Part shown: piece by piece, positions 1 to 41,455 of the stretch
How positions within the stretch are numbered: the stretch's first letter is position 1
Layout: each line of letters opens with the position of its first letter
Origin: Desulfovibrio sp. DV
GTDB taxonomy: Bacteria > Desulfobacterota > Desulfovibrionia > Desulfovibrionales > Desulfovibrionaceae
Assembly (NCBI RefSeq): GCF_001936595.1
Contig: NZ_MLBG01000028.1
Location: 1 to 41,455 of the forward strand
Length of the DNA stretch: 41,455 bases
Reading direction: 5' to 3'
The notes under the pieces: model-generated
Seen by the model: only the letters and a program-made list of their open reading frames with translations
What the model was told of the DNA's origin: nothing
Database searches by the model: none
Program-made: the position numbers and the translations under genes

Positions 1-1
1 A

Positions 2-1624
2 CCGGCTGTCCCCGAATGGGGCGGCCGTTTGCCTGTTGCCCTGACCGTGCCCGGCGATGCCGCCATGGCCCTGTCCGCCCTGGGCTGGCAGGCCGTGTGG
101 CGGGTGCTGGCCGAAAATCCCGCCCTGGCCGTGGAACGGGTCTACACCAGAAGCACCAACCCGCCCCAGGCCGAAGACTCCGGCCACCTTCTGGCCGATT
201 TTCCGCTCATCGCCTTCTCGCTGTGCTACGAGGAAGAATACCTCGACGCCGCAACCGCCCTGGCCGCTGCCAATATCCCGCTTCGCCGGGAGAAAAGGCC
301 GGATTTTCCCATTGTCATGGCCGGCGGGCCCCTGGCCTTTTTAAATCCCGCCCCGTTTCTTCCGGCCCTTGACCTGCTTTTTATCGGCGAGGCCGAGGCC
401 GGATTGGCCGCAGTCATTGCCGCCATCGGCCGGGTTGCCCTGGCCGGCGGGGACAAGGCCGCCTGCCTCGATGCCGTGGCCGGCCTGCCCGGCGTGTTCC
501 TGCCCGGCCGCACGGCAGGCCCGGTGGTCCGGGCCACGGCCCTGGCCGAGGGGTCCTCGACCCTGTTGGCCGGGCCGGCCCATTCCTGCTTCGTGTCCGG
601 CCACGCCGAATTTCGCGACATGTTCCTGGTCGAGATCAACCGGGGCTGCCCCTACGGCTGTCGCTTCTGCGCCGCCGGCTATGTCTACCGGCCGCCGCGC
701 CAGTCGCGTCTGGCGGACTTGCAGGCGCTTATTGAAGACGTCTCACCCCGCAAGATCGGCCTGGTCGGCACGGCGCTCACCGACTGGCCCGATTTGATCC
801 CCTTTCTCATCTGGCTGCGCGAACGCGGCACCAAGTTTTCCCTGTCCTCGGTGCGCGCCGACGGCATCACCCCGGAACTGCTCACCATCCTTCGCACTGC
901 CGGCCTTCGCACCCTGACCCTGGCCCTGGAAGCTCCCAGCCATCGCCTGCGCACCGCCGCCAACAAGCACCTCTCTGTGGAAGCGCTCCTCAGTGCCGTG
1001 GCCCTGGCCGGCAAGCACGGCGTCAACCACCTGAAATTTTATGTTATCATCGGCTGGCCCGGCGAAACGCCCGAAGACTACGACGAACTGCGCCCCCTGC
1101 TCGAACAGATCGCCCAAGCCGCCTCCATTGGCGTTGGCAAACGCGGCGTGGCCCACGCCACCCTGTCCGTCAACCCGCTGGTCCCCAAGCCCTTCACCCC
1201 CATGCAGTGGGCCCCCATGGCCTCCGAGGCCGCCATCGAAGCCGGCTACGCCCGCATCAAACTGGCCGCCAAGGGGCTCAAGGGCTTTCGGGTCGAGACC
1301 GAAACCGCCTCCATGGCCCGCCTGCAAGGCCTGCTGGCCCGGGGCGATGAGCGCCTCTTTCCCCTGATCCAGGCCGCCATCACCGCCGGCAGCTTTCGCC
1401 GGGCGCTTAAAACCTGGGACGGCGACCCGGCCGAATACCTCGACCGGCAGCGCCCCAAAGAGGAACGCCTGCCCTGGGATATGATCGACAACGGCATCAC
1501 CCGCGACTTCCTCTGGCAGGAATGGGAGCGCTACCAGGCCGGCATCGCCACGGCCAAATGCCCGCCGGCCGGCTGCGAAAAATGCCGCCGCTGCGGTATT
1601 TACGAGGCCGGGCAGGGGGCGTAA
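2..1624 (+). CDS. Radical SAM protein, 5' end cut by window edge
   Basis: Radical SAM enzyme of the B12-binding-like superfamily type. The frame is open from base 2, and the first residues (GGRLPVALTVPG, then ALSALGWQ) match the usual opening of this family, so the true start is probably just outside the window. A TTG at 29 is the first in-window start codon but falls inside this conserved stretch. The CxxxCxxC motif that binds the 4Fe-4S cluster is visible as CPYGCRFC near residue 207, counted from base 29. It is followed by a TIM-barrel-like region with LSSVRAD and a typical IIGWPGET strand. The C-terminus has a second cysteine cluster (CPPAGCEKCRRC), which could bind a metal or an auxiliary cluster. 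The substrate is unknown. The downstream LysE-type gene starts 22 bp later and could be co-transcribed. Confidence 0.85.
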   Translation, partial: PAVPEWGGRLPVALTVPGDAAMALSALGWQAVWRVLAENPALAVERVYTRSTNPPQAEDSGHLLADFPLIAFSLCYEEEYLDAATALAAANIPLRREKRPDFPIVMAGGPLAFLNPAPFLPALDLLFIGEAEAGLAAVIAAIGRVALAGGDKAACLDAVAGLPGVFLPGRTAGPVVRATALAEGSSTLLAGPAHSCFVSGHAEFRDMFLVEINRGCPYGCRFCAAGYVYRPPRQSRLADLQALIEDVSPRKIGLVGTALTDWPDLIPFLIWLRERGTKFSLSSVRADGITPELLTILRTAGLRTLTLALEAPSHRLRTAANKHLSVEALLSAVALAGKHGVNHLKFYVIIGWPGETPEDYDELRPLLEQIAQAASIGVGKRGVAHATLSVNPLVPKPFTPMQWAPMASEAAIEAGYARIKLAAKGLKGFRVETETASMARLQGLLARGDERLFPLIQAAITAGSFRRALKTWDGDPAEYLDRQRPKEERLPWDMIDNGITRDFLWQEWERYQAGIATAKCPPAGCEKCRRCGIYEAGQGA

Positions 1625-1646
1625 AACGCCGGCAAAGGAGTTCGCC

Positions 1647-2258
1647 ATGACCTTGCCGCTTTATCTTGCCTTCATTGCCGCTGCCGTCTTCCTGCTGCTT
1701 ATCCCAGGCCCGACCGTGCTCATGGTGGTCGGCTACGGACTGGCCGAAGGCCGCAAGAACAGCTGGCCCCTGGTCCTTGGCGTGGCCCTGGGCGATGCGG
1801 TCGCCCTGGCCTGCTCCGTGGCCGGACTCGGCGCAGTCCTGGCCGCCTCGGCCTCGGCCTTTACCATCCTCAAATATATCGGAGCCCTCTACCTCATCTA
1901 CCTCGGCATCGGCATGATCCGCTCCGGCAAAGCCGCAGCACCGGCATGCACCGCCGCCAGCCCCCGCAGAAAATTCCTCCACGCCTTTGCCGTCACCGCC
2001 GCCAATCCCAAATGCATCCTCTTCTTCGTCGCCTTCCTGCCCCAGTTCATCAGCCACGACGCCCCGGCCGGACCGCAACTCCTGTTGCTCGGCGTCACCT
2101 TCGTCATCCTCTCCGCCATAAACGCCACCACCTTCAGCTTCCTTTCCGGCACTGCCGGCAGCCGCATCCAGGACCCCCGGTTCATGCGCCGGTTAAAGGG
2201 AGTGGGGGGCGGCGTCATGATCGGCGCCGGCGTCCTGACCGCGGCCGCACGGCAGTAG
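1647..2258 (+). CDS. LysE/RhtB family amino-acid exporter
   Basis: A 203-residue inner-membrane exporter of the LysE/RhtB family, whose members export amino acids or related small metabolites. The N-terminus has the family signature: a first hydrophobic helix, then LLLIPGPTVLMVVGYGLAEG with the PGP turn, then the GVALGDA helix and YIGALYLIYLGIGMIRSG. Five to six membrane segments can be counted and the length is normal. The ATG at 1647 follows an AAAGGAG ribosome binding site with good spacing. The substrate cannot be read from sequence. The gene is followed by a strong GC palindrome and converges on the hybrid kinase. Confidence 0.88.
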   Translation: MTLPLYLAFIAAAVFLLLIPGPTVLMVVGYGLAEGRKNSWPLVLGVALGDAVALACSVAGLGAVLAASASAFTILKYIGALYLIYLGIGMIRSGKAAAPACTAASPRRKFLHAFAVTAANPKCILFFVAFLPQFISHDAPAGPQLLLLGVTFVILSAINATTFSFLSGTAGSRIQDPRFMRRLKGVGGGVMIGAGVLTAAARQ

Positions 2259-2285
2259 CGAGAAGGAAAAGCATGCCTCCGGCGG

Positions 2286-2309
2286 CCGGGGGGGATGCAT
2301 CCCCCCCGG
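2286..2309. repeat. 24-bp perfect GC palindrome between convergent genes
   Basis: A run of seven G, ATGCAT and seven C is extended by CC/GG on each side, giving a perfectly self-complementary 24-bp palindrome. It sits 28 bp after the LysE stop, in the gap before the convergent kinase gene. It could act as a REP-like hairpin or transcription barrier. It lacks a T-run, so it is not a standard intrinsic terminator. The GGACCCC and GGGG tracts around it resemble the GGGCTTCGCCCCGAACCCC stretch at the right end of the window. Confidence 0.5.
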
Positions 2310-2458
2310 ACCCCCTGAAAGGGGACGCGGCAGTGGGGACCGGGTAAGGGACTGTGGCGTGGGCGGGGGGGGCCAAGACGGTTGGCGCGACAGCCCGGTT
2401 CGCTCGGGGAAGGCGGGATACCGCACTGGCCGGGGCTCGGGGCAGCGCTACGATTGTC

Positions 2459-5400
2459 TCACGGCCGCAGGGCCAGCCAGGTTTCGAGGGTGGAGAGGAG
2501 CCGGGCTTTGGGGATGGGTTTGACCTGGAAGTCGTCGCAGCCGGCTTCCAGGCTGCGTTGCCGGTGTTCGTCGAAGGCGTGGGCGGTCAGGGCCACGACC
2601 GGGGTGCGGGGCCGGCCGAGTTCCTGTTCCTGGTGGCGCAGGGCCCGGGTGGTCTGGTAGCCGTCCATGCCGGGCATTTCGACGTCCATGAGGATGATGT
2701 CGAAGGGCTTGTCCATGAGGGCAGCCAGGGCAGCCTGGCCGCTGGGAGCCCAGGTGATCTTGAAATTGGTGTCTTCGAGCATGAGCCGCATGACTTCGGC
2801 ATTGGTGGGGCTGTCTTCGACCAAAAGGACGGTGGCGCCTGGGCTGATGGCCTTGGGGGCTGCGGTCGGGGGAATCGCTGCGGGCAGGATCGGAGCCGGG
2901 CGCAGGGGCAGGGTGAGGGTGAAAGTGGAGCCGTGCCCCTGGACACTGTCGACCGAGAGGTGCCCCCCCATTATTTCCGTGAGCTTTTTGCAGATAGCCA
3001 GTCCCAGGCCCACGCCGCCGAACTGGCGGCTGGCGGAAGCGTTTATCTGGGTGAAGCGGTCGAAGATGAGGGCCTGTTTGTCGTCCGGAATGCCGATGCC
3101 GGTATCCCGGACGGCCAGACGCAGCTTGGGGCCGCCTGTTTCGCCATCCTGGCGGCCGATTTCCAGGACGATTTCGCCTTGCTGGGTGAATTTGATGGCA
3201 TTGCCGAGGAGGTTCACAAGAATCTGCCGGATGCGGTCAGGGCAGCAGTACAGGCGCGGCGGGAGTTCGCCGTGGCTTTCCAGGCGCAGCTCCAGCTTTT
3301 TTCGCGCGGCGTCCGGGCGCATCATATCCACGAGTTGTCCGGCCAGTTCGAGGATGTCGCAGGGTTTTTCCTCCATGACGAGGCCGCCGGCTTCGATCTG
3401 GGACAGGTCGAGGATGTCGTTGAGCAGGGCCAGCAGGGTGCTGCCGGCCAGTTCGATGGCTTTGATGGCGTGGGTCTGCTCGCTGGTGAGCTGGGTGGCG
3501 CCTAACACATCGACCATGCCGAGGATGGTGTTCATGGGCGTGCGGATTTCGTGGCTCATGGTGGAGAGGAATTCGCTTTTGGCCTTATTGGCGGTTTCGG
3601 CGATTTCCTTGGAGCGGCGCAGGGCCTGTTCCATGGCTTTGCGTTCGGTGATGTTCACGAGCACCGACAGGATGCAGGCTTCGCCGTAGGCATGGTTGGG
3701 CACGGCAGAGAACAGGACGGTGACGGGCGAGCCGTTTTTGTGCCGCAGTTCCAGTTCCTTGCCAAAGATGGAACCGGCCCGGGACATTTCCTTCAGGATG
3801 CTGTCGCGGTCTTCCTGTTGCCGCCACAGGCCGATGTCGGAGGTGAGCCGGCCGATGATGTCGGATTTGCTGTAGCCGAGCATTCGCGCGCCGGTTTCGT
3901 TGATGTCAATGAGCCGGCCTTCATGGCGAGTGCTGATGGCGATGCCGACAGGGGTGAAGCGGAAGATCTTGGCGAGTTGGTCCTGGCTTTCGCGCAGGGC
4001 TTCTTCATCGTGCTTGCGGCGGGTGATGTCGGTGTGGGTCCCGGCCATGCGGATGACCACGCCGCGCGCGTCCTTGAGGCTGGCTCCCCGGCCGAGAATC
4101 CAGCGGTAGGTGCCGTCCTTGTGGCGCATCCGGTATTCCACGGAAAAGTTGTCGGTTTCGCCGTCGGCGCAGCGTTTGTTGGCCCGGATGACGGTTTCGG
4201 CGTCGTCGGGGTGGATGCGTTTGGTCCATTCGTCGAGGAGTTGCGGGATTTCGTCTGGCGTGTGTCCCAGGATTTCCATGTATCGGGGTGAATAATAGAC
4301 GATATTGGTTCGCAGATCCCAGTCCCAGATGCCGTCGTTGGCCCCCAGGGTGACCAGGGCATAGCGTTCTTCGCTGGCCAGCAAGGCTTCCTCGATACGC
4401 TTGCGGTCGGTGATGTCGTTGCCGATGCACAGGATTTCGGCCAGCGCGCCCGAGGCTTCGCGAAGTCCGCGTACGGCCCAGGCGATCCAGACAGATTCCC
4501 CGCTGCGGCGTTTATGCTGGCGGGTCATGGACCCGGCGTTTTCCGGCGCGTTGAGGATGACCTCCAGGGTCTGGACCCAGGGTGAGGCCTGGGCGTCGTC
4601 CGGGATGTCGATAAGGGAGCCGATTTCCCGGCCGAGCATCTCATCAAGCCCGTAGCCGAAAAAGTGCAGGCCGAAGACATTGCAGAAGGTGACGCGTCCC
4701 ATGGGATCAAGGCGCAGGATGACGCTGGCGGCGCTCTGGACCAGTTCGCGGTGGCGTTCCTCGCTTTGGTCCACAGCGGTCAGCAGCTGGTTGAGCTTAT
4801 GGGACTGGGAGCGCACGGTGCGGCGCAGCACGGCATTGAGCGCCAGCAGGATGACGGCGATGGAGACGACGAGGGTCAGCGCCCACAGGGAGTAGCGCAC
4901 AGTTGTCGAGGGGAACAGGGACGCCCCGCGCCATTTTTGGTCGATTTCTTCGTACTGTTTCGAGGAGATGCGGGAAAAGCCGTCCTCGACGAGGCGCAAC
5001 AGGGCCTCATTGCCTTTGCGCACGGCCCGGTGGAAATCGCCGTGATAGAGGGTGAAGGCCAGCCGGAAGTCGCCTTCCAGGCCGTATTTATACAGGTAGT
5101 ACAGGGCCGGCGGCTTATCGACGCAGAAGATCTTGACCTTGGCGTCCTGGGCGGCCCGGACGACGCCTTCGTAGCCGTCGAAGGCGGCCAGGGGCAGGAT
5201 GCCCCGGCTGGAGAGGTAGTCCACGCTGGCATCGCCGCGTTTGACGCCCACGGTGAAGCCGCGCAGGGTTTCCAGGTCGCGGATGCCGCTTAAGTCGTTG
5301 TGTACGAACACCGGCACTTCGATGCGGGCGTAGGGGGCTGAAAAACTGTAAAGTTTGTCGCGATCCGGATTGCGGAACATGGTGTCGATGACGTCGGCGT

Positions 5401-5746
5401 TGCCCAGGAGAAATTCACTTTGGGCGGTGTTCCAGTCCATGGGCCGCAGCACCACGGGAACACCGGTCATGGTCTCCCAGAGTTTCCAGGTATCGACGAG
5501 GATACCCTGATAGGTGCCGTCCGGAGCGGCGAAGATGTAGGGGGGGTAGTCCATATCCAGGGCTACGGTAATGGCCTTGGGCACGGCGGGCCGGTGGGGC
5601 TGTTCCTGCTCTACCCCGTTGGCGGAGGCGGCTTGCACCGGTGCTGGAGCAAACAAACCGGCCAGATACAGTATCAACGCCAGAATCGCCAGCAGGGCGG
5701 CTGTCGTTTGCCTCAGGTACGGTTTCTGGTGTGGCGGTATGGTCAT
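2459..5746 (-). CDS. Hybrid sensor histidine kinase: SBP, three PAS, HisKA, HATPase, REC
   Basis: Membrane-bound hybrid sensor kinase of about 1095 residues with BarA/EvgS-like architecture. Domains in order: an N-terminal membrane segment (about 15-40), a periplasmic bacterial solute-binding domain of family 3 type (about 60-285, ITVALDMDYPPYIFAAPDG), a second membrane helix (about 290-315), and three PAS/PAC domains (about 340-710). These are followed by HisKA with the phospho-acceptor in MSHEIRTPMN (about 735), HATPase with NLLGNAIKFTQQGEI and DTGIGIP (about 840-955), and a C-terminal receiver with MDVEMPGMDG and the conserved KP lysine. The solute-binding domain suggests direct sensing of a periplasmic ligand. 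A GTG at 5752 is possible, but ATG 5746 has AGGG at correct spacing. No partner regulator is adjacent; the output may be phosphorelay to an unlinked protein. Confidence 0.9.
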   Translation of the reverse strand: MTIPPHQKPYLRQTTAALLAILALILYLAGLFAPAPVQAASANGVEQEQPHRPAVPKAITVALDMDYPPYIFAAPDGTYQGILVDTWKLWETMTGVPVVLRPMDWNTAQSEFLLGNADVIDTMFRNPDRDKLYSFSAPYARIEVPVFVHNDLSGIRDLETLRGFTVGVKRGDASVDYLSSRGILPLAAFDGYEGVVRAAQDAKVKIFCVDKPPALYYLYKYGLEGDFRLAFTLYHGDFHRAVRKGNEALLRLVEDGFSRISSKQYEEIDQKWRGASLFPSTTVRYSLWALTLVVSIAVILLALNAVLRRTVRSQSHKLNQLLTAVDQSEERHRELVQSAASVILRLDPMGRVTFCNVFGLHFFGYGLDEMLGREIGSLIDIPDDAQASPWVQTLEVILNAPENAGSMTRQHKRRSGESVWIAWAVRGLREASGALAEILCIGNDITDRKRIEEALLASEERYALVTLGANDGIWDWDLRTNIVYYSPRYMEILGHTPDEIPQLLDEWTKRIHPDDAETVIRANKRCADGETDNFSVEYRMRHKDGTYRWILGRGASLKDARGVVIRMAGTHTDITRRKHDEEALRESQDQLAKIFRFTPVGIAISTRHEGRLIDINETGARMLGYSKSDIIGRLTSDIGLWRQQEDRDSILKEMSRAGSIFGKELELRHKNGSPVTVLFSAVPNHAYGEACILSVLVNITERKAMEQALRRSKEIAETANKAKSEFLSTMSHEIRTPMNTILGMVDVLGATQLTSEQTHAIKAIELAGSTLLALLNDILDLSQIEAGGLVMEEKPCDILELAGQLVDMMRPDAARKKLELRLESHGELPPRLYCCPDRIRQILVNLLGNAIKFTQQGEIVLEIGRQDGETGGPKLRLAVRDTGIGIPDDKQALIFDRFTQINASASRQFGGVGLGLAICKKLTEIMGGHLSVDSVQGHGSTFTLTLPLRPAPILPAAIPPTAAPKAISPGATVLLVEDSPTNAEVMRLMLEDTNFKITWAPSGQAALAALMDKPFDIILMDVEMPGMDGYQTTRALRHQEQELGRPRTPVVALTAHAFDEHRQRSLEAGCDDFQVKPIPKARLLSTLETWLALRP

Positions 5747-5967
5747 GGACACCCTGCGGCGCTGGAGGCGTTGAAGGGTGGAGATGGGGGGCTGCTTTGT
5801 GTCTGCATGGCCATGAACATGGATTTCTGTTTCTTTCGCATTACAGGTGCACGCTGTTCGCTCTTGTCATGGCGTGAAGACTTTTCGTCTGTGCCAACCG
5901 CACTCTATGATAATCTGATGATGGCAGCAATGGGGAGAGGAGGTTTAAGGCGGGCGCGGCCGGCCGG

Positions 5968-6336
5968 TCAGATCGCTTTGTCTGCTCGCAAAACAAGTTC
6001 CAGCCAGCGAAAGAGTGCTTGCCCAAGTTTGTCGAGCAGCAAGGCAAGAAAAAAGAGCAGGCCCAGGAGAACAATGAGGGGCAGCCCGACGCAGGAGATG
6101 AAAATGGTATTGAGTACGATGTAGCGAGGCGGCAGGAGATATTCGTACACGCCCGGGTGCAGGCTGGCGAGGCTCATATCCGGGAGCCCTCCGTGCCGTA
6201 CAAGCACGTAGAGGGAGTAGCCGGCGCAAAGCACTGCTCCGAGCCCAAATGCGCCCAGGATGCAAACCCTCACGGCCAAAAGTATCGTCCCAAGGACGGC
6301 GCTGATGACACGAACCATTGGCGGCAACATACGCAA
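5968..6336 (-). CDS. Small membrane protein of unknown function
   Basis: A 122-residue predicted membrane protein. Two long hydrophobic stretches are visible, about residues 12-48 (VISAVLGTILLAVRVCILGAFGLGAVLCAG and on) and about 74-105 (IVLNTIFISCVGLPLIVLLGLLFFLALLL), with a basic and amphipathic C-terminus. No family is recognised. It lies upstream of and in the same direction as the hybrid kinase, but 215 bp away, so linkage is weak. The amino-acid pattern is clearly membrane-like, which supports coding, although no strong ribosome binding site is seen. Confidence 0.55.
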   Translation of the reverse strand: MRMLPPMVRVISAVLGTILLAVRVCILGAFGLGAVLCAGYSLYVLVRHGGLPDMSLASLHPGVYEYLLPPRYIVLNTIFISCVGLPLIVLLGLLFFLALLLDKLGQALFRWLELVLRADKAI

Positions 6337-6858
6337 GGAAGCCTCCGCTGACCAGAAGCGTGATTGGGATGGGCTGGAATCGGCGATCTGCCGCGTGGGC
6401 CGAGGTCCACGCTACACTGTCGGTCCTCTGGTCGGGCCCGGTCGGTGAAGGCCGAGGCGCACCATGTCGCAGTCCGCGTTGCGAAGCATTGCCAAGGACA
6501 GTCAGAAACCCCGCTCCACCGAAGCCGGGGGCGTTCGACATCCAGGTGGGGGGGCGCCAGCGGCCAACGCGTTCTGATTCTTTGAGGAGGATGGCTTGTG
6601 TCGGGCGATCGGACCGCCAAAGTGGGACAGGTGGTCAGCGACGCTCTGGCGCATGTCTTTGGCCATTGCTCCAATCGCCTGGATTCGGTTCTGTAGCACT
6701 GCCGCAATCTTCAGGAGTCTCAATGATGAGCGACCTGTTTCCATGCGGAGGCGGGCCGAACATTTTCGTTGCATTGTGGAGATGGGCTTGGCATATGGAG
6801 TAAACGGGCCAAAAACTTTTTCAGGCAAGCAGCTTCCAATACAAAGGAAGGTGTCGCG
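6337..6858. other. Intergenic stretch without a recognisable gene
   Basis: About 520 bp between the small membrane protein and the AT-rich secreted protein. Overlapping frames are open on both strands but none has family-like sequence or a good ribosome binding site. A helical-looking minus-strand peptide around 6600-6760 could be a gene remnant but cannot be assigned. GC content falls sharply after about 6800, where the next gene begins. Confidence 0.4.
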
Positions 6859-7521
6859 ATGAAAATGAAAACTGCCATTATTTTGTCGTGTTATGTATTG
6901 CTGAGTTATCCGCTGCGGGCAGATGGCAGCCCTGTTGTCTCAAACATATATATAGATCAAGCCGGATACTCAACGCACAATGTCGTGTATTCATTTTGGC
7001 AAGAGGATACATGGTACCAATCAGCGGTTATCTCATCATCATACAATTACCATGAAACGGCAAGTGGCTTGCTGTGGAGTTTAGAGGATAGCACATATGA
7101 ATTTTACATAGGGAACCTCAAGGGGAGAAATATTATATCTGCAACGCTTTATTTGAAGCCTGCTGGAGCCAGCTCTATAACAAAGCTTCAAACAGATGTC
7201 GTCTCTACGCTTACGCATGTTGAAAAAACGAAAGCTGTAACTGGAAACCCTGGTGTGGACAGGGTTGTTGGAACTGAGGTTCTCGCAAATATGCATTATG
7301 GTGATGTCGGCAATACTATTCCTGTTGATGTTACCTCCTCCATCAAGGCTGATCTCGCAAATGACCGAAATTGGGCGGCATTCAGCACTGTTCATGTTGA
7401 GGTTGATCAAACATCTTTCTATTGTCCATTCTATGGTGCGGAAGGATTCGTCAGCTACCTCGAAATCGTTCACACGATGCCTGCCGGCATTGCTCCGATG
7501 TCACTTTTGCTTTTGGATTGA
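6859..7521 (+). CDS. AT-rich secreted beta-rich protein, possible truncated PEP-CTERM protein
   Basis: A 220-residue exported protein of unknown function. ATG 6859 follows AAGGAAGG at good spacing and begins a signal peptide (MKMKTAIILSCYVLLSYPLRA). The body is beta-rich, with segments such as DVTSSIKADLANDRNWAAFS that resemble the carbohydrate-binding or DNRLRE-type jelly-roll domains of surface proteins. The last residues (MPAGIAPMSLLLLD) look like the beginning of a PEP-CTERM sorting motif and hydrophobic helix, but the frame stops there with no helix or basic tail. The gene is far more AT-rich than its neighbours and uses different codons, which suggests horizontal transfer. The family call is tentative; export is well supported. 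Confidence 0.6.
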   Translation: MKMKTAIILSCYVLLSYPLRADGSPVVSNIYIDQAGYSTHNVVYSFWQEDTWYQSAVISSSYNYHETASGLLWSLEDSTYEFYIGNLKGRNIISATLYLKPAGASSITKLQTDVVSTLTHVEKTKAVTGNPGVDRVVGTEVLANMHYGDVGNTIPVDVTSSIKADLANDRNWAAFSTVHVEVDQTSFYCPFYGAEGFVSYLEIVHTMPAGIAPMSLLLLD

Positions 7522-8282
7522 TTGTAGTGAAGAAAGGCCATGGATGGATTTTTTGAGGTGATTGGCTGTTGCATTTTTGAAGGTTGCGCGCTTGAGCTGT
7601 CCATTAAGAGCAATTGTAACGTTGTTGGACACAATGAGAACGCGGATTATGACTGATTGACGGGATTTGAAGAGCCTCCTGGGAGCGGATGCTGGACGCT
7701 TTCCAGCGGAGAGTTCTAGCGCAGTGCCACGTTGTCTTGTCAAATCCGCCGCGCCGGGGCAGTTCGCCTTCCTTGCAGACGGCAAAGTTGAAACGTCCGG
7801 GAACTTTTCGCCGTCATGGCGCTTGTTCCTCAAGATGAAGACCACCACCAGAACATAAACGCCCACGGCAAGGGCAACGGCCATGATCCATTCCATGGGG
7901 CTGGCCGGGAGCAGGCGGGGTCGGGCTTGTCGCTCTGCCTTGCTGCCGGGATCCGTTGCGCCTGCATGTCGCGTCCAGGTGGTCGGGCGGGGTGCAGTGC
8001 CCCAGGCGGCGGGGGCACAACGGGCAGCACAACCAGAACGCCAGCAATGGGCAGCACGGGCAAGAAGCGAACAGGACGGGCAGAAGCGTGCAGGCGTAAG
8101 CAGATTTGCTTGTCCTCGGCGACAGGGCCGCGCCTCGCCGGCATTGTCTTTTCAGTCGGGAGGGACTGGCGTATCGACACTGGAAGCGAGGCTTCGGTCG
8201 CAGGCTGTCTGGGAATACGTCGTGGAGCGGCGCGGGCGAGGTCGTCAACCGCACAAGTCGGTTTGGGGGTCAGGTACACGCG
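7522..8282. other. Long intergenic region with only weak small-ORF candidates
   Basis: Two weak candidates are present. A 38-codon frame at 7540-7656 on the plus strand (starting MDGFFEVIGCCIFEGCAL) follows AAAGG with very short spacing. A minus-strand frame ending at 7501 and starting at 7896 opens with a convincing membrane helix (MEWIMAVALAVGVYVLVVVF) followed by charged residues, but its C-terminal part runs into the tail of the secreted gene and looks non-coding. The membrane start could be the end of a frameshifted membrane protein. Neither is firm enough to call as a gene. Confidence 0.3.
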
Positions 8283-9395
8283 ATGTCCGAGGCATATAAA
8301 GGCAGATTGATCTCCGTTGACTGTATGCGGGGGCTGGTCATTGCCTGGATGATCCTGGCGAATAATCCTGGAGACTACCTGCATGTCTACCAGGAACTGA
8401 CGCATACGCCCTGGAACGGCTGGACCGCCACGGACTTCGTTTTCCCTTTGTTCCTCTTTATTGTCGGCGTATCCGTGGCCTTGTCCGTCAACCGCGAGAC
8501 GGTGCGGGCCGGCGGCGTCATCCATTTCTGGCGCAAGGTTTTCAGAAGATCTGCGATCCTTATTGCAATCGGTCTGTTGGAAAACGCCTATCCTTACTTT
8601 GATATGGCCAGTCTGCGCATTCCAGGCGTGTTGCAGCGCATTGCCCTGGTCTATCTCGCCGTGGTCTGGTTGCATGTTCGCTTGCAAAACAAGGGGATCG
8701 TCGCCGTGGTTGTGGCTGTTCTGGTTGGCTACTGGGCGCTTATGGCTTTTGTGCCCATTCCAGGCATCGGCTATCCAAGCATGGATTCCCATGCCAATCT
8801 TGAAGCTTGGCTGGATCAGGTCATGCTGCACAACCACATCTGGCAATACGACACGCAATGGGACCCTGAAGGCATTCTTTCCACCTTTCCCGCCATGACG
8901 CTGGGGCTGATCGGCGTATTGGTCGGCCGGTGGCTGCGTTCGGGGAAACCAGGGATGCTGCGGGCGTTTGTCCTGGGGCTTGGCATGGTTTTGACCGGTC
9001 TGTTGTGGCACGAGTGGTATCCGATCAATAGATCTATTTGCACCAGTTCGTTCGTGTTGTTCGTGGGCGGGTTTGGCGTCATGCTGCTTGTCGCCTGTCA
9101 TTGGCTCATTGATCGACGCGGCAAGACGGCCTGGGCCAAGCCGTTCGTGATCATGGGCGTCAATCCGTTGGCGATCTATGTCGTCGCCGAGTTTGTCTCG
9201 GCCACGCTGTATTGGATCAAAATTCCTGACGGGAGGCCCGGGGGCATACATCTGCAAGCGTATCTGTTCAAAGCACTTTTTGCCGGCTGGACATACAGCT
9301 ATCTGGCTTCCCTGTCCTGGTCCGCTCTCTTTTTGCTGGTGATGTTCCTGGGGGCGTGGGCGCTGTACGCGCGCCGCATCGTCGTCAAACTCTAA
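8283..9395 (+). CDS. DUF5009/NagX-like membrane acyltransferase (HGSNAT catalytic domain)
   Basis: A 370-residue polytopic membrane protein of the DUF5009 / heparan-alpha-glucosaminide N-acetyltransferase-like family. Relatives move acetyl groups from cytoplasmic acetyl-CoA to sugars across the membrane. The N-terminus is characteristic: RLISVDCMRGLVIAWMILAN, then TATDFVFPLFLFIVGVSVAL, with the DxxRG and FPLFLFxxG motifs. Around ten hydrophobic helices follow. The frame is open upstream to 8106, but the family start is at ATG 8283; the ribosome binding site (AGG about 8 bases upstream) is weak. It has no obvious metabolic partners here. A role in amino-sugar or cell-wall sugar acetylation is inferred from the family only. 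Confidence 0.85.
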   Translation: MSEAYKGRLISVDCMRGLVIAWMILANNPGDYLHVYQELTHTPWNGWTATDFVFPLFLFIVGVSVALSVNRETVRAGGVIHFWRKVFRRSAILIAIGLLENAYPYFDMASLRIPGVLQRIALVYLAVVWLHVRLQNKGIVAVVVAVLVGYWALMAFVPIPGIGYPSMDSHANLEAWLDQVMLHNHIWQYDTQWDPEGILSTFPAMTLGLIGVLVGRWLRSGKPGMLRAFVLGLGMVLTGLLWHEWYPINRSICTSSFVLFVGGFGVMLLVACHWLIDRRGKTAWAKPFVIMGVNPLAIYVVAEFVSATLYWIKIPDGRPGGIHLQAYLFKALFAGWTYSYLASLSWSALFLLVMFLGAWALYARRIVVKL

Positions 9396-9516
9396 CATCC
9401 CCGTGGGGGACAGCGGCATGTGCAGAGGTTTGCGGCGTCGGTCAGGCATGATCCGCAACAGGGGCGGACCCAGGCCCGAACCGACCAAGCGTCCGCCTGG
9501 AGCTGCGGCTGGGCCC

Positions 9517-9630
9517 GGCGTCGAAATAATTTCCACGCTCATGAAGGACGCAGTCGAGCACAGGGGCCTGAAAGAAGGCTCCAAGGGCAAAGCCATGGTC
9601 AAGGCTTCCAGCGTCATGGTCGTCACCGAC
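9517..9630 (+). pseudogene. Mop/TOBE molybdopterin-binding domain remnant
   Basis: Within an otherwise non-descript frame (9403-9762), residues GVEIISTLMKDAVEHRGLKE and the following SKGKAMVKASSVMVV match the second half of a Mop (molbindin) domain, the molybdate/tungstate-binding fold found in ModE, ModC and small Mop proteins. The expected first half is absent: the upstream residues are Arg/Pro-rich and not family-like. The residues after VVTD are also unrelated. I read this as a decayed fragment rather than a working gene. Confidence 0.55.
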
Positions 9631-9762
9631 GAGATCTCTCGCCTTGCCCCGCCATTTGAAAGGTCTCGCAGTATTGAGCCGCGGGGCCTTTTCCTGTGCG
9701 TCGCTCCTGTGGCTGGGCAGATCACTGCCCTCAATTTTGAGTCGAAGGCCGTGGGCTGGTGA

Positions 9763-10110
9763 CGCAATCCGGCGCCGCGACAGTATGCAAACCGGCAGCT
9801 TCATTTTGAGCCGCCGGATGGGCCGGCTGGACATGCTCCCGTGCGCCATGCGGGTGGCTATGGCAGGGGGGCAGTCAGGCGGGCGGGTATCTGCCGGGGA
9901 CATTCCCGTCCATCGCAAACGGATTCCCGCCGGTGAGGGGAGGGCGGTCAAAGGCCGGCAGTCCCCAGCAAGTCCCCGGCACGGGGAAGCCGCCCGTGCC
10001 CGCCGCCGGACTGGGCGTGCCCATGGGCTTGCTGGCCGCCGACAAGCAACTCGACGAGCAAAGGCGATGGTCGAGACTCTTGCGGCCTTGCCTGCCTCTG
10101 CCGGGACACG
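9763..10110. other. GC-rich intergenic region, nothing recognised
   Basis: About 350 bp between the Mop remnant and the repressor remnant. Frames are open on both strands, as expected at this GC content, but none shows family-like sequence, a ribosome binding site or a convincing start. Confidence 0.4.
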
Positions 10111-10630
10111 TTACGTATCTTTATCGTATATTGCCTCATCTCCTCGGGCGTTGTCGAAGCGGTCATCCATTTTCTGATTCGCCGCAGCATGGCCGGACAA
10201 TGGGCCGGAACTGGCCGGCTTTCCTCTGACGATTGCCTCGATACCCTCGGCAATTCGCGAACTTGGCATGCCGAGTTCGGTTTGGAGTCGCTTGTAGGCG
10301 TACATTTCCCGTTGGGTGGGAGAGAGGGTTGCGGAGATTTCTTCGGCGGGGAGAGTCGTCCCGGTCTCGCCCCGGGCATCGAGCGACATATCGCCCTCGC
10401 CGGTCAGGAGCCAATTGGCGTTTACCCGAAAATCTCGAACCCAATTCGACATTATATCGGCTGCGGGCTGACTGTTGCCGGCGAGATAGGCTGATATCGT
10501 TGCGCTGCTGACGCACCCAGAGGCGGCGAGCTGCTTCTGCTCAAGCCCAAAATTCTTGACAAATTTTTTCAATCTCGCCCCAAAAAGCCGCGCGTTGCTC
10601 AGGCGTTGAAGTCGTTTTCGTTTTTTTCAT
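10111..10630 (-). pseudogene. CI/XRE-like phage repressor, apparently frameshifted
   Basis: A helix-turn-helix regulator of the lambdoid CI type without the S24 peptidase domain. The downstream frame (start codon TTG at 10572) carries LEQKQLAASGCVSSATISAYLAG, a clear HTH, then NWLLTGEGDMSLD, the signature following the HTH in such repressors. The natural N-terminus is in another frame: ATG 10630 begins MKKTKTTSTPEQRAAFWGEI and continues to QEF, then runs into a stop. Removing one A from the AAAA run at 10549-10552 (plus strand) joins them as EIEKICQEF-GLEQKQLAAS. Either a real mutation has inactivated the gene, a start at TTG 10572 gives a shortened protein, or the base is a sequencing error. 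Two operator-like repeats lie directly upstream. Confidence 0.65.
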
Positions 10631-10635
10631 AGTAT

Positions 10636-10667
10636 TTCGATTTTATCTAGACAAAGTTCGATTTTAT
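10636..10667. promoter_or_regulatory. Two-copy operator-like direct repeat (TTCGATTTTAT)
   Basis: The 11-mer TTCGATTTTAT occurs at 10636-10646 and again at 10657-10667. The copies are exactly 21 bp apart, two helical turns, placing both on the same DNA face. They lie just upstream of the repressor ATG at 10630, in an AT-rich gap, as expected for an autoregulatory operator. Confidence 0.6.
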
Positions 10668-10688
10668 GATTAGGTCACGGGCAGGGAA

Positions 10689-10805
10689 ATGGCAGAAGAT
10701 AGAAAAACACAAAATACGGGCACACAGTCATTGCAGCTAAAGAATGCAATCCAATTGCACTATTATCCTACCATCTTAACATCTCCTTTGTCAATCTGGC
10801 TGTAG
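10689..10805 (+). CDS. Candidate 38-aa ORF divergent from the repressor
   Basis: The frame starts at ATG 10689 (MAEDRKTQNTGTQSLQLKNA) and stops at 10805. It is read away from the repressor across the operator repeats, the position of a cro/ner-like gene in a lysogeny switch. The hydrophilic start looks protein-like, but GGGA is almost touching the ATG and the C-terminus is abrupt. It may be a truncated phage gene or chance. Confidence 0.2.
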   Translation: MAEDRKTQNTGTQSLQLKNAIQLHYYPTILTSPLSIWL

Positions 10806-11113
10806 ATCTGGATGAGAATTCGATCATCCAGGGTTCCGTCCCGCCGCCGATTTTTCCCCGTCGTCGGGCCCAGACATCTGGCCGCCCGTATTTCAGTCTT
10901 TTCTCTCTTGCCCAAATGACGCCTTGATTGGCAGCCGTTGCCTCTTTCGTGAGGTGTGCCCCTGGGAGTGCGACAGCCAAGGGGCCAGAACAATGCTTTG
11001 GGAACCGTCCCAGGCCTGGTGGAGTCCCTTTGCCTGCGTGCAGGGGCCGTCGTGGAGAAGCCAGCGACGCTTGGCCGTAATCCTATCACCCCCCCCTTTT
11101 GAGGAGTTACGCC
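10806..11113. other. Upstream region of the chemosensory operon, possible Mu-type remnant
   Basis: No confident gene. On the minus strand a frame at 10768-10980 contains ATAANQGVIWAREK and RGKIGGG, loosely like the MuA-type DNA-binding domain (pattern GVxxxA...R...G+GG). This would fit phage remnants next to the repressor but is weak. The 3' part leads into the GAGGAG ribosome binding site of the receptor gene; no confident -35/-10 pair was found. Confidence 0.3.
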
Positions 11114-13018
11114 GTGGCCCTAATCAAGAAGAACACAGCAGCGCTTGCCCCCCCCGCCAATAAAACCGTCATCTCCCGAGAAGCGGAGGCATTGCGCAAA
11201 AAAGCCCGGACGCTCGCCAAGCAACAGCAGGCCGCGGAACGGATCGCTGCGGCCACGGCGGAGTTGTCTTCCGGTATAAACGAAGCGGCCTCCGCTGCAG
11301 AAGAATTGAAACGCTCCACCGAACAGATCGCTTCCGGAGCCGAGGAAGCCTCAGGGGCGGCCCAGGAGTCGCTCACCGGGTTTCAGCAGATCGGGGACAG
11401 GATCACCCGCCAACTGGAGAACGCCGCGGCCATCCAGGAGAAAAGCGAAATAAGCCAGGGCCTGATCGCCACAACAATTTCGGAAGTGACAAATATTGTG
11501 CTCAACGTGGCGGTCACCGCCCAGCGGCAGTCGGCGTCTGTGGAGATGGTTGCTGAGTTGGAAAAGCAGGCGGCCAATATTGGCGATATCGTCAAGGCCG
11601 TGGCCCGTATTGCCGACCAGACGAATCTGTTGGCGCTCAACGCAGCCATCGAAGCGGCCCGCGCCGGCAAGCACGGCAAGGGGTTTGCGGTCGTGGCCGA
11701 TGAAGTGCGAACCCTGGCTGAAACTTCGGAAAAAAGCGCCAAGCAGATTCAGGAACTGGTGGGGCAAATCCAGCAGGATGTGAAGAACATTGCCGACGGA
11801 ATCAACACCTCCGCCAAATCTGTCGAGCAAGAGGTGGAAAAAAGCGAACTGATCAGCACCCAGCTCGAACAGGTCCGCGCGGACATGGTCGAAATCGTCC
11901 GGGGAGCCCGGGAGATTGCGGCCGGAGCCCAGCAGTCGGCCACCGCCGCCCAGCAGGCCCTGCGCGGGTCCAAGGATATCGCCGCCGCTGCCGAGGAACA
12001 GTCCGCCGCTGCCGAAGAATCCGCCCAAACCGTGGACGAACAGACCCAGGCTTTGTCTGTGTGCGAGCAGATGGCGCAGACCCTGTCGGAACAGGCCGAG
12101 GATTTAAAGACCTCGACTGATGTGGCCAAGAGCGCCGAGGAGGTGGCCGCCGCTGCCGAGCAACTCTCCTCTGCCGTGCAGGAAATCAGCCGTTCCGGGG
12201 CGCAGATCATGACCGCCATCGAGCAGATCCGCAAGGGTGCCGAGGTGCAGTCCGCCGGGAGCGAGGAATCCGCCGCCGCCAGCGCCCAGATCGAGAAAGG
12301 GCTGGAGGTCGCGCAGCAACGGGCGACGGCCAGTGCCGAAAAAGTGGCTGCCATCAAACAACTTTTGGCCGACAACAAGAATGCCGTCGATGCCCTTATC
12401 GCCGGGATTTCCGCTTCAGCCGAGGCGTCTCGCGGCAGCATCAAGCAGATCAAGGCCCTGGAATTGGTCTCCCGGCGTATCGACAAGATCGTGGACGCCA
12501 TCACCACCGTGTCGATCCAGACCAACATGCTTGCGGTCAACGGCGCCATCGAAGCGGCTCGGGCCGGAGAATTCGGCAAGGGTTTCGTGGTGGTCGCCAC
12601 CGACATCCGCAATCTGGCCCACGATTCTTCCGAGAATGCCGACCGGATAAAAGATCTGGTCAAAGCCGTGCAAGACCAGATCGGCGTCGTGGCCCGCGAC
12701 CTGGACGAGATCGTGGCGACCGGCCTATCCGAGGTGGAAAAAGCCAAAGCCACCACAGCCAACCTGCTGACCATCGAGACCTCCATTGCCGTCGTGGAAA
12801 CCGGCACCCAGGAAATCCTGGAGGCGTCCATCGAAATGACCACCGTTATTGGCCAGGTCAAAAAAGGGGTGGAACAGATTGCCGCTGCGGCCCAGGAAGC
12901 TGACAAGGCCGCCACCGAAGCGGCCTCCGCCGCCAAGCAGCAGGCGCAGGGGGCGGAAGATCTGGCCGCCGCCATCGAAGAAGTCGCTTCGCTCGCCGAC
13001 GAACTGCAAAGTGCGTAA
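11114..13018 (+). CDS. Soluble double-signalling-tip chemoreceptor (DosM-like MCP)
   Basis: A 634-residue methyl-accepting chemotaxis protein with no membrane helix, signal peptide or recognisable sensor domain. It is almost entirely Ala/Glu/Gln-rich coiled coil. It holds two hairpin tips: [20 protein letters not shown] at residues 166-185, followed by [18 protein letters not shown], and [18 protein letters not shown] at 468-485, followed by [17 protein letters not shown]. The spacing is symmetrical: about 175 residues before tip 1, about 300 between tips and about 157 after tip 2. This fits two hairpins with equal arms joined base to base. The known analogue is Vibrio cholerae DosM, which stabilises cytoplasmic sandwich arrays. 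GTG 11114 is chosen because GAGGAG lies at 11101-11106; the frame also opens at TTG 11099. First gene of the operon. Confidence 0.92.
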
Positions 13019-13045
13019 CAGCGGACTGTTGCGGGAGATGCCCTT

Positions 13046-14632
13046 ATGACGACAGAAATACCGGAAAAATGCGGGGACGCGGCCAGCCCCGCAAACGATA
13101 CCCTGGACGAATTTGCTTCCAACACCCGCCAATTCGTCACCTTCGTCACTGGAAATGAAATCTTTGCCGTGGACATGGCCCCGGTGCAGGAAATCATCCG
13201 CCTGCCCGAGGTGGTGCGGGTGCCGCTGGCCCCGGCCACCCTCGACGGGTTGGCGAATCTGCGTGGCAGGGTGCTGCCGATTATTTCCCTGCGTCGGGTC
13301 TTTGGTTTCGCCGAGCAGGAGCACGACGACGCCACCCGTGCCGTGGTGGTGGATGTCGGCCAGCCCCTCGGCTTCGTGGTGGACCAGGTGGCCAGCGTCG
13401 TTGGGGTGGAGCCGGGCCAGATCGAGGATGTGGGCGCTTTGCGCAGCACGGTGGACACCGAGCTGCTCTCCGGGCTCATCAAGGATGTGGGCGGCCACGC
13501 CATGATTATGGTGCTGGATTTCGAGAAGCTCATCCAACGTCAATTTGCGGAAATCGCCGCCATCGCCAAAACCCATGACACTGCAACTGGGTTGGCCGCC
13601 AGTGTGGAAGGTGAAGAAGACGAGGTGAGCGATGAACTGCAACTGGTGAGCTTTGAGGTCGCCGGCCAGGAATACGCCCTGGCCATCGAAGATGTGCAGG
13701 AGATCGTCCAGATACCGGAGACGATCATTCATGTGCCGCATTCCCAGTCCCACGTGCTCGGCGTCATGACCCTTAGAAACCGCCTGTTGCCCCTGGTCGA
13801 CCTGCGCCGCATGTTCGAACTGACGGATCGGCCACTGGACGAGAAAAGCCGGATCATCGTGCTGGCTCTGGGCAGTGCCTCAGTCGGCGTGGTGGTGGAC
13901 GGCGTGAGTGAAGTGCTGCGGGTGGCCAAGGCCGAAGTGGACGCCATGCCCGCCATTTTTGCCCGCGAAAAAGAACTCGCCGATATTACGGAAATCTGTC
14001 GATTAAACGAGGGCAAACGCCTGGTGTCCATCATCACGGCCCGAAACCTGTTTGGCCATAGCGCCGTCAAGGAGGCCCTAAACGCCGTGAACGACATCAA
14101 CCAGGAAGCCGGACACGAGACGGCCGCGATGGAAGAAGACCTGGATGATGACGAGCAGGTGGTGGTTTTCCTTCTGGACAAAGAGGAATTCGGGGTTCCC
14201 ATAGCCAGTGTGCAGGAGATTGTGCGCGTGCCCGAGTCGCTCATCCATGTGCCCAAGGCACCCCTGTCCGTTGAAGGCGTTATCAACCTGCGTGGCAGCG
14301 TGCTCCCGGTGATCGATTTGCGTCTGCGCCTTGGGCTGCAACGCGGGGAACGCTGCGACCGCCAACGCATTGTCGTGTTCCTGATTGCCGGTGTGCGCAC
14401 AGGGTTCATTGTCGACCAGGTGGCCGAGGTGCTCAAACTCCCCAAGGCGGCCATCGAACCGGCGCCAGTCCTGTCCAGCGCGCAAGCCAAACTCCTGTCG
14501 CGCATGGCCAATCTGGAAAAGCAAAAACGCATGGTGCAACTCATTGAGCCGGCGCATCTGGTCGAAGGTCAGGAGCTGGCGGCAATCGTCGCGGTCACGG
14601 AGCAAGGCAGTGATCAAGCTGCTCATTGTTGA
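13046..14632 (+). CDS. cheW: Triple-domain CheW coupling protein
   Basis: A 528-residue chemotaxis coupling protein made of three full CheW domains in tandem: about residues 25-165 (QFVTFVTGNEIFAVDM, LANLRGRVLPIISLRR), about 192-340 (LQLVSFEVAGQEYALAIEDV, MTLRNRLLPLVDLRRMF) and about 362-515 (VVVFLLDKEEFGVPIASV, INLRGSVLPVIDLRLRL). Each has the NLRG/TLRN turn and the FxVD(Q/G)V strand. A normal CheW is about 160 residues. Three linked copies could occupy several positions in the CheA/CheW rings and stiffen a baseplate. ATG 13046 follows GGGAG. The gene starts 27 bp after the receptor stop and overlaps cheB by 23 bp. Confidence 0.92.
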   Translation: MTTEIPEKCGDAASPANDTLDEFASNTRQFVTFVTGNEIFAVDMAPVQEIIRLPEVVRVPLAPATLDGLANLRGRVLPIISLRRVFGFAEQEHDDATRAVVVDVGQPLGFVVDQVASVVGVEPGQIEDVGALRSTVDTELLSGLIKDVGGHAMIMVLDFEKLIQRQFAEIAAIAKTHDTATGLAASVEGEEDEVSDELQLVSFEVAGQEYALAIEDVQEIVQIPETIIHVPHSQSHVLGVMTLRNRLLPLVDLRRMFELTDRPLDEKSRIIVLALGSASVGVVVDGVSEVLRVAKAEVDAMPAIFAREKELADITEICRLNEGKRLVSIITARNLFGHSAVKEALNAVNDINQEAGHETAAMEEDLDDDEQVVVFLLDKEEFGVPIASVQEIVRVPESLIHVPKAPLSVEGVINLRGSVLPVIDLRLRLGLQRGERCDRQRIVVFLIAGVRTGFIVDQVAEVLKLPKAAIEPAPVLSSAQAKLLSRMANLEKQKRMVQLIEPAHLVEGQELAAIVAVTEQGSDQAAHC

Positions 14633-15680
14633 TGACTCGGCGCTGATGCGCCGCCAATTGACCAGTCTTTTCGAGGCCGAGGGCGACTTCGAGATACGCC
14701 AGTCGAAAAACGGCCAGGAGGCGGTGGACGCAAACCGCGAGTTCCAGCCGGATGTGGTGACGCTCGATATCAATATGCCGGAGATGGATGGCCTGACCGC
14801 CCTTTCGCTCATCATGGCGGAGCGGCCGGTGGCCGTGGTGATGGTTTCTTCACTCACCGAACAAGGGGCGTTGGCCACCTTCGAGGCCTTAAATCTCGGG
14901 GCGGTCGATTTCATCGGCAAACCGGGCGGCACCATCTCGCTGTCCATCGGTGCGATACAAACCGAACTGGTGGCCAAGGTCCGCAGCGCCGCCCGGGCGC
15001 ACTTGAAAGGAAAAGGGTCGGGCCGCGGGGTATCGGTTCCGGACACGAAAGGCGGGCGGGCGCTCAAGCCGGCCCGCCCCGTGGCCCTGCGGCGTGGTCT
15101 GGCGAACGAGGGCCTGGTCCTCATCGGCGTGTCCACCGGCGGGCCGCGCACCCTGGAGGACATCCTGCCGCTACTTCCCGTCGACTTTCCCTGGCCGGTA
15201 CTGGTGGCGCAGCACATGCCGGCGGGGTTCACCAAATCCTTTGCCGACCGTCTGGACCAGATTTGCGCCCTCCAGGTGGTGGAAGCGGACCGGCCCGTGC
15301 CCGTCCAAGCCGGCACAGTGTATATCGGCAAAGGCGGGGCCGACATGGTGGTCGCCAGGCGGGCGGGGCAACTCACCGTGCTCCCCAAGCCGGAAACGCC
15401 GCAATTCCTTTGGCACCCTTCGGTGGAATTGCTCGGTCGCTCGGTGCTCGAGCACTGCGACCCGGCCCGGGTGACCGCGGTCATGTTGACCGGCATGGGC
15501 TATGATGGTGCGGACGTGTTTACCGAAATCAAAAAGCGTGGCGGGCGTACCATCGCTGAATCGGAGCAATCCGCCGTGGTGTTCGGCATGCCGGCTGAAC
15601 TCATCAATCGCGGCGGCGCAAACAAGGTGCTGGATTCTAATAAAGTAGCGTCCCAACTCATGAGTTGGGCTTGTTTATAA
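14610..15680 (+). CDS. cheB: CheB receptor methylesterase with receiver domain
   Basis: A 356-residue protein-glutamate methylesterase/deamidase. The N-terminal receiver (KLLIVDDSALMRRQL, phospho-acceptor in VVTLDINMPEMDG, then KPGG) is linked to a C-terminal CheB_methylest domain. The catalytic triad is visible as the serine in GVSTGGPRTLE, the histidine in VAQHMPAGFT and the aspartate in LTGMGYDGA. It would remove methyl groups from the tandem receptor under CheA control. The GTG start at 14610 lies inside the end of cheW (23-bp overlap, different frame) and follows GGAGCAAGG, indicating translational coupling. A 170-bp gap follows, the largest inside the operon, so a second promoter before the HEAT gene is possible. 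Confidence 0.92.
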   Translation: MIKLLIVDDSALMRRQLTSLFEAEGDFEIRQSKNGQEAVDANREFQPDVVTLDINMPEMDGLTALSLIMAERPVAVVMVSSLTEQGALATFEALNLGAVDFIGKPGGTISLSIGAIQTELVAKVRSAARAHLKGKGSGRGVSVPDTKGGRALKPARPVALRRGLANEGLVLIGVSTGGPRTLEDILPLLPVDFPWPVLVAQHMPAGFTKSFADRLDQICALQVVEADRPVPVQAGTVYIGKGGADMVVARRAGQLTVLPKPETPQFLWHPSVELLGRSVLEHCDPARVTAVMLTGMGYDGADVFTEIKKRGGRTIAESEQSAVVFGMPAELINRGGANKVLDSNKVASQLMSWACL

Positions 15681-15850
15681 ATGAAAGCGAACCTGCCCAT
15701 GACATCTGTGGGAAAGTGCTTACTGTAAGTGAGCCTTCATCTCTAGCGCAAGATCTATGCCTTGCTCCATTTGAAAACAGCAAATCCATTTAGAATCACC
15801 GTCTCTATGGTCTCTGTGCGTTCCGGAAATCGTCTCAACGAGGAAAGAGT

Positions 15851-16474
15851 ATGCCTCTCATCATAAAGAAAAATAGCGAGCCGTTTTTCCGGGACGAACG
15901 CAAACGCAATAGAGACTGTTGCAGTTTACTGGAAGGATTGGCTGACCCCGATCCAACCACCCGCCGTTGGGCCGCGAGAGATTGCATCGATTGCCTGGGA
16001 GCTGCTGCCGCCTTGGTCGGGCGCTTGAAAGTCGAGCAGGACATTTCAGTGCGGGAAGTTATCTTCACCACCTTGACCCGCATGGGTGATCCACTCGCCG
16101 TCGCCGGCCTGGTGGCTTTCCTGCGTAGCGAAGACCCGGCTTTACGCAACGAGGCCATCGAGGCCATGAAACAACTCCCCGATGAAATGGCACCCATTTT
16201 ACGGAATTTGCTGGCCGATGCCGATCCGGATGTGCGTATTTTTGCGGTCAATATCCTCGAGTCTCTGCGCCACCCACAGGTGGAGGCCTGGTTGCTCGCC
16301 GTAATTGATAATGACCTGCATATCAATGTCTGCTCCACAGCAGTGGATTTGCTTTGCGAGGTTGGCACGGAAGCAGCGTTGGAGCCACTTGCAAGGCTCA
16401 AGGCCCGTTTCGCCGACGAACCGTACATTCAGTTCGCCACGGCCCTGGCGTTGGCCCGTATCGGCCAGGCGTGA
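15851..16474 (+). CDS. HEAT-repeat protein of the chemosensory operon
   Basis: A 207-residue soluble alpha-helical protein with about five HEAT/PBS-lyase-type repeats, for example LADPDPTTRRWAARDCIDCL, LRSEDPALRNEAIEAMKQL and LADADPDVRIFAVNILESL. Such repeats form a solenoid used as a protein-protein interface. ATG 15851 follows GAGGAAAGAG. The gene lies between cheB and cheR, ending 7 bp before cheR, so it is probably an array-associated scaffold or adaptor. That role is inferred from position only. It has no PBS-lyase catalytic features and no link to phycobilisomes is implied. Confidence 0.82.
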   Translation: MPLIIKKNSEPFFRDERKRNRDCCSLLEGLADPDPTTRRWAARDCIDCLGAAAALVGRLKVEQDISVREVIFTTLTRMGDPLAVAGLVAFLRSEDPALRNEAIEAMKQLPDEMAPILRNLLADADPDVRIFAVNILESLRHPQVEAWLLAVIDNDLHINVCSTAVDLLCEVGTEAALEPLARLKARFADEPYIQFATALALARIGQA

Positions 16475-16481
16475 AGCGATC

Positions 16482-17324
16482 ATGACAGAACCCACGATCA
16501 AGGCGGAAGAATTTCAAAAGTTCCGGGAGTTTTTCTATCGCAAGACCGGTATCCGTTACGAGACGTCCAATCGCTATTTTGTGGACAAGCGCATTCTGGA
16601 ACGCATCGTGGCCACCAAGAGCGGTGACTTTCGAAGTTATTTTACCCTGCTTCGTTTTCAAGCTTCAGGCGAGGAACTCCAGCAACTCACCAATCGGATG
16701 ACGGTGAACGAAACATATTTCTTGCGTGAAGAATTCCAATTTCAGTGCCTTGTCAATTCCTTGCTTCCGGAAATAATCATACGTAAAACAGACAATACAC
16801 CTATCAGAATATGGAGTATTCCATCGTCTTCAGGCGAAGAACCGTATTCCATCGCCATGTATTTGCTCGAACGATGGCCAGGGATTAACGACTGGGACGT
16901 GGAAATTATCTCATCCGACATCGACACCGGTATTTTGCGCAAGGCCCGTATCGGGCGCTATTCGAGCCGGGCCGTGCAGTATGTCCCAGCCTTGTGGATG
17001 AGGAAGTACTTCAAACCCGTAGAAGACGAATACCAGATTTGCGACGACTTGCGGGAGGCTGTGGAATTTACCCAGGTGAATCTGGCGGCAACAGCCGACA
17101 CGCGGTCCTACCGGGATTTCGATGTTATTTTTTGCCGCAACCTGCTGATATATTTCGATGATTTGTCGAGAAAAGCGGCCGCGGAAACATTTTACGACGC
17201 CTTGAAGCCAGGCGGTTATATCTGCCTTGGTCATTCAGAGTCTATGAGTCGCATATCATCACTGTATCAGGTGCGTAACTTCGTTGAGGCCATCTTGTAT
17301 CAAAAACCCCTGGAGGCCAGGTGA
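16482..17324 (+). CDS. cheR: CheR receptor methyltransferase
   Basis: A 280-residue SAM-dependent protein-glutamate methyltransferase for chemoreceptors. The N-terminal CheR domain (FREFFYRKTGIRYE, then MTVNETYFLREEFQF) is followed by the catalytic Rossmann domain: IWSIPSSSGEEPYSIAM, EIISSDIDTGILRKARIG, FDVIFCRNLLIYFDD and LKPGGYICLGHSES. The segment IWSIPSSSGEE replaces the usual (W)SAGCSTGEE but keeps the GEEPYS core. The frame is open upstream to 16305; ATG 16482 is the family start and lies 7 bp after the HEAT gene. The stop overlaps the GTG of the next cheY. No CheR-tethering pentapeptide is seen at the C-terminus of the receptor. Confidence 0.92.
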   Translation: MTEPTIKAEEFQKFREFFYRKTGIRYETSNRYFVDKRILERIVATKSGDFRSYFTLLRFQASGEELQQLTNRMTVNETYFLREEFQFQCLVNSLLPEIIIRKTDNTPIRIWSIPSSSGEEPYSIAMYLLERWPGINDWDVEIISSDIDTGILRKARIGRYSSRAVQYVPALWMRKYFKPVEDEYQICDDLREAVEFTQVNLAATADTRSYRDFDVIFCRNLLIYFDDLSRKAAAETFYDALKPGGYICLGHSESMSRISSLYQVRNFVEAILYQKPLEAR

Positions 17325-17692
17325 AACGCATTCTGATTGTCGATGATGCTGCCACTGTGCGTCTATATCACCGAAACATCCTCGAATCTGCGGGATATAC
17401 AGTGGAAGAGGCCATTAATGGAATTGAGGCACTTGAGAAGTCGCTTCTTAAGCCTTTCGATTTGTATCTCGTGGACGTGAACATGCCCAAACTCGATGGC
17501 TATGCCTTTCTCCAAAGGCTGCGCGGCAAGGACATGTCGCAGGCACCGGCCATCATGGTGTCCACCGAAGCAGCGCCCCATGACCAGACGGCTGCCTACC
17601 GGGCCGGGGCAAATTGTTATCTCGTCAAACCCGTCAGACCGGAGCAACTCCTCGTGCATGTCCAGATTCTTCTTGGGGAGATCTGTTCATGA
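17321..17692 (+). CDS. cheY: CheY-like single-domain response regulator (first)
   Basis: A 123-residue stand-alone receiver: acidic pair in RILIVDDAATVR, phospho-acceptor Asp in LYLVDVNMPKLDGYAF, the switch Ser/Thr in IMVSTE and the conserved Lys in YLVKPV. It has no output domain. It would receive phosphate from CheA. GTG 17321 overlaps the cheR TGA, and its own TGA overlaps the cheA ATG, so all three are translationally coupled. Since no flagellar gene is present here, the target may be something other than the flagellar motor. Confidence 0.88.
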   Translation: MKRILIVDDAATVRLYHRNILESAGYTVEEAINGIEALEKSLLKPFDLYLVDVNMPKLDGYAFLQRLRGKDMSQAPAIMVSTEAAPHDQTAAYRAGANCYLVKPVRPEQLLVHVQILLGEICS

Positions 17693-20445
17693 ATCCCTTG
17701 CTCGAACAATTCCTATCCGAATCGCGGGAGAGTCTGCAAAGTATTGGCGAAAAGCTCATGCAATTGGAGCAAGGGGCCTGCGATTCCGGCCTGATAAACG
17801 AAGTATTCCGCTTGGTGCATACATTAAAGGGCAATAGCGGTCTGTTTGAATTTCCTGAAATGACCCGCGCTCTTCATGCCGGTGAAGATGTGATGGACGC
17901 CGTGAGAAACGGCACTATCCCATACTCGAGGGCCTTGGCGGACAACCTCCTGGAAGTCGCGGATTTCGTCGGTTTTCTGTGTGACGAGATAGAGTCCAAG
18001 GGAAGCATAGCTGCCTCGCACTCTGCAGATTCAGCCCGTCTAGCCGCAGCCTTGCGGGGACTCCTGCAAAGCCATGCCGACGCGGAAGTTGTTTGCACCG
18101 CCATGGACCATCGCCCGGCTGATAATGCTGCATCCTCCGAATCAGCGGCAACGCCGGGAGACGCGCCCGCGACACTGGGCAATGTGCCGGAAGTCATCCG
18201 CATGGACGCGTACAGACGCGCCAAAGGCGGCGAGTCCTTGGCCTGGATCACATTCAGCCCACAGGAGGAATGCTTTTTCCAGGGCGACGACCCCTTCTTT
18301 ACGGTCCGACAGTCGCCCGAGCCGCTCTGGGGCCGGATTGGCCATCGCGAGCCCTGGCCGCCTCTGGCCGAACTCAATGCCTACCGCTGCATCCTGGATT
18401 TTGAGCTCCTCACCGTAGCCCAACCCGAGGAACTGGCCGAACACTTCCGCTACGTGCCGGATCAGGTGACCATCGTTGCGGTTGATCCCCTCTGGCTTGT
18501 TCTTCCCCAGGGCGACCCCAACGGCGGGCCGGTGTATGAAGATTTCGTGGCTGATGCCCTGGGGTTTCTGGAGGCGGGCGACCCCACCGCCTTGCGTCAG
18601 GCCGCCCAAACCATGCTGGAACTCAGCAATCCGGTGTTGTGGCTGTCCTCAGCCTTGCGCTGGCTGCTGCTCCTCATGGAAAGCGAGCCGGGCAATCGGG
18701 CGGTCTTGCGGCGGCTGATCGAGTCACTGCGGCAGTTGACGCCCCCTGATTGGACCTCGTTGGAGGCGCCCGAGGAAACGCTATCGGCTGCCGGCGAATT
18801 GTCTGAAAAGGGCCTGCAGCAACCGGGGGACACCCCCACGCGGCACCGCGAACTCTCGCAGCAAGAAGCTGCGACACTGGCAGCCCTCTTTGAGGCCCAA
18901 TGGGAAATCCTCAGCCTTGACGATGAGCCCTCCTGGCAGGCTGGACGGCTCAAGGCGGTGGCGGGAGTCCTGGTTCAGTGTTGCAACATCGACGGCGATT
19001 GGCCTGCACGGGGAGCAATCGAGACGGCCCTTGCCCAGGCCCTGTCCGCCGGGGAGGCCTTGCCGTTGCTGTCGTGGCTTGAGGCCAGACAGTCGCGGCA
19101 ACTGATCAACACCATTGCGCGGCAAATTCCCGCTCAGGCCAATGCGACCGCAGCTGTTTTGAGCGAAAGCAAATCCGCACAGCCTGAACAACCAGGGGTA
19201 TCGGCGTCACCCAATGGCTCCGGGCCCATCAATGGATTATCCGGATTTGGCCGCCGGGCCGAGGACTCCAGTACAGGCCCCATCAAGGTCGATCAGGTGA
19301 AGATCGACCGCTTGATGAACTTGATCGGTGAAATGGTTGTTTCCAAAAATGCCCTGCCTTACCTGGCCCAGCGCGCGGAAAACCAATTTGGCGTGCGTGA
19401 ATTGGCTCGTGAGATCAAGGCGCAATACACCGTCATCAACCGAATCGTAGAGGAGATGCAGGACGCCATCATGCAGGTGCGCATGCGACCTGTGTCCTTT
19501 GTTTTCCAGCGTTTTCCGCGCCTGGTGCGCGATATTTCGCACAAGCTTGGCAAAGATGTACAGTTGGCTCTTGAAGGGGAAGACACGGAAGCCGACAAGA
19601 ACATCATCGAATGCTTGGCCGACCCGCTCATCCATATTGTTCGCAACAGTCTTGACCACGGCCTGGAAACTCCGGACGAACGACGAGCTTGCGGCAAGGC
19701 TGCCACAGGAACGCTCACCATCCGAGCCACCCAGGAAGCCGACCAAGTCCTGATTGACATCATCGACGACGGCAAGGGCATCGACCCGGCAATCATCAAG
19801 CGAAAAGCCTACGAAAAAGGCGTCATCGACGAGACCACACTGGAACGCATCACGGACCGGGAGGCGATAAACCTCGTCTTTGCCGCCGGCTTTTCCACCG
19901 CTGAAGCGGTGTCCGACCTTTCAGGCCGAGGGGTGGGGATGGATGTGGTGCGCGCTGCCGTCGAAAAGGTCAACGGGACCATCCTGCTGGAAAGCCAGGT
20001 GGGCAAAGGCACGCACATTCGCATCGCCTTGCCGCTTTCCATGGCTGTGGCCAAGGTCATGATTGTGGAATCCGACCGGCAGGTATTCGGCGTGCCCATG
20101 GAGTACGTCGTTGAAACCGTGCGTGTTCCACGTGACGCCATCCGTGCCATCAAGCAGAACCAAGCTGTTGTGCTGCGGGGCCAAATCGTGCCGCTTAAGG
20201 CATTGAACACACTGCTTGAACTCCCTGCCGAGCCGCAGGCCAATGCCGACGATGAGTTGGCGGTACTCGTTGCCCGGGTAGGCAGCGAGGTTGTGGGGCT
20301 GGTGGTGGACAACTTCCACGAGACCGTTGACGTCATACAAAAACCCCTGGGCGGCGTCCTTTCCGGCCTAAACGCCTATTCGGGGTCTGCCCTCATGGGT
20401 GACGGTTCGGTGCTCATGGTGCTCAACTTAAAGGAAATCCTGTGA
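17689..20445 (+). CDS. cheA: CheA histidine kinase with long middle region
   Basis: A 918-residue chemotaxis kinase, longer than the usual 650-750. Order: P1/Hpt with phospho-acceptor His44 in LVHTLKGNSG; a P2-like domain at about 184-275 (AWITFSPQEECFFQGDDPFF, then YRCILDFELLTV and FRYVPDQVTIVAV); a helical region of unknown type at about 285-505; and a Ser/Pro-rich linker. These are followed by the dimerisation helices from about 533 (VDQVKIDRLMNLIGEMVV), the HATPase with HIVRNSLDHGLE, DDGKGID and GRGVGMDVV (about 600-770), and a C-terminal CheW-like domain. ATG 17689 overlaps the cheY stop. The helical insertion is the feature to compare with the LID of Vibrio CheA, which binds ParP; no similarity is claimed. 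Confidence 0.92.
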   Translation: MNPLLEQFLSESRESLQSIGEKLMQLEQGACDSGLINEVFRLVHTLKGNSGLFEFPEMTRALHAGEDVMDAVRNGTIPYSRALADNLLEVADFVGFLCDEIESKGSIAASHSADSARLAAALRGLLQSHADAEVVCTAMDHRPADNAASSESAATPGDAPATLGNVPEVIRMDAYRRAKGGESLAWITFSPQEECFFQGDDPFFTVRQSPEPLWGRIGHREPWPPLAELNAYRCILDFELLTVAQPEELAEHFRYVPDQVTIVAVDPLWLVLPQGDPNGGPVYEDFVADALGFLEAGDPTALRQAAQTMLELSNPVLWLSSALRWLLLLMESEPGNRAVLRRLIESLRQLTPPDWTSLEAPEETLSAAGELSEKGLQQPGDTPTRHRELSQQEAATLAALFEAQWEILSLDDEPSWQAGRLKAVAGVLVQCCNIDGDWPARGAIETALAQALSAGEALPLLSWLEARQSRQLINTIARQIPAQANATAAVLSESKSAQPEQPGVSASPNGSGPINGLSGFGRRAEDSSTGPIKVDQVKIDRLMNLIGEMVVSKNALPYLAQRAENQFGVRELAREIKAQYTVINRIVEEMQDAIMQVRMRPVSFVFQRFPRLVRDISHKLGKDVQLALEGEDTEADKNIIECLADPLIHIVRNSLDHGLETPDERRACGKAATGTLTIRATQEADQVLIDIIDDGKGIDPAIIKRKAYEKGVIDETTLERITDREAINLVFAAGFSTAEAVSDLSGRGVGMDVVRAAVEKVNGTILLESQVGKGTHIRIALPLSMAVAKVMIVESDRQVFGVPMEYVVETVRVPRDAIRAIKQNQAVVLRGQIVPLKALNTLLELPAEPQANADDELAVLVARVGSEVVGLVVDNFHETVDVIQKPLGGVLSGLNAYSGSALMGDGSVLMVLNLKEIL

Positions 20446-20684
20446 TGCCTATCCACTTCGATAAAACGCAGGCAATTTTTCAGGATGTCGCGGGAGTAGA
20501 GGAAGCTGAAGGCCTGCTTGACTGGCTGCAGAACAATCCGAAAGCGACGATTGATCTTGCGGCCTGCACCCACCTGCACGCTGCCAATTTGCAAGTGCTT
20601 ATGGCGCACAAAACACCTGTGGCAGCCTGGCCGAATGATTCTGATCTTCGGGCATGGCTCGAATCAACATTAACAACAGCCTAG
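20445..20684 (+). CDS. 79-aa STAS-like small protein of the chemosensory operon
   Basis: A small soluble protein without a firm family. The centre, WLQNNPKATIDLAACTHLHA followed by ANLQVLMAHKTPV, has the beta-alpha pattern of a STAS/MlaB-like fold (strand, DLxxCxxLHxAxxQxL helix). I recall similar short proteins between chemotaxis genes in other proteobacteria, but this was not checked. GTG 20442 or ATG 20445 could start it; ATG has the better spacing from AAGGAA at 20431. It overlaps the cheA stop and ends 9 bp before the second cheY. A role as adaptor of CheA or ParA is a guess. Confidence 0.7.
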   Translation: MPIHFDKTQAIFQDVAGVEEAEGLLDWLQNNPKATIDLAACTHLHAANLQVLMAHKTPVAAWPNDSDLRAWLESTLTTA

Positions 20685-20693
20685 AGGCTCTTC

Positions 20694-21068
20694 ATGTCCA
20701 AAACAATTTTTATCGTTGATGACTCGGCTACCATGCTCATGAGCGTCAAGTTGTCCCTTGTATCGGCAAACTTCACGGTTGAGACGGCCAGCGATGGCGT
20801 GCAAGCCCTTTCCAGGCTCAAAAGTGGTCTCAAACCTGACCTCATCATAACGGACATCAATATGCCCCACATGGGCGGGATGGAGCTCATCAAGAATCTG
20901 CGAGCCATGCCGAGCTTTCGGTTCACGCCGATCCTCACCCTCACAACAGAAAGTCTCCCCGAAAAACGCAACGAGGCCAAGAAACTCGGCGCTACCGGTT
21001 GGATCGTCAAACCCGTCACCGGTGCAGACCTGGTCAAAGTGATCAAGCAACTTCTGCCGGGGGCGTGA
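20694..21068 (+). CDS. cheY: CheY-like single-domain response regulator (second)
   Basis: A 124-residue stand-alone receiver: IFIVDDSATMLMSV with the acidic pair, phospho-acceptor in LIITDINMPHMGGMEL, the threonine switch in ILTLTTES and Lys in WIVKPVTGADL. It is distinct from the first CheY. Two CheY proteins with one CheA suggest one output regulator and one phosphate sink, a division known in Sinorhizobium and Rhodobacter. Which is which cannot be told from sequence. It follows the 79-aa gene by 9 bp and precedes parA by 7 bp. Confidence 0.9.
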   Translation: MSKTIFIVDDSATMLMSVKLSLVSANFTVETASDGVQALSRLKSGLKPDLIITDINMPHMGGMELIKNLRAMPSFRFTPILTLTTESLPEKRNEAKKLGATGWIVKPVTGADLVKVIKQLLPGA

Positions 21069-21075
21069 GGGATAA

Positions 21076-21840
21076 ATGCCAACAACGCTCGTCGTCTCCA
21101 ACCGTAAAGGTGGTGCCGGCAAAACCACCGTATCGGTGAACCTCGCTGCTGCGTTGGCCGCATTAGGGCGGCGTGTTTTGCTTGTGGACCTCGATTCGCA
21201 AAGCCATTGCGCCATGGGGGTGGGAATAAAGGTCGGTAAAACGACCCCCACCTCCCATGATCTCTTTCGCAGCCAGGAAGCACGGCTGGCAGCCGCCATA
21301 CTGCCGACGGCATTCCCCAACCTTGCCCTGGTCCCGGCTGACCCCTTGTTTGAACACGGCAGCGGCCGGCGTGACGAGGGCTTGTTGGCCCAGGCCCTTG
21401 CCGAAGAGGAAATTACGACAGCTTTCGATGTGGTGATCCTGGACACGCCGCCTTCACTGGATATTTTGCTGCTCAATGCGCTCATGGCTGCCGACTGGGT
21501 GCTGGTTCCGTATGTGCCGCATCCGCTTTCCTTTGAAGGGGTACGGCAACTGACACGGGTACTGTTCAAGATTATTTCCGGCCCCAACCAAGGACTGAAG
21601 CTCGCAGGATTCTTGCCCATGATGGCCGCCGAGCACATCCGCCAGCACCGTGCGGTCAACAGTGATGTGGCGCGGCAATTTGGCGATCTGCGTATACTGC
21701 CCGGAATACGCAATGACATCCGATTGGCAGAGTCGTTCGGAGCGGGAAAACCTATCCATTACTATGCCCCACAAAGCCGGGCAGCAGAGGATTTTGCGAT
21801 TCTTGCCGCAGTCATTACTGAAAAGGTATGGAACAGTTAA
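21076..21840 (+). CDS. ParA/Soj-type ATPase of the chemosensory operon
   Basis: A 254-residue ParA-family ATPase. The deviant Walker A motif KGGAGKTT lies at residues 11-18, with the signature lysine; LLVDLDSQSHC is the A' motif and FDVVILDTPPSLDIL the Walker B. No HTH precedes it, so this is the short orphan type. No parB or parS is beside it. Orphan ParA proteins in chemosensory operons (ParC in Vibrio, PpfA in Rhodobacter sphaeroides) place and segregate arrays; PpfA acts on cytoplasmic clusters. As this operon's receptor is soluble, partitioning of a cytoplasmic array is the likely role. ATG 21076 follows GAGGGAT, 7 bp after the second cheY. Confidence 0.9.
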   Translation: MPTTLVVSNRKGGAGKTTVSVNLAAALAALGRRVLLVDLDSQSHCAMGVGIKVGKTTPTSHDLFRSQEARLAAAILPTAFPNLALVPADPLFEHGSGRRDEGLLAQALAEEEITTAFDVVILDTPPSLDILLLNALMAADWVLVPYVPHPLSFEGVRQLTRVLFKIISGPNQGLKLAGFLPMMAAEHIRQHRAVNSDVARQFGDLRILPGIRNDIRLAESFGAGKPIHYYAPQSRAAEDFAILAAVITEKVWNS

Positions 21841-22022
21841 AACCAGGGGGCTCCCCTCAGGGTAGATATCGCGTCTACTTCGGCCAGGATGGCGACCGCG
21901 TGATTTTGCTGCTTTGCGGTGGTGACAAATTTGGCCAGACTCAAGACATTGAAGAGGTCCGCACGCTGTGGGCCGAATACGGGTGGAGGCGTCATGACGA
22001 TACTTCGCGATTACCAGCATGA
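21828..22022 (+). CDS. N-terminally truncated RelE/HigB-type (Gp49-like) toxin
   Basis: A 64-residue frame whose sequence GRYRVYFGQDGDRVILLLCG and then GDKFGQTQDIEEV matches the C-terminal half of Gp49-like/HigB addiction-module killer proteins (consensus YRVYF...LLLxGGDKxxQxxDIxxA). The usual first 45 or so residues, with the basic residues that contact mRNA on the ribosome, are missing. The ATG at 21828 lies inside the 3' end of parA, overlapping by 13 bp, so the fragment is attached to the operon. It is probably inactive as an mRNA interferase. Confidence 0.6.
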   Translation: MEQLKPGGSPQGRYRVYFGQDGDRVILLLCGGDKFGQTQDIEEVRTLWAEYGWRRHDDTSRLPA

Positions 22023-22233
22023 TTTGATTGAGGACCTCCGCGACCCGCGAGAAGCGGCAGAATATCTCAATGCCGCTTTGGAAGATGGCGACTGCGCCGT
22101 GGTGACCACTGCTTTGCGCAATGTCATTGAGGCGTTGGCCCTGCCCGCCCATGGCGAGGAAGCAGAAACCCTGTGCCGGCTCAAGGACTACCTTGGCACT
22201 GCCGGTCTTCGCCTGACCATCAGCCCACGATAG
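21994..22233 (+). CDS. Degenerate antitoxin of the addiction-module antidote family
   Basis: A 79-residue protein starting at ATG 21994 after GGAGG. The N-terminal part (LIEDLRDPREAAEYLNAALE, DGDCAVVTTALRNVIEA) is a clear match to the antidote family that pairs with Gp49-like toxins. In that family an HTH of about 45 residues with an SREsLYKaL-like motif follows. Here it is replaced by a shorter stretch (LPAHGEEAETLCRLKDYLG) before the conserved ending GLRLTI. The loss of the HTH implies it cannot autorepress. It overlaps the toxin frame by 29 bp in the normal toxin-antitoxin order. Confidence 0.6.
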   Translation: MTILRDYQHDLIEDLRDPREAAEYLNAALEDGDCAVVTTALRNVIEALALPAHGEEAETLCRLKDYLGTAGLRLTISPR

Positions 22234-22289
22234 GGCTTTATCTTTATGGCGGATCCTCTCATCCAGGCGCGCGGCATGCTTTCTCTTGG

Positions 22290-22409
22290 GGGTTCCGGCT
22301 TCGCATCCTCTTCAGTGATGGCGCGGTCCGTGACGTGGACCTTGAAAATGAACTTTTGGGTCCGGTGTTCGAGCCCTTGAAGGAGCCCGCCTTTTTCGCC
22401 CAAGCCTAC
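22290..22409 (+). pseudogene. DUF2442 remnant
   Basis: The peptide GFRLRILFSDGAVRDVDLEN followed by ELLGPVFEPLKEPAFFAQAY matches the core of DUF2442 proteins (consensus RLxxxFSDGxxxxVDL...GPVFEPLKDPxFFAQ). The family then continues with a TVVWPNGADxDPD motif, which is absent: the frame turns into unrelated sequence after 22409. No start codon or ribosome binding site precedes it closely. DUF2442 genes often accompany small toxin-like genes, which fits the remnants just upstream. Confidence 0.55.
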
Positions 22410-22719
22410 TCCCAAAGTCGTACTGGCTACTCGCATCCTTTGGTATCATTTGGTATTTTATGTAGTCGGATAAGCCCGGCCGGACAAAATCGATTCTTCC
22501 TGGGCCAATCCCGATTCTCCAGCGGTTATCCAAAATGCCCGTTTTCGAGGCGCGAGAGCCCCATTTTAGCGTTATCTGGTAGGGATTGTCGGGTGCCTGA
22601 GGGCAGCCAAGGGACACATGGGACACATTTTGCGCGTCCGCTACCGAAACACGCGGGGTGAAAAACCGACAGGAGCGTCTCTGGGACACCTATGACGGTT
22701 TTTCGCGTCCTTTTCGATG
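22410..22719. other. Intergenic region holding one copy of a diverged repeat
   Basis: No gene is seen. The stretch from about 22472 to 22560 is a recognisable but diverged copy of 23674-23760: both contain AGCCC, GCCGGACAAA, CTGGGCCA, TTCTCC and TATCCAA in the same order. It is followed by the tandem GGGACACAT / GGGACACAT at about 22611-22628. Confidence 0.45.
22472..22560 (+). repeat. Diverged repeat, copy A
   Basis: Pairs with copy B (23674-23760) in direct orientation on either side of the transpeptidase gene. Conserved blocks read by eye: AGCCC-GCCGGACAAA, TCG-TTC, CTGGGCCA, CCCG-TTCTCC, GG-TATCCAA, ATGCCC. Identity looks like roughly 70% with small indels; this is an estimate made by eye. 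Confidence 0.45.
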
Positions 22720-23520
22720 TCAATTGGCTGCAAGTTCAGGGGCACCCCAGACAGGAGCCAGTCGGATCAATTCTTCGCGCGGCAATTGCACCAACACCGG
22801 TCTTTTCGTGGCGTCGAGCCAGCCCAAAATGACGCGCAGGCTTGGTTCGGCCATGGCCGTGCATCCCGCCGTGGGCGAACCGGGACCCCGCCACAAGTGC
22901 ATGAAAATGCACGAACCGGCCCCTGGCTGGGCGGTCGGGGCATTGTGATCCACAAACAGTCCGAAACGGTACAGGCCGTCCGGCCGCAACATCCGCTCCT
23001 CACTGTCCCAGTCCTTGGTGACCGTGTTTTCCTCGAACATTTGATTATAATATTGGGATGCGACGGTATCCACGCACACGGTTTGCGTGGTGACCTGGTA
23101 CGCGGGGAACTTGGCCGACGACCGGAAGGACTCGGACGGGCCGATAAAGGCGCGCGGCAAGCCGAAAACGCCGGCGGGTGCCCGGCCGTCCCCTTCCGCC
23201 TTGACTGGAGCCGCCGAGAGCCGTTCGCCATGCAGGCCCCTGCCCCAGGCCAAGCCGTTTCGCCCCAGGCTCACGGGCACGTCGTCGCCAACAGGATGCC
23301 AAGTCCCGTTGGGGCGGGAACGCTCGAAGCGACGCAGCTGGGCATGGTTCGCGTTCCAGTTTTCGGCCACCACCAGCACAAGCTGGCTGGACCCTGCCAG
23401 AGGCGAAGTCTGCTCCAGGGCTGGATCGGTGTGCGCTTTCGAAATTTTGGCGGCCTGGCACCCCAGTCCCAGGCCCATGACAAGGACGATCAGGAGCGAC
23501 AATGCCGTATAGTGTTTCAT
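22720..23520 (-). CDS. L,D-transpeptidase (YkuD-fold) lipoprotein or exported protein
   Basis: A 266-residue exported protein with an L,D-transpeptidase catalytic domain, the enzyme type that makes 3-3 crosslinks in peptidoglycan or attaches proteins to it. The catalytic histidine and cysteine are visible in CIFMHLWRGPGSPTAGCTAM, where GC-T replaces the usual HGCIR/HGChN. The ATG at 23520 begins a signal sequence (MKHYTALSLLIVLVMGLGLG) followed by Cys, so it may be a lipoprotein, although the lipobox is not ideal. The frame is open to 23544, but ATG 23520 has GGGGAGAG about 10 bases upstream. It sits alone between two copies of a diverged repeat. Confidence 0.8.
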   Translation of the reverse strand: MKHYTALSLLIVLVMGLGLGCQAAKISKAHTDPALEQTSPLAGSSQLVLVVAENWNANHAQLRRFERSRPNGTWHPVGDDVPVSLGRNGLAWGRGLHGERLSAAPVKAEGDGRAPAGVFGLPRAFIGPSESFRSSAKFPAYQVTTQTVCVDTVASQYYNQMFEENTVTKDWDSEERMLRPDGLYRFGLFVDHNAPTAQPGAGSCIFMHLWRGPGSPTAGCTAMAEPSLRVILGWLDATKRPVLVQLPREELIRLAPVWGAPELAAN

Positions 23521-23673
23521 GCCTTGTGCTCTCCCCGGCATCATGTTGCGTTATCCAACGACCGCCCGGATAGAGCCTGATATTGTCAAACCGGGAAGGG
23601 CATTTTTTACTATTCGCCCGGGATTGTTAAGAAATGATCCAGTCGGGAGACCCCGGGCGGGCAGAAGTCCGCT

Positions 23674-23760
23674 GAGCCCAGCCGGACAAATCGTTCCTCT
23701 CTGGGCCATTCCCGGTTCTCCTGGGGTATCCAATGCCCCGACTTTCCTGCGTGGGAGTGC
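23674..23760 (+). repeat. Diverged repeat, copy B
   Basis: Direct-orientation relative of copy A (22472-22560). A third, weaker relative lies at about 25710-25765, where CGGTTCTCCAGAGGTTAGCC and GGGAGGTTATCC recur next to the tRNA-Pro fragment. No open frame shared by the copies is evident. The remaining 23521-23843 region holds no gene. Confidence 0.45.
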
Positions 23761-23843
23761 CGCATTTCGGTGTTGTTCAATCGGAATTCGTCGCCCAGAG
23801 GAGGAAGACAAGGGACGCGTTTGTTCGACCTCTGCAAAGTTCA

Positions 23844-24824
23844 TTATCTCTGGCTGCAACACACCTGGTTATTGCTCAAAATATCTTTTTGAGAGAGCTT
23901 GTTTCCCAGGTTTATTGCCAATAATTGCGAAGAATCAATCATAAGCTCTGCACGCATCAAGGACATGAATGATGCAAGAGGTGGAGAAATCCATTTGCTC
24001 TTGTGATGCAGCATCAAAACGGCCACTTCCAATGCGCTGTTTTCCCAGGGGAGAAGCGCCAAGTTGCCTGCGGCAATGTCTTCACGGACCGCCGATGTTG
24101 GCAAGATGCTCACTCCTAGTCCGTTGCGTAGACACCCCCGGAGCGACGCTGCGCTGGAGAACTCCAGATAGGCTGCCGTGTGTACTCCGGCTTCGGCCAG
24201 CATGTTTTCAAATACCTTGCGATAGGCACAATCCGCCGTGCAAAGCAGCAATGTCTCGCCGGCCAAGGCTTCCAGCCCGAAGGGCGTCCCGTTTCGTGCC
24301 AGTCGATGCATCGGCGCGGCCACCAAAATCAGCTCCTCCATGCCGAGCGCTTCCACAATGAGGTCGCCGGCCCGGACGCTGTCCGCCATGAGAAAAGCGA
24401 GATCGGTGATGCCCTGGCGCAAATCGTTTTCCAACCCCTCGACGGTGCAAGAGATAAAGCGCAGTTGCAAATGGGGATACGCCTCACGAAACTGTCGGAT
24501 CACCCGTCCCATCCGCCAGGCGCAAAGGGACTCGGGCACACGAATGGTGAGCACTCCTCGCGCTTCAGAAGCTCCGGCCACCCAGGCCCTGGCTTCGTCT
24601 TCCAGGTCCAAGAGCTTTGCGGCCATTTGCTGCAGGCGTTTTCCGGCTTCGGTGAGGGCCACGCTCCGACCGAGGCGTTCGAAGAGGCGGACCTGCAATT
24701 CGTCCTCCAAGGAAGCGATTCGCGCTGAAACCGTGGATTGGGCTGCGTGCACATCCCTCGCAGCACGATGAAAACTGAGATGGCGCGCCACAACCACAAA
24801 CGTTCGGACATCACGCAGTTCCAC
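23844..24824 (-). CDS. LysR-family transcriptional regulator
   Basis: A 326-residue LysR-type regulator. The N-terminal winged HTH is textbook: DVRTFVVVARHLSFHRAARD, AAQSTVSARIASLEDELQVR, LFERLGRSVALTEAG. The effector-binding domain follows from about residue 90 (GVLTIRVPESLCAWRMGRVI). The start is GTG 24824 with CAGGAG at good spacing. The C-terminal 25 or so residues (NLGNKLSQKDILSNNQVCCS) extend past the usual end. It is divergent from the C_GCAxxG_C_C gene, 157 bp away, the usual arrangement for a LysR regulator and its target. The effector is unknown. Confidence 0.9.
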   Translation of the reverse strand: MELRDVRTFVVVARHLSFHRAARDVHAAQSTVSARIASLEDELQVRLFERLGRSVALTEAGKRLQQMAAKLLDLEDEARAWVAGASEARGVLTIRVPESLCAWRMGRVIRQFREAYPHLQLRFISCTVEGLENDLRQGITDLAFLMADSVRAGDLIVEALGMEELILVAAPMHRLARNGTPFGLEALAGETLLLCTADCAYRKVFENMLAEAGVHTAAYLEFSSAASLRGCLRNGLGVSILPTSAVREDIAAGNLALLPWENSALEVAVLMLHHKSKWISPPLASFMSLMRAELMIDSSQLLAINLGNKLSQKDILSNNQVCCSQR

Positions 24825-24981
24825 AAGCGTCTCCTGTGCCGGGTTTGTTCGGAATTTCCGATCGACCCCTTCGGATATATTCGCTGGATTCGATCGAAGG
24901 GTATTATTAAGCAGAAATCAAGATCGAAGCAATCGTCGCGCCGACCTTGTTGCGGCACGACGCAACCGGAGGGAGAAAGCC
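24825..24981. promoter_or_regulatory. Divergent LysR / C_GCAxxG_C_C promoter region
   Basis: The gap between the divergent genes holds CTTCG and CGAAG in inverted orientation around ATATATTCGCTGGATTCGAT (about 24868-24898). This is a possible LysR-type binding site, with a T-rich/A-rich core. No confident -35/-10 pair was identified. The plus-strand gene has a strong GGAGGGAG ribosome binding site at its end. Confidence 0.35.
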
Positions 24982-25482
24982 ATGGAAACGCAAGAAGTGG
25001 AACAACGGGCGCAAGAGTTGTTCGAAAGCGGCTTGAACTGTGCGGAAGCGGTGTTGACGGCTGTCCTTGCCGGCCAGGGAGTCGAGGAATGCGAACAGGC
25101 CGCGCGGCTGGGGACGGCTTTTGGGGCCGGGGTTGGCCGCAGCAAGGAGGAAATGTGCGGGGCGCTTTCGGGCGGGCTCATTGCCCTGGGCTATCTCCAG
25201 GGGCGAAGCGGCGGAGACGAAGGGTGGGACGGCTTGGCGGCCCTTGCGGCCGGTGTGCGAAATCGTTTCAAGGCAGCCCACGGCTGCACCTCCTGCGCCT
25301 CCTTGTTGGCCCGGTTCGGACCACAGGAAAGCATGGACAAGTGTATCCGGCTGTCAGCCCGGACAGCGGGACTTTTCCACGATGCTCTTCGGAACCCTGA
25401 AACCGTCGAAACCGCTGCCGCGGCTTGCGGCTGCGCGACGCGACAGGCTGGGCAGACCGCAACCGGGCGTTGTTGCGGATAA
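24982..25482 (+). CDS. C_GCAxxG_C_C family redox-type protein
   Basis: A 166-residue protein of the C_GCAxxG_C_C family (putative redox-active or metal-binding proteins often encoded next to oxidoreductases). Visible motifs: LNCAEAVL (first Cys), EEMCGALSGGLIALG (the C-GAxxGG element), HGCTSCASLL and a C-terminal cysteine group (ACGCATR, then GRCCG). ATG 24982 follows GGAGGGAGAAAGCC. The divergent LysR regulator probably controls it. The substrate is unknown; family members are often called possible redox proteins. The cysteine tail CCG at the very end is notable. Confidence 0.85.
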   Translation: METQEVEQRAQELFESGLNCAEAVLTAVLAGQGVEECEQAARLGTAFGAGVGRSKEEMCGALSGGLIALGYLQGRSGGDEGWDGLAALAAGVRNRFKAAHGCTSCASLLARFGPQESMDKCIRLSARTAGLFHDALRNPETVETAAAACGCATRQAGQTATGRCCG

Positions 25483-25538
25483 ATTTGTTGGCATCGTGTG
25501 AGCCCGGGGCAGGCATCCGGGGTGCCAAATAAGACAAA

Positions 25539-25566
25539 GGGGATAGGCCATAATTGGCCTATCCCC
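25539..25566 (-). terminator. Intrinsic terminator of the tRNA-Pro fragment
   Basis: A perfect 12-bp stem, GGGGATAGGCCA pairing with TGGCCTATCCCC, around a TAAT loop. On the minus strand it is followed by TTTGTCTTATTT, so it terminates leftward transcription coming from the tRNA-Pro remnant. On the plus strand it could also end the C_GCAxxG_C_C transcript. Confidence 0.75.
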
Positions 25567-25577
25567 GTGAAATATGA

Positions 25578-25620
25578 TCGGGGCGAGGTGATTTGAACAC
25601 CCGGCATCCTGCTCCCAAAG
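25578..25620 (-). pseudogene. 3' fragment of a tRNA-Pro(TGG) gene, likely attachment-site scar
   Basis: Read on the minus strand this is the 3' half of tRNA-Pro: anticodon loop TTTGGGA (anticodon TGG), 3' anticodon arm GCAGG, a variable loop, T-arm GGGTG-TTCAAAT-CACCT, then acceptor strand CGCCCCG and discriminator A. CCA is not encoded (TCA). Just before the anticodon loop the sequence no longer pairs (GCTCC instead of CCTGC), and the D-arm and 5' acceptor strand are missing. The intact terminator follows. Such 3' tRNA fragments are what tRNA-targeting integrases leave at one end of an element. Confidence 0.65.
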
Positions 25621-25845
25621 GAGCAAAGACGAGACATATCTATTGAAATGATTTGATATTTTTGAATGGTGGATAACATTTTCCGGCTAAAACGACCCAG
25701 GCCCGGCCCCTGGCGGTTCTCCAGAGGTTAGCCGCCTGGGAGGTTATCCAGGGGCGGTTCTCCTGTCTTTTCAGGTTCGTGGGATATATGGGACGCACTT
25801 AGCGCCTCGTATGGGGAAAATGAGCGGGCCGCAAGTGGAGCCTGT
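25621..25845. other. Intergenic region with third repeat relative
   Basis: No gene is seen. It contains CGGTTCTCCAGAGGTTAGCC and GGTTATCCAGGGGCGGTTCTCC, related to copies A and B, and then GGGATATATGGGACGCACT, which parallels the GGGACACAT pair near 22615. AT-rich sequence at 25625-25680 separates it from the tRNA fragment. Confidence 0.35.
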
Positions 25846-26250
25846 CTATTTCGTCTTGCGATAACTGCCGCCGAAATAGCCAGACATGCCGCATTCGCCG
25901 CCCTTGGATTCCATGTCCACGACAGCGGTGTCGCCTTTAAAGTTAATAGTGAACTTGATGCCGTCATCCTCGGTGCCGCCCTTGGCCGGCAGGTCGTCGT
26001 TCACGCGGCCGCCGCCCTGGTCCATGGGCGTCTCGTAGGTTTCGAAGTCACACATCTGGCCGTTGCTCTTGCTCTTGGTCTTGAACTTGAAAACAAAACC
26101 CGGCCCCATCTGCGAGATGGTCATGGTTCCTTCGTAGCCCGGTTCGACGTAGGTGTAACGCCCTGTCACGCCCTTGGCCTCACATGCGCCGGACAGCGTC
26201 AGACTGATCGCGACCGCAGCCAGACCGGCCGCAAGATACCCTTTGCCCAT
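25846..26250 (-). CDS. Small exported protein of unknown family
   Basis: A 134-residue protein with a signal peptide (MGKGYLAAGLAAVAISLTLS, cleavage probably after CEA). The mature part is rich in Gly/Lys/Asp (TGRYTYVEPGYEGTMTISQM, DDGIKFTINFKGDTAVVDME) and looks like a small beta-barrel-type periplasmic protein. It has three cysteines in the mature part or near the signal junction. ATG 26250 follows AAAGGAG at ideal spacing. No family is recognised. It is one of six small exported proteins flanking the 7TMR kinase and regulator. Confidence 0.7.
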   Translation of the reverse strand: MGKGYLAAGLAAVAISLTLSGACEAKGVTGRYTYVEPGYEGTMTISQMGPGFVFKFKTKSKSNGQMCDFETYETPMDQGGGRVNDDLPAKGGTEDDGIKFTINFKGDTAVVDMESKGGECGMSGYFGGSYRKTK

Positions 26251-26466
26251 ACGTGTACTCCTTTGCGTTTGTTTGCGCGCGTCCCAACCCGGGCCGCGTT
26301 GCCGCTCCCGGATAAAAACGCGCGTGTTGTAAAATGCTTGTCGCGCGCCGCATTCCCACCGCTCCCGAGTGTTAAGCCCCCGAAAAGAGCAGAGCGCGTT
26401 ACGCTGTCAATACTCAAAAATGATTCATTTTTTTAAATATCAGCGTATTTTATTAGGGACGCGACG
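26251..26466. promoter_or_regulatory. AT-rich promoter-like region upstream of the exported protein
   Basis: A strikingly AT-rich patch (about 26410-26455) in GC-rich surroundings. On the minus strand it contains GAGTATTGACAGCG, a good TTGACA -35 match, about 160 bp before the ATG at 26250. A matching -10 box is not clear. Confidence 0.3.
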
Positions 26467-26958
26467 CTAGCGGGTTTGGCGGTCGATGCTCATGCGGTAG
26501 ACGGAATCTTCCCCGGCCTTTTGCACCTCTGTTAACTGAAAGCGAAAGCCGGCATGGGTCCAAACCTTGCCGCCCTTGCTTCGGACACCTTTGCCCGCCT
26601 CGGCGGTCAGCCAGACGACAAGTTGCGTTGCCACGGGATTTTGTTCCTTGAGCATGGCGTCAAGGATCGCGCCTGTGAACCGGCCCTTTGCGTCAAAATC
26701 GAAGGCCAGACTCACCGGCCCCTGGCCCGGTGCGGCAATGACGTCATACTGGATGCGCTCCGGCGACAGCACCGACGGCTCTTCCTGGGGCAAAGCCCTG
26801 GCTAGGGCCGCCGCGATGTCGCTCCGTCGCGAATCCCGGTCCAGGGTCAGGTTCTGGCCGCCGACCGACAAGGGAAAGCCGGACGCGCCGGCAACCGCTG
26901 TTGTTGTGATGGCCAAAAGGAGCAGAAACACTCCGGGAAACCTGATGCGCCTACGCAT
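26467..26958 (-). CDS. Exported protein of unknown function
   Basis: A 163-residue protein whose signal peptide starts at ATG 26958 (MRRRIRFPGVFLLLLAITTT, cleavage near AVAGA). The mature part begins FPLSVGGQNLTLDRDSRRSD and ends with LVVWLTAEAGKGVRSKGGKV and FRFQLTEVQKAGEDSVYRMS, suggesting an alternating-strand periplasmic domain. The frame is open to 27087 but the residues before ATG 26958 are Arg/Gly-rich and not family-like; AGGGA lies upstream of the chosen start. No family is recognised. Confidence 0.65.
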   Translation of the reverse strand: MRRRIRFPGVFLLLLAITTTAVAGASGFPLSVGGQNLTLDRDSRRSDIAAALARALPQEEPSVLSPERIQYDVIAAPGQGPVSLAFDFDAKGRFTGAILDAMLKEQNPVATQLVVWLTAEAGKGVRSKGGKVWTHAGFRFQLTEVQKAGEDSVYRMSIDRQTR

Positions 26959-27177
26959 GTATCCGTCCCTCGCTGGCTGTACGTTTCGCCCCGAGCGGAG
27001 CACAGCAAACACGTGCCCGGCAAAGAACACGCCTGGATGCGAAACCGTCCGGAGTGCCCCTAAGGCCCGACCGGAGGCCGTCGACATCGCGTTGTGGATA
27101 GATACGGCCTGGGCCGCCCCGCGTCTGTAAGGGTATTCCCGGACAGGCCGTGGGAGGCGCGATCTCGGCCGGGCTGG

Positions 27178-27297
27178 TCAATCCGCCCGGTAAACCAGCA
27201 GAAAAGCCAGCCCATACCATACCGACACGGCCGTTATCGCCAAGATAACGATTGCTTTGGCCCCTGCGTGAAGGTAATTTTTAACAGGATGTTTCAC
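27178..27297 (-). CDS. Candidate 39-aa single-pass membrane protein
   Basis: A short frame starting at GTG 27297 (MKHPVKNYLHAGAKAIVILA, then ITAVSVWYGLAFLLVYRAD) and ending in TGA at 27178. It has a basic N-terminus and one clean membrane helix with a WYGLAFLLVY end, which is typical of a real small membrane protein. GGAAAAAG lies 7-14 bases upstream. It is antisense to the upstream region of the 7TMR kinase gene. It could be chance, but the amino-acid pattern is unusually protein-like. Confidence 0.4.
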   Translation of the reverse strand: MKHPVKNYLHAGAKAIVILAITAVSVWYGLAFLLVYRAD

Positions 27298-27429
27298 GTT
27301 TTTTTCTTTTTCCAGTGCGGTGCTGCGGTGTTCCGGCGCGGCCGTGCGTTCCCCTGTGCCCGGCCCTGCCGCACCCGGACATTTGGCTGGGCCAAGCCTG
27401 TCGCCGGGGCCAATCGACCTTGCCTGCCA

Positions 27430-29406
27430 ATGGCGAGCCTGCTGCTGGCGCTCGCCCTGTTGCTCTCCTGGTGTGGCCCGGCCCAGGCCGAAACGCCGCC
27501 GCCCATGCCCCTGGCCAAAAAGGGGATCCTCAACCTTGCCGGCTGGGACATGGCGGCCAACGGCCCATTGCGTCTGGACGGCGAATGGGAATACTACCCC
27601 GGCCAACTGCTCAGCCCGAAAGACTTTCAAGCCAGCGTCCCCCGCACGGGAGGCGCCCTCTACGTCGTGCCCAACCCCTGGAACCGCGCCCGGACCGACC
27701 AAGAGGCCATGGGGGCCGACACCGGGTTCGCCACGTTGCGTCTGCGCCTGGAACCGGCCCTGGGCGCTGGCCAGCCGGCCCTGGCTCTGTTGAGCCTCAA
27801 TGCCGCCTATCGCCTGTGGATTGACGGCGCGCCGGCGGCCGGCAGCGGCGTCGTCGGGACGGACGCCGCAACGGAAACCCCCGCGCCGGCCAAACAGATT
27901 GTTTCCTTCGCCAATACCGGCCGTCCCGTGGACGTCGTTTTACAGCTTTCCAACCATCACGCCCGCGACGGCGGTCTCCTCGCCCCGGTCTGGCTCGGCT
28001 CCCAAGCGACGTTGGCGGCATGGCGAGACAGGGACAACGCCACGGCCATGTTCTTTATCGGCGCGTTTTGCATCATGGGCCTGTATCATGTCGCCTTGTA
28101 CTGGGTTCGCCCGACCACTATCGCCCCCTTGTATTTCTCCCTGTACTGCTTTGGCTGGATGGGAAATTACGCCGCCTCGGACAGCAGCGGCTGGGCTATC
28201 CGCCTCTTTTTCCCGGACCTTACCGCACGATTTCTGGACCCGCTGGCCTTGTCCTGCTTTTTTGCGACGATTCCGGTCGGCTACGCCTTTTTCAGGTCCC
28301 TGTACCCTGTGGAATTTTCAAAACATCTGCAATGGTTTTGCAACATGTTGTGCGTCGTGTTCGTCCTCGTGGCCCTTTTCGCCTCCGGCCGGACGCTCAA
28401 CACCGTTCTCCCCTGGCACTATCTCGCCTCCAGCCTGCTTATCGCCTCTTGTTTATACTGTCTGTACCAGGCATGGCGTCGGAAACGGGACGAAGCGGGC
28501 CTGCTCCTGGCCGGATTTTGCGTGCTGGGCCTTATTGGGCTCAACGACATGCTGGTCGACATGCACTGCCTGCCGTCCATTCCGTTGCTGCCGGTGGGCA
28601 TGCTGGCCTTCAGCCTGAGCCAGGCCTTTGCCCTGGCGCACCGTTTCTCCCAGGCCTTTACCTCGGAAAAACGTCTGGCCGGTGCCCTCGTAGACAAAAA
28701 CCTGCGCCTGGAAACAGAGATGGCCGAACGCAATCGCCTTGAGCAACAGATCGTGACCATCAGCGAAGAGGAACGCCGGCGCATCAGCCTGGAGCTCCAT
28801 GACGGCCTGTGCCAGGGCCTGACCGCCGCCCGGTTGCGCTGTGACGCCCTGTCGCCGGGGGGCGGCAAAAAAGGGGCGGAAAGCGAGGCCCTGGTCCGTC
28901 TGTCCAGCCTGCTCGATACCCTGGTCGGCCAGGCGTATGACCTGTCCCGAGGGCTGTGGCCTCTGGAACACGACGGCGTCGGACCGTCCTTTCGGGAAAT
29001 GCTGCGCCGACAGGCCGAATCGAGTGACGTCCCCATCGTGTTTCATCGGGACATGCCTTGCCAGGCCTGCCCCCGATCGCATCTGGCCCAGCTGTACCGC
29101 ATCGCCCAGGAAGCCGTGGCCAATGCCCTCAAACACGCCAGGCCCGGACAAATCAGCGTGTCCCTGGCCTGTCCGGCTGGCCAAGGCACGGTCTTGGCCG
29201 TGCGCGACGACGGCTGCGGCCGCAGCCGGGACAATGCCTCGGCCGGCGGCCTTGGCCTTGGCATCATGGCCCACCGGGCCCGCCTGATTGGCGGGGAATT
29301 GCGCATTCTGGATGCCCCGGGCGGCGGCACGGAAGTGGTCTGTACGGCCCCCTGTCCTGGCACTGCCGACGGCGCGGTCGCTGCCGATTCCCAGAGGCCG
29401 GCATGA
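27430..29406 (+). CDS. 7TMR-DISM sensor histidine kinase (NarX/DesK-type HisKA_3)
   Basis: Membrane sensor kinase, 658 residues from ATG 27430. Order: signal peptide (MASLLLALALLLSWCGPAQA); a periplasmic jelly-roll of the 7TMR-DISM extracellular type (about 35-200, LRLDGEWEYYPGQLL, LALLSLNAAYRLWIDG); seven membrane helices (about 205-400); a coiled coil (about 410-440); HisKA_3 with the phospho-acceptor His in RRRISLELHDGLCQGL; and HATPase_c with IAQEAVANALKHA, DDGCGRS and GGLGLGIMAHRA. The frame is open to 27094, and ATG 27289 (MFHVFFFF) is an alternative, but the signal peptide points to 27430; the ribosome binding site is poor. The stop overlaps the start of the response regulator, so the two form a pair. 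The ligand is unknown. Confidence 0.88.
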   Translation: MASLLLALALLLSWCGPAQAETPPPMPLAKKGILNLAGWDMAANGPLRLDGEWEYYPGQLLSPKDFQASVPRTGGALYVVPNPWNRARTDQEAMGADTGFATLRLRLEPALGAGQPALALLSLNAAYRLWIDGAPAAGSGVVGTDAATETPAPAKQIVSFANTGRPVDVVLQLSNHHARDGGLLAPVWLGSQATLAAWRDRDNATAMFFIGAFCIMGLYHVALYWVRPTTIAPLYFSLYCFGWMGNYAASDSSGWAIRLFFPDLTARFLDPLALSCFFATIPVGYAFFRSLYPVEFSKHLQWFCNMLCVVFVLVALFASGRTLNTVLPWHYLASSLLIASCLYCLYQAWRRKRDEAGLLLAGFCVLGLIGLNDMLVDMHCLPSIPLLPVGMLAFSLSQAFALAHRFSQAFTSEKRLAGALVDKNLRLETEMAERNRLEQQIVTISEEERRRISLELHDGLCQGLTAARLRCDALSPGGGKKGAESEALVRLSSLLDTLVGQAYDLSRGLWPLEHDGVGPSFREMLRRQAESSDVPIVFHRDMPCQACPRSHLAQLYRIAQEAVANALKHARPGQISVSLACPAGQGTVLAVRDDGCGRSRDNASAGGLGLGIMAHRARLIGGELRILDAPGGGTEVVCTAPCPGTADGAVAADSQRPA

Positions 29407-30047
29407 CGACGCATCCGGAAAAGGGCGGGCGCATCTTCCTGGCCGACGACCATCCGGCCGTGCGCGAGGGGCTTACCCTGCGCCTGCTCCAGGAAGGGTT
29501 CGTGGTTTGCGGCGAGGCGGAAAACCGGGCTTCGCTGCTGGCCGCTATCGACCCCAGCCGGGCCGATATCGCGCTGGTGGACCTGACCCTGTGCGAGGAA
29601 AACGGCCTGGACCTCATCGCCGACCTGCGCGCCCGGGACATCCCCGTGCTCGTCTATTCCATGCACGAAGACGCCGACACCGTGCGCCTGGCCCTGGACA
29701 GAGGGGCTTGCGGCTATGTCGCCAAGCGCGAGACCTCGGCCGTGCTGGTGGAGGGCGTGCGCGACGTGCTGGCCGGGCAGCGCTATCTGAGCCCCCGCGT
29801 CGTTGCCGCCTTGGAAGCGTCCCCGCCTCAGGCGACGCCCATCGGCCAAACCGGAGCGCTCAGTGAACGCGAGGGCCAGATCCTCAAACGGCTCTCCCTG
29901 GGCGAAGGCAACATCGAGATCGCCTCGGCCCTTGGCGTCAGCGTGCGCACCGTGGAAAGCTACTACGCGAGAATCCTGGTCAAATTGCACCTTGACGGCA
30001 TGAAGGCCCTTCGCAAGTACGCTATCCGCCAATTCAAGCCAGACTGA
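29403..30047 (+). CDS. NarL/LuxR-type response regulator
   Basis: A 214-residue two-component regulator. The receiver (RIFLADDHPAVREGLTLRLL, phospho-acceptor in IALVDLTLCEENGLDL, VLVYSMHED, conserved Lys in YVAKRE) is followed by a LuxR-type HTH: ALSEREGQILKRLSLGEGN, then IEIASALGVSVRTVESYYAR. ATG 29403 overlaps the kinase TGA (ATGA), so it is the cognate partner. Targets are not shown by sequence; the four exported-protein genes downstream in the same direction are the obvious candidates. Confidence 0.92.
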   Translation: MTTHPEKGGRIFLADDHPAVREGLTLRLLQEGFVVCGEAENRASLLAAIDPSRADIALVDLTLCEENGLDLIADLRARDIPVLVYSMHEDADTVRLALDRGACGYVAKRETSAVLVEGVRDVLAGQRYLSPRVVAALEASPPQATPIGQTGALSEREGQILKRLSLGEGNIEIASALGVSVRTVESYYARILVKLHLDGMKALRKYAIRQFKPD

Positions 30048-30190
30048 TCCCGCCTGCGGCCGCGTGTCTGTCCGGGAAATCCCGGACAGACAAAACAGCC
30101 GACGCTTCGTACATGGCCCGTCGTTGTCGGCCCGTGCCGACGTTTCTGCCGCAGCGCATGGGTCTGGGGCGAATGACGGAGGATGTTGCC

Positions 30191-30793
30191 ATGAAACGAC
30201 TGTTTGCTGTGCTGTTGTTGTGCGCCACGCTGCTCCCGGGCCAGGCCCTGTCCCAGGCAGGCAGCCCGATAGCGCCGGAAACCCGCAAGGAACTGAGCGA
30301 CTTTTTCAGCCCTTTTGCCGCCGCGAACATGCAGGGCTTTGATCAAAAGACCCTTACCGACAAGGATCTGCTGCATTTCGCCCTATGGCATTGCATCATG
30401 CGCGCCGACCCCTCGCTCAAACGGATCAACGGCGGCAATGACATCGTCATCCCTTCCGCCGTCATCGACACCATCACCCAGACCGTTTTCGGTCGCACCA
30501 TCCAAAAACACCGCAAAGCCCAATACGTCGAATCCCTGGCCAGCGGCGAGGCCTTCGTGTTCGCCCAGGTGGACAGCCTGCGACCGGGCGAGGGTGACAC
30601 GTTTCTCGCCGCCGGGACCATTTATTACACGGGTGCCGGGGAGACCATCGATCCCCACGCCACCCGGGCCCAGTGGAAACGTGCAGGTGCCGATGTCCAT
30701 GTCTGGGGTACCTTCTCCGGCGTCCTCAGGCGAACGCAGGCTCCCCAGGCCCATTGGACTGTGCTCCAATACGCCGTCAAGGAAGCCTCTTAG
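30191..30793 (+). CDS. Exported protein of unknown function
   Basis: A 200-residue protein with a signal peptide (MKRLFAVLLLCATLLPGQAL, cleavage near SQA). ATG 30191 follows GGAGG. The mature part begins SPIAPETRKELSDFFSPFAA and contains KDLLHFALWHCIMRADPSLK and GDTFLAAGTIYYTGAGETID. The layout (helical start, then a beta-rich domain with an IYYTG strand) resembles small Desulfovibrio exported proteins, but no named family is recognised. It lies 143 bp after the LuxR-type regulator. Confidence 0.7.
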   Translation: MKRLFAVLLLCATLLPGQALSQAGSPIAPETRKELSDFFSPFAAANMQGFDQKTLTDKDLLHFALWHCIMRADPSLKRINGGNDIVIPSAVIDTITQTVFGRTIQKHRKAQYVESLASGEAFVFAQVDSLRPGEGDTFLAAGTIYYTGAGETIDPHATRAQWKRAGADVHVWGTFSGVLRRTQAPQAHWTVLQYAVKEAS

Positions 30794-30884
30794 CCCGCCC
30801 ATCGGCCTTGTCGACGCCCGGGGCGCACGAGCCGCCCGCGTCGTTGCAATGACCCTCTATAATCGTACTGCAAAGGAGAGCCTC

Positions 30885-31262
30885 ATGATGTTTCGATCGT
30901 TCGTTGCCGCCGTCCTCCTGCTTGTCGCCAGCGCAACCACCTGCTTTGCCTATTCCGATGAAATCGAATGGCTTCGCAATAAAAGTTTCAAGGCCTGCCC
31001 GAATTATTACGTCTGGAGACTGATCGACAACTATTTCCCCGACGCCCGGTGGGATTCCGGCTGGTCCGACGAAGGCGACTACATTGTCAATGTTCGTGGC
31101 AAGATGTCTTTCAAGGGACAGGACGTCAAAGCCCTGTTGCAGTTTACCATCGACCCGAAGCGGGGAAAATTCGACATGAACGCCCTGGAGTTCAACGGCC
31201 ATCCCCAGTCCAAGGAGATGCGCGTGGAACTGATCAAGGCCATGTGCGAGGACGTGCAGTAG
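30885..31262 (+). CDS. Small exported protein of unknown function
   Basis: A 125-residue exported protein: ATG 30885 follows AAAGGAG and begins a signal peptide (MMFRSFVAAVLLLVASATTC, cleavage near FAYS). The mature part contains two cysteines (KACPNYYVWRLIDNYFPDAR and KAMCEDVQ at the end) and two beta-strand-like stretches (YIVNVRGKMSFKGQDVKALL, QFTIDPKRGKFDMNALEFNG). A DUF-type periplasmic fold is likely but not recognised. Confidence 0.7.
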   Translation: MMFRSFVAAVLLLVASATTCFAYSDEIEWLRNKSFKACPNYYVWRLIDNYFPDARWDSGWSDEGDYIVNVRGKMSFKGQDVKALLQFTIDPKRGKFDMNALEFNGHPQSKEMRVELIKAMCEDVQ

Positions 31263-31340
31263 CCTTGTGCAGGGACATAACCCGAGCGCTTTTCAAGCCT
31301 GGACGGCCAGGCGGCAGGAAACACAACGAAGGAGAGGAAA

Positions 31341-31808
31341 ATGACGAACCCAAGCATACAGATGGGCCAGGGGCCACTCTCGGGGGCGCGCTGGCTGCAC
31401 TGTCTGGTTTTGGGCCTGCTGCTGGCGGCCGGCCTGATGGCCGTGCCCACGGACGGCCAGGCCAAAGAGGACTATTCCTTTGTTGGCATCAAGGACGCCT
31501 CCCAGGTGCCGAAGTTCGTCGCCAGCCTGCAAAAGGCGTTGGCGGCCGATGACAAAAACGCCGTGGCCGGAATGGTCTCCTATCCCCTCATGGTCTCGAT
31601 CGGCGGCGAGGATCTGGAAATCGCGGACAAGGCCGCCTTCGTGAGCCAGTATGACCGGATCCTCACGAAGGAGATCAAACAGAACATCCTGGCCCAGCCC
31701 CTAAACGATATTTTTGTCAACAAGCAGGGGGTGATGGTCGGTTCCGACGGCAAGGTCTGGGCCCTGCCCGACGGCAAAGCCCTGCGCATTGCCGTCATCC
31801 GGGATTAG
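31341..31808 (+). CDS. Exported protein of unknown function
   Basis: A 155-residue protein with a long signal sequence or N-terminal helix (WLHCLVLGLLLAAGLMAVPT, cleavage near GQA). The mature part (LQKALAADDKNAVAGMVSYP, LMVSIGGEDLEIADKAAFVS, GVMVGSDGKVWALPDGKALR) has the pattern of an SnoaL/NTF2-like cone fold: a helix with AADDKNAVA, then strands and a final GRxWF-like strand. This is tentative. ATG 31341 follows AAGGAGAGG. Confidence 0.72.
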   Translation: MTNPSIQMGQGPLSGARWLHCLVLGLLLAAGLMAVPTDGQAKEDYSFVGIKDASQVPKFVASLQKALAADDKNAVAGMVSYPLMVSIGGEDLEIADKAAFVSQYDRILTKEIKQNILAQPLNDIFVNKQGVMVGSDGKVWALPDGKALRIAVIRD

Positions 31809-31887
31809 CCGCCCGACCTTGGAATTGTGCGCAGCCGCCACGAGGCCGAAAAATGGGGCGGCTGCCCCCAACCGCCTCGGAGGAGCT

Positions 31888-32451
31888 ATGAAAACTGTTC
31901 TTCTGGTGTGTTCCTGCCTGGCCCTGGCCTTGGTTATGCCGGGAGCCGCGGCGGCTAGGCAGGGCGACGTCTTCGAGCCGATTCCCCGGGCCGAGTGCCA
32001 GCACCTTCAGGGACTCGCCGAGAAGGCTCTCAAGACCCGATTCTCCCTCACTCCCAACGCGCCCTTTCTCTACATGACGGGAGACGCCGAAAACGAGAGG
32101 GGCGAAGCCGGGCGGGGATGCATCCTGATCGCAAAGGGTACTGGGCGCGATTTCCCCGAAGGCCCTGCCGCGTTGGATCTCAAGCTGCGCCAGGCCTTTC
32201 AGGGGTGGACGGTGACTGACAGTGGCTTCTATGGCAATTATGAAACCTCGGGAGGACGTTCCGCCTTGACCCAGGGAGACCGATTGCTCGTGATCGAAGC
32301 AGGTTGGGAACCGACCATCGAGGCGGAAGCCCTTGCCCAGAAGAAATGTCCACAAAGTCCTATCGATGCCTGTGTCGAATACTTCAAGCCGGCGCAACTG
32401 CTTTACACGGTCAAGGTTCATGTCGCCCGTAGAATGGAGGCCCATCGATAG
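31888..32451 (+). CDS. Exported protein of unknown function
   Basis: A 187-residue protein with a signal peptide (MKTVLLVCSCLALALVMPGA, cleavage near AAA-RQG). ATG 31888 follows CGGAGGAG. The mature part has four cysteines (AECQHLQGL, GRGCILIAKG, QKKCPQSPIDACVEY), probably forming periplasmic disulfides. The last codons run into the chimeric mobile-element ORF, whose GTG overlaps the stop. Fourth in a same-direction series of exported proteins after the response regulator. Confidence 0.7.
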   Translation: MKTVLLVCSCLALALVMPGAAAARQGDVFEPIPRAECQHLQGLAEKALKTRFSLTPNAPFLYMTGDAENERGEAGRGCILIAKGTGRDFPEGPAALDLKLRQAFQGWTVTDSGFYGNYETSGGRSALTQGDRLLVIEAGWEPTIEAEALAQKKCPQSPIDACVEYFKPAQLLYTVKVHVARRMEAHR

Positions 32452-32894
32452 TGATCAAGGACGTGGCCGAAACGGCCATGGGGGCCGAGATGGCCGGCTT
32501 CCTCGGCTACGACCGCTATCAAACACCCGCCAGCGATGCCGGCAATCGCCGCAACGGCTACAGCCAGAAAGGAGCATGCCCGACCGTGGCCTGGGTCCAG
32601 AGCTTTGCCGACGAACGCTGCGGCGGGCTGGGGGTGGTCTACCAGGCGAGCAATTTCCAGTTTTGCGGCAGCCACCTGACCACCTTCTGGCACCTGGACG
32701 ACGACTGGTATCACGTCTTGATGCTGACAGCGCATCGCAAGCAAGGCGGCCGCGCCCAGTTCCTCCGGGAGAACCTCCACCGGGCCACCTGGCACCAGTT
32801 CCGGCAGTTCCGCTACGTGCTGTTCTTAAAGCAGCCCTGGCGCAAACGCCTACGTCTGCCGATCCAACCCTACCCCAAACGCGAGGCCGCATGA
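32451..32894 (+). CDS. Fusion remnant: IS256-type transposase fragment joined to phage Mom-like fragment
   Basis: A 147-residue open frame from two unrelated parts. Residues 1-40 (VIKDVAETAMGAEMAGFLGY, then NRRNGYSQK) match the conserved region of IS256/mutator transposases around LGY...G.xRNGY. From about residue 43 it becomes AWVQSFADERCGGLGVVYQA, SNFQF..GSHLTTFWHLDDDWYH and FRQFRYVLFLKQPWRKRL, ending QPYPK. This resembles the C-terminal half of Mom-type DNA-modification proteins of Mu-like phages. Neither half is complete: the transposase lacks its DDE core and the Mom-like part its N-terminal acyltransferase region. The GTG start overlaps the previous stop and has no independent ribosome binding site. 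Probably a non-functional junction. Confidence 0.5.
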   Translation: MIKDVAETAMGAEMAGFLGYDRYQTPASDAGNRRNGYSQKGACPTVAWVQSFADERCGGLGVVYQASNFQFCGSHLTTFWHLDDDWYHVLMLTAHRKQGGRAQFLRENLHRATWHQFRQFRYVLFLKQPWRKRLRLPIQPYPKREAA

Positions 32895-32971
32895 CCAAGT
32901 GCCAACGGCAGCGCAAATCAGTGCCAAATCGTGCGCCGCCTTACACGATTCTTACTGATTTCGATCTTATC

Positions 32972-32992
32972 TGTGGGGGATAGTGTGGGGGA
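32972..32992. repeat. Two TGTGGGGGA direct repeats beside the tRNA-fMet terminator
   Basis: TGTGGGGGA occurs at 32972-32980 and 32984-32992, 12 bp apart, between the mobile-element fusion and the tRNA-fMet terminator. Short G-rich direct repeats of this kind occur as recombinase arm sites near tRNA integration points; here they are only suggestive. Confidence 0.3.
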
Positions 32993-32998
32993 AAGAAA

Positions 32999-33030
32999 AA
33001 GGGCTTACGAAGTTTCCTTCGTAAGCCCTT
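32999..33030 (-). terminator. Intrinsic terminator of tRNA-fMet
   Basis: A 14-bp perfect stem (AAGGGCTTACGAAG with CTTCGTAAGCCCTT) around a TTTC loop. Read on the minus strand it is followed by TTTCTTTC, directly downstream of the tRNA 3' end. Confidence 0.85.
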
Positions 33031-33038
33031 GAATTGTC

Positions 33039-33115
33039 TGGTTGCGGGGGTGGGATTTGAACCCACGATCTTCGGGTTATGAGCCCGATGAGCTACCGGT
33101 CTGCTCCACCCCGCG
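33039..33115 (-). tRNA. Initiator tRNA-fMet (CAT)
   Basis: A 77-nt tRNA on the minus strand with encoded CCA. Acceptor CGCGGGG/CCCCGCA leaves the first base pair mismatched (C1 opposite A72), and the anticodon stem carries GGG/CCC around loop CTCATAA (anticodon CAT at 33079-33081). These two features mark the initiator rather than the elongator. The D-arm GAGCAG...GGTAGCTC and T-loop TTCAAAT are normal. A good promoter lies upstream and an intrinsic terminator downstream. Confidence 0.95.
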
Positions 33116-33134
33116 TCCGTGTCGGCGAGAAGAG

Positions 33135-33163
33135 AAAATAGGCAGATTGGGCCTTTCCGTCAA
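33135..33163 (-). promoter_or_regulatory. Sigma-70-type promoter of tRNA-fMet
   Basis: On the minus strand: -35 TTGACG (33158-33163), a 17-bp spacer, -10 TATTTT (33135-33140), about 20 bp before the mature 5' end of tRNA-fMet. This is close to consensus, as expected for a stable-RNA gene. Confidence 0.7.
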
Positions 33164-33189
33164 GCGGAATTTTCAAAAATATTGAGTCA

Positions 33190-33218
33190 TTGCAAATATT
33201 TTGAGAAAAATGTTTTAT
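33190..33218 (+). promoter_or_regulatory. Candidate promoter of the rpmH-rnpA operon
   Basis: TTGCAA (33190-33195), 17 bp, TTTTAT (33213-33218) in an AT-rich patch, divergent from the tRNA promoter. It would give a leader of about 340 nt before rpmH. The 33219-33566 stretch holds no convincing gene or recognisable riboswitch. Confidence 0.4.
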
Positions 33219-33566
33219 ATCAGTATGTTGCGTTGATGATTTTGGTGTTTGCCCCTGCCTCTGCCAGGGGGGCGCTTCTCAGGACTTCCCTGTTTGTCGA
33301 AAAACGGGCAAGGTATTCGCCTTGGCCGGGACTGCTGTGTTGGTCCCGGTGGCTGTCGCCGAAGTCGATCCCGTTCTCGGTCTCGGTATCCTCGCCTGGG
33401 CGTCGCCCGGTTCGCCCGATGCAGGTCGGTGACCCCGCCTGCCTGTCCCCTTGCTCCGGGGACTGCGCCGGGGACTTGCGCGGCAGCGGAACAGACCCGC
33501 AAACTTCCTTGACGAGCGGGGGGAAGACGGCTATTGAAAAACGTTCACCACAATTCTTTGGAGATT

Positions 33567-34115
33567 ATGCATGAGCAAGAAGACATACCAGCCGAGCAAG
33601 ATTCGCAGAAACCGCAGCCACGGATTCCTGGTTCGCTCCAGGACCAAAAACGGACAGGCCGCCATTCGTCGGCGTCGGGCCAAGGGCCGCAAGCGCCTGG
33701 CCGTCTAGGCTTTCCTCCGGCGCACAGGCTCCGGACGCGAGGGGAGTTCGCGGCCTGCTTCGAAGCAGGCCGCCGCTATCATGGCAAGGCTTTCCTGATC
33801 TTCGTCCGGCCGCGAGCGGAGGTGTTCGCACCCTGGCGGCTCGGCATGGCCATCAGCAAAAAAGTCGGCAATGCTGTTGCTCGAAATCGCGTCAAGCGGG
33901 TCTTGCGCGAGTGCTTTCGGCTGTGCGCGCCCCAGGCCGTCTCCGGCCTGGACATCGTTGTCGTGGCCAAAAAGTGCCTCGACCCGAGTCGTCTGACCCT
34001 GCTCCTGGCCTGCCGCGACCTGTGTCCAATCCTGGAACGGATGGCCAAGGACCTCGACCGCCCGGCCCTGCCGGGAAGCGTGACCCCATGCGACGCGCCG
34101 TCATCTGGGCTCTGA
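33567..34115 (+). CDS. rnpA: RNase P protein, N-terminally extended and overlapping rpmH
   Basis: The protein subunit of RNase P, which assists the catalytic RNA in removing tRNA 5' leaders. The conserved body begins at [20 protein letters not shown] and includes [31 protein letters not shown] (the RNR signature R.....KRVLRECFR) and [10 protein letters not shown]. Between rpmH and this body there is no ATG, GTG or TTG in frame. The frame is open through the whole of rpmH to ATG 33567, 4 nt before the rpmH ATG, giving 182 residues with a 61-residue hydrophilic extension. An unusual start codon near 33705 is the alternative. A similar nested rpmH/rnpA arrangement is reported in Thermus. GGAG at 33560-33563 serves both starts; its 3-nt spacing to ATG 33567 is short. 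Confidence 0.8.
33571..33708 (+). CDS. rpmH: Ribosomal protein L34
   Basis: A 45-residue large-subunit protein: [45 protein letters not shown]. Every feature of L34 is present ([25 protein letters not shown]). ATG 33571 has GGAG seven bases upstream. The gene lies entirely within the extended rnpA frame, in a different frame. First gene of the rpmH-rnpA-yidD-yidC-jag block. Confidence 0.97.
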
Positions 34116-34372
34116 AATTTTACCAGCTGGCCATTTCGCCGCTGAAACCGCCGTGTTGCCGCTTTATGCCAACCTGTTCCGAGTATGCCGTTGAAGCAGT
34201 CGGACGTTTTGGTGTGCTGCGGGGCGGCCTTTTGGCGTTGTGGCGGCTTTTGCGCTGCCATCCTCTGGCCCGAGGCGGCTATGATCCTGTGCCCCATGCA
34301 GTTGCGCCCACCCTGCGGGCGTCTCGCCCTGCGTCGCCATGCCGACCACCCACTCCTATCGACGGGATATGA
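34088..34372 (+). CDS. yidD: Membrane protein insertion efficiency factor YidD
   Basis: A 94-residue membrane-associated protein that helps YidC/Sec insertion. The family core is complete: [55 protein letters not shown]. The three conserved cysteines are present (CC, TCS, RCHP). ATG 34088 lies inside the end of rnpA (28-bp overlap) and the stop is 6 bp before yidC, so translation is probably coupled. The C-terminal 25 residues after GGYDPVP are a poorly conserved Pro/Arg-rich tail. Confidence 0.95.
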
Positions 34373-34378
34373 AGGACA

Positions 34379-35971
34379 ATGGAAAACAAACGCGTAATTT
34401 TGGCCGTGGCTCTCTCCCTTGCCGTTCTGGTTGGCTGGAACTTCCTGTTTCCTCCCGCAAAGCAAGCCCCTCAAACCGACACCGCGATCCAGCAGCAGAC
34501 CACTTCGCCCGCTGCCCCTGCAGCCGCTGCAATAGCTGAAACCCTGCCCGCCTTTGCCCCCACTCCGGGCAAGAAGATCACCGTGGACACCCCGCTGTAC
34601 ACGGCCGTCTTCAACACCACCGGCGGCGTGCTCGAACAGTTTGCCCTCAAAAACTATCGCGAGACCATCAAGCCCGATTCCCCTCTGGTCGATCTCATAA
34701 ACGACAAGGCCCGGGTCAAGGCCCCCCTGGGTATCATCTTAAACGGCTCGCCCACCTGGCAAAACGTTGAATGGGCCGTCGAGGGCGGCGACCTCAGGCT
34801 CGATGCCGGCGCTTCCGGCTCCTTCACCCTGGCCGGCCGTCTTGGCGACACCGTCATCAAGCGGGTCATGACCTTCTCCGGGGATTCCTATCTGATTGAT
34901 GAGAAGTTTTCCCTGTCCAACAACAGCGCCACACCGCTGCGAAATCGCCTTTCCATGACCGTGGCCGTCGGCCGCCTTTCGGCCGAGGGCGATTCCTACA
35001 ACCCCACCCAGTCCGCCTTTTACGGCGCTTCGGGCCTGAGCCTGGAAAGCGGCGACAAAAAGCTCGCCGAGGGCATCGCCCTGGAAAAGCCCGTCGAGTG
35101 GGGCGCGGTCATGAGCAACTATTTTCTGGTCAGCGTCATCCCGGACACCACCGAGTTGCACGGCAAGGCCAAGATCGAGGACGGCGTGTTCCGGGTCGCC
35201 CTGGACAAGGACGGCATCGAAATCCCGGCCAATGGCCGCACCGATCTGTCCATTTCCTATTTTCTCGGCCCCAAGGTCCCCAAGTACCTGGACATGGCCC
35301 CGCACAAGCTGATCGCCTCCATCGACTATGGCTGGTTCGACTTCGTGGCCAAGCCGCTGATCAAACTCCTGCACTTTTTCTATGACTATGTCGGCAACTA
35401 CGGCACTGCCATCATCCTGCTGACCGTTCTCATCAAGCTCATTTTCTGGCCCCTGTCCCAGAAGTCCTACAAGTCCATGGACCAGATGAAGAAGCTGCAG
35501 CCGCTGTTGACCCAGCTGCGCGAGAAGTACAAAGACGATCGCACGAAGATGAACGAAGAGATGATGCAGCTCTACAAGACCTACAAGGTCAACCCGGCCG
35601 GGGGCTGTCTGCCCATGGTCGTGCAGATCCCGGTCTTTTTCGGACTGTACCAGGCTTTGCTCCACTCCATCGAACTGCGGCACGCCGCCTTTATCACGCA
35701 CCTGCCGTTTACCAATATGATCTGGCTGGCGGATCTTTCAGCCAAGGACCCGTACTACATCACCCCGCTGATCATGGGCGCCACCATGTTCCTGCAGCAA
35801 AAGATGACGCCGGCCCCCGGGGACCCCACCCAGGCCAAGGTCATGCTGTTTATGCCCGTGATCTTCACCTTCATGTTTCTCAACTTTCCCTCCGGACTGG
35901 TCGTTTACTGGCTGGTCAACAACGTGATTTCCATTGCCCAGCAGTGGTGGATGCTCAACAAGAAGTCCTGA
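34379..35971 (+). CDS. yidC: Membrane protein insertase YidC
   Basis: A 530-residue inner-membrane insertase that folds and inserts membrane proteins alone or with SecYEG. It is the Gram-negative type: N-terminal helix ([20 protein letters not shown]), a large periplasmic beta-supersandwich domain (about 55-320, [20 protein letters not shown]), then the conserved five-helix core with [20 protein letters not shown], the cytoplasmic coiled coil ([20 protein letters not shown]), [20 protein letters not shown] and [14 protein letters not shown]. The core arginine after the first core helix is replaced by Lys ([11 protein letters not shown]), as in some relatives. ATG 34379 follows GAAGGA. Confidence 0.97.
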
Positions 35972-36034
35972 CGCCCTCGTCAACGAGCATCACAGCTGTC
36001 CGAGTGCAGCGGAAGTGCAACTCAAGGAGCAACT

Positions 36035-37180
36035 ATGAGCGAATGGAAGACCTTTAGCGGCAAAACCGTCGACGAGGCCATGGAAGAAGCCTGCCGCAAC
36101 CTCGACGTCCCCCGCGATAAGCTGGAAGTCGAGATACTTTCCGGCGGTTCCTCCGGAATCTTCGGTCTGGTCGGCAAGAAAAAGGCTCAGGTGCGGGCCA
36201 GGCTGCGCGAGGAGATCAACCTCCTCGGCGATATGCCCGGTGGCAAGGACAGACGGGAGAACTCCCGCCGCGCCCCGCGCCAGCCCGAACCGCAGCGCAC
36301 TGAACCGGCCACCAGGCCGGCCGCCCAGGCCCAGCCCAAGGCTGAGTCGGGCCGGCAGAAACCGCCGCCGAGCCAGCCCGAAACGCCGGCCGCCCCTGTC
36401 GACGAACCGGCCCCGGCCATGGCCGAGGCCCCGACGCCGCCCCCGGCCGCCGCCAAGCCCGCAGCCCCGCGTCAGCCCGCACCGCCACGCCAGCCGGCCC
36501 AACCGCGCCAACCGCGCCAGCCGGCCCAGCCGCGTCAGCCGGCCCGGGTCCAGCCCGAAATGGACAGCCTGGCCGATGACGAACCGTTTGAAGACGACTT
36601 CGATGACGCCCTGGAAAACGAAAACGGCCGCGCTTCCCGCGACAATCGTCGGGCTGCGCCCCAGGCCGAGCCCCAGCCGCTGACCCCGGAACTGACCGCC
36701 ATCGTGCGCGAGGTTATGGAGCAGATGCTCGACGGCATCCTCGGCCAGACCCCCGAGTTCGAGATCACCGGCCACAGTGAGCGCGTCTCGGTGCTCATCC
36801 TTGACGAGGAGAATTCCGGCCTGCTCATCGGCCGTGAAGGCCAGACCCTGGCCGCCATCCAGTACATCGTCAACCGCATCGTCATCCGCCGCCACGGCAA
36901 TCCGCTTAAGGTCCAGATCAACACCGGCGAATACCGTGAGCGCCAGGACGACAACCTGCGCAAGATGGCCATTTTCCTGGCCGACAAGGCCAAGACCCTG
37001 GGCCGGCCCCAGTCCACTAAGCCGCTGTCCTCCTACCATCGCCGGGTCGTGCATCTGGCCTTGCAGGAAGACGAGGGCATCTCCACCCGCTCCAAGGGCG
37101 AGGGGCCGCTCAAGCGCGTGCTCATCATGCCCCGGGGCGCACGCGGCGAGTCCCCGTCCGGACCGCGCGCCCAGAATTAG
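36035..37180 (+). CDS. jag: Jag/KhpB-type RNA-binding protein with long Pro/Gln linker
   Basis: A 381-residue RNA-binding protein of the Jag/KhpB/EloR family, linked to cell elongation and RNA regulation and usually encoded after yidC. Order: Jag_N (KTFSGKTVDEAMEEACRNLD to GIFGLVGKKKAQVRARL, about 1-58), a long Pro/Ala/Gln/Arg-rich linker (about 65-190, with PRQPA-type repeats), a KH-II domain (about 210-300, LIGREGQTLAAIQYIVNRIV), and R3H (about 305-370, YRERQDDNLRKMAIFLADKA, SSYHRRVVHLALQED). The linker is longer than typical Jag (about 250 residues in total) and includes an acidic patch (DDEPFEDDFDDALENEN). ATG 36035 follows CAAGGAG. Confidence 0.93.
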   Translation: MSEWKTFSGKTVDEAMEEACRNLDVPRDKLEVEILSGGSSGIFGLVGKKKAQVRARLREEINLLGDMPGGKDRRENSRRAPRQPEPQRTEPATRPAAQAQPKAESGRQKPPPSQPETPAAPVDEPAPAMAEAPTPPPAAAKPAAPRQPAPPRQPAQPRQPRQPAQPRQPARVQPEMDSLADDEPFEDDFDDALENENGRASRDNRRAAPQAEPQPLTPELTAIVREVMEQMLDGILGQTPEFEITGHSERVSVLILDEENSGLLIGREGQTLAAIQYIVNRIVIRRHGNPLKVQINTGEYRERQDDNLRKMAIFLADKAKTLGRPQSTKPLSSYHRRVVHLALQEDEGISTRSKGEGPLKRVLIMPRGARGESPSGPRAQN

Positions 37181-37214
37181 CCGCCCGTAAGGGCCGCATC
37201 CCTTCGAGTCCGCA

Positions 37215-37247
37215 CGCGGCAAGGCCTAGCCTTGCCGCGTTTTTTTA
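37215..37247 (+). terminator. Intrinsic terminator after jag
   Basis: An 11-bp perfect stem (CGCGGCAAGGC with GCCTTGCCGCG) around a CTA loop, followed by eight T. Ends the rpmH-rnpA-yidD-yidC-jag transcript. Confidence 0.9.
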
Positions 37248-37249
37248 TT

Positions 37250-37616
37250 GCTCCTGGGGGGCCGAAAGCGCGGTGGGGTGGTCAGGCATTTCCCCAGGGG
37301 CGTTTGACTCCCCCGTCAGGCAGCGGGCACGGCCATGTGCTGCCGCAACAGCCGTGGCAGTGCACCCGGTTTCGCTACCGAAAAGACCCCTTGCCTGTTC
37401 TTTCCCGTCCGCAGCAGCCCCGGGCGAAGACTCGACCTCGCCTGTTTTTTCCTTTACAAGCCCATGCTTCGCGAACATTTCGCAGCGCTGTCTGGCCGAA
37501 TGGACTGTTCCTCTGTCTGTTTGGCGACGCGTCGCGTGTGGAATTCATGCCAACGGCCACCAGTGGCAGGAACCTGCCTCCGGCTTTTCGCTGCCGGCCG
37601 GCCAAAGGAGTCGATC
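37250..37616. other. Intergenic region before the EamA gene, nothing recognised
   Basis: About 365 bp without a convincing gene or known RNA element. Frames are open but Arg/Pro-rich and not family-like. It ends in the AAAGGAG ribosome binding site of the EamA gene. A promoter for that gene should lie here. Confidence 0.4.
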
Positions 37617-38519
37617 ATGCGGACCGCTTCCCTGCGGGCGGACATCCTGTGTCTCATAACCGCGCTCATCTGGGGCTTTGCCTTCGTGGCCCAGCGCCTG
37701 GGCATGGAGCACATCGGCCCCATGGCCTTTAACGGCATCCGCTTTGCCCTGGGGGCTATTGCCCTGGCGCCGCTGGCCGTCCGCTCCATGCGCTATCCGC
37801 CGCCGGCCCCGTTTCTGGCCGGCAGCAAGGACGGCTTTCCCTGGCTCGGCGGAGCCATTGCCGGGGCCATCCTTTTTACCGGCGCGTCATTGCAGCAGGT
37901 GGGGCTCAAATACACCACCGCCGGCAAGGCCGGGTTTATCACCGGCCTGTACGTGGTCCTGGTGCCGCTGCTTGGGCTTTTTCTCGGCCAACGGGCGGCC
38001 CGGGGCGATGTGATCGGAGCTGTGGCCTCGGCGGTCGGTCTGTATTTTCTGTCCGTCACCGAGGACTTCACCCTGGCTCCGGGCGATGGCCTGGAGCTGA
38101 TCGGGGCGGTTTTTTGGGCTGCCCATGTCCTGGTGATCGGCTGGCTCTCGCCGCGCACCCGGGCTTTGCCTCTGGCTCTGGCCCAGTATGCCGTCTGCTC
38201 GGCCCTGAGCCTCGTGTGCGCTTTCGTATTCGAGGAAATCACCTGGGAAGGCATCCGGGGCGCAGCCTGGCCGATTCTGTACGGCGGTCTGCTGTCGGTG
38301 GGGCTGGCCTACACCCTGCAAGTGGTGGCCCAGCGCGATGCCAACCCCACCCACGCCGCCATTTTGCTGAGTTTTGAGACCGTGTTTGCAGCGGTTGGCG
38401 GAGCCATGTTTTTAAATGAAAGCCTTGGCAGCCGGGGGCTCTTTGGTTGCTGCCTGATGTTTGCCGGCATGATGGCCGCCCAGCTTTGGCCCAAAGCGCC
38501 TGTCCGGCCAAGCGCCTAA
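37617..38519 (+). CDS. EamA/DMT-family membrane transporter
   Basis: A 300-residue inner-membrane transporter of the drug/metabolite (EamA, RhaT-like) superfamily with ten helices and two EamA repeats. Repeat 1 begins RADILCLITALIWGFAFVAQ and includes FNGIRFALGAIALAPL and FTGASLQQVGLKYTTAGKAG. Repeat 2 has DGLELIGAVFWAAHVLVIGW and AAILLSFETVFAAVGGAMFL, ending in GCCLMFAGMMAAQLW. ATG 37617 follows AAAGGAG; the frame open to 37335 is not family-like. The substrate is unknown. It converges on the LysM/TPR gene across a shared terminator. Confidence 0.9.
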   Translation: MRTASLRADILCLITALIWGFAFVAQRLGMEHIGPMAFNGIRFALGAIALAPLAVRSMRYPPPAPFLAGSKDGFPWLGGAIAGAILFTGASLQQVGLKYTTAGKAGFITGLYVVLVPLLGLFLGQRAARGDVIGAVASAVGLYFLSVTEDFTLAPGDGLELIGAVFWAAHVLVIGWLSPRTRALPLALAQYAVCSALSLVCAFVFEEITWEGIRGAAWPILYGGLLSVGLAYTLQVVAQRDANPTHAAILLSFETVFAAVGGAMFLNESLGSRGLFGCCLMFAGMMAAQLWPKAPVRPSA

Positions 38520-38552
38520 GCGGCAAGGACCGTCGGTGCCCGGCACCGGCCT

Positions 38553-38585
38553 ATAAAAAAAGCCCGGCCAAAGCCAGGGCTTTTT
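38553..38585. terminator. Bidirectional terminator between EamA and LysM/TPR genes
   Basis: AAAAAAAGCCC and GGGCTTTTT frame a short loop (GGCCAAAGCCA), so the hairpin is T-rich on either strand. It lies between the two convergent stops. Confidence 0.8.
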
Positions 38586-38604
38586 ACGAGGCGCGCGAGC
38601 CGCC

Positions 38605-40002
38605 TTACTGGCAGAGCTTTTCTTTCTTGACGCTTTCCAGCAACTCGCAATCGCCCAGGGTGCAGGCCTTCTGATAGTCCTGGCACATGGGGCCGTACTG
38701 TTTGAGGCGCAGGTAGGTAAAGCCCCGGCCCTTGTAGTAATCGGCTTCCGTGGGACCAAGGGTGATGGCCTTGTTGAAGTCCTCGATGGCCTGGGGATAG
38801 TGGTCGGAACGGGCGCGGCTCAGGCCGCGCATGGAATAGGCCAGGGCGAAATTGGGATTTTTCTCGATGGCCTTGGTGTAATCGTCGATGGCCTTGTTGT
38901 ACTGGGCCAGATAGTAGTGGGCATGGCCGCGGCTGGCGAAAAAGTCCGCCCGGTTCGGGGCGAGCTTGATGGCCTTGTCAAAGAACTCGACGGCCTTTTG
39001 GAACTTGTTTTGCTTGCCGAATTCGATACCCTTTTCAAAGGCGGCTTCGGCTTCGGCCGAATCGCGGCTGTCAGGCAGGCTCGGGGTGGGATCGGCCGGT
39101 TCGGGGGTGCGCGGGGCCTTGGCCGTCGGACGCACGGGCGCGGCTTCGGGTTCGGCGTCGGGAGCTCCCAGCGCGGGCAGTTCCGCCTCGGCCGCCTTGA
39201 CCGCACCGGCGGCCGGGACCACAAGCTTCTGTCCGGTATGGAGCTTTTTCCCCATGTCGGGATTGAGTCGGGCCAATTCCGTGACGCTTATCCGAAAGTG
39301 CTTGGCCACGGAATGGGGGGTCTCGCCCTTGCGGACCGTGTGGGAGAGGGTGGGGAGCTGCTGCGGTTCGGCAGCCTTCTCCTTCTGGGCCTTGGCCGAA
39401 GGCTTCTCTGCCGGTTCGGCCTTGGCCGGGGCGCCGCCGGGCAGGGCGATCTCCTGGCCGACCTGCAACTTGCCGGCACTCAACCCTTTGTTGGCTTTTA
39501 AAATTTCATCGACGCGGACATTGTGCTTGGAAGCGATCGAGCCCAGGGTGTCGCCCTTTTTGACGGTATAGGAGCCGGCTGCGGCATGGGTGGCCGCAGG
39601 TGCCGGGGCGGACGGGGCTTTGCGCTCCCTTTCCCGATCCCGGGCCTCGGCGGCGCGTTCCTTGGCCGACAGGGGTTCGGATTTGGCCGGCGCCTTATCC
39701 TTGCGGGCGTCGTGGGCAGGCTCTTTCTCAGGCTGTTTTTTGTCCGCTTTCCCGGCCTTCTCCGGCGTGGCCGGCTTGGCCGGCGTCCCCCCGGGGATGA
39801 CCAGCGTGTCGCCGATGAGCATTTTGCTTGGCTTGAGATTCTTGTTGGCCTTGAGCAACTCGTCTACGGAGATGTTATGCTTCTTGGCGATCGATTGCGG
39901 GGTATCGCCAGCTTGGACAGAGTAGGCGTACAGGAGCGACGGGGAGCTAACGGCCAGGCCAAGGCAGAGAAAAGCGGAAGCGAAGACAGAAAATCGAGGC
40001 AT
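38605..40002 (-). CDS. LysM and TPR repeat envelope protein
   Basis: A 465-residue exported protein. A signal peptide (FSVFASAFLCLGLAVSSPSL) is followed by three LysM peptidoglycan-binding domains: YSVQAGDTPQSIAKKHNISV (about 28-75), YTVKKGDTLGSIASKHNVRV (about 145-192) and HTVRKGETPHSVAKHFRISV (about 220-267), separated by charged Pro/Ala/Lys linkers. Then come about four TPR units (AVEFFDKAIKLAPNRADFFA, AIDDYTKAIEKNPNFALAYS, AIEDFNKAITLGPTEADYYK, then the degenerate MCQDYQKACTLGDCELLE). It probably anchors to the cell wall and offers TPRs for a protein complex. ATG 40002 with GGTGG is preferred to the GTG/ATG further upstream (the frame opens to 40053). Confidence 0.88.
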   Translation of the reverse strand: MPRFSVFASAFLCLGLAVSSPSLLYAYSVQAGDTPQSIAKKHNISVDELLKANKNLKPSKMLIGDTLVIPGGTPAKPATPEKAGKADKKQPEKEPAHDARKDKAPAKSEPLSAKERAAEARDRERERKAPSAPAPAATHAAAGSYTVKKGDTLGSIASKHNVRVDEILKANKGLSAGKLQVGQEIALPGGAPAKAEPAEKPSAKAQKEKAAEPQQLPTLSHTVRKGETPHSVAKHFRISVTELARLNPDMGKKLHTGQKLVVPAAGAVKAAEAELPALGAPDAEPEAAPVRPTAKAPRTPEPADPTPSLPDSRDSAEAEAAFEKGIEFGKQNKFQKAVEFFDKAIKLAPNRADFFASRGHAHYYLAQYNKAIDDYTKAIEKNPNFALAYSMRGLSRARSDHYPQAIEDFNKAITLGPTEADYYKGRGFTYLRLKQYGPMCQDYQKACTLGDCELLESVKKEKLCQ

Positions 40003-40232
40003 AGCACCACCTTGTACTGTCAGGTTCGTATCGGAACTGTTCGGTGTGAACAAATTTGAAGCTTTCTGTTTAGACTACCTCGCGCCAAGGGGCAATGTTT
40101 TTCCAAGTACGAAAGATTACAGCAAAATTAACATTTTGTTCATGTTCCATAACCAGTAGCCACACCCTGGCCGGCCTGGCGGACGCGGCAATCCTTTCAC
40201 TGGCCGGCTGGTGGGCGGCATTCGCAATACAC
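40003..40232. promoter_or_regulatory. Divergent promoter region for LysM/TPR and glycosyltransferase genes
   Basis: About 230 bp between divergent starts. An AT-rich patch (about 40090-40150) is the likely promoter area. A clear -35/-10 pair was not settled on. Confidence 0.3.
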
Positions 40233-41342
40233 ATGAAAAACACACAGTTGGCTCTGTCCGTCATCACCTATACCTACGACGACCATACCCTGGCCGCCGG
40301 CCTGCTCGCCTCCATGGCTGCGTGGGACGTCCTCCCGCGTGAAACCATTGTCATCGACGACGGCTCCAAGACGCCCTTTGCCCTGCCGGCCGATGGGCCA
40401 AGGCCCCGGCTCATCCGGCTTGAACCCAACCAGGGGCCGGCCCGGGCCAAGGCCGCCGGTCTGGATGCAGCCCAAAACCGTTTCCTCCTTTCCCTGGACG
40501 CCGATATCCGCCTGCCGCCCGACTGGATCAGCCGCTGCCTGCGCGAGGCAGCCAAGCCGGACGTCGGCATTGTGGCCACACCCATCGTCACCGATGCCGG
40601 CCCGGGACTGCTGGCCGACTACCAACAGTTGCGCTACGGCCTCATGGTCAATTTCTCCGGCAACGCCGACGTTGCCCCGGCCGGGCTTTGGCTCCTTCGC
40701 CGGGATGTCTGGCAACGCTATGGCTTTCATGATTACCCCCATCGCCTGCATGAAGACGTCCATTTCAGCCAGACCCTGCGCCGGGCCGGGCTGGCTCTTC
40801 GCATCCTGCCCGAACCGGCCGCCCGGCAGATCCGGCGTCTGTCGCGCCAGACCATGGTCAGACGCGGCTGGGTCTGGCAGGGCCGGCAGTATCTGGCCGC
40901 GGCCCGCCACAACCCCATCGACCCGGTCAACGCCTTCCTTCTGGCCATGCGAAATCGTGTGGCCAGCCACCAGGCCGCCAACCCCGCCTTCCTGTATTAT
41001 GACCTGCTCTACCTCGCCTTTGCCCTGACCAGCCTGCTGCGCGAAGCCGGCTACCAGGTCGACGCCGCCAGCCTGCCGGCGGTCCTGGCCGATGCTCTGC
41101 CGCACCCGCAAGCCGCTGCGCTGCTGCGCGCCGATCTGGCCGGGCTTGGCCTATCATCCGGGGCCGGGGGGCAAGCCTCTCCGCTCGTTGCAGCGGTCCG
41201 AAACGGGGTGCGGTCCCTGTTGCCGGACAACGCCGACCGCGCCCTGGAACAGGCCATGCCGCATTTGCTGCAAGAAGATGCCAGAGAGGACTGGGATATT
41301 TCGTTTTATGACACCGAGGCAGGGGACGCCGCCGGAAGGTGA
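40233..41342 (+). CDS. Family 2 glycosyltransferase
   Basis: A 369-residue GT-A-fold glycosyltransferase. The nucleotide-binding start is typical (QLALSVITYTYDDHTLAAGL, then IVIDDGSKTPF), with NQGPARAKAAGLDAAQNRFL, the metal-binding DxD in LLSLDADIRLPPDWI, and the acceptor-site acid in HEDVHFSQTLRRAG. The C-terminal 100 or so residues are helical and poorly conserved, ending in the acidic DWDISFYDTEAGD. ATG 40233 (MKNTQLALSV) is chosen although its ribosome binding site is weak; the frame is open to 40095. The sugar and acceptor are unknown; polysaccharide or glycan decoration is inferred. Confidence 0.85.
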   Translation: MKNTQLALSVITYTYDDHTLAAGLLASMAAWDVLPRETIVIDDGSKTPFALPADGPRPRLIRLEPNQGPARAKAAGLDAAQNRFLLSLDADIRLPPDWISRCLREAAKPDVGIVATPIVTDAGPGLLADYQQLRYGLMVNFSGNADVAPAGLWLLRRDVWQRYGFHDYPHRLHEDVHFSQTLRRAGLALRILPEPAARQIRRLSRQTMVRRGWVWQGRQYLAAARHNPIDPVNAFLLAMRNRVASHQAANPAFLYYDLLYLAFALTSLLREAGYQVDAASLPAVLADALPHPQAAALLRADLAGLGLSSGAGGQASPLVAAVRNGVRSLLPDNADRALEQAMPHLLQEDAREDWDISFYDTEAGDAAGR

Positions 41343-41395
41343 TGGTGTTGATGCTGGTGATGGCGATGGTGATGGTGAGGGTGAGGGCGATGGGA
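41341..41395 (+). repeat. GATGGT-type hexamer tract
   Basis: An imperfect tandem of GATGGT/GGTGAT/GAGGGT units (for example GGTGATGGCGATGGTGATGG) immediately after the glycosyltransferase stop. G-rich on the plus strand, with no C-run. It may be a slippage-prone microsatellite. The remaining bases to the right edge contain GGGCTTCGCCCC and CCCCACCGGGG, two small hairpins. Confidence 0.55.
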
Positions 41396-41455
41396 GGCAG
41401 GGAGCAGGGGGAGGAAGGCAGAAGATCAGGGCTTCGCCCCGAACCCCACCGGGGG

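Follow-up and report, generated by a model that had tools for sequence, protein, structure and literature searches.

Introduction

Chemosensory systems of the F9 class possess two unusual architectures that are unique to this class, a receptor with double signalling domains (DosM) and a triple CheW protein (CheW3), and sensory domains are absent from 98% of DosM homologs (PMC9321776). The available text of the same paper counts 64 full and 8 partial F9 clusters among 2781 species and describes their distribution as sporadic, with many transfers. In Vibrio cholerae, the triple CheW is VC1402 and DosM is VC1403, an extended rod that carries a signalling domain at either end and, as seen by tomography, goes with two baseplates; DosM sits in every other trimer, and the available text of PMC7534058 gives the second receptor as not yet determined. 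Cluster I of V. cholerae comprises cheY1, cheA1, cheY2, cheR1, cheB1, and a putative cheW (PMC11940527, available text). In R. sphaeroides, the ParA-like protein PpfA positions the cytoplasmic receptor cluster (PMC3964821, available text).

Here, we compare these systems with a locus from Desulfovibrio sp. DV, contained in a stretch of 41,455 nucleotides that is referred to as the window. The initial annotation of this DNA proposed a soluble, sensorless chemoreceptor with two MCP signalling tips at positions 11114-13018, likened it to DosM, and considered it the only receptor encoded in an operon of a sulfate reducer.

Results

The placement of the receptor gene at 11114-13018 was confirmed, as the reading frame is open across 11099-13018 and the start at 11114 is sensible because the GTG there follows GAGGAG. 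Pfam assigned two stretches of the 634-aa protein to MCPsignal (PF00015; E 3.9e-64) and found no further family at E <= 0.01, so that neither the two tips nor the absence of a recognised sensor domain had been misjudged. The tips are centred on N176 and N476, and they match separately in an MCP search of the own genome (E 1.4e-35 for tip 1 and 3.9e-28 for tip 2), far beyond chance. The claim that a membrane helix is lacking also stands, the best 19-residue Kyte-Doolittle mean of the protein being 1.46; 48 of the 49 distinct single-tip receptors of the same genome reach at least 1.93. End to end, the protein is 45-76% identical to 38 homologs picked from the double-tip ORFs of other F9 loci, with which it forms a 39-row alignment.

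The operon runs in the order dosM-cheW3-cheB-HEAT-cheR-cheY-cheA, followed by a receiver and a ParA-type ATPase (Table 1). CheW3 consists of three concatenated domains, and cheB, cheR, cheY, and cheA are all present. Read backwards from the second receiver, the operon equals the V. cholerae cluster I list as given in the available text of PMC11940527, the HEAT gene excepted. Since DosM and a triple CheW are encoded in one operon, the cluster is, by its sequence, an F9 chemosensory cluster and its receptor a DosM, and the family is already known. With a complete F9 gene set and a triple CheW in the operon, the comparison with DosM was more than an analogy. The small ORF that follows cheA matched no significant Pfam family and shows at most a weak likeness to STAS (E 0.033, which does not reach the curated cut-off).

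Table 1. Coordinates of the chemosensory genes in the window and of features within the double-tip receptor
Feature	Positions	Strand	Description
dosM-like gene	11114..13018	+	634 aa, soluble double-tip chemoreceptor
Tip 1, residues 166-196 round N176	11609..11701	+	canonical MCP tip sequence
Break, residues 334-336 (S-T-D)	12113..12121	+	between two predicted helices
Tip 2, residues 466-496 round N476	12509..12601	+	tip-2-specific signature
cheW3	13046..14632	+	three tandem CheW domains, 528 aa
cheB	14610..15680	+	receiver and methylesterase; GTG start overlaps cheW3 end
HEAT-repeat protein	15851..16474	+	207 aa; flanked by cheB and cheR, the commonest arrangement in the F9 loci examined
cheR	16482..17324	+	
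cheY-type receiver	17321..17692	+	
cheA	17689..20445	+	918 aa; Hpt, dimerisation, ATPase, CheW-like
Small ORF	20445..20684	+	79 aa, overlaps cheA stop
Second receiver-domain gene after cheA	20694..21068	+	124 aa, PF00072 E 6.9e-25
ParA-type ATPase	21076..21840	+	254 aa

Related loci were collected by scanning genome contigs with a CheW3 alignment, and the best 80 of 581 confirmed stretches were compared, a sample that is biased towards the window's kind and in which no Vibrio locus occurs. Among these 80, the double-tip ORF adjoins cheW3 in 70 loci; both cheB and cheR are present in 72, and in 68 of those a HEAT gene separates the two. The HEAT gene was not found by blastp in L082 and L085 (Bacillota) or in L087 and L089 (Deferribacterota). 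A literature search for the HEAT protein of F9 clusters yielded archaeal work only. ORF lengths in the relatives are rough because starts were assigned mechanically, and L018 and L074 have their tip at the extreme end of the ORF, as if the frame were cut or shifted. Beyond these comparisons, L014 and L015, from two genomes of the window's own taxonomic order, have an F9 cluster followed by a further cheW-like gene, a receiver, and cheA, and L057, from one Burkholderiales MAG, carries two F9-type clusters back to back.

When the survey was extended to 84 loci (the 80 together with 4 from unnamed relatives), a ParA-like ORF was found on the same strand, at most 4.5 kb after cheA, in 27, although some loci end too early to tell. 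Between cheA and parA, these 27 loci have a tip ORF in 13 cases and a receiver in 17. The nearest relative among the best 80 of 581, L017, has the order cheA, receiver, single-tip receptor, parA, and its counterparts downstream of cheA are 77% (receiver) and 72% (ParA-type ATPase) identical to those of the window. Another locus has a 260-residue tipless ORF between receiver and parA (L020:17938-18720), which is perhaps a decayed or tipless companion.

The receptor had been described as the only one of its operon, and this holds, since no MCP tips other than its own two occur on the 41-kb contig. Such an arrangement is nevertheless unusual. Loci were comparable in this respect when they had cheA and at least 3.1 kb beyond it, and a single-tip ORF follows cheA in 45 of 57 such loci from the best 80 of 581, with a hydropathy maximum above 1.6 in 37 of the 45. 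Where L017-type relatives have a single-tip receptor, the gap between receiver and parA in the window amounts to 7 bases; given this gap and a contig that has no further tip, the receptor is neatly absent from between the two genes. The genome as a whole has 8 CheA dimerisation-domain matches, 24 CheW matches, and 55 MCP matches. Searching it with the L017 companion gave 52 matches that were low in identity or confined to a short stretch about the tip, and none of them was singled out as F9-type (best match E 6.3e-15, 28% over 233 residues). When 53 candidate companions were compared with the genome's own receptors by blastp, the top scores came from L086 2509-4665, the receptor of a neighbouring che cluster caught by the distance rule. 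Only one of the 49 distinct single-tip receptors is clearly soluble (L103; 397 aa, hydropathy maximum 0.97), and it is a candidate partner receptor of DosM.

The spacing of the two tip asparagines, N176 and N476, is exactly 300 residues. The same value was found in 71 of the 74 double-tip ORFs of the 84 loci (best 80 of 581 plus 4), and a spacing this exact is what a fixed-length strut would need. The exceptions are L022, in which masked bases interrupt the gene (265), and the Deferribacterota DosM homologs L087:7733-9973 and L089:3628-5883 (402 each). The latter two have a zinc-binding CZB domain (PF13682) between the tips (E 4.2e-14 and 5.5e-11, respectively), which would make them struts with a built-in sensor.

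We hold it highly probable that the protein is the DosM of a complete F9 system acquired by a sulfate reducer and that it forms a paired rod holding two baseplates. Two tips, solubility, tip spacing, operon, and homology were observed for the window protein itself. The structure model bears on the form that the protein may take. An AlphaFold2 monomer, based on 39 aligned sequences, reached a mean pLDDT of 90.3 and a pTM of 0.65 and consists of two long helices, 17-333 and 337-633, both of which are unbroken through the tips according to DSSP, with pLDDT down to 82 there. The helix break lies about midway between the hairpin turns, which we presume to be near 186 and 486 by an offset from the tip asparagine taken from Tsr, and T335 and D336 at the break are nearly invariant in the 39 rows. 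The best VIA-align match, with Z 14.2 over model residues 110-589, is to a bundle-shaped toxin; two Tsr constructs likewise span both halves (residues 41-611 and 39-612; Z 13.5 and 13.4). The soluble receptor hairpin 2ch7 aligns with model residues 331-634 (304 aligned, rmsd 4.0, Z 13.2) and was found by Foldseek at rank 4 (E 3.4e-4). These structural matches are weak, because unrelated helical bundles also reach Z near 13, and kinship with bundle-shaped toxins was set aside, the matches being taken as shape similarity.

Rows that span both halves suggest that the hairpins lie side by side in the monomer model. A single chain might thus fold at 334-336 into a pseudo-dimer with both tips in the same baseplate, as the midway break and the VIA-align rows, in which the toxin and the Tsr constructs align as if the hairpins were adjacent, would allow. 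Yet a monomer prediction may fold back for want of a partner chain, and tomography of V. cholerae is described as showing an elongated rod whose two ends each bear a signalling domain (PMC7534058, available text). The model itself neither proves nor excludes either form, being compatible with an end-to-end rod and with a folded-back bundle alike, and we regard folding into a single baseplate as unlikely.

The dimensions can be compared with those of known arrays. At 0.1485 nm per residue, 300 helical residues span 44.6 nm. Taking the arm of E. coli Tar fragments to be ~132 residues, we arrive at ~39 nm end to end for these fragments. Their baseplates lie 31 nm apart (PMC3964821, available text), which gives an offset of ~8 nm, or ~4 nm per end. 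With this Tar-derived offset, a baseplate distance of ~36 nm is expected for DosM, assuming that the V. cholerae protein shares the spacing of 300, and the distance measured in V. cholerae is 35 nm (PMC3964821, available text). A folded-back form with two opposed layers could result in a similar baseplate distance. A point against the rod is that the N-terminal arm exceeds by ~15-19 residues the length at which it would meet the C-terminus midway. Arm lengths, spacing, and midpoint break fit the rod and the fold-back both and were therefore not counted as deciding.

The two tips belong to different classes. In 73 proteins (72 from the loci and the window protein, L022 and L048 having been dropped), mean identity is 0.89 among tips 1 and 0.84 among tips 2, and only 0.51 between tip 1 and tip 2, also inside one protein. 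The nearest neighbour was of the opposite class for 0/73 tips 1 and 0/73 tips 2. As the tips differ and never interchange in these proteins, the strut appears to be polar. Invariant residues are present in both tips among the 39 aligned sequences; those of tip 2 include G477, E480, R483, G490, and F491. Among the differences fixed in at least 80% are those at -4, -1, and +1 relative to the asparagine, positions that we take, by Tsr numbering, to fall in the trimer-contact stretch. CheW3 domains are position-specific as well, with the nearest neighbour at the same position for 213 of 216 domains in 72 proteins.

The 49 single tips of the own genome are closer to tip 1 (mean identity 0.66) than to tip 2 (0.46), as might be expected if the kinase were controlled by tip 1 only and tip 2 were a structural relic. 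However, the identity among tips 2 is maintained across phyla and five of their residues are invariant, and we consider a relic tip improbable. Old divergence of a duplicated pair would alone be enough to explain two tip classes, while the strong conservation of both argues for two different jobs. It is even harder to credit a stand-alone chemoreceptor that senses by itself, its duplicated domain incidental and without a bridging role: methylation would be possible with cheR and cheB in the operon, but the protein has no Pfam sensor domain, it is linked to CheW3 in 70 of the best 80 of 581 loci, and its tip spacing is nearly invariant.

The cluster is rare among relatives of its host. The receptor was matched at E <= 1e-30 in 0/13 genomes of the same genus and in 7 of 59 genomes including its own, near full length in four (own included), with at most 21 candidates scored per genome. 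CheW3 was matched at E <= 1e-60 in 2 of 119 family genomes, one of them its own. In a CheW3 tree of 78 rows, the window falls in a group of 7 (support 100/99) together with Polaromonas, a Methylococcales MAG, two Acidobacteriaceae MAGs, Polynucleobacter, and an identical beta-proteobacterial row. A Desulfobulbaceae MAG branches just outside this group, and the four rows of the own order are far away; several other rows are long-branched, and their positions carry a tool warning. Given the lack of matches in 13 genus-mates and the proteobacterial and acidobacterial kin, the cluster looks acquired, and its sequence relationships point to horizontal transfer as the probable route into the window lineage.

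All 14 genus genomes (own included) have matches to the flanks 1-10600 and 20460-34000, in pieces that lie at different places, and among the matches listed no joined empty insertion site was seen in genus-mates. A clean empty site was accordingly rejected, the flank region being a mosaic of pieces at scattered places. For the receiver-parA part (20460-21840), the genus matches listed are only short and weak. Two further signalling genes lie in the same mosaic region as the operon, a large SBP-PAS-histidine kinase-receiver hybrid (window 2459-5752, - strand) and a 7TMR-DISM histidine kinase (27094-29406, + strand).

CheW3 matches were also found on 13 plasmid records (H1-H13; Azospirillum 7, Methylosinus 2, four others), 12 of which cover at least 80% of the query; plasmids are a possible vehicle for F9 transfer. 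With respect to the host, dsrA matches over the curated cut-off are consistent with its designation as a sulfate reducer. They lie on G000 contigs 22 and 31 (630.8 and 629.1 bits), perhaps as two dsrAB copies.

The genome encodes a further soluble MCP-like protein with two tips, 605 aa long and very unlike DosM (L001:3765-5582, - strand, G000 contig 29), whose gene directly adjoins cheA, cheW, and cheR. Its tips are ~269 apart, tip 2 has K and H for the usual E and R, and one stretch reaches a hydropathy of 1.92. Homologs occur in 34 of 59 genomes searched, including 14 of 14 of the genus (own included), and both tips are among the best-kept parts in 12 genus sequences. This protein is not a DosM, and it is possibly the more unusual of the genome's two double-tip proteins.

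Discussion

The rod and the two-baseplate role are carried over to the window protein from V. cholerae. Two DosM copies would pair into a four-helix rod, in each chain of which the N-terminal arm (~17-186) may run outward to tip 1, the 300-residue stretch lead inward past the middle and on to tip 2, and the C-terminal arm (~486-634) return to the middle, so that the two short arms roughly tile the long stretch. Each tip would be built into the CheA/CheW3 lattice of its own baseplate, with the rod keeping the two baseplates at a fixed distance. Positioning of the cluster within the cell may fall to the operon's ParA-type ATPase, by analogy with PpfA of R. sphaeroides. As DosM has no sensor, input would have to come from other receptors of the lattice or through CheR, CheB, or the HEAT protein.

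It is possible, if speculative, that a polar DosM strut with non-interchangeable ends leads to chemically different baseplates in the sandwich, or to end-specific trimer partners, and that the position-specific CheW3 domains read the difference. In the window lineage, the co-encoded receptor would have been lost, another receptor (e.g., L103) would signal, and the ParA-type ATPase would place the sandwich.

The locus gives a sulfate reducer a complete cytoplasmic F9 system, and it makes several questions of the F9 literature testable, namely the trimer partner of DosM, the polarity of the strut, the roles of HEAT and ParA, and whether the 35-nm sandwich owes its spacing to a strut of fixed 300-residue length. 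The spacing of 300, polar tips, HEAT, ParA, and a lost companion are not stated in the available text of PMC9321776, PMC7534058, PMC11940527, and PMC3964821, and an earlier mention is possible in the original DosM paper or the founding F9 classification.

Among known systems, the T. maritima soluble receptor hairpin 2ch7 roughly equals the second half of the window protein in length, although it has one tip only. The R. sphaeroides cytoplasmic cluster (TlpT, TlpC, PpfA) shares soluble receptors, a two-baseplate sandwich, and a ParA-type gene adjoining a receptor gene, whereas a double-tip receptor is not named for R. sphaeroides in the available text of PMC3964821. F9 clusters of other bacteria have DosM, CheW3, cheB, cheR, cheY, and cheA in common with the window cluster, which the 13 searched genus-mates of the window genome lack. 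The closest likeness is to V. cholerae cluster I. VC1403, likened here by description, has the same two tandem signalling domains and likewise neither sensor nor membrane helix, and while no receptor follows cheA in the window, both clusters share the triple CheW, the order cheW-cheB-cheR-cheY-cheA, and a further receiver beyond cheA.
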